Source: Malus domestica (taxonomy: Eukaryota > Streptophyta > Magnoliopsida > Rosales > Rosaceae). Taken from it: a stretch of DNA of 64,000 nucleotides. A model generated the notes under the pieces. It was not told the origin of the DNA. It saw only the letters and a program-made list of their open reading frames with translations, and searched no databases. This document shows, one piece after another, positions 1 to 64,000 of the stretch. Positions within the stretch are counted from its first letter, which is position 1, and every line of letters starts with the position of its first letter. The stretch lies in contig NC_091668.1 in assembly GCF_042453785.1 (NCBI RefSeq), positions 9,072,001 through 9,136,000 on the forward strand. Direction: 5' to 3'. Both the position numbers and the translations under genes were made by a program.

Positions 1-659
1 CTCCAGCTGTATTCGATTTCATTGGTGGACGTCTTTCTGGTTCTATTTATTTTACCCCTTGGCATACTTCTCCCGTTTCCTGCTGGTATCAATGCTCTAT
101 TCAGTCATGGACCTAGACGCTCTGCTGGGCTTGCACGTCTTTATGCTTTGTGGAACCTTACATCCTTGTTTAATGTTGTAAGTTTCTATTTTTGGCCCTC
201 CGCTTCAAGTCTTCCTTCTCCCAGAAACATCTTTGGCTTTCTAAAGCTTGTTGACTGGTTACTCGTATACGGGTTCACTAATTTGTATCGTATGTTGGTC
301 ATATGTGTTCTTTTGCCAGGCGGTTGCTTTTGGTTGCGGTTACGTTCATTATAGCACTCAATCATCAAGTAAAAAGCATCCCTTTCAACCGTGGAGTAAC
401 ATGTGAGGGGATCTCTCTCTGCCGAAAGCTTCATTAGTTGAGATGGTAAGTTATATTCGACGCAATACTCAACTAACAGGTTGTGTTCGTTTGTCTGGCT
501 GGTGGGTGCAGGGACGAAAGTGAATGGTGGATTTTTCCCGCCGGTCTGCTGCTTTGTAAAGTTTTTCAATCCCAGCTAGTCAATTGGCACGTTGCGAATC
601 TGGAGATTCAGGACCGTTCGTTGTACAGCAATGATTTTGAGCTCTTCTGGCAGTCGTGA
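1..659 (+). CDS. C-terminal end of a large plant membrane protein (At4g32920-type), 5' part outside window
   Basis: Three exons can be read: 1-177, 320-402 and 512-659, with GT-AG introns and a TGA at 657-659. The first is strongly hydrophobic (VDVFLVLFILPLGILLPFPA), a membrane segment. The last encodes DESEWWIFPAGLLLCKV and ends NDFELFWQS. That ending is typical of the family of very large plant 'glycine-rich' membrane proteins that includes Arabidopsis At4g32920, At5g11700 and At5g47020. Their function is unknown to me. The 83-nt middle exon leaves phase 2, and the next exon supplies the single base needed, so the frame holds. The gene begins left of the window. Family assignment is from memory of the C-terminus; the splice structure is seen directly. 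Confidence 0.75.
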
Positions 660-2710
660 TGTGATGATCGTATTTAACAAGAAGATACTAACAAGTTGCT
701 TCGGTTCTTTTATCGTGATACGTTTCTGTTGTGCGTTATATTTCGGCAGTAGCCGGTAGGCAGTAGGCAGTAGGTGAGTGATTGACAATTTGACAGGACA
801 TAGGTTAGAAACAATGAAAAGAAAGAGAGTGCTGAAATATGAACCACATTCGTGAAAGTAAAACGAAAGAAATACACTAGAGAGAAGGGCGGGGGAGAGA
901 GAGAGGGATTGATTTATTCAACCACTTTTGAGTTATGAACAATGTGAAGCAAGTTAATTTGTAAATGGTAATTGGTCACTCAGCCCTAACTTTTAAGTGT
1001 AATCAGGACTGACTGAGTCCGTTTTAATAATAATAGTTATTATTATTGTTGTTGAACGCGAGAGATTTTTATAGTGTGACCGTCAATGGTGGTGTACCAT
1101 TCGTGTTCTCGTCACAACTAAAAATTTCTCGTTCAACACATGAGGTCTAGAACGTCTTTCCAATCAGCATTTGTGTTATTTGGAGAATGTTTCTTTTTTC
1201 ATTATTAATATAAATAAAGGCACAAGGCATGAGAAATATCAATCACTGAATTCTTCAAGCTCCTCTCCTCTCTATTGATCTACATCTCTCCCTCTCCAAA
1301 TTTATGGTATAGCACGTTATTAACACGCTCTTAATGCCAAGTTAAAAGAAGAATTATTTTGGAGTTTTACCACTCTTTATTTTTTCTAAAAGTTTTTTTA
1401 CTATTATTAAGAGATGGGGAAGTTTGAAACTATTACAATAATTTAGACGAGGGGAGCCTTGAATCAGGAACGCATGGGTAAAAACCAAACACCTTATCCA
1501 GTAGAATATTAGAACACATGCAAAGGAGTATTTACTTTTTTTTTTTCTTTCTTTTATTGAATTGATCTACTTGCTATTAATTCAATTTGCTCCTTTCAAT
1601 CTTTACGTTGGACGAGATACAACGAATTTAAGATGAAAATCTAGCATTGGAGGATGAACTTGTACAAATTCGTTCACAATATTCATCACCCAATTCAAAA
1701 CATGGATTCAAGTTTTGATACTCTGTAGATCTATGTATGTATTTGCTTCTTACTCCGGCTCGCTCAGCTAACACATGTATAATTTGAAGGACATTAAAAA
1801 TTGTGGATCCTGTATTTCAGTTGAGGTCCTCTAACAATTAGAAAAAACAAGATAATAATATGGTTTCTGAGGTGCGGTGATGAACCAATGAAGATTTGCA
1901 TCAAAATTCATCACTTGTTAAAACTCAGTAATGGCTTAGACAAGGTCCTGTACACGGGAACCATCACCGGGTGCGCGGGTGCATACTGTTCTTGAATCTC
2001 TTCCCAAGTTCAGTTGCCTTTCCGCACTCCACACCTACAAACGAGATTCAAAATACAATGTCTCAGCTCGAAAAGCGATCGATGACTCTTCCTGCTTCAC
2101 ATCACATGTCAACTCAACCAGTCCTCACCTTCGACCTATTCAGGTGTTCTGCACCAGTCATGGTTATGGATATTTTTGAACTAACATACTTTGGGATTCA
2201 ATTTCCTTGCCCGTCTTGGTGACTACAAGCAGATGCTTGGATGGTATCTCATCTTCCAAGTCTAAAAATGCATCCTCCAACGCTTGGTAAGCAACAAACG
2301 ATGGTTGAGCACATATTCCTTGAAATTACGAAAAGTTCTAGGTGAAAGACTTCTTCCCTGATATGTCCTCAAGCTAAAACTACCTTCAAATTCCTAATAA
2401 CCATCCATTATCGAAAAACAAGATCTGAGACAACAAATTTTTCAGTATAACGATCAAAACGAAGCGAAGTCTTTCCTGAATCTACACAAGATAAAATCAA
2501 GCAATAAGGAGATCACTTTTTGAGAAATGTTGGAAAGCACAAGTTCATACCTTCGATTTCACTGTAAAAAATACAGATATTGAAACAAAAGACTGAACGA
2601 GGACACCTCTAAAATCAGAAAACATAAACAAAACGTTTGAATCGATAGGTTTCATCTAATTCCCTTGAGATTCTAAGAGAGAATGCAAAAACTACCTAAT
2701 AGCAATAGTG
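660..2710. other. Intergenic stretch with an LTR-like relic, otherwise nothing recognised
   Basis: Between the membrane-protein gene and GatC (convergent 3' ends). Apart from the LTR-like piece around 1050-1310 I see only AT-rich sequence, a GA-rich run near 885-910 and short open frames without codon character. The 3' UTRs of both neighbours probably lie at its edges. Confidence 0.5.
1050..1310 (+). mobile_element. Fossil LTR-like fragment (probable Copia-type solo LTR)
   Basis: The piece opens with TGTTGAACG and folds on itself: the first 30 bases pair with 1112-1138, ending CGTTCAACA. A TATAAATAAA-type box follows near 1210, and it ends before GGTATAGCACGTTATTAACA, which resembles the primer-binding region next to Copia LTRs. 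No internal coding region follows. Old and incomplete; the family is an inference. Confidence 0.35.
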
Positions 2711-3678
2711 CTACTCCTTGTTCAAGACTTTGGGAACTTTAATATACTGCTCCTCATAGTTTGGAACGGCAGCAATCATGGCCTCCCTGTTGAACCCCAC
2801 AAAACCAAGTTTCAATAGCTTTGTCAAAGAAAACAAATGTGAACCCCAAATTTGAATGCATGAACATACTGAAACAACCATCGCACCTGTTCTCAAACGT
2901 TTCAGGAATATCTTCACGGAAACTATCGCCTTCAGTATCTGCAATTGCCACAAACAGAATCAAACGCAAGGCGAAAATACAGCAAGACTTTTATCCATAC
3001 ATCCTCTGGTTATCCAACTAATCAAAACAAAGAAAATATCGAAAACTCAAACTCCTGCCTTAGATTAATAAACTATGAACACAGCGTTGCAGCTGAAGCA
3101 ATGCGGTTTGATTACAGTCTCATTAATTTATTTTCCGAAAAAAAAAAACAAAAATCGAAAACAACGATGTGAATTATGAAGCAACTACCTGCTCTGATTG
3201 AGGGCTCCACAGTTTCAAGATCAACAGCTTGAAGCTGTCCAAACCTGCAAAAATTATGTCAATTACAAAAATGCATAAAAATACTTCCAAACTTTCAACA
3301 TTTTCTGTCGATTAAAAGAGAAAAAGACGAAGCTTTTTACCAATCTATGACTTGCCCAATTTTGGGAGCAAATTCTTCTACCTGACAAGAGTAAAATTAA
3401 ATTAAAATTTAAAATTTGAACAAAAAGAAGGGAAATAATCAAAGCAAAGTATTAAGGGTTTGATACCTTACCTCATGAGGGGTCAGAGTAATTCGAGCAG
3501 TCTCGGCCAAGCGTGGCAAGTCCGGAGGCTCCAAAGGAAGGCCGCTGCTTTTGGGTGTCGAGCAATTTGTTCGAACCCAATTGATGTTACGAGGAGGAAG
3601 GACTTTTGGGAAAAGCAGCTTCTTGGGTAGCGAGGAACAAGATAATCCCTTCAGTAGAAGCAAAGCTCTGCTTCCCAT
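2711..3678 (-). CDS. GATC: Glutamyl-tRNA(Gln) amidotransferase subunit C, organellar (GatC)
   Basis: Small subunit of the GatCAB complex, which converts Glu-tRNA(Gln) to Gln-tRNA(Gln) in chloroplasts and mitochondria. Exons on the minus strand: 3678-3472, 3381-3341, 3244-3189, 2938-2887 and 2786-2711. They give 143 residues in one frame, all with GT-AG introns. Residues 1-50 form a basic, Ser/Leu-rich presequence (MGSRALLLLKGLSCSSLPKK) as expected for organelle import. The GatC body follows: PPDLPRLAETARITLTPHE, VEEFAPKIGQVIDWFGQL and VDLETVEPSIRA. The end is YIKVPKVLNKE. I chose the ATG at 3678 because it starts the presequence; an in-frame ATG at 3732 would add 18 residues. The Arabidopsis relative is At4g32915. 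Confidence 0.9.
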
Positions 3679-3736
3679 TTTCCTTCGTAGTTGTATCCTC
3701 TCAAAGTCGCTGGTCTCTCTCTCGACTGGCAACTAA

Positions 3737-4358
3737 GCTTGGCTCATCCTATTACTGTTTGACGAAATGACAAAATAGTGCTTGGCTGCGCATACTTTGC
3801 CCTCTCTCCCCCTCCTGCGCCCTCATCCTTTCATCCACCGCCGTTCGTAATATTTACTATGCTATTCTTTTACATAGTAACAGATCGTAGATTTGATTCT
3901 CGTCAAACGTAAAGCTGAACCATATTATTATGGCAAACGTATTGTAAGGTTTAACCCACTCCCAACTCCCTTAGCTTAGATACTATCGTTTGTTAAAAAA
4001 AATAAAATACATTTACAAGTTGATCCAAAACACAAGATTATGCCACGTAACGAAAAAAAACAAAATGATGTGTTGAATAAAAAGATTAAAAATACTACTC
4101 TTAATATCTATTTGTATAATCATTTATATCATCTCGCTAATAAAGATAAAACACACATGTACTGATGGGTAATACCTTTATACTGATACAAATAGATAAT
4201 AAATATAACATTACTCTTAAAAGAAAAAGTCGACAAGATAGAATGAAATAAAGGTGGTTGAAAAAGGAAGTGAAAAAGAACATGAAGAAAAGGGTCAAGA
4301 AATTGCAAGGAAAAGAAAAAAATGTGAGTGTAGTTTGGGTATAAAATTTTCTATTCTC
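3737..4358. other. GatC upstream region
   Basis: Promoter side of the minus-strand GatC gene, then AT-rich DNA up to the composite LINE insertion. A short C-rich stretch (3795-3845) lies close to the likely transcription start. No other gene or repeat is recognised. Confidence 0.4.
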
Positions 4359-4374
4359 ATTCCACCTTTTACCA

Positions 4375-5160
4375 GTGTATGCTTTTCGCAGACGATATAG
4401 TGTTGATAGATGAAACTCAGGAAGGGGTAAATGCAAAGCTTAACCTTTGGAAAGAAGTGTTGGAATCTAAAGGTCTTCGCCTAAGCCGATCAAAGACAGA
4501 ATATATGGAGTGCAAGTTCAGTGCAAATGGAGGCCAAAACGAGTTAGGGGTGAGGATCGGTGATCAAGAAATACCAAAGAGCGATCGTTTTCGTTACCTA
4601 GGATCTATCTTGCAAAGGAACGGAGAATTAGATGGAGATCTCAACCATAGAATACAAGCTGGATGGATGAAGTGGAAGAGTGCATCCGGCGTGTTGTGTG
4701 ACCGCCGTATGCCACTGAAGCTCAAGGGAAAATTTTATAGGACGGCAATAAGGCCGGCGATGCTGTATGGCACAGAATGTTGGGCGGTGAAGCATCAACA
4801 CGTACACAAAATGGGTGTAGCGGAGATGAGGATGCTTCGTTGGATGTGTGGGCACACGAGAAAGGATAAGATTAGGAATGAGGATATCCGGGGTAAAGTA
4901 GGAGTAGCCGAAATTGAAGGAAAGATGAGAGAAAATCGGTTACGGTGGTTTGGACATGTGCAAAGAAGGCCTACTGACGCTCCGATTAGAAGATGCGACT
5001 ATGGGACAGAGGTTCAGGGCCGAAGGGGTAGAGGAAGACCTAGGAAAACTTTGGAAGAGACTCTAAGAAAAGACTTAGAGTACTTGGATCTAACGAAGGA
5101 CATGACACAGGACCGAGCACAATGGCGTTCTAAGATTCATGTAGCCGATCCCACTCAGTG
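4375..5160 (+). pseudogene. LINE reverse transcriptase C-terminal fragment (RTE-like), copy 1
   Basis: An open frame (4379-5161, 260 codons) starts at the catalytic box of the palm, [11 protein letters not shown], which corresponds to the F/YxDD motif. It continues through thumb-like sequence ([36 protein letters not shown]) to the basic [15 protein letters not shown] tail. The 5' truncation typical of LINEs removes everything upstream of the active site, so it cannot make an active enzyme. The 3' tail seen in copy 2 is absent; a different repeat follows directly after the codons near 5160. Confidence 0.8.
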
Positions 5161-5407
5161 ACTTGGATTTTCCAAGTCTCCAACCGAGAAGTTTTCCTCA
5201 CTCAGGAAATTAAGGGAACACTACCTCAACCTACATGCTCCACTCACAAAGCTCCAACAAAAGAAAATTCAAAGAACTTAGCGAAGAAGGCTTTGGTGTA
5301 TTTAACACAATACGTTGAAATGAAGGAAAACTTATTTATTGATATCCCCGATAAGCTACAAATATGTACATATACATGAGTCAAAATAAACAAACAAGAG
5401 AGAGCCT

Positions 5408-6088
5408 TCACAAAGGTTGCTTAGGAGAAGTCGCAGCAGTCGGTAGAGCCCCAGAAAGAGAAGGCACCGGAGGGGGATCATTCGGAGCCTCAGTACTGGA
5501 CAGAACCCTAGAAGGAGGAGGCATCAGAGGTTGATCATTTGGAGCTTCATTACGCGGTACAGCCCCAGAAGACGAAGGCAATAAATGCCTTTGGAACAAA
5601 CCCACAAATCTCTGATGATCAAGTAAAACCTGACCATCAGATTCCTTCATCTGGTCCAGCTTCCTCTTCATGTTTGTAGCATAGTCATGTGCGAGACGGT
5701 GCAACTGTTTATTCTCATGCTTGAGCCCTCTAATCTCCTGTTTGAGACTCATCACTTCAGCCGCCAATGATTCAACTTGGCGGGTTCGAGCAAATAGGCG
5801 TTGGGCCATATTAGACACAGAACCTGCACACTGAACACTGAGAGCCAGAGAATCCTTAACAGCTAACTCATCAGATCGTTTGGAAAGTAGTCTGTTATCT
5901 TTGGGAGTGAGAAGGTTCCTGGCCACCACCGCAGCGGTCATATCATTCTTCATAACGGAATCCCCAACGGTAAGAGGACCAGTAGGGGAGACGAAGGATG
6001 GGCGCCATATGTTGTCTGGAGAAGGCGGGGCTGCCTCTTCAACAAGGTTCAAGTCAAAACGACGGTCGGAGGGGCCAGACATTTTCAA
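5408..6088 (-). CDS. Unrecognised 226-codon open frame inside the LARD-like repeat
   Basis: The frame begins MKMSGPSDRRFDLNLVEEAA. A central region of about residues 100-150 is rich in heptad-spaced Leu/Met with charged residues (VESLAAEVMSLKQEIRGLKH), so a coiled coil is likely. The Pro/Ser-rich C-terminal part has repeated EAPND-type segments. I do not recognise a catalytic domain. Its length and even composition suggest it was once expressed with the repeat, as in some non-autonomous plant elements. No function is proposed. Confidence 0.4.
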   Translation of the reverse strand: MKMSGPSDRRFDLNLVEEAAPPSPDNIWRPSFVSPTGPLTVGDSVMKNDMTAAVVARNLLTPKDNRLLSKRSDELAVKDSLALSVQCAGSVSNMAQRLFARTRQVESLAAEVMSLKQEIRGLKHENKQLHRLAHDYATNMKRKLDQMKESDGQVLLDHQRFVGLFQRHLLPSSSGAVPRNEAPNDQPLMPPPSRVLSSTEAPNDPPPVPSLSGALPTAATSPKQPL

Positions 6089-6245
6089 AGGTGTTGAAGA
6101 GAGAAGAGGTCGAACAAATCAAGATCTTAGAAGTGTAAGAATGGAGCTTGTACTGGTGGAGATTCAAGTGTGCTTTGGAACTTAATGCCAGCCCCTATAA
6201 AAATCTGCACTCGACGGAGCTTCAGAAATCGAAGAGGCGCCTGCT

Positions 6246-6440
6246 CAGAAATCGAAGAGGCGTTTGCTTTCTCAAAAGCTGGGCTGCTCAGAGACCACGA
6301 GGGTCGATCTCAGAAATCGAAGAGGCGTCTGCTTTCTCAAAAGTTGGGCTGCTCAAAGACCACGAAGGCCGATCTCAGAAATCGAAGAGGCGCTTGCTTT
6401 CTCAAAAGTTGGGCTGCTCAGAGACCACGAGGGCCGATCT
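6246..6440. repeat. 65-bp tandem repeat, 3 copies plus a partial fourth
   Basis: Units start at 6246, 6311, 6376 and 6441 (partial), each beginning CAGAAATCGAAGAGGCG and containing CTTTCTCAAAAG and GAGACCACGAGGG. Period is 65 bp with a few substitutions between units. The period is not a multiple of three, so it is not a coding repeat. Confidence 0.9.
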
Positions 6441-6779
6441 CAAAAATCGAAGAGGCACCTACTTTTCCAGCCTTGGCAGCACCTGTCACACGCACACTCA
6501 GCTTTGCGGAAATTATGGGCATTCTGTCGAAGACTTCTGGTGAAGTAGAAAGCACATGAGTCTTACTGTTCAATCACCCACTTCCCACACGCAATAGTAG
6601 TTCATGTGTATCACAGATAACTCTGCCAAAGTTCTCTGCCAAAGTTGAGCACGTGAAGCTTGCAGCTTCCACTACATCGCTCTGACCAAGACGGGTAAAA
6701 GAATAGCAAAGAAACAGCACTAACAAAGTTTAGACACATAAATTTTGAAGGTCTAGCTACCCCATATTATTACCCACAA

Positions 6780-7215
6780 GGGTAAAGGAACAGTATCACT
6801 GCTGGATAATTGGAAAGTCCTTGTGTGTCAACCTCTGTGCTTCGTGGCAAGGTAGACTAGCAAACATGCCCAACCTTTACTCACATTCGAGAAAACACTC
6901 CCAACAAGATTGCTTGCTCCAAAATCGAAGAGGCACTGTCCTCCGAATCTCGAGAGCCAGACTCCCAACATGACTACTTTCTCAAAAATCGAAGAGAGGG
7001 TAAAGAAACAGTACCATTGCTGGATAATTGGAAAGTCCCTGTGTGTCAACCTTTGTGCTTCGTGGCAAGGTAGACTAGCAAACATGCCCAACCTTTACTC
7101 ACATTCGAGAAAACACTCCCAACAAGATTGCTTGCTCCAAAATCGAAGAGGCACCGCCCTCCGAATCTCGAGAGCCAGACTCCCAACATGATTACTTTCT
7201 CAAAAATCGAAGAGA
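6780..7215. repeat. 218-bp tandem duplication
   Basis: Two head-to-tail units start at 6780 and 6998. Both read from GGGTAAAGRAACAGTAYCA through CTCACATTCGAGAAAACACT to a CTCAAAAATCGAAGAGA end. Short AAATCGAAGAGGC motifs tie this block to the 65-bp repeats upstream. Confidence 0.85.
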
Positions 7216-8689
7216 CATCGTTCTCCGAATCTCGAGAGCCAGATCCCTGATAGGATTGCTTGTTCGAAAACCGAAGAGGCAACACTTTCCCAACTACAAG
7301 AGCCGGATCTCCTTGGATAAAGCTGTCTGTAATCTTCACACGCAACATCAGCTTTCCACATACCACAGACCACTTTTTCAAAGTGCTCTGACAGGGTAAA
7401 TGAATAGCATTACTACTTGTTGTTAAGGAGACTCCTATATATGTCAACCTCCATCCCCAACGGACAGACAGACCTGCAAAAATGCTCAACCCTTCCTCAT
7501 ATATGAGAGGGCACTCTCAACGAAGCCTTTCGAAATATTCAGCTTTCTTTCCCCCCGATAATACCTCTGCAAACAAGTTATACTAGAGCAAGAATATCTC
7601 ATATCATCAGGGTTAAAAGCAAGAGTATCCCATATCATGCTTTTTCCCTGTCTTTTCCTTTGGCCTTGTTCTTACCTGCAAGACAAGGAGAAAGAGAGCA
7701 ATCAGTCAGCACTTGGAATCAAGCTTCCAGCCAGGAACTGACTGCCTGGAACTTACTTACCTGGCATTGCTCTCGAGTACTCATCTTCAACATCTTATGC
7801 TTCCAGGGAAGATACCGCATCTGCCTGAGGAACAGATAGGGCAAGTGAGAAGGATACAAGGAAGCATGTGGAGACAAGCGTAACAGCACACGTGCCGATA
7901 CATCCATTACTCTGTCAAAGCAAAAGTATCCCATATCAGTAGGGTCGAACGTACTCTAGATTTGATGGACTTGTTTTGACCCTCAAATTCTTCAGTCGGC
8001 CTTATACTCTGGAGGAAACCAGAAAACCCTCCAGCTCAGTTCAAGAATAAGCCTGTGGAAAGTTACTTCTTCAAAAGCAAAAGTATCCCATATCATCTCT
8101 TCTCATTTTTCTTCTCTTTATCCTTCATGCTGCCTGCAAGATAGGGAGAATGTGAACAATCAGCCGGAGCTCTGATTGCTTACCTTGTCTGTCACCTCTT
8201 TCAGCAAATCCCCTAGCTCGGCAACTTGAGGGACTCCTACTACATGGTTTGTATCGCGCTTGACCAAGCCTGAAACTACAAGTAAGCTTCAAGTGAAATT
8301 GATACATTACCTTGTGCATCTCCACCAGTTAAAGATACCACCCCTGGATGGAGGAAGAGTACTTCCAGAGAAGATGCCACATCTACCTATGAGACAGATA
8401 AGGCAAGTCAAGACGATACCACATTCCGATACTTAGAAGTTTCGTGATTACGAGATCATTCTCCCACAATATTTCCTAATGTCATTTGTACTAAATCATT
8501 CACCTGTACTCACTAAAGGAAAGCTTGAACCTATGTACTTGTGTAAACCCTTCACAATTAATGAGAACTCCTCTATTCCGTGGACGTAGCCAATCTGGGT
8601 GAACCACGTACATCTTGTGTTTGCTTTCCTATCTATATCCATTTATATACTTATCCACACTAATGATCGGAGCAATCTAGCGAAGATCA

Positions 8690-9301
8690 CAAAAAGCGAC
8701 CGTTTTCGCTACCTAGGATATATCGTGCAAGAGAACGGAGAATTAGAGAGAGATCTCAACCATAGAATAGAAGTTGGATAGATGAAGTGTAAGAGTGCAT
8801 CCGGCGGGTTGTGTGACCGTCGTAGGCCACTGAAGCTCAAGGGAAAATTTTATAGGACGGCAATAAGGCCAGCGATGTTGTATGACACAGAATGTTGGGC
8901 GGTGAAGCATCAACACGTACACAAAATGGGTGTGGCGGAGACGAGGATGCTTCGTGGGATGTGTGGGCACACAAGAAATGATAAGATTGGAAATGAGGAT
9001 ATTCGAGGTAAAGTAGGAGTGGCCGAAATTGAAGGAAAGATGAGAGAAAATCGGTTCCGGTGATTTGGACATGTGCAAAGAAGGCCTACTGACGCTCCGG
9101 TTCGAAGATGTGACTACGGGACAGAGGTTCAGGGCCAAAGGGGTAGAGGAAGACCTAGGAAAACTTTGGAAGAGACTCTAAGAAAAGACTTAGAGTACTT
9201 GGTTCTAACGGAGGACATGACACAAAACCGAGCGCAATGGCGTTCTAGGATTCATATAGCCGACCCCACTTAGTGGGAAAAGGCTTTGTTGTTGTTGTTG
9301 T
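8690..9301 (+). pseudogene. LINE reverse transcriptase 3' fragment (RTE-like), copy 2 with (TTG)n tail
   Basis: Homologous to the last two thirds of copy 1: [20 protein letters not shown], then [20 protein letters not shown] and [20 protein letters not shown]. Two in-frame stops (near 8779 and 9061) break it into three frames. It ends with a stop in ACTTAGTGGGAAAAGGC and a run of five TTG triplets, the typical 3' tail of plant RTE LINEs, immediately before the right copy of the 16-bp target duplication. Confidence 0.8.
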
Positions 9302-9573
9302 ATTCCACCTTTTACCAATCGGACCTGTCTTCGGAATTCAATTCCTTGAATATCATGAATGTGATTCCTGATTTCGGATTGAAACCACAGCACCTTTCAT
9401 TCCCATTGAATAGGTAAACACTGGGTTTATGAGGAACATGAATAACTCTCATTTTCCTTATATAAACGCACACCTTAATGCACCTTAGTGCATTCGAATG
9501 GAAGCAATGCATCTTAATAATTTGGAGTTTAGAGTTAGCACTATTGGATTTGAGGTGTGGATTTAGGCCATTA

Positions 9574-10257
9574 GGCCATCTCCAATTGGGGGTGGTGCGG
9601 GGGTGGAAAACAGAAAAAAAAATCCTAAATTTGAGTCCAAAACTTCTCCAAGGATTTTGGGGGTGAGAATTTAGGGATTTTGGATTTAGGGGTGGGAATT
9701 TGGGGTTGCTTCCCACCCCAAGTGGGCGAGTGCACTAGCAACATGGTTTCTACAGCCCAGGTTGGCATGCCGTTGCCATTTAATGGCTGTCGCGCCTTCT
9801 GGGTTTTGATCCAATGTGGCGCACCCAGTTACATTATTTTTAAATCTAACAGTTTAAATTTAAATTCATGAATTAAAATATTATTATTAATTAATCTAAG
9901 TCAGATCCGACACCAAAATTCCTCCAAAACTCTATAAATACACGTCCTTTGTTCATTAATCCATAAAAAAAACTTCAATTTATCAACAATTTTTTTGTTG
10001 GTCAGAATGTGAATTTTTTTACATCAAAATGTTCGTAAAAATAAAATAAGATAGATTATACAAAAACTAATTCCAAAATTATTAGCAAAAAAAAAAAAAG
10101 ATCAACGAAATACAAAAGTTTAACAAGTTATAAAGTTGGGGGCAGAAATTATAAGTCCCTTATCGTTGGAGGAAACAACTGCCTAACCTTGTACGTATAG
10201 ATGAATAGTGAAAAATACGGAGCTAAATTTGGAATTTTCCTTAGGTTGGAGATAGCC
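9574..10257. mobile_element. PIF/Harbinger-type MITE, 684 bp, TSD TTA
   Basis: The left end GGCCATCTCCAATTGGGG is matched in inverted form by the right end GGTTGGAGATAGCC. TTA lies directly outside both ends (9571-9573, 10258-10260). These termini and the TWA target duplication are characteristic of PIF/Harbinger elements. No transposase frame is present. Confidence 0.7.
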
Positions 10258-10540
10258 TTAGGAGTAAAAGATTTTGCATTTTTGACCTTTTGGGCGTAAA
10301 ATTAGACGACTTACTATTTAGGCGTGAGTTTTGGGGTTTGAATTAGTAGGTTTTGGCCTTTTGGGGTTTTGAAAATACAAGTACATTGCTAACTCTCCAA
10401 AAGCCTTGTTGTATATCATTGATATCAGCCATTTAGCACGTTGCTTTCAGTTGGGTATCACATTAGCCTAGTGAGATTAACAAGGAGAACATATCTACAA
10501 CATTGATACAATTAGCTACATGTAATTCGCCGATTGCAAT

Positions 10541-13500
10541 TCAACTTATGTCCGAACCTCCTCCATCTGCTGTTGTATTGCTCCTCTCTGTAACGCTGTT
10601 ATTGCAATGCTGCAGTAAGGGAGAAGCAAATAAACCCGCTTGATGTATGCTGGAAGGTGATGGATTGGCAGATTGAATGGAGTCCTCGGGAAATGAGGTG
10701 GGTGCCATGGTTTTCACTGGAGTGGCCTCTGCGTCACCGGTTCCAGTATGGTCGGCTCCATCTCTCGCAATACCTGCAACCAGTAATGTTCAGTGGTTGC
10801 GTGAGTTAAAATATTACATCCACGGAACTCCAACAATCTAAAGATAACAATGCTTTTTTCACCCCCGAAAGCTGAGAAGCACACTTTTAATGCGAGTACT
10901 TTGTGTTCGACAAGAAATATGGAAGAAAGAAGTTGAATCACCTGTATGCACAATGCCGGTATTGGGTATGCTTGTGTTCGGGGACACTGATGAGGTTCCA
11001 GCTCCTTTTTTCAATTTAGTCTGCAAAACACAACCACAATAAACTTGTCACGGGTTACTCAAATTTATTTCCTTAATTACCTCAAACTTGTATAGAAGTT
11101 GTTCTGCTTTTATGCGGACGTATTCTAAATGACATTATGTTTGGGTTTCTTAACATAAAAGAACCAAGAGAAACACATTTTATGGTGTCATCGGGCCCTT
11201 CTGAATGTTTTCAGACTGCTGCAGTCAAGTTTAAACCCAAAAAGAGAAAGATCTGGCTACAGAGAAATTAGATTTTTGGCGTTTGAGTTTCCATACCTTT
11301 GCATTTTCTTCACAATGCTTTACAACAAAAGAGATGTTTGTGTAACGGCCATGCAGTAATGTGTAAGCCCACAAGAGAAGCTTTCTTGGAATGCTAAGGT
11401 CAAGGATTTCGGCGCCATCCATGGTCGGCCTCAATTGTGTATCCTTTGCTAACCAAGACAGAACCAAATACAAGTTGACACCAGATGAGGGCATCACACA
11501 GGAGCTCTCACGATAAAAATTATAAGAAGATCGAAGCAGAGAGCTGGCAACCTCCAAATTCTCATCCGAAGCTTTCTTAACTATCAAATTTTTTATTTTA
11601 GAGAAAATAGGATTCCGTTTTTCTTCGAGACTTTTGAAATGGGCTGGGTCCTCAAATGCTGAACTCCATAATTCATCTGTTTGTAGATCAACACAAAGCA
11701 GCTCGCTATTTTCCAGCATATCTGATGGCTTAAGGACCTGAATCTCACTGGTGATTTCAGACTGCGTGGGAGTGATCTGTGCCAAGCTCAGTATAAGAGA
11801 TCGACACCAAGCAATGGAAGCATGCCTACAAACTTTTGCACAGTTACTGTTTGACAATTTTGGATTCTTAAACCTCTTCCGTATCTTCTCATTTATGGCT
11901 TCAAGAGTGTCCAGCTTGCCATTTTTCTCCAATGTTGTTATATGTTCATGAAGAAATCTGCAGAAGTACGAGGAGATCATTAGAATCTGGAAGGAGAACC
12001 ATCTTGTTTAAAATAATAACATAAATAGATCAGGACTCTGAAGTTAATCACTCAAGTTTAATTAGAATTTGAGGATCGAGGCTTAGAAAGCAGTTGAGAT
12101 TCAACTTACCCATATAAACTGCTTTCCGACGTCTCTGTGACTTTAATCTCAGGCAAAGCACATATTTCTGGCCATAAGTTCCCCTGCTCCATGAACAAAC
12201 AAAACACTTTCTCCAATATGTGCTCGGAATTACTTGTAGCACCAGAGCCAACAGTCTTAGCTTGACGTATGGATGAAATCAGGGCCTTAACATACCTCCC
12301 TAGTGCAACTGGAACAAGATCTTCAATGCATAGTGAAAACTGAATTTTGGAATCAAGTCAGATCCCATTTAAATTGATGGAGAAAAAAAATACATCAGCA
12401 ACAGAATAAGAACAGCTTGATGAGGCAATGCCGTTTTAGCAGTAATTTGAACTACTAATGTACTAGAGGTTAAATTATTACCCTCTTATCAGCTCGAAGA
12501 GATATATAAGCACGTTCAAGAGTACAGATGTCTCCAGTCTTCTCCAACAGTTCCAAATAGAACAACAGATATTTCCGAATGCAAGTAATAAATTTTCGAG
12601 AACTTTCAGGTAAGTTAACTTCAAGGGACTTTTTACTCCCAGAAACACCAGGAGTTTTCCGCCTGATAAACAGAGAAGAATATCCCATTAGTTTCATATG
12701 AATTATAATTTCAAGCTACCTAACAACATGGACAACAAACAAACTGAACTGAACTGGAAGGATTTTCCCTTAGATGGTTTTGTTTTAAACTATTGAAATG
12801 GGGTTTTTCCTATAACTTTCGAAAAACATAACTGTTGCACAGAATTAAAGTTGTACCTTCCTTTTTTGGCCGTGCTATCAATCTCCCACATATTTATTGT
12901 AAATGATGAGCGAGATGATTTGAAGCAAAAGGAGAGATCGTCCTTTGCCCTCTCCAATGCACCACTTTCCCCCTTTCTAAACAGACCTTGAGCAAGCATA
13001 TATCTGGCTTTATGAAAATGTTTAAGCTCCCCTTCAACACAAGTTTCAAGGGCAGAAAGACAATCGCTGTAAAGCATGTTCCACACCTCTAATTTGAGTA
13101 AATCTTCATTCTTCTCCCCAGTGTTTTCTTGTGTGCTTTTATCCTTAGGCGAATATGAATTTTCAGAATCCATGTTACCTAAAATCATCATGATAGAATC
13201 CTTTCTTGATTGACTAAAGGCATATGTTGAAAGAACCTGAAAGGGCCAAAGATTAATTTCAAAACATGTACAATAGTAGGATATAAAAAGTCTCCAAGTC
13301 CACAAATTATTTCAATGAAATCAGTTGAGCAGACATCTCTAAGAAGAAACAACCTTTAAAGCGTCTAGATTTTGTTTTCCGCATGCACAAAGTATCTTCA
13401 AGCGCGAAGCATGCATCCTGTAGACTGGATCTACAGCTGATGGATTTAGAGCAATAGCTTTGTCATAATATGACAACGATGTCTCATAAGAGAATTTGAG

Positions 13501-16500
13501 CTTTTCACAGAGCTTTCCGATATAGTAAGCATGTGACCAATCTTGCCTGATACAGAAGAAAGCACAGACAGATTACCATTTGATTATGGCACATGAAGTG
13601 GTTAGTTTTTGTCTGGAAAAATGAAACTATGTAGTAAAGAGGGCATACTTATGAGCAAAAGCTTTTTTAAAATGTCTCATTGAGTTCTCACAAAACATCA
13701 TCCATGCTGCATCCTTCACAGGTAGAACAGTTCGCTGATCATAAAATGGCACCACACTTTGAAGGCTATCATAGTACACCAATGCCAATAACTCGTGTAT
13801 CTCAGACTGAGCCACAAAATGAGAAAAAATTCATTACATTTATCAAACACATCCCAAGGGTATTCTAATATCCAAAATCAAGCAAAAAGGACTAGCTTTT
13901 TTTTCTTGTTTGCCTTAATGGCATGCTAAGAAATAAAAAATCTATTCATGATCCAGCACAAGATGGCCCCCATCAAAACAATTTTAGACTTCTTATTTGG
14001 TCTTACATTCTGCCAATTGAAAAAAAATACGAAAATCTCAAAGGACCTGTATGGCCAACATGACCAAGAAAGAGAAAAGACAAGACCCCACTCCCCACCA
14101 GTACAATAACATATAGGAAAGAAAGGGGTCTTACCTGCTGAACTGGTGTCTTTGCCAAAGCCAAACTCATTAATAGACACCGTCTGCTCCTCCTTCGACT
14201 TGTCTCAACTCTTTGCGGTAAAGTTGCATTCTTCCTCCATCCTGCCACATTGATGTGCTTACTGCCATCATTTAGCAACAAGTCTACTTCCTGTAAAAAT
14301 GATCATTATAAAATGAAACTTTTCCACACCAAAATCTTTTGGTTTCTACAGAATTCACAAATTAGAATGATAAACAACAAAAACTACCTCATCATAGATA
14401 TTTCCGAGTCTCTGCCAACTTTCAAAACGTAGAGGATTGTAAAGTAAATCATATTTGAAGAGCTTTGCATTATGTTGTACAAATTCTTCCCCTTCCTTGG
14501 TAAGCACAAAGCCAGGCCATTTATCAGTAGCATTCATTTCCTCAGACAGGGCAAGGAAATAATACAAGTTGCAATAGACATCCAGATACGGCTCCGAGCT
14601 GCCATTATTCAATAATACAACTAGAAAGATCACTTCTAAGAATTATGAAATTTATGAATTAACCCTCAACTGAGAGAACAATTATTTTCGAATACAAATT
14701 AGGAAATCTATTTATTTATACCTCCCAACTGGTGATGTCTTCTGTTGTTTAAGGTTTCTCGCATTCGCATCCGGGAGTATAATCTTTGTTATGGTTTCAA
14801 GAAAACCATCAGACCCAGCCTCTTCTGAGAGCTTATCTTCACACAAATGAGGATCATCTAAGAACTTATCTATTGCATTTCCAGCTAAAACATCTTCTGG
14901 TGGTTGTGGAAAATGTTTGCGTATGGCTCTGAGCACTCGTCGAACTTTAACTAATCCTGTCCTCTGCAACATACAGGTATACAAGTAGCCAAATAAAGGT
15001 TGGGGAAACTAAATAGCTGTGGGTGCTACAAGGCCTTGTCATTAGGACCCTTGTGATAAATTGTAATGATGAGGATAGGCACATGCAATGTACGGAATCA
15101 CATGGAATAAAAAAATAAAGGAGAGGGTAGGGAGGAGCTCACAGAAGAAGCCTTTGCATAAGGGAGTATGTACTGAAAAACATCAGCACACTGTTCCTTT
15201 GTCTGGTAATCACCGGGGCTAGTATTTTTGTGCACAACTAACTCATCTTCGTAGGATGAATCAGATCTAATATTTAGACCATATAAGCAGAAGAAACACT
15301 GATCCAATGCATAATCAATTTTTAACTCAAGTTCCTCCCTTTCATCTTCAATGAGCTCATCTCCAGCTTCATTTAAGTGATCACTTTCTTCGGATCTGTT
15401 GAACTTGCCACCTGACCCATCTACATGTGGCTTTCCACCTTCCAATTCCATGCTGTCTTTATCTACGGCATTCTCAAGTGAAGTGCTTTTGGAAGGTATC
15501 CCTTCAGAAGCATCCTTTCCTACAGCACTTGTATCATCTATTCGAGTGTGCACCATTTCCAAATCAGTATCTGATTTTGATTCCTTGGGAGACATTTTGG
15601 CAGGACAATTTAGGCAAAGCTGCTCACTAGATTGAGTTGTTTCCTGGTTTGATGAGTTAACGTTAGATTTAAACTTCATATCCAAGGCCAACAGATGCTT
15701 AATTGCGAACTTAAGAAAAGTTCCTTCCTCCACTTCACCACCCTTCCCGGCACAGCAAAGCCCATACTCAGCGAGTAAATCATGCATTGTCACAATTAAG
15801 TCCACCTACGACGCAAAATCCGAAAATTTAAAAAAGGTAAGGAGATTGAAACAAAAAATATTCCTGAAAGAGTTCATTGTATGAGCAACTTGAGTTCACA
15901 AGACTCACTTGAGTTTTAACATTTATCATGGCGTTGAGGTGCTGAATCTTGCAGAATGCGATGGAAGCTTCAATGAAGCAACTTCTTTCAATTTGATCAG
16001 TATTTGCTAGATCAGACTTCTTAGAGAGGAATATGCTTGCAACGTTGTACATTACTGACAAGAGCAAGCATTGCATATCACCTATGCTGCTCATCGGAAT
16101 AGTGTCCTGCAAGCATAAGATATAATTACATACTGCACAAAACATGAAATTACAAAATCTCTAGACTGATCCATAAAGTTAATTCACTTTTGAAAACCTA
16201 AATCTTTGTTTAATTGGAAAAAATGTACTGAATTTTACAGTTTGAGGTAAGCATGATCAAGTATCAAAGCTATTTATACATGAATATTGATTGACTTACA
16301 GAAGCCCCAGATTGATCAATCAAGTTCTTCACTTGTGACACACATTGAGAAATAGCCTTCACTTCCTCTGCAACCAATAAATTCCAGCACTGCTTGCTTG
16401 CAATTTCTTTGGTGTCTACGTCAGGAGCATAGCGAGTGTTTGATCCTGATTTCAATAGTAAGGATTTACAGGAACCAAGGCATTCATCAATCCCTGCTGC

Positions 16501-19500
16501 TGCCATAAGGATTTGCAATTTCCGCTGATGGCAATTCAAATAAACATCAACATCCATAGGCTTTGTCTTCTCGCATGTTTTGATTAAAATGTCTAGTGCT
16601 GATAGTTCAACAGAAGTAATTTCCTCTCCGCCTTTATCAGCTAAGCGCAAGGGTAATGCATCAGGGGGAGCATTTTTTGTTGCAAATAGAAGTGGAACAA
16701 GCAAGGACATGCACTCCATGTACATTTCCTTCTCAATCATCTCACCCAAAGTCTTCTTCATCAAGAAATCAACCTTTAAAATGTTAATTTCATGGAGAAT
16801 TCTATAAATGGTTAACTCTTTAACAACCTTGCAATATGGAAGGCGGATCACACATTGGGAATCATTCGTATTTTCCTTCTTTTCCAAAAGAGACAATGAA
16901 ATACAGAATTCTTGGTGGGCTTTTTCCTTGTTGCCATCCAAAACAGACAACCGTCCACTTAACCAGAAAAAACGAACCCAGAAGGAACTGTTACTTGTTA
17001 AAGAACCACCTAATGATACATCCTGACGAACAGAGGTGTTCACGGACATTCCATCAGTACCAAAGAATCTCTTAAGCCCAAAAATACATTCATCTTCCAC
17101 AGCTACTGATTCGATAATTTTACAAAGATGATAAGATGCCTCAGACATGAATTCAGATAGCCTGGAAACATCGGAAGACATCGACCCAAGATCATAATAA
17201 AGTTCAGCAAGAAAAAGACAACATTCAGGGCTCCTATCCTTCCCCCAATTCCTTGTAATTCTTTCCAACTCCAAGAACTTAACAAATGCATCCTGATACA
17301 AAAGACCTCTACTGGCAGCATCCTCTAAAAGCAAATGAGCCACATGGAAAGCACCATAGTTATTTGATGTTTTTTTAATAAATCTGGACACGTCACCATA
17401 TTCGGTATCCCATGGATTAGCTTGATCAGGACATGAAACAGAACTATGACCAGAATCTTTGCTTCCTGATCTACCAGCAACAAAAGGTTCTAGATATTGA
17501 AGTACAGCCTTGGCCTGATCCTTACCATTAGCAAATTCAATATCTTCTTTCCCCGGTTTACGGCTTCTAAGCCTTTCAAGACGAGTACTCCGCCTTTCCT
17601 GTGGTTGGAAGTCTAGAAAATTTGTTGCTTTTTCTAAAACAACACCTGTTCGTTCAGTGTTACAATCACCAAATACAGCATTTCCACTGATTGGGGATAA
17701 GTTAAACCCTTTCCTTTCCTCAAATCCTATGGTACTCTCTGAACTAGGAGGTAAATGCAAAATTAATCTGACATCTCCAGATCGGTATGATTTTGCTTCC
17801 CCCATCTCAGACTGACACCCATTCAACGGGAGTAAGATATCCAAGAGTGCATCAACAAGAGCAGCCCAAGAAGCTTCTGCAAGGTTCAGATCTATGGTCT
17901 GCTTCAGCTTCTTGGATGCAGCGCCCTCCTCTAGATTTTCATCAGTAGCTTTTCTCTTGTCAACGAATCTTAGACGGACATGTTTAGGTTCTAGCTTATC
18001 TATACCTCTAGGAGCAAATGGAACTGGCTCGGACTCCTCAATGGTTCTCTTGACATGCAAAGCACGAGAATGTGATGGCCAATGCCTCAAAATTAACTCA
18101 GCCACAGAAAGGCATGCAACCTCATCACCAATAGCAATAAGAACTTCCAATAATTTCTCCATGCAGTTCCCTGCATAAAAATTTCAGAGAAGACATAATA
18201 TTACTCTGTCAAAATATGGTGCTGAGCCCATCATTATGAATATAGGACATGTATTTTAGTATGGATGTAGAGAAAAATAATTCAAACATCATAAATTGCT
18301 CACAATTATTAGGGCTACATATAAGCCCTTGCTCAAATGCCCAACGGGATATACTGAGAGAACCCATTGAGCATGACAATGTTCCCAGCTGGTTCCAGAC
18401 AACAGAATCTTTGGTATCAATCTCTACAGCTTGAAGATAACATCGTAAAGCATTCTCATAATATGCTGAACCTTGTTGAAGGTAAACATTGGCAAGGTTC
18501 TTCAGAGCCAAAAATCTGCAGTCGGCATGAAAAATATAATTGGAGAAAGATGTTTATGGACATCTTGTTCATTTTTTTTCTTTTTATCCTTTTTATTCTC
18601 ACAAAAATATTAGTGAGAGAAAAGTTACAAAACTAAAATTCTACAAGAGACTGATTCCTCCTATGTGAAATAGAAATTTGTACACCGACTCCGAGAATTG
18701 CACAAAGTATATTATGGAGTAGTGCAGAAATCCAAACCTGAGTTGCAATAGATGGCAATCACTAACACTACCATCCACCTGCATGGCAATAGAAACAAGT
18801 ATAACTACCTATTCATAGACAAACAACAAGACTGCCATCTAAATAATGTCCGCTGAAGGTCATACGCTCACCTGCGCATTTTCTATAAGAGGATCTTTTA
18901 GGACGGATTCTAACAGTTCAGCAGCCTTTTTGTATTCCTTGACTTGCAATTTGTGAAGTCCTTCATGATATGTTTGTGAAAGATGGAATTCCTGCCATGA
19001 CCAAACTAAACAGTATGAACTCTATCTAATCACTGATCAGAAAAAGAAAACATCTTCAGCTGAGAAAATCTAAACACTTATGAATCGGGCTACCATACAG
19101 AAAACCCGGGTCCAATTCACATTTTCCGGCTCACTCAGTTTATTGAAACAATGATAAGAAGTACAATAAACTTCCCAAATATTAATGCTACACAGAATTC
19201 AAATTTCTCTCCTTTGACCGCAATAAATTGACTTCTGCTAAAGGTGCTTGAAATTAATATACTATCCCAGAAAATCCCAACTCATTGAGCTAAATCAACC
19301 CAATAATAGCTGAACTGTAACAGAAAAAGTAGAGAGAGAGAGAAGGAGAGAGGCATGCCTGAGCTTCTTTGGTGGGAGCTAAAGGTTCCCATTTGCCTTT
19401 GGACTCCGTATCATTGATAGCTGCAATCGAGAACTGAAAAAGCATAGAAATTCAGAACCCGAACACCGAAAACAAAATCGAAAAAAACTAAATTAAATAA

Positions 19501-19544
19501 AATAAACTCGATCGAATAAAAGAAGCGTTCGAATTACTCACCAT
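10541..19544 (-). CDS. CABIN1: CABIN1-like (calcineurin-binding protein 1-like) TPR protein, HIRA-complex component
   Basis: The nineteen exons sum to 1968 residues with no frame break. On the minus strand they are 19544-19542, 19433-19359, 18991-18872, 18778-18738, 18515-18304, 18170-16300, 16106-15909, 15805-15143, 14963-14722, 14598-14388, 14290-14135, 13806-13649, 13546-13354, 13236-12857, 12662-12482, 12339-12110, 11957-11297, 11020-10942 and 10773-10541. The N-terminus ([16 protein letters not shown]) leads into TPR-like helices ([39 protein letters not shown]). The 1.87-kb exon holds a basic/acidic linker ([20 protein letters not shown]). Exons 11-13 hold a second helical repeat region; the C-terminus is low-complexity. 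Arabidopsis At4g32820 is the relative; in animals CABIN1 acts in the HIRA histone H3.3 chaperone complex. Nuclear chromatin role is inferred by family. Intron 2 uses a GC donor. Truncated copies lie at 52-53.6 and 61.5-62.8 kb. Confidence 0.9.
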
Positions 19545-19968
19545 TGTCGAAAATTCGAATGCAGCAACAGTTGCAGAGAGGGACTCTGTTCAGCTAATAC
19601 TAATTCTATCTACTGAAAAGGGGATTAGGGTTTTTGCTCTGCAAAATTAACCCCAAAAATATAATTCGATCAGAGCTGGCTGAGTAGCTGTTATTGTTAT
19701 TGAGCGAGGGAGATTTCGGTAGGAAGACGATTAACGGCAACCGGAGTGCGTCGTTTTAGCGGTTTTATGAAGTAATAAGAAACTTTTTTTTTTTTTTAAG
19801 TTAACTCGTAATAAGAAATTTAGAACGACCGAAACGGTGCGTTTAGTGCTTTCTTCTTCTTCTATAGTGCTGCTTTCTGAACGCTTCGTTTAGAGCTGGT
19901 TGCCGACTGATTGGTTCCTGAGAAAATATTCACTGATCGATTCCCGAGAAAATTAATATGCAATCTAG

Positions 19969-20010
19969 CACTGCGGGATTCTGTAAGCCCACTGCGGGAT
20001 TCTGTAAGCC
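19969..20010. repeat. 21-bp direct duplication in a divergent promoter
   Basis: Two exact adjacent copies of a 21-bp unit beginning CACTGCGGGATTCTGTAAGC at 19969 and 19990. It sits between the start codons of CABIN1 (minus, 19544) and the next gene (plus, 20344), so both may share regulatory sequence here. Confidence 0.8.
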
Positions 20011-20343
20011 CTAAATTCTGCCGCCGATCGATCATTCTTCTGTTTGGTTTCCTAGAAAGGTAAGGAAAACTAGCTTGAATGCAAAAACAACTGTCGTTCT
20101 TTGATTTGGAATGATCAAATGAAATTGCTGGAAGAATTGTGTTCTTTCTTCAACCAAAACGACAGTATCTTTGCTTCGTAGATTATGGAGCTCCAGTGGG
20201 GTTGTTTATTTCTTGCTTTATATAAAGTTATTAGCTTGATTACTCTGCGGTTTTTGTTACCCACCAAATGTTTGATGAAATGCGCCAATGAAGAAGGAAA
20301 ACCGCTGAAATGTGTTATTCTGGTTGGTCAGGTTCAGGAAGCT

Positions 20344-21486
20344 ATGCGTCGAATTCGTAATCTTTTGATCAGCCTCTGCATTATCTGCATCATCATCAGC
20401 TGCTCAAATTCAAGCGAGGCAAACGCGTTAGTATTACCCGAATGAAACCCAATTTGCAAATTTTTCTGCGTTGATTTCGTTCTCTAGGCGCATTGGCTTA
20501 AACCCAATTCACTGCTCTACACCTTTTACAGGACAGACATCAAAGTTTTGAAGGTTGGTGAAGAGCTGTGGAGGGAGACTCTACCGCTGCATTCGGGTTC
20601 ATGCCTTTACCGGCTTCATGGACTCAAGCCTTATACTTCGTATGAAGTGAAGATATCATATCCTGCTTCTGTATGTATTTCTCAACTTTTAATTTGCTTT
20701 GTGCTGTTCAGCAATCCTCTTATGGGTTCCATAACTTCTGTTGATGCGTGTTAATAGATACCGGCTAGCTTTTCCTTGCAACTCAAGAAAGGGGACTTGG
20801 AATCGGCGCTGACCGGGAACCGAAGATTACTAAATACGGAAAAGCTTATTTTCAAGACTGAGAGTCTTGGCTCTGATGATCAGGTTCGATTTTTTCCACT
20901 GACCCTTTGAATTGGATGCATTGTTGCACTATAACTTGCATTTTCCGAGATGCCCTGTAAGCTTTTGAACTCTGATGACTGTTCAGGGTGAAATGTCTGT
21001 GTTGGTGAGTGTGGAGCCTGAGGGGGTTGTTGCAATACCAAATGTGCAAGAGAGGGAACACATCATATTCAACATAGGTAATGCAGATATCAATCAATTG
21101 CTGCCATCATGCCACTAATTACAGTAAACTTTGCACGAGAAGTTGGTACGAAAAAGGAGCTGGTATTGGCACTCGAAAAGCCATCTGCAAACTGCACTTT
21201 AAGTTGCATGGCTTGCCAATAACAGCTCCCGTATGTAAATGTTTTTCTTTATCAATCTCCCTCTTCTTTACTGTAGATTTTCCTGTTACAATTTGCTTTT
21301 GTAACAAAGTTCATCTCTTTTATGTTGGTGGCAGTTTGTGATGAACTACTATTGGGGATTCCGTACAAAGCTTGGTGGGTTGTAGGCTTTGTAGTGGTGT
21401 GTTTGGCCTTGGCGTTCACCGTACCGTCATTCCTTCCACCGTTTTTGCTGCCGCGGGTGGATGAGAATGCTTCTAAAGATTCTTGA
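20344..21486 (+). CDS. Plant-specific single-pass membrane protein of unknown function
   Basis: Five exons (20344-20426, 20532-20670, 20758-20883, 20987-21077, 21335-21486) give 196 residues in frame. Residues 1-28 start MRRIRNLLISLCIICIIIS, a clear signal peptide or anchor. A lumenal-type domain follows (LPLHSGSCLYRLHGLKPYTS, SFSLQLKKGDLESALTGNRR). Near residues 155-180 a second hydrophobic segment (WWVVGFVVVCLALAFTVPSF) precedes a short tail ending DENASKDS. This looks like an ER-entering protein with a C-terminal membrane anchor. I recall similar uncharacterised plant proteins but cannot name a function. An in-frame ATG at 20185 would add 53 residues and bury the signal peptide, so I prefer 20344. 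Confidence 0.75.
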
Positions 21487-23163
21487 ACATCGGACTCACA
21501 AAAGCAGCTGGCTTCGTCAAATTTTGGTATTTCGGTATCATCCTGCATTTCCACTTTACAGCGCATTGAAGTATAGAGATTTGAATTCAGAAGCAACTTT
21601 TGGAGGAAGCACTTCTTGTTTGGCTTACAATCCGAATGGTGGTGCTTCTTAATTTTCTGTTACCTGTTGGGAAGATTTAGCACATTATCTCAAATTTGGC
21701 ATGCACTCGGACGATGAAATCACTTGTAGCTACTTATAGCACATTCAGTCCCTTAATTTACATTCTTATTTTTCTTTATTTTTTCTCAAATGTAAACAGT
21801 TATCAACACTTCAAAATAGTCATCTCATTCTTCTCGGATCGAATGAATACACTGATGTGGTATAATTTGGATGGATTATTTTTAAAGTCATTGAAAGATT
21901 ATTCTTGTAAAGACTCACTCTAGATCGAACAAATACAAAGTTACAACAAACATAATGTTTACAATAATACATTAATAATTAAATAACTAATCGATTTCCG
22001 TTCTAAGTGAGCTTTTGCCAGAATGATATGTCAATTAAGACCTCTTGGATCACGAGATTATTTTGTAGGGAAAGCATAAACAAGATCCACAAATGAGTTG
22101 ATTATATTAACACAACTGAAGTTTAGTGAGTTTTCACAAAACTCTTCACATTTAAGACATTACATTAACACCCTAAAATTTTAATTACCAATCATTTTCC
22201 AACCTTATAGGGTTTAAGCTATAAACCTCTAGTTCACAGCCAGGCTCCCCAACATGAAATGAAACCATCCTTGCAACTTTGGAGTCGTTAAGTCCTGTGT
22301 GAAGCCAAATGAAACAGTGAGGTGAAGAACGACGCCGTCGGGAGGCTGCGTTATACGAGGTGTAGAATACAAGACTGCGCGATGCCAAATTTGCCCTTTT
22401 AAGTGTCTAATATTTATTCATTTTTTATATATAATTATGAAGCTTTTGTTAATTAATTTCAAGTAATTAATAAGAATAAAGTTGCCTTGTCAATTAACCG
22501 CTATTCCTGTCTAAACTCTTAACAAATTCAGTATGCCTTCTATGTTCTTTGTCAGTATGCCTTCTATGTTCTTTGAAAAAAAAAAATTGCTTCTGCTGTG
22601 CTATTAGAATAAGCTTATTTTTGCTGCTTCACGTTTTCAGTTTTTTTTCACCCAAAACTGTGAAAATAAGTTAAGTTGTTTTTAAATGTTTACCAAACAC
22701 ATTTTTTAGCTCAATTTTTTTTATACCCATTTTTTTATAAAAGCACCTCAGTACTAGAAGGCCTTCTCTTAAAGGGCGACTACAATGTTCAATTATGTAA
22801 TGCAGGAAGATCTGTGAGATTCTAGTTTGTGAAAAGTTTGTCGCTTCGCCGTTGAATCATTAAATTTGTTACTCCAGAGATTTCTTAAAAAGTAAAAACC
22901 GAATGCAGTTTTAATCTAATGTCTCAAACGTAAGATAATTCATGAAAACTTGCCAAACTCAAGGAAGTGCTGATTAACATTATAAAGTATAAAGTTACCA
23001 ACTTAAAAGCGCGTCATGTGTCTCAAATACAACTAGTTAACTCCACAAGCACAGGACATGAAAGCAGAGAAAACAAGAACAAAAGAGGAGTCTCTTCATT
23101 AACAAAAACACATAAACCTACATAATCTATTAATAAAAAACTAAAACACCACAGCCACCATTA
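21487..23163. other. Intergenic, AT-rich, no gene seen
   Basis: Holds the 3' UTR of the membrane protein gene and low-complexity sequence. A 24-bp direct duplication (CAGTATGCCTTCTATGTTCT core) lies at 22529-22576. The short open frames here have no recognisable content. Confidence 0.5.
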
Positions 23164-23527
23164 CTATACACCAAGTATCGTGAATTGCCCATACCCGTGA
23201 GCCCTTTGCTTCGCCGCGACATAGTTATACGTGTATGTATACAACCACCAAAATGGCGCCACGGCCACCATGCCGCACACGCTGGACAAAACAAAACCGG
23301 AGGCTGTGAGGAAAAAGGACTATCCCAGCCGGGAGTAGTACCGGACTAAACAGCACTAGAACTGGTGTGGCCATGATCACGGCCAACACTGTCCCGGTCA
23401 AGGTTAAGCAGGACAAGACAAAGAGCGCAGCACCGATTGTGACCGCGATCAAGAACTTGGTGGCCCGGTATGAGACCGGGGCCGACTCGTAGAGCTTCTG
23501 GCTCGTTTGTCTTGATTGATCAGCCAT
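23164..23527 (-). pseudogene. Oleosin gene with a frameshift (first of a tandem pair)
   Basis: Oleosins coat seed and pollen oil bodies through a long hydrophobic hairpin with a proline knot. The frame starts MADQSRQTSQKLYESAPVSY and runs into the hairpin [20 protein letters not shown] with the proline knot [12 protein letters not shown] intact. At a run of five A on the plus strand (23312-23316) the frame slips. The continuation in another frame reads like the end of the neighbouring oleosin (NYVAAKQRAHGYGQF) and stops at 23164-23166. In the shifted frame the protein would run on with an unrelated basic tail. One extra base in a homopolymer may be a true mutation or a sequencing slip. No intron, as in many oleosin genes. 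Confidence 0.75.
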
Positions 23528-23788
23528 GTTTTGCTCACGGACTCCCTCGGTGAAAAAGTGTATCTGTGAAGGGGGTTTATAAATTTGCTTTTTGGTGACA
23601 CGTAGTGATTTGCATGCGTTTGGAGTATGTAGATATGAAACACGTGTGAAATAGTAGAGACAACATATTCCTCCATTCTCTCTCGGCACGCGTCGGGACA
23701 CTAATACAAAGCCATGCATAAAGGCAGCAAACTAGTTCTGTCGCCTCTATACCCACTACACAGTAGTTTGAATTTGAATTGTTTAAGC

Positions 23789-23975
23789 CATCCTCTCCTG
23801 AGCCCAAGGAGAGGATCCTCCTAATCAAGAATCTTGGACCGTTGAATTTTTATTCAATGGCTATAAATATAAGGTCTTTTTAAAATTATAATAATTATAA
23901 TCGTTGGATGAAAATTTAACGGTCCAAGATCCTTGGTCAGGAGGATCCTCTCTTTGGACTCAAGAGATGATCCAA
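23789..23975. mobile_element. Short MITE with TCCTCTCCTGAGC-type inverted ends (copy 1 of 3)
   Basis: About 190 bp. The left side CATCCTCTCCTGAGCCCAAG is inversely matched by CTCTTTGGACTCAAGAGATG at the right. Inner arms carry AAGAATCTTGGACCGTTGAA and its inverse TTAACGGTCCAAGATCC. The same layout recurs at 44868-45055 and, more diverged, at 41711-41890, so this is a dispersed MITE family. Confidence 0.65.
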
Positions 23976-24252
23976 GTCCCTCTACTATATAGTTAACCCA
24001 CCACTAAGTTAAGCTCAGGCTACTAAACGAAAAATTCTATTTTAATCCTTGTCTAAGATTACTTTTTGAATAAAACCTTGTCTAAGATTAAAAACTAATT
24101 TTAATCCTTGACATTTAATTGTAATTTTTAAATATTAAATAGGCTCTAATAATTATTGAGTTTTTTATTTGAAGGTTATATATGGATTCCCATAAATAAT
24201 AAAAATGTAGTCATATATTATCATATATTTTTCATTGTGCATGAATTTCTCC

Positions 24253-24330
24253 ATATATATGTATATGCATATTACGTATATATGTATATGCATATTACGT
24301 ATATATGTATATGCATATTACGTATATATG
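24253..24330. repeat. 23-bp tandem repeat, about three copies
   Basis: Repeats of GTATATATGTATATGCATAT followed by TAC, an AT-rich minisatellite within otherwise AT-rich intergenic DNA. Confidence 0.85.
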
Positions 24331-24908
24331 TATGTTTAGAGACTATAGTTACCTACAGACACATTTGTACTGAAACTTACATATCGATACTTCTACACTT
24401 ATGAGTAAAATAAAGTACCTAAAATTATGTACCGATATATTCATATTGAAACTTATGTATAAATACTTCCGTACCTAAGAATAAAATAAAATACCAAAAA
24501 TTATGTATATAAATTATTTTTGTTTTGTTGTTGAATTTTTTATTAATAATAATTTGAATTTTGAATGAATTTTTATCATATTGAAGCACAAAAAATATAC
24601 ATTAATTATAACTGAGTAAAGAATTTCGAATAGTAAATTTATAAATAATAATAATGTGCTATAATTACTTCAATATGATTTAAAATTTATATTAGATTTT
24701 GAAAACGCAGGTTAAAATCTAAGCCCTAAAATTTAAAAACCCCAATGGTAAAACCTGTATCTTTTTATCAACCCCAACTATCTTTTTATACAAGTGATCC
24801 TTTACCACAGTGGTGAAAATGTGTTGAATTTTTATATGACAACGTGAGTTCCAACTCCGTCGATGGCTAATCTAACTTTTGACATAAAAATAAAAAAATA
24901 AAAAAATA

Positions 24909-25074
24909 AACTATCTTTTTATAAGCTGGGGAAATCGTTGAATTTGGGTTGGGATGGAATAGGAGCTTGCATTTTCCCTTTCGCAAATGGGAACTATCTT
25001 TTTATAAGCTGGGGAAATGGTTGAATTTGGGTTGGGATGGAATAGGAGCTTGCATTTTCCCTTTCGCAAATGGG
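24909..25074. repeat. 83-bp tandem duplication
   Basis: Two adjacent units from AACTATCTTTTTATAAGCTG to CCCTTTCGCAAATGG, differing by one base or so, at 24909 and 24992. No coding potential beyond chance. Confidence 0.9.
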
Positions 25075-25285
25075 TTCGATCAAAGTGAGAGGGTATTTTC
25101 AACGCGATCCTCGTGTGAAAAACCTAATAATTAAGGGATTGCGGTGAACATCGTTGGCAATATAGGGGTACAAACCTGAACTTCCGCCAGTTTTCTGTTA
25201 AATAAACTCACGATCACGAGGTTAAAGTCATCATTTTAATCCAAATTTAGAAGGCCAGGACATTGCCGTAAATTATAGTAGACTT

Positions 25286-25645
25286 ACATTATGTTTGGAT
25301 GAAGAAATTTAAGATTACTAAGAAATTTTAAAATAACGAAAATTTAAATGATGGAATTTTATTCTATAGAATTTGTGAATTTTCTTGTTTGGGTAACTTA
25401 AAAAAATAATGGAATTGAATACAGAATTTGTTGCTTTTAAACTCTCAATCATAAAAATTAAAAAATGACATCTATTTACATAGAATTTAAACTTAAAAAT
25501 TGAAGGTCCCAAATTCCAAGTTTTTTTTTCATACGGAAATTCTAAATTTCTTAATAGTTTATGACTCCAAACAAGAACTTGGTGCATGTCAATTTATAAA
25601 TTATGTCTTTAATCAAAATTCTAAGTTTATTTTCCTCATCCAAGT
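25286..25645. mobile_element. hAT-like MITE, copy 1 (second copy at 58742-59102)
   Basis: Ends resemble TATGTTTGGATGAAG and, inverted, CCTCATCCAAGTG. Its body matches, in reverse orientation, the piece at 58742-59102 (shared GACATGCACCAA, AAACTTGGAATTTGG and ATTCCATTATTT-type segments). Non-coding. Superfamily is uncertain because no clear target duplication was found. Confidence 0.55.
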
Positions 25646-25774
25646 GAATTGAATTTGACGGAAAAGAGGAGGCTGGGACGGCATTAAACATCATTTATCT
25701 AACATCAACTGCCACATCCTGTGGCTTACAAAGTAAAACTTAAAAAGATAGTCCCTCTAAAATCACAATCAAAT

Positions 25775-26179
25775 CTACAAACCAATTTGTGCGAACTGCC
25801 CATACGGGTTACCCCTTTTCTTAGCAGCCACGTAACTCGACACATTCTTATACATCCACGAAAACGCCAGTATTGCTGCCATGCCGCAGCCGCCGGAGAA
25901 AACAAGACCAGCTGCCGTCAGCAACAGGACAATAGCAGCCGGTACTAGAACCGGACTAAACAGGACCAAAACCGGGGTGGCCATGATGAGGGCCATCACT
26001 GTCCCGGTTAAAGTTAACCCGGATAACATCAAGAGCGTGATACCAGCTGCGCCCGCGGTCAGGAACTTGCCAGTCTGGCCGGCTGCGGAGGAGGAGGAGG
26101 GGGCCAACAGCTGCCACTGGTCCTGGTCTTGGTCGTGGAGCTTTCGGGTCAGTTGTTGCTGTCGTGATTGATCGGCCAT
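25775..26179 (-). CDS. Oleosin (oil-body structural protein)
   Basis: Single exon of 134 residues starting [20 protein letters not shown]. An ATG nine bases upstream is possible, but MADQ is shared with the neighbour at 23.5 kb. The hydrophilic N-terminus (1-45) is followed by the uninterrupted hydrophobic hairpin, [20 protein letters not shown] through [10 protein letters not shown]. The proline knot [12 protein letters not shown], the family signature, is complete. The C-terminus ([20 protein letters not shown]) is short, as in low-molecular-weight oleosins. It acts at the oil-body surface, inserted by its hairpin into the phospholipid monolayer. It lies 2.2 kb from the frameshifted copy in the same orientation, so the two are a tandem pair. 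Confidence 0.9.
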
Positions 26180-27655
26180 GGTGAACACAGTTGTGATCTT
26201 TCAGAATGTCAAGTGTTCTGATCGACTGAGAGATGAATAAATATGAGGAGAGAGGGAGGTGGATGCATCATGGGTGGACACGCGGCAGTACAAGAGGTTG
26301 GTGTTGTATGCCACGTAGTTTGTTGCCTGAGTTTGAATTCATACGAGTGAAACACGTTGGTTGAAGAAAATAATGCGTGGCATCCTTGCTCTCATGTGCG
26401 GCGAGGGCTAGCTGGCAACTAGTGAGTTCGAGAAGGAAAAGGAACTGAGATTTCTCACCGGATCTCTATGTTCAGAGTCACGAATCTAAACCTTACCATT
26501 CATATTTTGCGATCCTCATTATTATATCTTATTAGTCCATCTCACACAAATTAAGAACTCGGATCTTAACTTTTCTTAATTAATCAAAATACAACACCCA
26601 CAAAATTATATACCAAATTAGTTAAGGTTTTTCCTTGGCAGTTATCATTTACAAATAAGAGTTTCACGAATGTTACGCTCTGTTTCAGATTAGAAGTTTA
26701 ATCTTTATCCTAAATTAAGCCTACTCAAGTGTAATCCCCACTTAATCACACTTAACGCACTAATTATTGAATTAATGAAAAGAGAGCATCTCTCCGATTT
26801 TGAGTTGAGGGCCATTTGGCATCGAGTCAGGTTAGAAAGAAAAACTCATTTACACTAGATAGTCATTGTCCTTGGGTTCAAAACTGCAAGTTGATTTTGG
26901 ATTCCGCTACGGTAGTGATTTTAACACATATGTTTCAGAACAATGATTGGTTACTCACGGATAAGTAAGAATTATCTTACTCAAAAAATTTCGTGTTCGA
27001 ATTACAAAGTTTTGTACTTATTAATCAGAACCGTTCATATTATGAATTACATTGTAAAGATCATCTCTGCAAAAAAAAAAAAAAACTAAGGTCGTTTAGT
27101 TAATCTATTGTAACAAATACATAGATTCGTAATGCTTTTACCAATCTCGTTGCAGACCGATGACTAAACAACCTTAGTTTTAATTAATTTTTTGCAGAGG
27201 TGGTTTGGATAAAGTAATTTATAATATAAACAGTTTTAATCATAAACAAAAGTAGGAACTTCTACTCATCATTTAAGTAGTCAAGTATTGTTCTATTTTT
27301 TAACTTCTCACACACCTTGTCTAATCTAACATTGATTTCGCTTAATTTATTCAATTTGATAGCCATAAATAAAGATGTGTGTGAAGGCTGAAAAAAATGT
27401 GTGATAAAATCACTTCGTTTTTTCAAATTTAAGACATCCTTCTCTCTCCACAAATTTAGAAACCTCTCTCTCACTATTCACATTAATTCTTTTTATGAAT
27501 AAAATCAAATAGTAGGCTACGTAAGTTGAAAGACAAAAAATAATTGTAAAAATAAATAATTAATATAAAATATAAAATAATTAGATTTGAAGAGTTTGAT
27601 AAAAGTGCAAAGTTTTCTAAAACAAATTTTTCTGTACAAATTGTCACCGCTCACC
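26180..27655. other. Oleosin upstream region and AT-rich intergenic DNA
   Basis: The first few hundred bases are the promoter side of the minus-strand oleosin and include a CATGCATC-type RY-like motif (GGATGCATCATG near 26261), which is common in seed genes. Beyond it I see only AT-rich sequence and no gene. Confidence 0.35.
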
Positions 27656-27664
27656 AAAATAAAA

Positions 27665-28108
27665 GGCCAAATTGGATTATTCATCCCCGTGGTCATAGGA
27701 AACTTACATGATGACCCCCGTGGTGAAAAAACTAGGAATTAAACCCCTGTGGTCAAGAATGTTAGCAAATTTAGTCCAAAAGTAAGATTTCTGCTAAATG
27801 ACTGTTAAAAGTATGGGTAAAACTGTATTTTCAGTTCCAATTAACATTTAAAATAAATATTTTTATTATAACAATTAACAAAAAAAATAATGTTTAATTT
27901 TTTAAATAAAAAAAACCCCAATTCAATGTCAATTGGAACTGAAAATACAGTTTTACCCCAACTTTTAACAGTCATTTAACAGAAATCTTACTTTTGGACT
28001 AAATTTGCTAACATTCTAGACCATAGAGGTTTAATTCTTAGTTTTTTCACCACGGGAGTCATCATGCAAGTGTCCTATGACCACGGGGATGAACAATCCA
28101 ATTTAGCC
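27665..28108. mobile_element. Mutator-type fold-back MITE, 444 bp, perfect 9-bp TSD
   Basis: The whole element is almost a palindrome: each arm is about 200 bp. The left arm starts GGCCAAATTGGATTATTCAT and the right arm ends ATGAACAATCCAATTTAGCC. AAAATAAAA flanks it on both sides (27656-27664 and 28109-28117). A 9-bp duplication with long inverted repeats fits Mutator-derived MITEs. A diverged relative is at 41993-42385. Confidence 0.8.
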
Positions 28109-28159
28109 AAAATAAAATCTCTCAAATGCTCATTCAATTAGTGTATATTGGCACTTCTT

Positions 28160-28262
28160 ATGTAAGCCACGTGTAGCCACAATCTACATGTGACGTGTAG
28201 CTACTTTTGTAGCCACAATCTACATGTGATGTGTAGCTACTTCTGATGTAAGCCACGTGTAG
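28160..28262. repeat. Short direct repeats around AGCCACAATCTACATGTGA
   Basis: AGCCACAATCTACATGTGAY and GTGTAGCTACTT occur twice in about 100 bp, with GTAAGCCACGTGTAG at both borders. It is a local tandem duplication beside the retroelement fossil. Confidence 0.6.
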
Positions 28263-30410
28263 TCACATAAGGCTTGTTAATCACGATCTCAACTGCATCC
28301 ACACTAATATATTGGGACTTATCGCCCCAGCCGATGCATAGCTCACTAACGGATTCTTGTACATTGTTCCTCGAATTGGTGTCTTCGAGATTTTTTCTTC
28401 TTTTGAGCAAATAATCATATTGCTCAACATGCTGGGCCAACTCATACATATCTTGGAAGTTTGCTCCCAGGAATTTCTTCTTGTATTCCATGTCTAGACC
28501 ATTTTGGGCAATCTGAATGTATTCGGCCTCAGGAAGGGGTACTCGATACCAATTCCTGGTTGATTTAAATCTGGTAAGGTATTCCATTGGTGATTCATCA
28601 GATGCCTGAGCCATTCTGGCTAAGGATGATACTGACACTTCCATCCCTAGCCGATATAATTACTTGTGAAATTTCTCGCCTAATTCCTCCCAATTTTGCA
28701 CTGAATTCGATGAAAGGTTGATATACCATGCAAATGCCGTGGTTGTCAATGATAAGATAAACAACCGCATTTTGTGGCAATTGTTGTTGATATCTCCGCA
28801 TTGGGCAGTGAATTTGGCCACGTGTTCCAATGAGGACAAAGATGATTCCCCAGTGAAAATGCCAAAATCTGGGATTTTGAATCCTTGGGATACTCAAATC
28901 TTTCGACGAAAGCAGGGTAGGGATGGATAAATTTTGGAACTTTTGGCCCCTTCTTTAAGGCTGAATCAATCATCTTCTGAACTTCATCCATGTCGGTAAA
29001 TGTTACTCCAGTTCTTTGCCGAACTAGTACTAGTTTCTCCATATAGTTTTTCCAAATCAATTGTTTTGATTCGGTTAAACTCTACGTCGGCCTGCACTGG
29101 TAGCGGTCTTTCTCCTCCTAAGGGAGCATTTTTCTTTAAAGATGTGGTATGTTCTGTTTATCGGCAAACCTACTCTCTCGAACCTCGTAAATTAGATTCT
29201 CGAGCAACTTGTTCGTCATTGTGTGGCTCACATTTGCTATGTCTTGCTTAATGCTTAAGCCACCTGCCTCTCGACTAGCGATGTGCTCGAGTTGTCAAGA
29301 TAGTTCTTCCGAAAAAATGACTTAGACGGTACGCCATAAGTCTCATCGTCTTCATTGTCACAATCCTCTACTAGTCCCTCAATAGGTCTATCATTGGCGA
29401 CCCTTGTAGTTTGAGTAAATACTACGACATCATGTTATGGCCGTTGAGATTTATTTCCACTTCTCGGTAAGCCATGCCTGTAGATTATGGTGTCACAGCA
29501 ACAAGAAGATCATGTGCCTGTGGTAATATATTACTTTGGACTGGACTCTGGATTATAGGTGCAAAACTGGTAGTTGATTTATCCATAGTTGTTTTCTTTT
29601 TGGTTTACCATGTTTCAATGGTCATGAACTTCGTAGCTTTAGCACTGGGTCCCACCGAGTGTGCCAAAATGTTGATCCTAAAAACTACCTAGCCTACATG
29701 GCACATAGGCCGAATAGCTAATAAGCTAACTACGGCATTCGGTTGAATGCGAGGTGTGCCAACTCGTCGGCCAAGCATGGCCGGGGAGTGAATGAATGTT
29801 GATGTGGTGTTGGGTGCACTGATGACTTCTAAATCTTGCGACTGCGACCGAGGAAGGAACACATCTCGGCCTTTGGGTTTTAGAGCCTGAAGACAAGGCT
29901 GCCAGTTCTGCAAAGTTCAATATCAAATTCGACTTTGAGTGTGTCGAATGTCATAACCTGGTAACACCTCACTTCACCGAGAAGGCTAATGAGATAACCT
30001 CTCCAACAAGGATTCGGAGATACCTTGCTAGCCAAAACTTGGATAGATAACCAGTCGGTCTCGAAATAGTGTTGTTTATCCAAACTGAAGGTGCTTTTCG
30101 GTTGGCTGATTCTATGACTACAGTGCTGTTAATCCAAACTGAAGATGTGTTGGCAAGAAAAAAGGAACATAAAAATCTCAAAGTGTTTGAGAAGTTTCGT
30201 GTAGAACAAGAGTTTGCGCATGACAGTTTTGTGTGGTGATTTGGAGGGGCCTTGAATGATACACTACCCTCTCTATTTATAGTAACGATTCCTCATGGCC
30301 AAAATAGAGTTCCATTTGGAGCAAAACCACCTGGCATTCTTGCTTTCTCTTGTGTGGCTAGCTATAGTGTTAACTTGGATTACCCACAATGACTAACTTC
30401 AACAATATTC
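28237..30410 (-). mobile_element. Fossil Ty3/gypsy-like LTR retroelement, partial (leader/LTR side plus gag region)
   Basis: On the minus strand the piece begins near 30410 with an LTR-like region. A junction near 29660, reading TTTTGGCACACTCGGTGGGA, resembles the primer-binding side of plant gypsy-type elements. A gag-like region follows (about 29060-28237) with retrotransposon-gag features such as ASDESPMEYLTRFKSTRNWY and PLPEAEYIQIAQNGL. Protease, polymerase and the second LTR are not in the window. It is clearly broken and incomplete, with several breaks in the coding part, and looks old. Confidence 0.6.
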
Positions 30411-31256
30411 CATTATACTGCTCAATGATTGAAAATGAATTCCAATCCATATTCCACAGGTCACATCATGGTTCGATTTATGGTACTAATGAATCACACG
30501 ATGATGGTGAGGGGAAGTTGAAATGCCTTTATGAGTATTTACGACTCCCAAAAAAGTAAACTATCGTGACGAAACCACCAATGAATCCTTTTTTTATTAA
30601 TTAAAAACAATATTTCGTGATAATGAATGCCTCTGCATGTTATTTATCCTTTTATCACAGTTAGATCTTAATGTTTAAATTTTGACTGTTCAATTTTCAG
30701 AATGCTAAATGAACCATTTCAATTGAGAAAAATTACTTTTAATAACATGAAAGATATATCAAGGTGTTCAATGCTGAAGAACATCATCAACCAAGTCCTC
30801 AATTTTGAGTCATTGCCCTTTCTAATTACGTATTCAAATTCGGAGCCATTTTCGACACACGCAAGTTCCGACCTTCCAAAAATCTCGAGCGTTCCGATCT
30901 GTCCAAAAGAAGCTTGCTTGGAGTGATTGTCACCTTCTAACTTTCACAGTCAGTGACATTAGCAAGACTCGATACTAATACGCTCCTCATCCGAATAAAG
31001 AAACAGGCACCGTCGATTTTAGTAAGTCCCGCAAGATTCACAGGACTATAATCTACACGGCAACAGGTAATTACTTCCTAAATTTTGAAAAGTCCCAGAC
31101 AAAAGCCAGAGCGGGAGGACCACGTGGCGACAACTGGGAATTCGACCGTTGCGAAGTGCTTATTCAATCCCTTCTTTAGCATTCCCCTTTCCTTCAATCT
31201 TGCTCCCTCTGTCATTCTTTCTCTATCTGTCTCCCCCTCTCTCTCTCTTCTCTCTC
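30411..31256. other. Aurora kinase upstream region
   Basis: No gene is recognised between the retroelement fossil and the Aurora start codon. The last 200 bp are CT-rich (31186-31256), typical of a plant 5' UTR. Confidence 0.4.
31144..31154 (-). promoter_or_regulatory. Candidate MSA element (G2/M-specific activator)
   Basis: On the minus strand the site reads GCAACGGTCGA, carrying the AACGG core of the MSA motif bound by three-repeat MYB factors. It lies about 105 bp before the Aurora start codon. Plant Aurora kinases peak at G2/M, so the site fits, but one short motif can occur by chance. Confidence 0.35.
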
Positions 31257-33703
31257 ATGGCGATTGCTGCGGAGAACCAGGCCCCCCAAGAGAAGGTGAG
31301 AATTAAAGAAACCCCTTTCAAGTTCCAAATTTTTTTTTCAACCGTTAGGGGTTTTTGAATCCCCCAATTCGAATTCTAGGTTTTTCAGTTCTTTTCGATC
31401 CTATGAAGATAATGGTTTCTTTAGGTTTATGTGAATTTTGAGATTGCATTTTTAAAATTCAAATTTTGACACTAGGGTTTTCTGGTTCGAAGATTTAGGA
31501 ATCTGGGGTTGATCAATTAGCTTCAATTTTCGAGAATTTAAAATGCTCATTGGTGAAATGTTTATTTATTTATTTCTTGATTTTTGTATTTTATGTGGAT
31601 TTTGAAAAATGGGTTCGGTTTTAACTTTCAACAGGCATCTTCGGAGGTTTCGGCGACGGAGACAAGAAGATGGACGCTCAACGACTTCGATATCGGAAAG
31701 CCTCTCGGACGAGGAAAGTTTGGTCACGTCTATTTGGCAAGAGAGAAGAGGGTATGTTCCTTTTCTTCTTTTTAATGGGCATGCATTTTGCAAATTTTGA
31801 TTTTCTCCAGCTGCTATTTATTTTTTTGTTTGGTACTTGTGCTCAATTCATGGATATTAGGTGTTTCGATCTTGGTTGGTTTATTTTGGTGAAGGAATTA
31901 ATCTTTTATAGGTTCGGGCTTGCATTTCGTTCTTGATCTGTCGTTTCTTTGGTTGTTGTGAAGATTGGCATGAATAGGGAAATCTAATGAAGATTTTGGT
32001 TTACAATATGCATTCTTATACGTTTGCCTAGATTCAATTGTGTACCCAATTTGATCTGTATGTATCCTTTGAACAGAGCAATCACATCGTCGCACTCAAA
32101 GTCCTCTTTAAGAGCCAGCTGCAGCAGTCTCAGGTTGAACATCAGCTTCGTCGTGAGGTTGAGATACAAAGTCATCTTCGACATCCCAATATCCTACGCC
32201 TCTACGGCTACTTTTACGATCAGGTATATTACTCCTAAGCTACTTATTTTTCAACATCTTAAACCTGTATTACTCAGTGGAAGAAAGGTTTTTTTACCCC
32301 TTCATTGGAAATGTATTTATTGCAGAAACGAGTTTATTTGATATTAGAATATGCTGCTAAAGGTGAACTGTACAAGGAACTACAGAAGTGTAAATACTTC
32401 AGTGAAAGACGTGCTGCCACTGTAAGTTGTGTTCATGTGGTGTTTCGTAATTCATTTACATTTGTGCTTTGAAATAAATACTTTACCATGTTAGGTCATT
32501 TATTTTTTAAAATTGGGCTAGAATTCTGATGTGTGTATGTATGTTGTATTGGCAGTATGTTGCATCATTAGCCCGCGCCCTTATATACTGCCATGGAAAG
32601 CACGTAATTCATAGAGATATCAAACCAGAAAACCTACTCATTGGTGCACAGGTACCGACTGCCATCAATGCTTTTATATGTTTCCCTATATTTTCCAATA
32701 CATATATGATGTTCATCGAATCAATGTGGATCTCCTTTGATAGGGTGAACTCAAGATAGCAGATTTTGGGTGGTCAGTGCACACATTCAACCGCAGGCGG
32801 ACCATGTGCGGCACTCTTGATTACCTCCCTCCTGAGATGGGTATATTAATAGAAGACACTGTTCTTATGCAAATGCTAGAAGGACTTGTCTTTATTTAAA
32901 CTCACTTGCTATGTTGCCATATATCATGCTTTTGGAACAGTGTGTCCAAATTGATAATCTTTCGCATCCATTTCTTATCGTTGTGCAACTTGTATAGAAA
33001 ACCATTTATAGCATTTTTCTGTGAAAAACACCCCTACTATATCTACTACCTTTCTAACACTTCTGGGCTTTTGAAACTTGTCATCAAACAGTGGAGAGTG
33101 TAGAGCACGATGCTAGTGTGGATATCTGGAGCCTTGGCATCCTGTGCTATGAGTTCCTATACGGAGTCCCACCTTTCGAGGCCAAGGAGCATTCAGACAC
33201 ATATAGAAGGTAAAATGTAGACTGCAAAATGATTATTAAAGTTCACAAAATAGCTTTTGTGATCACCTAATTTCCTATTCCCCATGTAACTTGTGTATGA
33301 GTGGTGAGGAATTCTGCATAGAGTGACATCCATTTTACGCTAACACCAATCTTAAGATGCAAATTTTCGCAATAGGATATGGTACATGGCTAATACGGCT
33401 CTTCTATTTGTCTTCACAGGATTGTGCAAGTGGATCTGAAGTTTCCTCCGAAACCAATTGTCTCTGCTCATGCAAAGGACCTCATTAGTCAGGTTTTTGC
33501 CCTCATTTTGTGCACTTAAAATTCGAGTATTTGGTAATCTTTGTCGCTTCAAAATAAAGGGGTTATGCTCAATGCCTGAATTTTTTCGCTTCTAAATGCA
33601 GATGCTTGTCAAGGATTCTGCTCAACGCCTGCCGTTACACAAGCTTCTTGAACATCCATGGATTGTTCAGAACGCCGAGCCCTCTGGCGTATATAGGATA
33701 TAA
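31257..33703 (+). CDS. AUR1: Aurora kinase (plant alpha type, AUR1/AUR2-like)
   Basis: Mitotic Ser/Thr kinase acting on histone H3 and spindle/cell-plate targets. Nine exons: 31257-31295, 31635-31751, 32077-32223, 32326-32421, 32556-32651, 32744-32840, 33092-33209, 33420-33492 and 33602-33703. Together they give 294 residues, the length I remember for Arabidopsis AUR1. The 30-residue N-terminus is short. The kinase domain shows the glycine loop [11 protein letters not shown], the catalytic lysine in IVALKVLF, the catalytic loop [10 protein letters not shown], the DFG equivalent ADFGWSVH, and the activation segment [17 protein letters not shown] with its activating Thr. It ends [16 protein letters not shown]. 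All kinase residues are present. The gene is convergent with the phosphofructokinase. The Arabidopsis relative, At4g32830, sits next to the CABIN1 and PFK6 genes. Confidence 0.95.
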
Positions 33704-34163
33704 TCCACCATGCCAGATACCGTCAAATTCCTAATGGAGGAGATAATGGCAGTCGATTTTTATGTTCTCATCTCAACATTGTTTTTCTAGTCGGCCAACT
33801 TTGTGATGCAATACTTGTATGAATCTATTGATATAAATTTGTTTGTTAATAAAAATTCTTTGTTATTCTCTCCACTCGGTCCATTTTTGGATACGAAAAT
33901 AAATAAAATTTGAATACAACACTGATCCAACAGAGTGAAGTTCTGATATGCAAATCCGTGGAAGCAGAAACCAACCGATACATCTTTTTCGTACAACTTG
34001 CTTAATTAAAAAACTTTAGATACAAGCGAACAATCAATGGTCTACATATATAAGAAGTCAATTTGAACTTCCATCATCCGCAATCTGGGGATGGTACATC
34101 AATCATCATCTGACTAAGGATTATAACTTAGACATGTTAAGGAGAAGAGCCGCATGCATGTTT
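33704..34163. other. Convergent 3' intergenic region
   Basis: 460 bp between the stop codons of Aurora (plus) and phosphofructokinase (minus); it must contain both 3' UTRs and polyadenylation sites. AATAAA-like motifs occur near 33845-33905 on the plus strand. Confidence 0.5.
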
Positions 34164-37100
34164 TCATGACATGGAAGGGATGTCTTTTGTTGCGAACTTG
34201 TTATCTTTACAGTTTTCCCCTTCCAACATTTGGGTTGGAGGCTCTTCCTCTTCTAGGACTTCCTTGACGTCTTTAGGGTTCAAGAAGCTCGGTTGGTTGG
34301 TTGAAGAAAGGAGTCGCGCCCACATCCTGTCAGTAATCACAACCTTGTTCTGCTTCTCTGTAATATGCTGCATATCGAAAATCAAACAGATCAATCACTG
34401 ATGGGTCTTCATTTTAAACTGTTCGGATCAACATTTCTATTGGGATACATCGCATGAAATTGAAGAAGATGCAGTGAAGGCGAAAATAAGAAGCGATAAC
34501 TATGAAAGAGATGGGGAACCTACATTGAAAGGAATATAAGAATGCCTTCCATTGACAGGCCCACATGTGAAGCCTGTGTACCCTGCCATTGCTCCATGAA
34601 CAGCACTTTGAGCAAGAAGTGTGCAGTAGACATTGTCGGCTGCATTGCTTGGAATAGCCCTGATCATGTACGTTGGATCTGGAAAAACAATTTGACCGGT
34701 TAGATGCTATTCCATACATTGATTTGGTGAATTTTTGAATGGGGAAACAGAAACAATTAAGGGAGGGAAATCTACGGCTGCTGACCTATATACTTAAGAT
34801 TAATGGCAAGCTTCTGTTGTCTTCCGAAGTGACTCTGAAACATAACCCAACAACCGTTAATCAAACAAAGGAAATTTAAACAGATTCTTTAGTAATATCT
34901 CTGCATCAGCTATCAACTCCTCAGTTGCCAGTCACAGATGAGATTTTTACTTGCAAATGGAGAAGAACGACTTGTGACTTTTATGACAGTAGATTCTTAG
35001 ATAAAGAGAAAATTTATATGATATGCAGAAAATAAAGCGGGGAGAAAAGATTGCACGGGATACCTTTATCCTCTGAGAAATCCATAGCCCAACATCTTTA
35101 AGTAGCTTGTTTCCTGAAGCATCCTGCTGGTTCATGGATTGCAAGCTCTCTGACAGAAGATCTTGTCCTGCACCCTCAGCTATCACAATAACCATATGCC
35201 CATTTTCTTTTAGTCGTTTTTCAATGTACTCAAAAAGGCCACCTTTCCCTTCAAGATAGAAGGGAGACTCTGGAATCAAACAACAGTCCACATCTCGGCT
35301 GGCAAGTGTAGCATACATAGCTATGAAACCTGCATCAGGAATTCCAGTTTAAACGGAAAGCTGTACAAGGCTGGTAGCAAAACATAACTAGTGCGAATAA
35401 AATTCTACAATTTCTTCCCAATTAAATATCATCGATTAGGATATATATTGCCATGAGTCTGACATTAAACATCTTTAGGCGCAGTGTGAGAATACTTACC
35501 ACTGTAGCGTCCCATTAGCTTCACAACACCAATACCGTTCTCAATACTTTCAGCTTCAACATGAGCTGCATTAATGGCACGTTGAGCCTCCTCAACCGCA
35601 GTATCAAAGCCAAAAGATCTGTCTATGACCTGAATGAAGAAAATAAAATTACTGCCTGAAACAACGAAAGCAGAAACCAAAATTAGATCATATGTTCTGT
35701 ATAAGAAGTACCGGAATGTCATTGTCTATGGTTTTCGGAATTCCTGCAACAGAAACTTTGAGGCCACGCCGCCTAATTTCCTGCACGATGAAAACTAAAC
35801 TGCTAAAGAAATAGTTCTGACATTAGAACAATGACGAGTAAATTCTATATTACTTAAATTTCAATAGCAAATAAACAAATAAGATTGTAACATACATATT
35901 ATCAAACAAGTCAGAAACAGTTACTTTATGCCAATGTATCAAACTTTCATATTTTTGTGGAGGGTAGTTTTACCTCATATATAACAGCTGCTCCTTTTTG
36001 AGTTCCATCACCTCCGATTATGAAAACCTGTATCACAAAACGCATGCGATGAGAATTCGTCTCCGTGCCTTGTCTGTGAGATATTATGTTTGAATGTACG
36101 ATATATATAGCTAATATGACGCAGAACGATAGTTGAGAAGAACAAATCCTTACTTGATTAATTCCACGATCCTGAATGCTGTCAACTATCTTTCCAGTAT
36201 CATGTCCTCCTCGCGATGTACCAATGATAGTACCACCACGTTTGTGGATGTCATTGACAACCTTGGGTGTCAAGGTAACGGTGTTTCGGGCATAGAAACC
36301 CTTGTATCCTCCCTAATACATGTAATTGTATAATTTGTCAGTATGACAAACTGAACCTCGAGAAATGTCAACATACATTCATGTCTATTTTACAAAAGGA
36401 ATAACAGACTATTTTCTTTTTCGATGTCCAAAAAAACAAATTGAACCTCGAGATTATGGTAATGTAAACACTCACGTCTATCCCAAGAACTTTCGAGACA
36501 CCATACATGTGATAAAGTCCACACACAATTTCCCTGATCACGGTGTTGAGTCCCGGGCACAAACCACCACATGTTACAATACAAGCGTGAACTTCAGCCG
36601 GGTCGAAATAAACCTGAACCAAACCAAAACACATGAACGCATTTCACTCAAATACAAACACATTTCATAGTATTGTTACTTTGGTAGCAATTAGAGAGCA
36701 AAAAAGTGTTACCTTCTGGCGAGGTCCTGCTCGCCGGAAGTGAGTCCCCCTCGGACTATCCGTGTGAACAACAATCTGTAAGCCAGAGGAAAACCATAGC
36801 ATTTCAAGCTCACACTTACAAATAACAACCAATCCCAAAAACTGTTAAATTAAAAAAAAAAAAAATATATATATATATATATTAAATAAACAGAATTTAA
36901 TTGACATTATACAAAAATAATACAGAATGTGATCTACCCTCTATATGAAATTACATCAATACATTAATTATTATTATTATTTTGAATAATTTATAAAATT
37001 AAGAAAAGGGTAATTACCTTTTGAGCAACGGTGTCATCGACGTTAACAAAATACTGCCTAAAAACAGTAAGATCACAAAAGAGTCAGTCTTTTGCATCGA

Positions 37101-37435
37101 ATCAGATACCAAACAAAACCAGAAATCATGGGTATGGATTAAATTTACGTACTTTACAACTGAATAAGCAGGATTGAACCTCAACGGATTGGGATAAGTC
37201 TGCACCCGCAACCAAACACCCCCAATAAATCGATTAAAATCAGAAAATAAACGTAAATGCAGATTAAAAAATTAAAAAAAGGGGGGAAAGCGAGGATATT
37301 TACAGGAAGATCGGACAAGTAATCGGAGAGATGGGGGACGTCTTCGAGCACGTAGCCGAAGTCGCCCTTGACCACCTTCATCTGCACGTTTCCGGCGGGA
37401 CACATTGCCTTCGCGGCGGGTTTCAAATCGCCCAT
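34164..37435 (-). CDS. PFK6: ATP-dependent 6-phosphofructokinase, cytosolic type
   Basis: Phosphorylates fructose 6-phosphate to fructose 1,6-bisphosphate in glycolysis. Thirteen minus-strand exons sum to 501 residues in frame: 37435-37304, 37199-37153, 37057-37018, 36775-36713, 36613-36476, 36312-36154, 36027-35974, 35780-35712, 35629-35500, 35329-35064, 34834-34786, 34678-34524 and 34367-34164. The N-terminus ([20 protein letters not shown]) has no clear plastid peptide. Signatures seen are [39 protein letters not shown] (nucleotide site), PKTIDNDIP (sugar-phosphate and catalytic Asp), [14 protein letters not shown], and [10 protein letters not shown]. The glycine in GGDGT fits an ATP-PFK rather than a pyrophosphate enzyme. 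Closest remembered relatives are Arabidopsis PFK6 (At4g32840) and PFK1/PFK7; the exact paralogue name is inferred from gene order. Confidence 0.92.
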
Positions 37436-37882
37436 CTGTAATTATTTTCTGACTTTTATTCTCTGACGGAAAATGTACGTAATTCGAAGGAAGCAGAACA
37501 AATATCGGAGCGTACGGATAGAGGAAGGAGGGAAGTTGATATGGTAAATTGGATGATGTGGAGGGTATTTATATTCCGCAATGATTGGACCCGGGAGGGA
37601 CGGAGCGCGTAGTCAAATATCGGACATGTGTTAGCGACGGCGTGTTGGGGATGGTCAATTCGAGCGGTGGGAGTTTCTGGTAAGCGGAAACAGGTGGCGG
37701 GATTTCGGTGGCGGTAAAAGGAGAGGAGCTTTTGGTTTTGAGAGGGAAATCAGGGGGCCGGTTTAGTTATTGGTAATTGCCCGCTTTAGGCACCTGGTTT
37801 TTAAAGCAAATTGATGGGCTTCGCATATGTTTTTTGAACTGGGTAGTTTTACACAGTGCCGAATGAAATTTTTGTTTCCAAC
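37436..37882. promoter_or_regulatory. Phosphofructokinase upstream region
   Basis: Promoter and 5' UTR side of the minus-strand PFK gene. It is G/C-richer than the surroundings on 37580-37760; no specific motif is claimed. The 11-bp target duplication of the next MITE begins at 37872. Confidence 0.35.
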
Positions 37883-38381
37883 CATTGTTCTAAAAATGCT
37901 CGTCTAGCGCCATTTAGATTATATCTAGACGTTAGGCGGTTAGTTACTGTCCCGATTAGTCCCTAAGCATTTGAAAATCAAGAAAGTGTGCTTAGACAAG
38001 CTTAAAGGTCCACCTAGCGCGTCTGAACCCGCTTAAGGTCGCGACCCCGACTTAAACAGAACATCAATAATTTCATTTTGAATTTTAATTTTTCAATAAA
38101 ATGTAAAAGAATTGTTGAATACTTGGATGAAGATTCATTATATGTTTGTTCCTTATGTTTTCAATATATTATAATACTTTATAATTTATATGTCATTTTA
38201 TTTTGCAATTTATGTATCTCAATCTAATTATTTGTGTTTTTTAAATATAAATAGACACTTATTTATATCAGATATAATAAATTTACTTAAATCCGCCTAA
38301 TTTTCTATATGCCCTCATCTAGCAGTCTAGGTGCTAGATCCCAACCTGCTGCTCGACTAGAGCTTACCGCCTTTTAGAACC
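37883..38381. mobile_element. Mutator-type MITE, 499 bp, 11-bp TSD
   Basis: The ends are imperfect inverted repeats: TTGTTCTAAAAATGCTCG on the left and CGCCTTTTAGAACC on the right. TTGTTTCCAAC flanks both sides (37872-37882 and 38382-38392). The length of the target duplication fits Mutator-like elements. Non-coding. Confidence 0.65.
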
Positions 38382-38575
38382 TTGTTTCCAACATGTTAAT
38401 TTGCAATCAATGCATATCATGCACTTAAACAATAAGATATTTTTCAATATGTTGGTAAAATAGTACAGTAACTAAGCATTATAATATAAGTAGTTACATG
38501 CTTGAAATTATTTTTAATAATTTATATTATGAAATTTAATATACCAAACCACATTTTCAGCACACTAAGGCCGCG

Positions 38576-39370
38576 TTTACTAATCCGTAATTAAATTGAA
38601 AGGAATTGGATTGATAGGGAATTGGATTGAGGAGGAATTGAAATGAGGTGGAATCAGAATCAGATTCCTGTTGAAGGTGTTTACTAAAATTGTCAGGAAT
38701 CAGAGTAGGAATGATGTTGAGTCCATATAAGTTGTTTACTAATTCATTTCAATCGGAATGAAAACTAGGTTGATTACTATATTGCCCTTACATAAATAAA
38801 TTATTTTCATACTAATTAATTAAATTAAATTATTAATTAAATTTATATAATAAAATTCATCTATATAAGCATGTATAAATAGGTTTTATTTATTTATTAA
38901 AATATGGCAAGAATGATGTTGAGTCCATATAAATTGTTTACTAATTCATTTCAATCGGAATGAAAACTAAGTTGATGACTAAATTGCCCTTACATAAATA
39001 AATTATTTTCATACTAATTAATTAAATTTATATAATAAAATTATCTATATAAAAATATATAAATAGGTTTTATTTATTTATTAAAAATGACATAATGAGT
39101 GTCAAATGAAAGGCAATATTGAGATAATAAGAAACAAGTGAAGGCATAATTGAAATAAAAGATGCATTCCCAATTCCCTTGCCCCCAGGGAATTCAAATA
39201 CCTCACAAAACTAGGGAATCTCGTTCCTCCAATTTTAGGAATTGGATTCCTTGTTTCGTGTGGGCTCCACCACTTTTCTTATTCCTTAATATTAAGTAAA
39301 TACCGGAATACTCCGTAATCGAAATTCAATTCCTTTTTTTATTCCGATTACCCTTACGTAAACATGCCAT
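38576..39370. mobile_element. MITE-like element with GGCCGCGTTTAC ends and internal 201-bp duplication
   Basis: The left end GGCCGCGTTTACTAATCCG is inversely matched by CCGATTACCCTTACGTAAAC at the right, beside CATGCC. Inside, two units of about 200 bp follow head to tail (from about 38709 and 38910), both starting GAATGATGTTGAGTCCATAT and containing ACTAATTCATTTCAATCGGA. Exact target duplication is unclear, so the superfamily is left open. Confidence 0.55.
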
Positions 39371-39792
39371 TAAACATTTCTCTTTAGCAATAGAGGGTTG
39401 AAAACGGGTAAATACTTGAGTTGGATGTGGAGTGGGGTGACGGCAATGGATGTCAAACTTAATGAACTCCAAACAATAAACTCCAAACTTAATTATTTTG
39501 GCCCATGAACATAATTAGACCGACAAATCTTAAGATTATAGAGTCGTAAATCCCAGAGAAAAGGCATGGACCCGATTCACACTGGATTCGGTAAGAAAAC
39601 AATATAATACAATAACAGGCAACTCACGTCGCGCCACGTGTAACCTCCAGAGACAAACCCGCTTCAGAAAGTAGGAGGGCACCCGAGATATTTATCTCCC
39701 ATTTCCGTTGAGCTCCAGAAGCTTCCCCCCTTTCCACCGCAAAAGCTTTCAACGCCAGAAGAGAGAAGAAGATCAATCGGGATCCCGAAACG

Positions 39793-40824
39793 ATGTCGTG
39801 GCAGCAGTACGTCGACGACCACCTGATGTGCGATATCGACGGCAACCGCCTCACCGCCGCCGCTATCCTCGGCCAAGACGGCAGCGTTTGGTCTCAGAGC
39901 GCCTCTTTCCCTGCGGTTCGACTCTCTCTCTCTCTCTTTTTTCTTAGTGTTTATTTCGCTTTTTAAGTTCTAGATTTACTTCGTTCACTGGATCTGATTT
40001 CGAAAAGTAACTTTATCACTGACTGGTTCGGTCGATCGGTTTCTGATCCGATCGATGACATGCATACGATTTGAACTTGATAGAGAATTGATGAACTTAA
40101 TTGAAGTGTTTATGTGGGTTTTGATCTGATTAATTCGGAGTAATCGTTCTTGATTTGTATCAGATGCGTGATTTACTTTTACTGTATTACTGTTTGGATC
40201 AGAGTGTAAATCTAAATGCTCAGAACAAATTGGTTTATTTTTTTGTTATGTTGCCGAGTATATTGTTCACTGGCGTGATTTTGTTGTTTGATTGTTGTTA
40301 TAGTTTAAGCCTGAGGAGATTGCTGCAATTCTGAAAGATTTCGATCAACCCGGAACACTTGCCCCAACTGGATTATTCCTTGGTGGGACGAAGTATATGG
40401 TGATCCAGGGTGAACCCGGCGCTGTCATTCGAGGAAAGAAGGTGAGGTTTTGGAATCCTGCTCTTACCAGATGCCATTGCTATTAGCTTAAATTCAGAGA
40501 TTGTGGAATACAGAACTCCTTTGTCATATGAATGTCGTGTTGATTGATTGTGGTTCAGTGTTGCTACTTAGAGTTTGCGTCGAAGATGGGGAGATTTGGA
40601 AACCACATAATGCTACTTTATAGGTGCAGATGTTTGATTTTGTTTTTCTCTTTGATATTTCTATTGACGTGATGCGTCTACTACATCAGGGTTCGGGCGG
40701 AATTACTATCAAGAAGACCAGCCAGGCCCTGTTAATCGGTATATATGATGAGCCTGTGACTCCTGGGCAGTGCAACATAGTTGTTGAGAGGCTGGGCGAT
40801 TACCTTATCGAGCAGGGTCTCTAA
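39793..40824 (+). CDS. PRF: Profilin (Mal d 4 / Pyr c 4-type pan-allergen)
   Basis: Actin-monomer-binding protein that also binds phosphoinositides and poly-proline, and a plant-food allergen. Three exons (39793-39915, 40304-40441, 40690-40824) encode 131 residues, the standard plant profilin length. The start [20 protein letters not shown] carries the conserved Trp/Tyr of the poly-proline site. The middle has [20 protein letters not shown] and the end [20 protein letters not shown], the classic plant profilin C-terminus. The sequence agrees with what I remember of apple Mal d 4. The last exon and its 3' flank recur as two truncated copies at 53.6 and 62.8 kb. Confidence 0.95.
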
Positions 40825-41710
40825 TTGCTTCGGTGAGTTGATTATCTCCCCAATAGCCTCCTGTGATTTGCTGTTTTCATTTATGGGTTTTTGGAGACTT
40901 AGATTGCATCAACTGGAATTGGCGTTGAATTCGTTCTTTTGTTTGACAGTTACAATTTAATTTGAAGTCATGGTGAATTTGGTTTGAAAACAAAGTTGTT
41001 GCTGCTTGGGATGTGATGGATATTATGTGTAAAAGCCGTTTGTCTTTGCATTCTGGGATCTCTGGATATGGATTGTCGTTGTGAATGATAGTGTTTTGAT
41101 TTTACAATTATTATCCCTAAAATTTATTTTGTTCCTTTCACTGGAAAACACATGTAATTGCTGCTGTTATCTCCGGAATGCCTTGCGTATTTGTACTAAG
41201 TAGTTTGGTTTATCAGAACATGAGTTGGGCGAAAGACGGGGAACATTATTTGCTTTGCCTTTTCATTCCCTAAAATTTATTTGCTTTGCATTCCGGGAAC
41301 TTTTGGGTTTTGAGCAAAGTTTGTGGATTTCCACAATGCAATTAACAAGTGGAATTTGTGGATTTCCAATGGGTTCGAATCACCGAGCCATTTGCTGAGT
41401 TTGTTGATGTGAGGGTATTTGAGCAATCTTCAATATTATTATGCGTCTAACGACGTGTTTTACATTTGTATTTATTGTGAAATTTATCATTTTACAAAGG
41501 GAAAAATTTGAAGTCGAAAATTCCCAGATGCTTAAGAAGGTGGCTACTAATTCTGTTCCCCCATACATCCGGCTTTGGAAGCCGTTCTCTGCTTCTCATC
41601 AGCACTTTTCACTGAGGTTTACCATCACCTCCTGTCATAGTTGAAGTGGAGAGAGCTATATTTGGGCATAGCGCATAACACTAATGCCCTAGCTAGGTAC
41701 ACATATATGG
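40825..41710. other. Profilin 3' flank
   Basis: Includes the 3' UTR. The stretch 40825-41540 is matched in the downstream chimeric copies (53795-54330 and 63128-63440), which shows how far the duplicated profilin segment extends. No separate gene is seen. Confidence 0.6.
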
Positions 41711-41890
41711 AAAGGGATCCTTTCCGGATTTCTTTCACCAAATCCACTAATCGGGTTCTTGAAATTTAATTTAACGGCTAAAAACAGGGGTTCCCTTTAA
41801 AAGTTATAATAATTTTAGCCGTTTGATCAAATTTTAATGGTCTGGATTGATGGATTTGGTGGAAGGGATCCGGAGATGATACTTTTTCCA
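41711..41890. mobile_element. Short MITE, diverged copy of the 23.8/44.9-kb family
   Basis: Inverted ends AAAGGGATCCTTTCCGGATT and GGAAGGGATCCGGAG; inner arms CTAAAAACAGGGGTTCCC and TTATAATAATTTTAGCCG recall the other two members. It sits 17 bp before the next element. Confidence 0.5.
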
Positions 41891-41907
41891 CATATATAGC
41901 ACTCTTA

Positions 41908-42903
41908 GACCATTTTTAACTCTTAGGTTAAAATTTAAAATTTTTAACCCAGAAACAAATTTTCTTTTTCAATCCTTCTAGGATAAATTTTTGGCCTAAT
42001 TGGATTATTAGTCCATGTGGTAATAGGAAGATAACCTTTGTGGTAAAAAAAATTAGGATTTAAGTTTCTATGGTGAAGTCTGTTAGGATTTATGTTCAAA
42101 ATTAAAATTTTGTTAACTTTCTGTTAATTATTAGTACATGAGCCACAATTATGAGGCTAAAACGGAACTCTATATTAATTGTAAGTACGTTAGGTTTGCA
42201 TGTGATGCTATTTTTATCTTTTTAGCCTCACATGTGAGCCTCAATTAACGAAGAGTTTAATGAAATTTTCAATTTTGGATTTAAATCCTAATAAATTTCA
42301 CCACAAGAGCTTAAGTCCTAATTTTTTGACCTTAGGTACCTTTGGACTACCCTATCACCACGGGGACTATTAATCCAATGAAGCCTAAATTTTTAGCCCG
42401 AGAATATTAAATGATGAATTTAGGATAATTTTTTTTTCTTAAAGTAACTTTTCTTTAAAAAAAATTATATAGATTATTCTAATTTAATTTTATGAACATT
42501 TTAACCGAAAAATATTTAGATTCTAATAAATATTGAAAAACCTCTAAACCAACACCAGGAAACTCGTGGAATACTATGAAAAAAATATGAAACACATAAA
42601 ATAATTTCTATTAATTACTTTAGCCATTGGATCTGAATTTAGACCGTTAATTATTATTTTTTTACCGTTAGATTTGATCATATTAAATCTTACCCATTAG
42701 AATTAATAAATTTATAAATATAAAACTATACAAAGTACACATATATGGTGGACCAGCTCCATTAATCCAGGGAAAATTCTGGGCTAAATTTGTGCCATAA
42801 ATGAGTTTGGGATTTAAACTCATATTTGTTCCAAGGGTTGGAGTAAGTTTGGATAAATTTAGAACCTAAATTTTGAGTTTTACTCCAAGAGTTGAAGTAT
42901 GTC
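41908..42903. mobile_element. PIF/Harbinger-type MITE interrupted by another MITE; TSD TTA
   Basis: Homologous along its length to 48760-49358, apart from the internal insertion at 41993-42385. TTA lies at 41905-41907 and 42904-42906. Shared interior segments include ATGAACATTTTAACC, ATATTTAGATTCTAA and ACTATGAAAAAAATATGAAA. Without the inserted MITE it would be about 595 bp, matching the other copy's 599 bp. Confidence 0.75.
41993..42385. mobile_element. Mutator-type MITE nested in the PIF-type MITE; perfect 9-bp TSD
   Basis: Ends GGCCTAATTGGATTATTAGT and ACTATTAATCCAATGAAGCC are inverted repeats related to the element at 27665-28108. TAAATTTTT flanks it (41984-41992, 42386-42394). The uninterrupted sister element at 48.8 kb shows the empty-site arrangement, which confirms the nesting. 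Confidence 0.8.
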
Positions 42904-42960
42904 TTAGAAAACACGTATAGGAAGTGATGATAATACTTATCTATGAATGGGAAGCCCTAA

Positions 42961-44636
42961 GGTCATCTCCAACCGAAGGGTCCAGAGGGCCGAAAATAAC
43001 TCAAAAACCGTCTCCAACCGAGGGCTAGGCTAGAGGGTTTGTGGACTCTAAGAGGGTTGCAAGGAATCTGAAAGGGCTGGAAGGCTGGAGGGCTGGCTAG
43101 CGCCAGTTACTGTTGGATTCTTTTTTTTATATATATAGGTTTTTTGGGCCTTTTCAAAAAAAAAAAAATCTCAAAAATTCTAATTTTTTTCCCTATAAAT
43201 ATCTAAACCATTCATTCACCATTCCTCACAAAATTTTCACCATTTCAATTCTTATATTTTCTTTCATCTTTCAAAAATTTATCCTTCAATTTTTTCAATA
43301 ATTTTCAAATGGCCTCGTCTGCAATGAAAGGTAGGGCTTGGACCCAAAAAGAAGATGAAGCTCTTTGCAATGCTTATAGATGGGTGTTGGAAGATAGTGA
43401 GAGGGGGAATTGTCAAACAAATGACGATGTTTGGACTCGTGTGTCCAAAAAATACTTAGAGTTCTATGAAGGTACCACTCCAGTGAATATTTGAAACCAC
43501 GAGAGTTGTTCTTCAAGATGGAAGAAATATCTTCAGCCAAGTTTGAACAAATGACATCAAGCATTGTTAGCAGCCACAAGTAAACATGAAAGCGGCGCTA
43601 ATTACTACGACGAAGTAAGTGTTTTCACAATTTATTTTAAATATTTAATTATATTACATTTAATTTCATAAATTAATTTCCTTTAATTTTTTTCTAGGTA
43701 CGTCAAGCGGATGAATTGTATAAGGAGAGCAGCTCGAAAGCCTTTCAGTTTCACAGTTGTTGGAAAATTTGTAAAGGGTGGGTGTTATTTGAAGATCTAC
43801 CACGTATAGCTCATACACCGGTGTTCGGAACTGCATCCTCAGCTGCACATATGGATGAAGATGGATCTCCAACCATTCAACAAACAAGGGTAGAAAATCC
43901 ATCTTCGGATGAATGTTCCATACCTAGGGCTATGGGACGAAACAAGGCGCGAAGATTGAAGGAAAAAGGGCAAGGCAAATGATGATTACGCTGCTCAACA
44001 TGAAGTGGTGGCCTCATTGCGATTAATGGCAGAGCAAAATGCTCTTGAGGCGGAAGAAAGGAAAAGTATGCATGAAGAACAAGTCAAACAAATACAAGAA
44101 GAGATGAGTGATAAGAATATGAAAATGAACACTTCGAATTACACTCCAATGAGTAAGGCATATTTTGATAGGAAAAAAAATAATTATGACCCGGCGGCAA
44201 TTGTTTACCTCTGACTATACCCTTACAATGGCGAATGATGAAGATGATGTTGATTATGGATATTAAATTTAAGTTGTTGTAGTTTTTAAATTCAAGTTAA
44301 TGTTGTTTTTAAATTTTATTTGTAGTTTTTAAATTTAATTCATCGTTTTTAAATTTAAGTTGTAGTTTTTACATATAAGTTGTAGTTTTTAAATTTAAGT
44401 TGTTGTTAGATTTGAATTTAAGTTGTTGTAATTTTTAAATTTAAATAATAAATTATGTTTGGCCCTTTGGCCCTCGGTTGAAGACGGTTTTTTGTGACAG
44501 TGCTAAAATGAGCCCTATGGTCATCGGTTGGAGACGGAGGCAAATATAACCCTATACTGTTCATTAAAATATTAATATCTTCAAGGGTCAGATGACTAAA
44601 ACGAGCAATCTGGGCAACCCTTAGTTGAAGATGGCC
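42961..44636. mobile_element. Non-autonomous PIF/Harbinger element, 1676 bp, TSD TAA
   Basis: The left end GGTCATCTCCAACCGAAGGG and right end CCCTTAGTTGAAGATGGCC are inverted repeats. TAA flanks it (42958-42960, 44637-44639). Sub-terminal GTCTCCAACCGAGGGC motifs recur inverted inside the right end. It carries pieces of the element's second protein (Myb/SANT-like) but no DDE transposase. Confidence 0.8.
43309..44215 (+). pseudogene. Myb/SANT-like (ORF1-type) gene of the PIF/Harbinger element, broken
   Basis: PIF/Harbinger elements encode a DDE transposase and a DNA-binding Myb/SANT-like protein. Here only the latter is found. The first exon begins MASSAMKGRAWTQKEDEALC with the typical Trp-rich start of a SANT helix and DVWTRVSKKYLEFY; a stop follows (near 43492). 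After a probable intron a second stretch reads ADELYKESSSKAFQFHSCWK and RAMGRNKARRLKEKGQGK, a basic segment. A third (44005-44214) is a charged coiled-coil end with QNALEAEERKSMHEEQVKQI. Premature stops at 43492 and 43980 separate the pieces. The same domain layout occurs in many plant genomes under names such as 'NAM-associated' or 'GST T3-like'. Confidence 0.65.
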
Positions 44637-44867
44637 TAAGAGATATTTATATATAGGCCAGGACCTTGGCTTTTAAGTTAAGACCATTAATTTTCCAAGA
44701 TTCTTTATTCCAATGAAAGAATTTTGTAATGGTATTTTCTTGATTGAAAGCAAAATCCGCACCAGAGTACATAGACATGATTATTTTATGCTATCAAGTT
44801 TATTGAACATTCATTCTTATGAATTATTACATCGACAGAATGAAATGTGCATTTAACATGTATGAAG

Positions 44868-45055
44868 GGATTTGGATCCTCTCCTGAGCTTATGGAGAGG
44901 AACCTCCTGACCAAAACACGTGGGTTGTTGGATGAAAATCCAAAGGCTACAAACAGGGGGTTTCTTTAAAATTATAATAATTATAGAAAATCTAACGGGC
45001 CACGTGTCTTGGTCAGGAAGATCCTCTCCTTAAGCTTAGGAGAGGATCCAAATCC
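44868..45055. mobile_element. Short MITE with 20-bp inverted ends (family of 23.8 kb)
   Basis: The left end GGATTTGGATCCTCTCCTGA is repeated inverted at the right as GAGAGGATCCAAATCC. Inner arms carry CTCCTGACCAAAACACGTG and CACGTGTCTTGGTCAGGA. Total 188 bp, non-coding. Confidence 0.75.
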
Positions 45056-45812
45056 TGTATGAAGTCATGGAACAAAAGGCAATCATTTGTGTTGTAAAAT
45101 TATACATATACTAAAACTCAACCAAAAACACTGTTCATTAACAGTGTAAGGACGAAAATGCCATCTAATTCCTTTGATATCAGCTTTTTTTTCCATTTTA
45201 CATAGCAAAAAGACGGGTTTGCCCTCCTATCCAACGCGTCCATCATCGCTGCTTCGACTTCCGCTTCTCGACTCTTCTGCTGTTTTTCGCTTTCTATCAA
45301 GGGCAGATTATCTGCCCTCCTAATTGCGGTGACCTTCCATGCCCTCCTATTTATGCGGTTACGGTTAAGCCACGTCAACATTTTTTATTTTTATTATTTT
45401 TTGTCTTATTATCTCTATTAAAAGATTATTATTTTTTATCTTATTATTTCTATTAAAAAATAAATAAAGAATATTGATGTGGCTTAACCATGATCGCACA
45501 AAATAGAAGGACGTGATGGAAGATCACAACAACAGGAGGGCAGACAATCTGCCTCCCTTTCTATCATCCAAAAAAAAAAAAAAAGATCGCTGCTTCTCCT
45601 ACTCTCTTTCTCTGTCCTTTTCTTTACTAGGATTGCTGCGTGCTTTAGATTGGTTTCTGGAAATCGGAGGAACCGATGAAATTGGCGTCTGGATTTCGAG
45701 GGAAGGTTGAATTGTTTAGTGTTTGTGATGAGGTTTCCTGTGTACCAAGTGCTTTCCATCTCCCATTTTCTTGATTTATTAAGGACTTACTTGCATTTAG
45801 TTGGATTTGTAG

Positions 45813-45927
45813 ATGGGAGAAATATCAAAGTGAGGAAGAAACAGCTGTTGGTCGTGGGAAGCGCCTGCGGAAAGCTGTTTCTTACAGGGAAGCATATGCT
45901 GCACACCCAAGTGAAACTTTGAGTGAG
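45813..45927 (+). pseudogene. Captured exon of a CHD chromatin remodeller (CHR4/PKR1-like)
   Basis: The exon, preserved with its acceptor (TTTGTAG) and donor (GAG then GTACTC), encodes WEKYQSEEETAVGRGKRLRK followed by AVSYREAYAAHPSETLSE. This matches the segment after the helicase part of Arabidopsis CHR4/PKR1 (At5g44800). Only this one exon of a protein of over 2,000 residues is present, so it is non-functional by itself. Its position inside a Helitron suggests transposon capture. Whether it is spliced into any transcript is unknown. Confidence 0.7.
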
Positions 45928-45999
45928 GTACTCAAGTATAGCTTTGGTTTCATTAACCTTTTGGGTTATTAAATTTGTATGCTCTGATTTTTTTGCAAT

Positions 46000-48470
46000 T
46001 TGAGTTTGGATTGAAATTTAATTTTGATTTACAAATTTCTGATAAAACTTCAAAAAGAAATTTAGGAACTTGTATTTTGTTTTTTTTTTTTTTTGGTCTT
46101 CTTTCTTCTGATTTTTTGGGTTTTCATCTGGGATATTTTCTGAACATGCTCCATTTATTTTACGCTTGGTTTCGTATACCCTGCATCAGTCAAATAAATC
46201 ACCTTACAGAACCAGAAGCCACTGAAATGGCGAGTGGCATATATGTTTATTTCTATGTTTTCAAATCTGGGTTTTAGATATTTTTCTTTGTTTTGGTTAA
46301 TTATGGAATTTTGGCTCCCAATTTCTTCAAACTTCATAATTTTTTTTTTTTTTGCTATTTCGTGTGAGAATATGGGTCCAATATTGGATTCTTCCAATTT
46401 CTGGGCAGAGAAAACAGGGTGGTGACAGTAGAGAATTCCAACTTCTTTGTGGTGGAAATCATAGTTTCATTTTAGATTTTCTTTTGGGTTTATGAAATGA
46501 GTTGGAATGATGTCTCATGATTATGTGAATGTTTTTTTAATTTAGTTGTGAACCTAATAATCTAATCGTGTCTCATGATTATGTGAATATTAATAAATAC
46601 AGTTATGAACCAGAACCTGGGTATCAACCAAGGACTGATATCAATCCCAGAAGGTCATGTTGGGGTATATTGGAGAGGAAGCGCTCTTCTGAAGACAATT
46701 ATAGATCCATGTGATGTGCATTGAGAAGTTGCTTGCATAGGGCCTTAAATTTGCCTGCTTCTCATTATTTCAAATTTCAGGTTCACCCATTTTGAACCCG
46801 TTCAAGTGACCCTGCATACTGATTAGGTAACTTTGGTAATCCATGTTTGGAAGATTGAGGATTTTGTCCTTCCATTCATTATAGTTTTGAAAGCTTCTGT
46901 TAGCAACATTGTAGGCAAGGGATATTCCATGTGGTACAAAAGGGGGTGTCATGATCAATTTTGAGAAGATTGAAGTAAAGCTATGCAACATTATTCTTTA
47001 GTATTTGTATATTAGTTTCACTTAGTTGAAGGTATTGAAAAACTCCATTTAATAAATCCAAAATGTGTATTCCTTTAGGAGCTGTTTGATAACCATTTGG
47101 TTTTTAGTTTCAAGTTTTTGTTTGGATTTATTTTTGCGCATTTATGATAACTTTACTTTAGTATATGTAGATTTAATATTACAATTTAGTATTAATTTAT
47201 ATATTATCTTCTTAAGTTCTTCAAGCATTTAGCTTCTTAGAATATCATTTTTGAAAAAAGCTGGATTAGTGCATTTTATAGTGTGGCCTAACTTCCTTTT
47301 CATTGAAGTGGGATTTTTGAGAGGGACTGGTGGATCTCTGAAAAGGAACTTGGTGGAAATTCCTTATTACATTGTTTTGTCTCAGAAGTTGTGAATTATA
47401 TGCAGGTATAGATGTTGTCTTAGCTAGATAGTTGTTTTAAACAACCGACTCATTTTTTGCTATTACTTTTCAGATTTTAGTTATGTAGATACTCTCTCTT
47501 CATTTTTCAGATGGTTGACAAATTGGATGATGAAACCATGGCAATAGAATTTGGTCCACCTTATTTTAAAGAGGCCCTATAAGGTAATATGCTCTGCCTC
47601 AATTTTACAGAGCTCTTACATTAGTTTTTTCTTGCTCCTTTTTAACTCTTGACATGATTTCAGAATGTTGGAAGAGCCCTCTTCCGAGCACATGTTGAGG
47701 GTCAACTAAAGGTTAACAAATTTGTATATTTATTATTAGCTAACTCTTAATTATGATGCCGTTAAAAAAAAAAGAGTCAAGGATAAGTTGAAGGGTTTGA
47801 AAGAAACTAAAGTGGAATTAATTGAAACCGAACCATTCACTAGAAAGCGATATATTTTTAGGTGTATTCGGAATACAAAGTAGTATAATAAGTGGTATAT
47901 GTGGTTTATATTTTCTATACTTTTTCTTATAATCTCTTATGCCTTGGTCTAATTACTTTCTTGAATTCTTTCTGTTTTTGTAGAAACTTAGTTGCAAGGC
48001 AAGTTGGAAACGCACAAAAGTTTGATTGCGTCCTATAGAAATGCCAGAGAAGGTCATCTCCATTTCGTGCAAAAGCAGACTTCTTTCTGCACACAAAAAC
48101 ACTAGGTAAACACGCATTATTCTTATTTTGTTCATGATATGATTCTACTGTCTATAAATTTATTTCAATTTTTTTTTCCCTTGCTTGGGATGCTTCCTTA
48201 ATGATCAACATAGCAGAGGACAACTTTTAGCATTGCAGTAAACAACATTTCCCATTAATGTTTTTGGACATGAAGCAATTTGTGTTTTTTTCGTATCCAA
48301 AGAACTTCCTAATATTTTTAATAGACGAAATAGGTTTCTCTTTTGATATTTAAATTTGTTTCATCCATGATGAGGTTGTGTATAATTTGCATTGGCATTG
48401 GTAACTCAGTTTTTGACTCAAACATTGTTTATGAAGATTGAAATTGCATAATCTTTCATATAGTTTTCAA
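46000..48470. other. Helitron interior with short exon-like pieces, no gene named
   Basis: Scattered open stretches with intron-like borders occur (around 46610-46700, 47518-47582, 47664-47714 and 47990-48105). None is long enough for me to identify a source gene. T-rich low complexity fills the rest. Confidence 0.35.
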
Positions 48471-48759
48471 TCCTGCAGCAACGCGCGGGTACAAATTCTA
48501 GTAAGAACTAAGCGCGAGGAATCATTTCCTTTATTCATTTCGCAATTGTCACGAGAAGACCATTAAAATAAAGATATTAAAACGCTATTTCAAAAACGCA
48601 AATAATCTTTTCAATGGTCGGAGCATAAAACCTCTCAAGTTTCTTCGCAACTTTCATTCACTGTTAATGATGAAACTATCAAATTCCATTGTTTATTATT
48701 ATTTATTTTTGTCCAATGATAGCAGAAGTATAAAAGTGTCACAAAAATCTCAAACTTTA

Positions 48760-49358
48760 GATCATCTCTAATTCTTGGTCTAAAATCTAAAATTTTTAGT
48801 CCAGAAAATTTAAATTTTAACCCAAAAACAGTTTTTCTGCTCCAATCATTCTGGCCTAAAATTTTAACCTCAAATTATTAAAGAATGAATTTAGACTAAT
48901 TTTTTTTCTTAAATTAACTTTTTTAAAATAAAAAATTATGTAGACTATCATAATTTAATTCTATGAACATTTTAACCTAAAGATATTTAGATTCTAACAA
49001 ATACTGAAAAATCACTAATCGATACCATGAAACTCGTTAAACACTATGAAAAAAATATGAAACAAATCAACGATTTTTTTTAATTACTGTAGCCATTAGA
49101 TTTAAATTTGGACCATTAATTTTTTTTTTTACCTTTGAATTTCATCAAATTAGATCTTAACCGTTGGATTCAATGAATTTATAAAAATAAAACTAAATAA
49201 AATATACATATATGATGGGCCAGCCCCACTAATCCTGGGCTAAATTTGGCTTCCATTTGAGCTTTAGGTTTTACGCCACATTTTAGCATTGGGTTGGGTT
49301 GAGTTTTGGGGAAAATAGAAGTGGAAATTTGAGTTTTAACTCAGGATTGGAGAAGGCC
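48760..49358. mobile_element. PIF/Harbinger-type MITE, 599 bp, TSD TTA (uninterrupted sister of 41.9 kb)
   Basis: Ends GATCATCTCTAATTCTTGG and CAGGATTGGAGAAGGCC; TTA at 48757-48759 and 49359-49361. Homologous end to end with 41908-42903 minus the nested element. Its right end is immediately followed by the left arm of the large palindrome. Confidence 0.75.
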
Positions 49359-50301
49359 TTAGTATAACATTGGGTTAAAAAAAATTTAACATATGAAAAT
49401 TTAAAAACCTTGATAATTCAGGATAATGAAGTGTGAATTACCCTTAATATTAATATAAATCACCAACACAAATACTTGGTGTAGAAGAGGCCACATCTAC
49501 TACCTTTAGTTGGAAAGAGAGAGAGTTATTCTCCCCCAAGTAAAGGAGTGGTTGAAAATATCTTGAACCATGTACTTTCTCTATATATGAGAGAGTGTAG
49601 AAATGTAAAAGTGTATGGAATGCTTTGAACTCTAAACATAGAGTCATCTTTTGAGTTTTAAGAAACACCAAATCATGAAATAAATAAAAGTTAGTGTGGA
49701 CTCTATTGGAGTTTTAAAGTTTAATTTTTTTCTCTCCTTCTCCTCCTTGCCAAAAGGGTAGCGGAGCTCATTATGCATCCCGAGAATGCGTCACACATCC
49801 ACTTTTTCAAAAGTGGAGGTTAGCAGTGAAGAAAGTGAAGTTGTTTTAAGATGGTACGCGAAAACCCATCTAGTTTTTCGCTTTGTTTTGTAATTTTTAT
49901 TCTAAATATTTTTTGTTGGATTCTAGACAAAATTGTATTTGAATTATATTATTGTTAACTTATTATGAGGTTTAACCTACTTCCTTATTATAATCGTTTG
50001 TAAAACGATGAACCCTAAAACCTGTGTTATCGCATCACTCATTCAAGTCTATTGCCTTTAGCTCCCAACCTCAAAATTGAAACGAGAGAGAGAGGCTTTA
50101 CTGCAACGAGTTGGGTGATGACCGACTGGTGACTGGTTATTGACTCACAAGCCTCTCTCTCACATTGGTGACTGGCTAATGCAGCATCGTATCAATACTC
50201 ATGCCTCTCTCTCATCCCTCGTTACTGTACCATCTGGCTGACAGCTGTGAGCATATTCTGGTTGGGGGCATGAACCCCTCCCTACAACCCTAGGTGTACA
50301 C

Positions 50302-50308
50302 TATAAAA
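50302..50308 (+). promoter_or_regulatory. TATA box of the left palindrome arm
   Basis: TATAAAA within GTACACTATAAAAGAGGTGA, 58 bp before an ATG at 50360. The same block, with the same TATA-to-ATG spacing, recurs at 63852. This is a plausible core promoter reading towards the palindrome centre. Confidence 0.55.
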
Positions 50309-50359
50309 GAGGTGATATCCGTTTTTGCTTGCGAAAGAAAAAATCCAAACAAAATCATC

Positions 50360-50545
50360 ATGTTTTGTCTGAACGGCGCGGTGATTGTGATGAGGTTGTC
50401 CAAGATGTGCTCCGGACATGGGAAGCACAATGCCAAGGTTTTTCGAGTGATTCTGAAGGAGGATGTCAAGTTGGCCAAGGGGGTTATCGAACTCCGCATG
50501 CATCCGGATAATGTCTCTGAATTCTCCAAGATAGATCTTTTGTAG
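50360..50545 (+). CDS. Short unrecognised open frame in the palindrome arm
   Basis: Begins MFCLNGAVIVMRLSKMCSGH and continues NAKVFRVILKEDVKLAKGVI, then ELRMHPDNVSEFSKIDLL and a stop (62 residues). Related frames start at 60740 (MVHLNGMMAAWRLSKMCSGH) and 63910 (MVHLNGTVSAWRLSKMCFGH), and the mirror image lies on the right arm. I do not recognise the protein. The frame continues after the stop as KPKMRVFDAVCKLTVFAELF. It could be the decayed start of a host gene duplicated into the inverted repeat, or simply transcribed non-coding sequence. A short basic/hydrophobic peptide without signal sequence. Confidence 0.3.
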   Translation: MFCLNGAVIVMRLSKMCSGHGKHNAKVFRVILKEDVKLAKGVIELRMHPDNVSEFSKIDLL

Positions 50546-50946
50546 AAACCCAAGATGCGTGTTTTCGACGCCGTGTGCAAGCTTACCGTGTTTGCGGAGC
50601 TCTTCCACATCTCTTCCTCCCTCAGAGCAGGAAGAGCCAGAAGGATGTGGAAGAGCTCCGCAAACACGGTGAGCTTGCACACGGCGTCGAAAACACGCAT
50701 CTTGGGTTTCTACAAAAGATCTATCTTGGAGAATTCAGAGACATTATCCGGATGCATGCGGAGTTCGATAACCCCCTTGGCCAACTTGACATCCTCATTC
50801 AGAATCACTCGAAAAATCTTGGCATTGTGCTTCCCATGTCCGGAGCACATCTTGGACAATCTCCACGCGGTCACCGCACCGTTTAGACGAACCATGATGA
50901 TTTTGTTTGGATTTTTTCTTTCGCGAGCAAAAACGGATATCACCTC

Positions 50947-50953
50947 TTTTATA
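50947..50953 (-). promoter_or_regulatory. TATA box of the right palindrome arm
   Basis: Mirror image of the left-arm TATAAAA, on the minus strand and also directed to the centre. If both act, the locus gives convergent, self-complementary transcripts. Confidence 0.5.
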
Positions 50954-51891
50954 ATGTACACCTAGGGTTGTAGGGAGCAGTTCATGGCCCCAGCTAGAAT
51001 ATGCTCACAGCTGTCAGCCAGATGGTACGGTAATGAGGGATGAGAGAGACATGAATATTGATACGCTGCTGCATTAGCCAGTCACCAATGTGAGAGAGAG
51101 GCTTGTGAGTCAATAACCAGTCACCAGTCGGTCATCACCCGACTCGCTGCAGTAAAGCCTCTCTCTCTCGTTTCAATTTTGAGGTTGGGAGCTAAAGGCA
51201 ATAGACTTGAATGAGTGATGCGATAGCACAGGTTTTAGGGTTCATCTTTTTACAAACGATTTATAGTAAGGAAGTAGGTTAAACCTCATAATAAGTTAAC
51301 AATAATATAATTCAAATACGATTTTGTCTAGAATCCAACAAAAAATATTGAGAATAAAAATTACAACACAAAGCGAAAAACTAGATGGGTTTTCGCGTAC
51401 CATCTTAAAACAACTTCGCTTTCTTTACTGCTAACCTCCACTTTTGAAAAAGTGGATGTGTGACACATTCTCGGAATGCATAATGAGCTCCACTACCCTT
51501 TTGGCAAGGAGGAGAAAAATAAAATTAAACTTTAAAATTCAGAGATTGGCTCCAATAGAGTCCACACTAATTTTTATTTATTTCATGATTTGGTATTTCT
51601 TAAAACTCAAAAGATGACTATATGTTTAGAGTTCAAAGCACTCCATACATTTCTACACTCTCTCATATATAGAGAAAGTACATGGTTCAAGATATTTTCA
51701 ACCACTCCTTTACTTGGGGGAGAATAACTCTCTCTCTTCCCAACTAAAGGTAGTAGATGTGGCCCTGTTCTACACCAAGCATTTGTGTTGGTGATTTATA
51801 TTAATATTAAGGGTAATTCACACTTCATTATCCCGAATTATCAGGGTTTTCAAATTTTCATATGTTAATTTTTTTTAACCCAATGTTATAC

Positions 51892-52127
51892 TAAGGCTCA
51901 TCATCTTTTGCATCTGCCTATGCTCTTCATCTTTTGTTTTCCTTTATGCCATTGGACCAATTCATAAGCCTCCTATATTTGCTATGGAGCTTTGCCTATT
52001 CATACATAGTTATATACCCACAATTTCAAATTTTGTGCAGTTAAAGGATAGAAGTGATCAATCCCATTGAACATGGGAGGAAGGAAGTGTATCGAATTGC
52101 CAAAAGAAACTGAACATTATATGGATG
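51892..52127 (+). other. Spacer shared with 61870-62110, source unknown
   Basis: CTCATCATCTTTTGCATCTG and TTCATAAGCCTCCTATATTT occur here and in the second module, but I find no equivalent in the CABIN1 gene of this window. It therefore belongs to the ancestral form of the module. Confidence 0.55.
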
Positions 52128-53583
52128 CATGTTTGTTGTTTATCATTCTGATTTGTGAATTCTGTAGAAACCCAAAGATTTTTGTGTCGAAAAGTTTCAT
52201 TTTATAATGATCCTGTTTACAGGAAGTAGACTTGTTGCTAAATGATGGCAGGATGGAGGAAGAATGCTACTTTACCTCAAAGAGTTGAGACAAGTCGAAG
52301 GAGTAGACGGTGTCTATTAATGAGTTTGGCTCTGGCAAAGACATCAGTTCAGCAGGTTAGACCCCCGTTCTTTCCTATGTATTATTGTATTGGTGGGGAG
52401 TGGGGTATTGTCTTTTCTTTTTCTTGCTCATGTTGGCCATACAGGTCCTTTGGGATTTTCCAAATTTTTTTCAATGCCATTAAGGCAAACAAGAAAAAAA
52501 GCTAGTGTTTTTTTTTTGCTTTGATTTTGGATATTAGAATACCCTCGGGATTTGATTGATCAATGTGATGATTTTTTCTCATTTTGTGGCTCAGTCTTGA
52601 GATACACAAGTTATTAACATTGGTGTACCATGATATCCATCAGAGTGGTGCCATTTTATGATCAGCGAACTGTTGTATCTGTGAAGGATGCAGCATGGAC
52701 GATGTTTTGTGGGAAATCAATGAGACATTTTAACAGAGCTTTTGCTCATAAGTATGCCCTCTTTTCTACCTAGTTTCATTTTTCCAGACAAAAACCAACA
52801 ACCTCGTGTGCCATAATCAAATGGTAATCTGTCTCTGCTTTCTTCTGTATCAGGCAAGATTGGTCACATGCTTACTATATCGGAAAGCTCTGTGAAAAGC
52901 TCAAGTTCTTCTCTTATGAGACATCGGTAATATTATTACAAAGCTATTGTTGCTGCTGGTAGATTGGGAAGCAAAGATTCTACTGATACTTCTGTTTCAT
53001 GTCCTGATCAAGCCAATCCACGGGATACCGAATATGGTGATATGTCCAGATTTATTAAAAAAAACGTCAAATAACTATGGTGCTTTCCCTGTGGCTCATT
53101 TGCTTTTAGAGGAGGCTGCTAGTAGAGGTCTCTTGTATCAGAGACCTATGGATGTTGATGTTTATTTGAATTGCCATCAGCGGAAATTGCAAATCCTTAT
53201 TGCAGCTGCAGGGATTGGTGAATGCCTTGATTCCTGTAAATCCTTACTATTGAAATCAGGATCAAACATTCGCTATCCTTCTGGCATAGACACACAAGAA
53301 AGTTCAAGCAAGCAGTGCTGGAATTTATTGGTTGCCGAGGAAGTGAAGGCTATAGTGTTTCCCAAGTGAAGAACCGGATCGATCAATCTGGGGATTCTGT
53401 AAGTCAATCGATATTCATGTATAAATAGCTTTGATACTCGATCATGCTTACCTCAAACTGTAAAACTCGGTACATTTTTTTCCAATCAAACAAAGAATTA
53501 GGTTTTCACAAGTCAATAACTTTATGCATCAGTCCAGAGATTTTGTAATTTCATGTCTTGTGCAGCATGTAATAATATCTTAT
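52128..53583 (+). pseudogene. CABIN1-like pseudogene fragment, module A (exons out of order)
   Basis: Order along the plus strand: end of intron 10 and exon 11 ([16 protein letters not shown], 52255-52355), exon 12 ([20 protein letters not shown], about 52590-52755), start of exon 13 ([17 protein letters not shown], 52856-52928), then back to parts of exon 6. These are [14 protein letters not shown] to AASRGLLYQ, joined to [20 protein letters not shown] and [16 protein letters not shown], followed by the start of intron 6. In the intact gene exon 6 lies upstream of exons 11-13. Joins are near 52950 and 53141. Several stops and an indel (near 53055) remove function. Splice borders of exons 11 and 12 are still recognisable. 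Confidence 0.85.
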
Positions 53584-54330
53584 TGGTGCAGATGTTTAAT
53601 TTTGTTTAACTCTGTGATATTTCTATTGACGTGATGGGTCTACTCTATCAGCATCAGGGTTCGGGTGGAATTACTATCAAGAAGACCAGCCAGGCCCTGT
53701 TAATCGGTATGTATGATGAGCCTGTGACTCCTGGGCAGTGCAACATAGTCGTTGAGAGGCTGGGCGATTACCTTATCGAGCAGGGTCTCTAATTGCCTCG
53801 GTGAGTTGATTATCTCCCCAATTGCCTCCTGTGATTTGCTGTTTTTGGAGACTTGGCTTGCATCAACTGGAATTCACGTTGAATTCGTTCTTTTGTTTTG
53901 ACAGTTACAATTTAATTTGAAGTCATGGTGAATTTGGTTTGAAAACAAAGTTGTTGCTGCTTGGGATGTGATGGATATTATGTGTGAAAGCCATTTGTCT
54001 TTGCATTCTGGGATCTCTGGATATGGATTGTCGTTGTGAATGATAGTGTTTTAATTTTTCAATTATTATCCCTAAAATTTATTTTCTTCCTTTCACTTGA
54101 AAACATATGTAATTGGTGTCGTTATCTCCGGAGGTATCTCTGGAATGCCTGCATGAAACGGATGTTTGTACGATGTAGTTAGTTTTGAGTGGTGAGTTTT
54201 ATCACTTGTCAAATTTGGGCGAGCTAGTCCGGAATTAACCGAGCCATTTGTCAAATTCACTTTGAATTTTATCATTGTTACAAAGGAAACACTTCAAAGT
54301 CGAAAATTCCCAGATGCCTTATTTACTAAT
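53584..54330 (+). pseudogene. Profilin pseudogene fragment, module A (end of intron 2, exon 3, 3' flank)
   Basis: Starts inside profilin intron 2 (GGTGCAGATGTTTAATTTTG), continues through exon 3 (about 53658-53792) and 500 bp of 3' flank. Exon 3 encodes [17 protein letters not shown], then [19 protein letters not shown] and DYLIEQGL: one residue different (I to M) from the intact gene. Exons 1 and 2 are missing, so no profilin can be made. It is fused directly to CABIN1 intron 6 on its left. Confidence 0.9.
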
Positions 54331-54411
54331 TTTGAAGTTGTCTTAACTTTGATATTTTGTTACTTAGTACTACGGTCTGGTGGGATTCCTCTTCGCTTGG
54401 AAGTGAGAGGT

Positions 54412-55152
54412 CTTAGATAGGGGTGCAATTCGGGTGGGTTGGAAGGTCAACTCAATCATAACCCAACTTTTACAATTCGGGCTCGGGTTTGGGTTGGGTT
54501 TCATTCGGGTTCATTTGAGCTCGGGTTTAATTGGGTTAGGGTTCACTTGGGTTGGGTTCGGGTTACCCAACTTTTTTAAGTTTAATCTTGTAACAACTTA
54601 GTTTTTAAGAATTCATAAAAAAGTTGAGCCAAGTAGCATCAAAGCTAGCTAACTTTAAATTCATAAATCAATCAAAGTTGTTGAGCAATTGCTTCGAGAC
54701 ACAATGAATTTAGGTTTTGGAGACTAACAATCTACTCTAAAACTTTAGGTTTTGGAGACTAACAATCTACTCTAAAGCTTTAGGATTTAGAGACTACGAA
54801 TATCAGCTGACTAATCAAAGCCTCTTATTACCTAAAAGCTTAAGTAATTATAAAAGGAATTTTTTAAAAAAAATATTAGAAAGGGCGTTGGTTTTTGGAC
54901 TTGGCTTACTTGGGTGTAGTATGAGCATTAATTGATATAGGTTACAATCTGGTTAGATTGAGTTTGGTTAGTCGGGTTGGGAATGGATGGGCAAATGATC
55001 AGTCCAACTCAATCCAATCAATAAACGGGTTGAAATTGGGTTGGGTTTGGACGGGTTATAACTAAAAAAATACCCGCTTGTTCAGGTTTAAAGTCGAGTT
55101 GGACATGGGCGGGTTTGGATTGGCCCAACCTAAGTTGCACCTCTAATCTAAG
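54412..55152. mobile_element. Inverted-repeat element with GGGTGCAA / TTGCACCTC ends
   Basis: Ends CTTAGATAGGGGTGCAA and TTGCACCTCTAATCTAAG are inverted. The interior is rich in GGGTTGGGTT and GGGTTCGGG motifs and contains a 35-bp tandem repeat (from 54710, about 2.5 units, TTAGGTTTTGGAGACTAACA). Non-coding; superfamily not assigned. Confidence 0.6.
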
Positions 55153-55862
55153 GTTCAAATCTCGTGGATAACGAATTCGATATCAAATTAAGTTGCTTAT
55201 TGTATGATTCAGAAGAACTCACCCTTTCAAATCATCATACACAAATTCCAAGTTATGGGTCTTTTGACCTATTAATCATCCAAACCCAAATGGTATAAAA
55301 CCTACAAATCCAACTCTAAAATCCAAAATTTCAAATGGTATGAACCCATGAAGGTTCTTCATGCGTCAATCACCCATTCGATCAAATTCTAGAAATCGAA
55401 ATCGTTTCGGTAAGCTGGGATTAAATTTGAATAGACACTCTCCTTAAGCTGAGAGAGCGAATTCTGATAAAAAACAAAAAAATCAGATAAGTAGACAATC
55501 GGTTCGGTAAGCTGAGGTTAAATTTGACGACAAATAAATGTTTACATCGATCTTCCGCAAGAAGATTACCTCCACTTCGATATACAAAAGAGAACTTCGT
55601 TCTCTCCTTCGTGAGAGTTCTCCTTTCCTTCATGAAAGTTCTTCTCACCGTCTGCGTATGAGTGCATCTCCAGCTTCTGTTCTCCTCCTCGCTGCCACTG
55701 ATCCTAGCTATGACTAGGGTTGGTGGTAGCTCTTTGCTCTTCTTGTTTTCCTTTTCTTTCCTTTTGTCCCTGCTAGTTTTTTACTCTACTGCTGCCTCTA
55801 GTTTCCCTTCCTCAACTCCCCTTTCTTCCTTTCCTTTTCCCTCCACCTACTTTGTTTTCATC
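55153..55862. other. Spacer with module-derived tail, no gene
   Basis: The motif ACGACAAATAAATGTTTACA with ATCTTCCGCAAGAAGATT (55527-55567) is shared with 63518-63557, so it belongs to the repeated module. The rest is CT-rich sequence with no coding evidence. Confidence 0.45.
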
Positions 55863-55871
55863 ACTCCACAC

Positions 55872-56881
55872 TAGGGCTGGGCACAGGCCAGGCCGGGCCT
55901 AAAATTGGAGGGACCGGACCAGACCCGCTTGAAAATACAATGGGCCGGGGCGGGACGGGTTTTGCTATTTTGAAAATGAGAATCGGACTTAACCCGGCCC
56001 GTATAAAACGGGCCGATTCCTACGGGTCCAACGGGTACTCTTTTTTTTTTCTTTTTTTTTTCTCTCTTTCTCTCTCTTTAATTTTCAGTATCCCACCAGA
56101 CTCCCAGTTGAAGAGCCACCGGAGACAAATAAGAAAACTGGATCCATTAGTAAGCACGGCCTGGAATTATTCAAGAACAACAAAATAGGTAAAATAAAAG
56201 TATACATCCGCGGGATTATGAATTGCATGCATTTAAATCGGAAAACCCCAAAAATTAAGCAGCAAAAGAAGAAGAAAATCAACGATTGAGTACCTCGTGA
56301 ATGACGACGGTGAGGCTGGCGATGGTGTTTTTGGCCGCGCACTCGTCCAATTTGACTTTGAGGAAGAGCTTGAGGTTCTTCTCCTTCTCGGATGAGCGTC
56401 GTCCTTCCCGGGCATGGCTGAAATAGGAAAGGAATCTGGCGACCGACAGACCCCTGACGACTGGAGGCGTCGAGATCTGGATTCTGGAAGCTGGAAATGG
56501 TTGCTAAAACGAAGAATTCAAGGTCGAGGTTGAGATCGAGGTCAAGGTCGAGATTGAGGTCGAGAGGAGTCGGGGACTCGAAATGAGTGGAGGACTCGAG
56601 AGGACTTTGGTCTGGATCTGGATCTAGAGATTGAGGTCGAGAGGAGTCGGGGACTCGAAATGTGGCGGTGTTAAAAATAAACGGTGGGGATTCAATCCCT
56701 ATAATTGAACGATGGAAAAGGTTCGGGCCGGGGGCCCGCTTTATTTGAAAATTGTACCCGCCCCGCCCCATTAATTAAATGGACCCGCCCCGCCCCGTTT
56801 TGAATTTACAATATATGTACCCGCCCCGTACCCGCATTACCCGCCCCTACCCGCGGGTCCAGGACCTGTTTGCCCAACCTT
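55872..56881. mobile_element. hAT-like element, 1010 bp, with an internal exon-like fragment
   Basis: Ends TAGGGCTGGGCACAGGCC and GTTTGCCCAACCTT are inverted; ACTCCACAC and ACTCCACCC flank it (55863-55871, 56882-56890), a target duplication with one change. Sub-terminal GC-rich blocks (GGGCCGGGGCGGGACGGG, CCCGCCCCGCCCC) face each other. No transposase. The middle, read on the minus strand around 56400-56293, has an even, coding-like segment ending at a GT donor. Confidence 0.6.
56293..56420 (-). pseudogene. Exon-like fragment inside the hAT-like element, source unknown
   Basis: One minus-strand frame reads EKEKNLKLFLKVKLDECAAK then NTIASLTVVIHE and stops at a clean donor (GAG then GTACTC). 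The charged, regular composition and the splice border are what a captured host exon would show. I do not recognise the parent gene. Other frames across the same bases are Arg/Ser-rich and look like shadows. Confidence 0.4.
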
Positions 56882-56890
56882 ACTCCACCC

Positions 56891-57428
56891 TTTCCACTTG
56901 GCTCACTCCTCCAGTACTCTCATCCTCTAGGTCGGCTTCCACTAATCCACACCGTAAATGCGAATCTTTGCGATTCCTATTTAGGAGGGAGATGTGTAAA
57001 GCTTCGGATTTTTTTGATGCTCAGGTGTTGTCACCACCTTCTTGCCTCGACTTGGCCTTGTTGCCTCTGTTGCTTATGGGTTGTTTCCTGCGAGCTTTCT
57101 TCGATTTGTGGTGCAGATCTTCAATGTGCTCTTTGGTGGTTGTTGAAGCCTTCTTTTTAGCCATTTTCAGGGCTCGATTTGGCAACTAGTTCGAGTCTGG
57201 AGGTCCTTCGGATGGCAGCAGCGGCAGAGGATGCAAGCTGTTCGGTGTTTTTTTTTTTTCTGTTTTCTGTTGGGCTTGGTTTTGTTGTACTTTGGTCCAT
57301 ACTTTTGTTGTTGTGTTTGTGTTGTATGTGAGTCTCTCTCTTGTAACTATGTGTTGCTAGTTATAAAACTTGCAGCCCAATTTTCAAAAAAAAAAAAAAA
57401 AAAAAGAAAAAAGAAAAAAAAAAAAAAG
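56891..57428 (+). mobile_element. Possible LINE or processed-sequence 3' end with A-rich tail
   Basis: The stretch ends in TTGTAACTATGTGTTGCTAG and CAGCCCAATTTTC, followed by about 45 bases of nearly pure A (57386-57428). That resembles the 3' end of an L1-type LINE or a retroposed transcript. No conserved domain was read upstream. Confidence 0.35.
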
Positions 57429-57540
57429 CCACAAAGTAATTCAGCTTGTAAAGTTATGAGTTTTGGCTTTATTTTTCTGTTTTCAACGGTAATCAGGGAT
57501 GGATTGGTCTGTGACATCGGTGAGCGGAGAGAACGATGGC

Positions 57541-57592
57541 AGAGTCCTTTATTTATTTATTTATTTATTTTATTATTATTATTATTATTTTA
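57541..57592. repeat. Simple repeat (TTTA)n / (TTA)n
   Basis: Runs of TTTA and then TTA units; microsatellite. Confidence 0.85.
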
Positions 57593-57599
57593 TCTATGC

Positions 57600-58740
57600 T
57601 GCTTCCTGTAACTCAATTTTGATCATAATTTGCTCTTTAAAACTCAAAATTCGTTGTTTTACTCTTGAAAATTTGATTTTGATTGCGTTTTTCTCCCTCA
57701 AACTCAAACGACACCACTTTGCTCTTTGAAACTCGATTTTCAACCTCAGTTTGCCTCATAAAACTCAAAAGTCGTCATTTTACTCTCTGAAACTCAATAT
57801 TCACTCTACTCTAACTTGTTCCCTGTATTCCGCTTGTATATGTGGCATAATTAGGGCCCACTTATGGCCGACATGGCACAAATATAAAACTCACATATTC
57901 AATCAAATGGTGTCACATAGATTGAAACAAGAAGAACAACAGAAAATTCAATTTCCAAACATTGTATAACACATTTAAAAACGAAAAAGTAAGAAAAACA
58001 ACATAAACAATTCATGGGTTTCATATCTTTGATCCCTCTCTCTTCCCTATCTCTCTCTAATCGTTGTCCATACATTCATTCCTTCTACCCTTCATCTCCA
58101 GCCACCTTATTCTTAGTAAAAATAGGTTGCTAGTCGTCCAAGTAAACAGTTGATATTCGTCAAACTCCACATAAATCTTACACAAATGTCATGGGTGTAT
58201 CGCCCTCCCGAAATGCAAAATATTGAACATGGTGTGAATGTTAGTCACATAATCATCAGCATTTGATGAAGTCACATGCGGCGACACTTTTATTTGTTCA
58301 TCCTTTTCAGGCTCAATAATTGGAAAACTTCCCCATCATAATTCATATTTATGTCATGTAATTTAATGGCTCACAATAAGAGTAAGAATGTTTGTTTCCT
58401 GATCTTAATCGTTGGTTGGATAGTGTTTATTTTAAAATAAAAAATTAATACTAGACTTTTTTTTTCCCACAACCCACAAAATATACAACTCTTTGTATCT
58501 GGTAGTAGCTGGTGTATATAATTCTTTGTAGGCTTAAATATATGAATATGAATATGAATATATATATATATATATATATATTAAGTTAGTTTAAGAGATT
58601 TAGAGGAAATTTTTGTACATAAAATCCTAATGGTTTTTTTTCTAATTTTTTCATTCATTTTTATTTCTATTTTTACAATAAAATATTAAGATGTGAACCT
58701 TGATATTGAGATTTATGAACTTCATTTAGTTCTCACTGTA
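57600..58740. other. AT-rich intergenic DNA, no gene
   Basis: Several CTTTGAAACTC-like repeats (57635-57800) suggest a decayed tandem array. A (TA)n run lies at 58558-58582. Nothing else is recognised. Confidence 0.45.
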
Positions 58741-58741
58741 A

Positions 58742-59102
58742 TACTATATTTGGATGAGGGAAATAAACTTGGAATTTGGATAAAATTCAGAATTTGTAAA
58801 TTGACATGCACCAATTTCTTTGTTTGGATTCATAAACAAAGGAATTTAGAATTTCCGCGTAGAAAAAAACTTGGAATTTGGGACTCCCAATTCCCAAGTT
58901 AAAATTCCATGTAAATAGGTGTCATTTCCCAATTTCTATGATTGAGAGCTTAAAAATAACAAATTCCGTATTCAATTCCATTGTTCATTTAGGCTAACCA
59001 AATAAGAAAATTCACAAATTCTAGAAAATAAAATCCCGTCAATTCAATTTCCGTCATTTTAAAATTCCTTAATAATCTTAAATTTCTTCATCCAAACATA
59101 GT
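58742..59102. mobile_element. hAT-like MITE, copy 2 (inverted relative to 25286-25645)
   Basis: Ends TACTATATTTGGATGAGG and CTTCATCCAAACATAGTG are inverted repeats. The interior corresponds base-block by base-block to the reverse complement of the 25.3-kb element. Non-coding. Confidence 0.65.
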
Positions 59103-59849
59103 GTAAGAGAATTGACGACAAATATGGTTGTAGTTGATAAAAATTTGGTTTCTCTCATTTTACTCAAACGGTAATGCTAAGAAGATCAAACTTGTAAACA
59201 AAATTTTACATACCAAATGACATAAAGGTTGATGATTGGATTAGTACCTAAGCGTTGATAAACATTATTAGACGGGTTGAAGCGGCACCACCACGATGAT
59301 TATTTTGGTCAGATAGGACAATTTCCATGCCAAGTGAATTAACACGTTAAAACACCACAATGACGTATGTACCGCAAGCGGCCGATCCGTCATGCATGGC
59401 TTGCAAAAGATTTTAACGCATAGGAGGGAGGGAGCACACGAGAACCCCAATGTTAACATTCTTGTTCTAACTAGGGATGAACAACGGTTATGGCAGACGG
59501 GTAACCGCAGTTATTTGCACATAATCGTTTAGATTAATACCCGTATAATTGTTTACTCATTGGATAATCTTATAAACGGGTAATCGTAACCATAACCATA
59601 ATCACTTACCCATTTAACTATACTCGTTTGCCCGTTTATTATTACAAGTTGAAAATCAAATCAAATCAAATTTTATTTTTTTTGTTAAGCCTCTCAGGGC
59701 GGAGACTCCTTCTCCTGCCCCACACCGCCTCTCCTAATCTCTCTCCTCCAATTTCGTAGATTATTTATCCCTTTTGAATTTTGACTTAGTTTTTATCTAG
59801 AGTTAGCTAGGATTATGGATTTCTATATGGATCAACGAGTTGAATAGGT

Positions 59850-60180
59850 AACAATGGAGTGTTCTGTGATGGCGCAGGGAGAATTGGATCGGGTAAAAGG
59901 TCTGTGGAGCCGCGACAACGACGAGAAGCTACGGCAGCTCGTTCACCTCCACGGTGCTCTCGCAACTGGTCAGTGACAATCAAGTCGATGCCAGGACGAT
60001 CAGGCAAGTCCTGCTGGCAACAGTGGTACAACCAGCAATCGCCGGAGGTGAAGCAACGGGCCTTCACTCATGAGGAGGATGAGATCACGGACGAGGCGCA
60101 TGCCAATTACGGAAATAAGTGGGCCACCATCGGCAGGCTCCTCAACGACCATACGGACAATGAGATATCTCAATAAATTT
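59850..60180 (+). pseudogene. R2R3-MYB pseudogene fragment (MYB44/70/73/77 group-like)
   Basis: The R2 repeat starts ELDRVKGLWSRDNDEKLRQL VHLHG in one frame (spacing mine). After a frameshift near 59955 it continues RNWSVTIKSMPGRSGKSCWQ in another, followed by R3 (QRAFTHEEDEITDEAHANYG, NKWATIGRLLNDHTDNEIS). Conserved MYB tryptophans are partly kept. At the point where functional members continue KNHWNSTLKR a TAA follows (60174-60176). The order and wording of the repeats identify the stress-related subgroup; the gene is dead because of the frameshift and truncation. No intact copy is in the window. Confidence 0.8.
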
Positions 60181-60445
60181 TCGAGACTCATGTTGCTAAA
60201 GTGAGTAACTATTCAGATTTGTTGTCGATATGGAATCTCAATAATTTTACGTCTCGGATTTCGAGTGCCACGTGTCTATATGTGAGTAACTTTACATATT
60301 TATTATCGATATGGTATCTCAATAATTTTACTTCTCTGATTTTGAATGTCACGTGTCGATATGTGAGCAACTCTTCAGATTTCCTGTCGATATGTAATCT
60401 TAATAATTTTTCAGATAAGATTTTGAGTGCCACGTGTCGAGATGT
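60163..60445. repeat. 81-bp tandem repeat, three units plus a partial
   Basis: TCGATATGG begins units at 60225 and 60306, with a third at 60387; each has ATCTCAATAATTTTAC and GCCACGTGTC-like blocks. A partial unit overlaps the end of the MYB pseudogene (GATATCTCAATAAATTTTCG). Each unit contains a CACGTG core. Confidence 0.85.
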
Positions 60446-60734
60446 AATTGGTCGTGGGAATTTTAGATATGATTTTTATCTGCGTGACACTTCTTATCTT
60501 CAGCTTCCAATGTCCATAAATATGGTGGATATTGGGCTATAATTCACACACCTTCAGCTTTGCTCTCTCCAATATCTCTTTCAATTCAATCTTTTCAAGT
60601 AGTACTATGTTGAAGATTGTGTTCTTTAATGTTGTTTAAATTTAATATTATTTAATATTGTTTAATATTATTTACGTATATTCGTTTTTGCTCACTGCCC
60701 ATTTTTGCTCCTAAAAGAAAAAATCCAAACAAAA

Positions 60735-61170
60735 TCAGCATGGTTCATCTGAACGGCATGATGGCCGCGTGGAGGTTGTCCAAGATGTGCTCCGGACATA
60801 GGAAACACAATGCCAAGGTTTTTCGAGTGATTCTGAAGGAGGATGTCAAGATGGCCAAGGGGATGTCAAACTCCGCATGCATCCGGATAATGCCTCTGAA
60901 GTTCTCCAAGATGGATTCTTTGGAGAAACCCAAGATGTGCATTTTCGACTTCGTGAACACTGTGAGCTTGCACACGGCGTCGAAAACACACATCTTGGGT
61001 TTCTACAAAAGATCTATCTTGGAGAATTCAGAGACATTATCCGGATGCATGCGGAGTTCGATAACCCCCTTGGCCAACTTGACATCCTCCTTCATAATCA
61101 CTCGAAAAATCTTGGCATTCTGCTTCCCATGTTCGGAGCACATTTTGGACAACCTTCACGCGGTCATCAA
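60735..61170 (+). ncRNA. Candidate hairpin-RNA locus, imperfect inverted repeat (module B)
   Basis: The forward arm (about 60738-60950) is homologous to the palindrome arm after its promoter. It is followed within about a dozen bases by the reverse arm (about 60962-61168). Arms are about 205 bp with roughly one mismatch in ten, so the transcript would form a long imperfect stem. The 5' homology begins at GTTTTTGCTC near 60684; the TATA box found in the other units is not present here. Non-coding status is inferred; no RNA evidence is available. Confidence 0.45.
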
Positions 61171-61505
61171 GGCGAGCCCCGGAAAAATACTATTTTCAGA
61201 AGGACTTTGTTTAAAATTTTGTTCGGACTCTTTGGACTTTTCCTATTTGAAGTTTGTTTGTTTGAGACTATTTTTATTAATTATGGGAATGCTGGCTTTG
61301 CCTTTGATGTTGAATTTTTTATAAGGAAAACTAATGAAAAGGGCTTGAAAACTTTGAGTTTTAATGATAAAGACAAAATAAAGGGTAAAATGAACAATAC
61401 CGGGAGTTTTTAGTTAAAGTTCCCTTTTTCATATATATTTTTATTATATTTTGTTGCCTTGCTATTTAATTAATTGTCCAAATTTTGCACAATGGTTGGG
61501 TTAAA
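61171..61505 (+). other. Spacer between hairpin and CABIN1 fragment, module B
   Basis: Contains GAAAAATACTATTTTCAGAA and AAAGGGTAAAATGAACAATA, words I associate with a common apple interspersed repeat; otherwise uncharacterised. Confidence 0.3.
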
Positions 61506-62760
61506 TATGGTCCAGAAATTAGATGTGATTCATCCTATGAAGATGAGTACTGTAGGCACAAAAATACTTGCCCCGGTGATTACCAGACAAAGGAACAGTG
61601 TGCTGATGTTTTTCAGTACATACTCCCTTATGCAAAGGCTTCTTCTGTGAGCTCCTCCCCTCTCTCTCCTCTTTTTTTTTTTTAATTCCATGTGTTTGCA
61701 TACATTGCATGTGCCTATGCTCACCATTACAAATTATCACAAGGGTTCTAATGACAAGGCGTTGTAGCATTCTTTCTTTACTTGATTAATTGACTAATGA
61801 ATGATAAGACTTTATCTCTAGTATTCTCGAATGCTTAGACTATGTGTATGATTCGTGTAGTAAAAATGTATCAGCCTATGCTCATCATCTTTTGCATCTG
61901 CCTATTCTCCTCACCTTTTGTTTTCCTTTATGCCATTGGACCAATTCATAAGCCTCCTATATTTGCTATGGAGCTTTGCCTATTCATACATAGTTATATA
62001 CCCACAATTTCAAATTTTGTGCAGTTAAAGGATAGAAGTGATTAATCCCATTGAACATGGGAGGAAGTGTATCGAATCGCCAAAAGAAACTGAACATTAT
62101 ATGGATGCATATGCCTCAAATGCATGTTTGTTGTTTATCATTCTGATTTGTGAATTCTGCAGAAACCAAAAGATTTTTGTCTCGAAAAGTTTCATTTTAT
62201 AATGATCCTGTTTACAGGAAGTAGACTTGTTGCTAAATGAAGGCCGGATGGAGGAAGAATGCTACTTTACCTCAAAGAGTTGAGACAAGTCGAAGGAGGA
62301 GTAGACGGTGTCTAGTAATGAGTTTGGCTCTGGCAAAGACATCAGTTCAGCAGTTTAGACCCCTTTCTTTCCTCCATATTATTGTATTGGTGGGGAGTGG
62401 GGTATTGTCTTTTCTCTTTCTTGCTCATGTTGGCCATACAGGTCCTTTGGGATTTTCCAAATTTTTTTCAATTAGCATGCCATTAAGGCAAACAAGAAAA
62501 AAAGCTAGTTGTTTTTTTGCTTTGATTTTGGATATTAGAATACCCTCAGGATGTGATTGATCAATGTGATGATTTTTTCTCATTTTGTGGCTCAGTCTTG
62601 AGATACACGAGTTATTGGCATTGGTGTACCATGATATCCATCAGAGTGGTGCCATTTTATGATCATCGAACTGTTGTATCTGTGAAGGATGCAGCATGGA
62701 CGATGTTTTGTGGGAAAACATCGAGACACTTTAAAAAGAGCTTTTGCTCACAAGTATGCC
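61506..62760 (+). pseudogene. CABIN1-like pseudogene fragment, module B
   Basis: Begins inside exon 8 ([40 protein letters not shown]) with its donor and the first part of intron 8 (to about 61770). Next comes the spacer shared with module A (61870-62110), then the end of intron 10, exon 11 ([31 protein letters not shown]) and exon 12 ([15 protein letters not shown]), ending within CAAGTATGCCCTCTT. Exons 9 and 10 are missing. A one-base change in frame near 62730 and the missing exons make it non-functional. Confidence 0.85.
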
Positions 62761-63480
62761 CTCTTACCAGATGCCATTGCTACTAGCTTAAATTCAGAGA
62801 TGGTGGAATACAGAACTTCTTTGTCACATGAATGTCGTTTTGATTGATTGTGGTTAAGTTTTGGTACTAATATAGAATTTTGCGTCGAAGATGGGGAGAT
62901 TTGGAAACCACATACTGCTACTTTATAGGTGCAGATGTTTAATTTTGTTTAACTCTGATATTTCTATTGACGTGATGGGTCTACTATATCAGGGTTCCGG
63001 TGGAATTACTATCAAGAAGACCAGCCAGGCCCTGTTAATCGGTATATATGATGAGCCTGTGACTCCTGGGCAGTGCAACATAGTCGTTGAGAGGCTGGGC
63101 GATTACCTTATCGAGCAGGGTCTCTAATTGCTTCGGTGAGTTGATCATCTCCCCAATTGGCTCCTGTGATTTGCTGTTTTTGGAGACTTAGCTTGCATCA
63201 ACTGGAATTCACGTTGAATTCCTACTATTTAATTTCAACTCATGCTCTGGATATGGATTGTCGTTGTGAATGATAGTCTTTTAGTTTTACAATTATTATC
63301 CCCAAAGTTTATTTTCTTCCTCACTTGAAAACATATGTAATTGGTGTCGTTATCTCCCGAATGCCTGCGTGAAACGGGTGTTTATACTATGTAGTTTGGT
63401 GTACCAGACCATGAGTTGGGCGAGCTTGTCTAAAGATATTCACCACTTTCGAGTTTTGAGTGGTGAATTTTATCACGAGT
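62761..63480 (+). pseudogene. Profilin pseudogene fragment, module B (intron 2, exon 3, 3' flank)
   Basis: Begins with CTCTTACCAGATGCCATTGC, identical to profilin intron 2 at 40463, and runs through the intron and exon 3 (62993-63127) into the 3' flank. The exon-3 peptide is identical to that of the intact gene; nucleotide differences are silent (for example GTT to GTC in NIVVERL). No exons 1 and 2. A longer open frame entering from the intron is accidental. Confidence 0.9.
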
Positions 63481-63780
63481 AATGTTAGGTAAACTAAATT
63501 TGCAAACTAAATTTAACGACAAATAAATGTTTACATGGATCTTCCGCAAGAAGATTGAACAAACACTCGTGGAAGCATACCACATCTATGACTACCTCCA
63601 ATTCGATACCACAAAGTAATTAAGCCACTCCGTTGCATCGACAAAAGCATATGGAATTAGGAGTGCATTGCATGTCACGTTGGAATTATGAAGAGATTAC
63701 AAACCATGTATGAAAAAGCAATGAAAACAACAAATAAGACATAAGAAAGGGTTTCACAATATCCAGAGCTTTGAGCAAGC
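63481..63780. other. Module tail
   Basis: Contains ACGACAAATAAATGTTTACA and ATCTTCCGCAAGAAGATT shared with 55527-55567, then sequence without recognised content. It leads into the third promoter unit. Confidence 0.5.
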
Positions 63781-64000
63781 CATCTGGCCGATAGATGTGA
63801 GCATATTATGGCTGTTGGCATGAACTCCTCCCTACAACCCTAGGTGTACACTATAAAAGATGTGATATCCGTTTTTGCTCCTGAAAGAAAAAATCCAAAC
63901 AAAATCAACATGGTCCATCTGAACGGCACGGTGTCTGCGTGGAGGTTGTCCAAGATGTGCTTCGGACATAGGAAACACAATGCCAAGGTTTTTCGAGTGA
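63781..64000 (+). repeat. Third copy of the promoter/hairpin-arm unit, cut by the window end
   Basis: From CATCTGGCCGATAGATGTGAGC through TATAAAA at 63852-63858 and ATG at 63910 to CCAAGGTTTTTCGAGTGA, homologous to 50226-50457. Only the start is visible; whether an inverted arm follows lies outside the window. Confidence 0.85.

Follow-up and report, generated by a model that had tools for sequence, protein, structure and literature searches.

A probable local tandem array of a chimeric CABIN1-like/profilin pseudogene beside a long inverted repeat in apple

On an apple-type chromosome 8, a hairpin unit is followed by fused pieces of a CABIN1-like gene and a profilin gene, and the whole arrangement recurs. 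This raises the question whether the locus holds an amplifying segment or an undescribed class of gene-derived repeat, the two possibilities named in the original prediction, or a product of known processes. The explanation favored here (probability about 0.82) is that a chimeric non-processed pseudogene arose once and was multiplied locally in tandem, next to a long inverted repeat.

Layout of the array and its parent genes

To delimit the module, a self-comparison was performed on the analyzed stretch of 64,000 nt (the window, to which all coordinates refer) together with 40 kb to its left and 80 kb to its right; hits shorter than 60 nt were dropped. The module is present four times within about 32 kb. 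Copies A and B lie in the window, copy C is complete past its edge, copy D is partial, and the array ends at about 81 kb. The predicted orders of A (palindrome, shared spacer, CABIN1-like pieces, profilin exon 3) and B (short hairpin, CABIN1-like pieces, shared spacer, more CABIN1-like sequence, profilin exon 3) were confirmed. The predicted restart of the promoter unit at 63781 is the beginning, at 63780, of the complete copy C, and the rightward extension suggested for counting tandem copies revealed C and D.

Copy A opens with a long inverted repeat without strand assignment (49356-51897; arms of about 1.27 kb, centre at about 50628). This palindrome is located almost wholly to the left of the interval first delimited (51892-63480). 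It is followed on the plus strand by the shared spacer (51896-52131), the CABIN1-like pieces (52132-53583), a profilin part (53580-54132) with the end of intron 2, exon 3 (53658-53792) and 3' sequence, and a downstream part (54206-55567), of which the pieces 54206-54411, 55152-55405 and 55499-55567 match the downstream parts of C and D. The spacer is possibly of dispersed-repeat origin; its stretch at about 52011-52108 is also found on C7 and C1. Copies A and B stand about 5 kb apart, with other sequence between them. Copy B consists of a short unstranded hairpin (60699-61169) and, on the plus strand, CABIN1-like pieces (61505-62765, namely 61505-61769, then the shared spacer from 61880, then 62127-62765), profilin sequence from parent position 40461 onward (62761-63423; exon 3 at 62993-63127) and a tail (63508-63779) that ends at the tandem junction and has counterparts in C (70319-70593) and D (79249-79457). 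The start of copy C, the promoter part of its hairpin, is still within the window (63780-64000, plus strand); the copy runs on to 68191 (hairpin 63780-64940, CABIN1-like sequence 65337-67695, profilin 67689-68191), with a downstream unit to 72159. The partial copy D is found at 72165-72941. No tRNA was detected in the window.

Both parent genes are contained in the window, on opposite strands and separated by about 20 kb. The CABIN1-like gene occupies 10500-19551 on the minus strand (outer ends approximate, about 10.5-19.5 kb), and the profilin gene 39793-40824 on the plus strand, with exons at 39793-39915, 40304-40441 and 40690-40824 (123, 138 and 135 nt). The prediction that intact relatives of both genes are present holds for profilin, which encodes 131 amino acids without disruption; the CABIN1-like gene is known to be open in a 637-codon exon only. 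This exon has no match among PDB sequences or on C15 and is without a second full match in the genome; profilin has a homeologue on C15. The name CABIN1 was given in the original prediction; TPR repeats alone could be confirmed. The profilin gene is probably that of the allergen Mal d 4.03A.

Evidence for a single fusion amplified in tandem

The longest shared blocks measure 893 nt at 93% identity (A-B), 1728 nt at 92% (A-C) and 1629 nt at 93% (B-C), which is far beyond chance. Outside exon 3, substitutions separate A and B at 48 of 1185 positions (4.1%), B and C at 99 of 2171 (4.6%) and A and C at 139 of 2330 (6.0%). The difference between C and D is 1.4% or 3.3%, depending on which end of their shared unit is compared, and the affinities of copy B shift along its length.

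In parent coordinates (minus strand), the CABIN1-like sequence of A is ordered 14381-13452, then 17483-17293, then 16560-16115; in B, the shared spacer separates a first piece, 15284-15024, from a second, 14381-13637. Parental CABIN1-like intron sequence is kept in A, B and C, so that the intron loss typical of a retroposed gene copy is not seen, and profilin intron 2 is in part retained in all four copies. With exon limits placed according to the reading frames, the CABIN1-like pieces are disabled by a 20-nt exon deletion and by other indels not divisible by three. Kept introns and a disabled CABIN1 frame are those of a duplicated (non-processed) pseudogene; profilin exon 3 is not disabled. 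Since A, B and C share the 20-nt deletion and an intron deletion, the CABIN1 frame was broken already in their common ancestor. The CABIN1-like stretch present in all three copies has 82 variable sites. Of these, 41 set A, B and C together apart from the parent, 38 are private to one copy and 3 are shared by B and C. The 41 common sites and the small common deletions argue for one fusion and not for separate insertions; a separate deletion followed later in each lineage.

Pieces are joined with overlaps of 1-7 nt or short filler, and at the B/C (63780) and C/D (72160) boundaries the tail of one unit abuts the head of the next. The locus thus combines the head-to-tail units, unit-to-unit junctions and single origin of a tandem array. 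The common sites and deletions, together with these junctions, contradict a resolution of the copies into unrelated insertions, and they uphold the notion of an amplifying segment in part, namely that one module was amplified in tandem.

Hairpins, exon 3 and competing explanations

The arms of palindrome A align with 1200 identical, 50 substituted and 42 gap columns, and each arm holds the beginning of an orphan reading frame. Hairpins A and C are about 13% different, gaps included, which is more than the CABIN1-like parts of the same copies. If transcribed, the inverted duplications of A and B could fold, with -606 kcal/mol for 665 nt in A (none of 20 shuffles as good) and -324 kcal/mol for 476 nt in B (none of 100). 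These folds, and a putative TATA-like box with start region read in the hairpins of A and C and missing from B, would suit a locus that actively makes endogenous hairpin RNA, as expected early on when inverted duplication gives rise to a MIRNA or siRNA gene; the fused gene pieces would then be passengers or would supply secondary siRNAs. Such a locus is nevertheless unlikely. The genome search returned no founder or target outside the array, 21-nt targets being beyond its reach, and no source gene for the hairpin was found in Pfam, among PDB sequences or in the genome outside the array. Arm differences are not clearly biased towards G-U over A-C pairs and so give no clear sign of selection on structure: 21 versus 16 in A, 9 versus 7 in B (9 versus 8 with other limits) and 19 versus 18 in C (18 versus 18 with other limits). 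Within A, the counts vary between 11 versus 4 (50230-50628) and 2 versus 10 (49356-49799). Similarly, selection on a hairpin frame is not indicated, the differences being spread roughly evenly across codon positions (for example 14/12/10 for the A right arm against the C left arm, 19/17/18 for the C arms). All ten Rfam matches in 49000-64000 (E up to 1; eight on the centre of palindrome A, two on hairpin B) are below gathering scores, and a miRNA reading from Rfam was rejected. In a comparison of the hairpin with viral contigs, six stretches fit a pattern and none was confirmed. The outer arms of palindrome A match short dispersed pieces at other places, with at least 41 matches when 40 of 78 candidates were scored. 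A promoter and terminator scan of bacterial type, applied here to a plant, found none.

Profilin exon 3 is 135 nt long and open in all four copies, with three variable sites among them. Three variable sites in 135 also separate A, B and C, and so few occur in none of 767 overlapping CABIN1-block windows, which hints at selective constraint without amounting to a claim of it. Pairwise, windows with as many or fewer differences than exon 3 make up 18% for A-B, 25% for B-C and 40% for C-D, so that exon 3 is unexceptional in these pairs; no such window was present among 1781 for A-C or among 102 for B-D, and A-D yielded no windows. It is distinctly improbable that the exon 3 copies are in use as terminal exons which are spliced to upstream sequence and maintained by selection: the open frame and low variation persisted while, by parsimony, three separate deletions took exon 2, but the upstream CABIN1 frames are broken, the three pairwise results are ordinary and B has no promoter part. 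Smaller still is the chance of a live chimeric locus in which the promoter parts of A and C would give rise to long-hairpin transcripts reading on into CABIN1-profilin sequence, with exon 3 kept either by selection on it as a terminal exon or because it supplies small RNAs against the neighbouring intact profilin gene or the CABIN1-like gene.

Local hopping of a gene-capturing transposon (a Pack-MULE, another TIR element or a Helitron) that took up CABIN1 and profilin pieces is very doubtful. Several intron-bearing gene fragments are indeed joined in one unit beside inverted repeats, but these lie at one module end and not both, no target-site duplication was seen by eye at the ends of palindrome A, and the B/C and C/D junctions link tail to head. 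No terminal repeats of at least 25 nt bound the module in 50000-64000; the 14 inverted pairs with such arms are within or between hairpins (10) or in A/T-rich tracts elsewhere (4). The 651-Mb genome was queried with the inner hairpin, the CABIN1 part, the profilin part, the B spacer and the C-specific hairpin (five queries). Among the best candidates no further module copy was found, other matches being the parents, the C15 homeologue, other profilin genes and short dispersed repeats. The features of Pack-MULEs and TIR elements, repeats on both sides with a target-site duplication and dispersed copies, were thus not observed. Helitrons have a 5' TC end and a 3' CTRR end with a subterminal hairpin, and insert between A and T; the absence of dispersed copies is the sole evidence bearing on them. 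As the module was found in a single array of this one genome, without bounding repeats of that length, and as known processes account for it, the proposed undescribed class of repeat is not supported.

An assembly artefact, in which tandem copies are mimicked by misplaced haplotypes or chimeric contigs, is scarcely credible, for although C and D are merely 1.4-3.3% apart, A, B and C are 4-6% apart with distinct deletions, D contains a young LTR retrotransposon absent from C, and the 4% difference between the arms of palindrome A is too much for a fold-back read artefact.

Proposed history and relation to known systems

For the tandem pseudogene array, the following history is proposed. CABIN1-like and nearby profilin DNA would have been joined once, introns included and with CABIN1 segments permuted; the joins themselves are observed. 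The CABIN1 frame was broken before amplification, which may have proceeded via end-joining after replication or via unequal crossing-over. By parsimony, profilin exon 2 would have been removed by three separate later deletions (A, B, C/D). Some exchange between copies is suggested by the B hairpin, whose left arm is C-like and whose right arm is A-like. The unit as a whole presumably makes no protein. The promoter part of A or C, if transcribed, would yield hairpin RNA, the small RNAs of which would be directed chiefly at the array. Not every segment is compatible with a simple tandem history of one step; the C-D end difference, the A-C hairpin divergence and the shifting relations of B speak against it. 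The permuted CABIN1 order (15284-13452, then 17483-15828) would be accounted for by a circular-DNA intermediate, yet a partial tandem duplication combined with deletions serves equally well, as does template switching. Taken together, ordinary DNA breakage and local duplication appear to have left an unusually rich fossil at this locus, and a mobile element of a new kind is not indicated.

The array shows, in well-preserved form, how gene fusions of a plant are created and worn down by end-joining and tandem duplication: the parents, the founder lesions, the junctions between units and the subsequent deletions can all be read in one 70-kb stretch. Copy-specific exon 3 sequences near a probable allergen gene may mislead assays of profilin genotype or expression. 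Should the hairpin prove to be transcribed, the silencing of linked gene fragments by long inverted repeats could be tested here in a natural setting.

Among the titles and abstract starts listed in a literature search, none dealt with the apple array; related systems are known. Pack-MULEs, as outlined in PMC4858842, are likewise assemblies of captured gene fragments, whereas the apple array is without terminal repeats on both sides, and neither a target-site duplication nor dispersed copies were found. The model of MIR gene birth by inverted duplication, as summarized in PMC10004981, shares the inclusion of a promoter-like region and the possibility of a long hairpin RNA; in apple, by contrast, no founder gene was found and there is no clear structure-preserving change. 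In maize P1-wr, described in PMC2686159, a known gene is repeated eleven times in nearly perfect units of 12 kb, and p2/p1 chimeras were formed by end-joining. The head-to-tail array, end-joined chimeric genes and filler DNA are similar, but the apple array consists of about four decayed copies that are 1.4-6% apart. For tandem and proximal non-processed pseudogenes of plants, the data summarized in PMC7935947 are compatible with break-repair-mediated duplication. The apple array resembles these fragmented local gene copies and differs in that pieces of two genes were fused and the fusion was amplified beside a long inverted repeat.

Layout and confinement of the array

A self-comparison was performed on the window with 40 kb of left and 80 kb of right flank, with copies defined by matches of ≥60 nt. 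The assembly searched comprises 651 Mb in 19 contigs, and the window is G000:C8:9072001-9136000. The original prediction of a repeated module, a hairpin joined to CABIN1-like and profilin pieces, is confirmed and extended by the right flank (positions beyond 64000) to four linked copies, A to D, with three hairpins and four profilin third exons. Copy A consists of a long inverted repeat (palindrome A, 49356-51897), CABIN1-like pieces (52132-53583), a profilin part (53580-54132) and separate downstream pieces up to 55567. Copy B combines a hairpin (60699-61169), CABIN1 (61505-62765), profilin (62761-63423) and a tail (63508-63779). The restart of the unit proposed at the right window edge is the hairpin of copy C (63780-64940), with a spacer from 64982, CABIN1 (65337-67695), profilin (67689-68191) and a downstream unit (68952-72159) beyond it. 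Copy D holds CABIN1 (72165-72257), profilin (72251-72941) and a downstream unit (77827-80995). An extra piece of the 5' region of the CABIN1-like gene is found at 81522-82475, corresponding to 19551-18593 in the parent (87.5%).

The genome was queried with the CABIN1-bearing part, the inner hairpin, the profilin-bearing part and the B spacer; the best candidates were scored and very common words skipped, so that every negative result holds at this level of sensitivity. With these four query types, no further module copy was found among the best candidates in the 651-Mb genome. Besides the array, the searches recovered the parents, a profilin homeologue on C15 and short dispersed repeats, and they matched further profilin genes on C2 and C15 less strongly. 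Palindrome A also resembles, in its outer arm, short pieces elsewhere in the genome; the top-scoring one, on C3, reaches 73% over ~265 nt. All eight matches of the 637-codon CABIN1-like exon among the best candidates are its own gene or array pieces.

Several other elements are located in and around the array. Copy D is split by a young LTR retrotransposon (72940-77826) with 260-nt direct repeats (LTRs, 99.2% identical), CGGAA on both sides and two long open frames (73217-75433 and 75369-77576). Copy B is closely preceded by a MYB DNA-binding domain gene fragment (59844-60173; Pfam Myb_DNA-binding, 2.6e-11) and a copy of a high-copy dispersed repeat (60179-60598) with 81-nt internal direct repeats and at least 39 long matches elsewhere among the best 40 of 615 candidates scored. 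A sequence with minus-strand open frames (70946-71871, and a copy within 79764-80995) was seen solely in the downstream units of C and D; its outer end in C (~71996-72159) is a high-copy short repeat. The C downstream unit also carries a zinc-knuckle fragment (zf-CCHC_4, 5e-11; 69964-70317), probably from a retroelement, and a similar frame is present in D. Further left, two 586-nt direct repeats (4575-5160 and 8690-9275; 92% identity, 4.1-kb spacing) may be LTRs from an older retrotransposon and enclose tandem repeats (6244-7313). A second inverted repeat at 27665-28108 (446 nt, 87% self-complementary) is unrelated to the array.

Origin of the fusion and its copies

The parents are a CABIN1-like gene (minus strand, ~10.5-19.5 kb) and an intact profilin gene (plus strand, 39793-40824) with exons of 123, 138 and 135 nt, the lengths reported for two Prunus profilins in PMC2621206. 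The text of that source assigns Mal d 4.03A to apple LG8 and Mal d 4.03B to LG15, unlike its abstract, which prints LG2 for Mal d 4.03. We take the source to be apple (Malus), and the intact gene, whose homeologue lies on C15, is probably Mal d 4.03A.

Since parent introns are retained in the copies, copying occurred at the DNA level. In the array, the order of the CABIN1 segments is rearranged relative to the parent (15284-15024, 14381-13452, 17483-17293, 16560-15828; parent coordinates). Junctions, read from alignment overlaps and junction sequences, overlap by ~3 nt at 13452/17483, 5 nt at 13637/40461 (copy B), 4 nt at 16115/40618 (copy A), ≤7 nt at 15828/40040 (copy C) and 1 nt at B/C, with fillers of 3 nt at 17293/16560 and 5 nt at C/D. 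Unit tail meets unit head at 63780 and 72160. Copy B keeps profilin from parent position 40461 on and C and D keep 40040-40237; most simply, therefore, the founder carried both parts including exon 2 (40304-40441), which would then have been deleted three times, differently, in A, B and the C/D lineage.

Across the CABIN1 sequence that A, B and C share (parent-polarised, gap columns omitted), 41 of 82 variable sites are common to all three copies, a set that, being polarised without an outgroup, also counts substitutions that arose in the parent itself; 16 are private to C, 12 to B and 10 to A, and three are shared by B and C. A 20-nt exon deletion and an intron deletion are likewise common to the three. 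The profilin stretch has 18 variable sites: six common, nine private and one each for AB, BC and AC. These shared sites and deletions indicate a single fused founder and are not explained by unrelated insertions, the reading that would have undone the original prediction. One founder followed by a near-simultaneous three-way split would explain the site pattern. Without exon 3, pairwise substitution is 4.1% (A-B), 4.6% (B-C) and 6.0% (A-C). C-D divergence is uneven (1.4% at one end, 3.3% at the other), so the array history has to leave room for exchange between copies or for multiple events. The array is best explained as a fusion of two genes that arose once, next to a long inverted repeat, and has since decayed as a tandem series; end-joining and local duplication would have formed it.

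Profilin exon 3 and the hairpins

One result sits less easily with the rest: all four copies keep profilin exon 3 at full length and with an open frame, and it has three variable sites across them. None of 767 heavily overlapping CABIN1-block windows (A, B and C compared) has as few variable columns. Pairwise, windows as low as exon 3 make up 18% (A-B), 25% (B-C) and 40% (C-D), 0 of 1781 for A-C and 0 of 102 for B-D; A-D gave no windows. The low variation is a hint of function, not evidence for it.

Between the two arms of a hairpin, 50 of 1250 aligned positions are mismatched in A and 54 of 432 in C. The centre of hairpin C is placed differently from that of A within the same source sequence, and hairpin B joins a C-like left arm to an A-like right arm. 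Activity as a hairpin-RNA locus, under the inverted-duplication model in PMC10004981, is possible but unsupported. Folding gives very stable RNA stems for A and B. Arm differences divide about evenly into G-U and A-C pairs (21/16 in A, 9/7 in B, 19/18 in C). Two sub-stretches of palindrome A, picked by the analyst and neither weighed as a test, give 11/4 (inner, 50230-50628) and 2/10 (outer, 49356-49799). Searches of Pfam, PDB sequences, viral contigs and the rest of the genome gave no relative for the arm reading frame, and its differences show no third-position excess. We therefore read the hairpins as putative non-coding remains of a source sequence that was inverted-duplicated near the fusion.

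Comparison with known systems

The array does not match a gene-capturing TIR transposon as PMC4858842 describes it. The decayed tandem array is comparable to tandem pseudogenes in plants (PMC7935947) and to the maize P1-wr array with its end-joined chimeras (PMC2686159).
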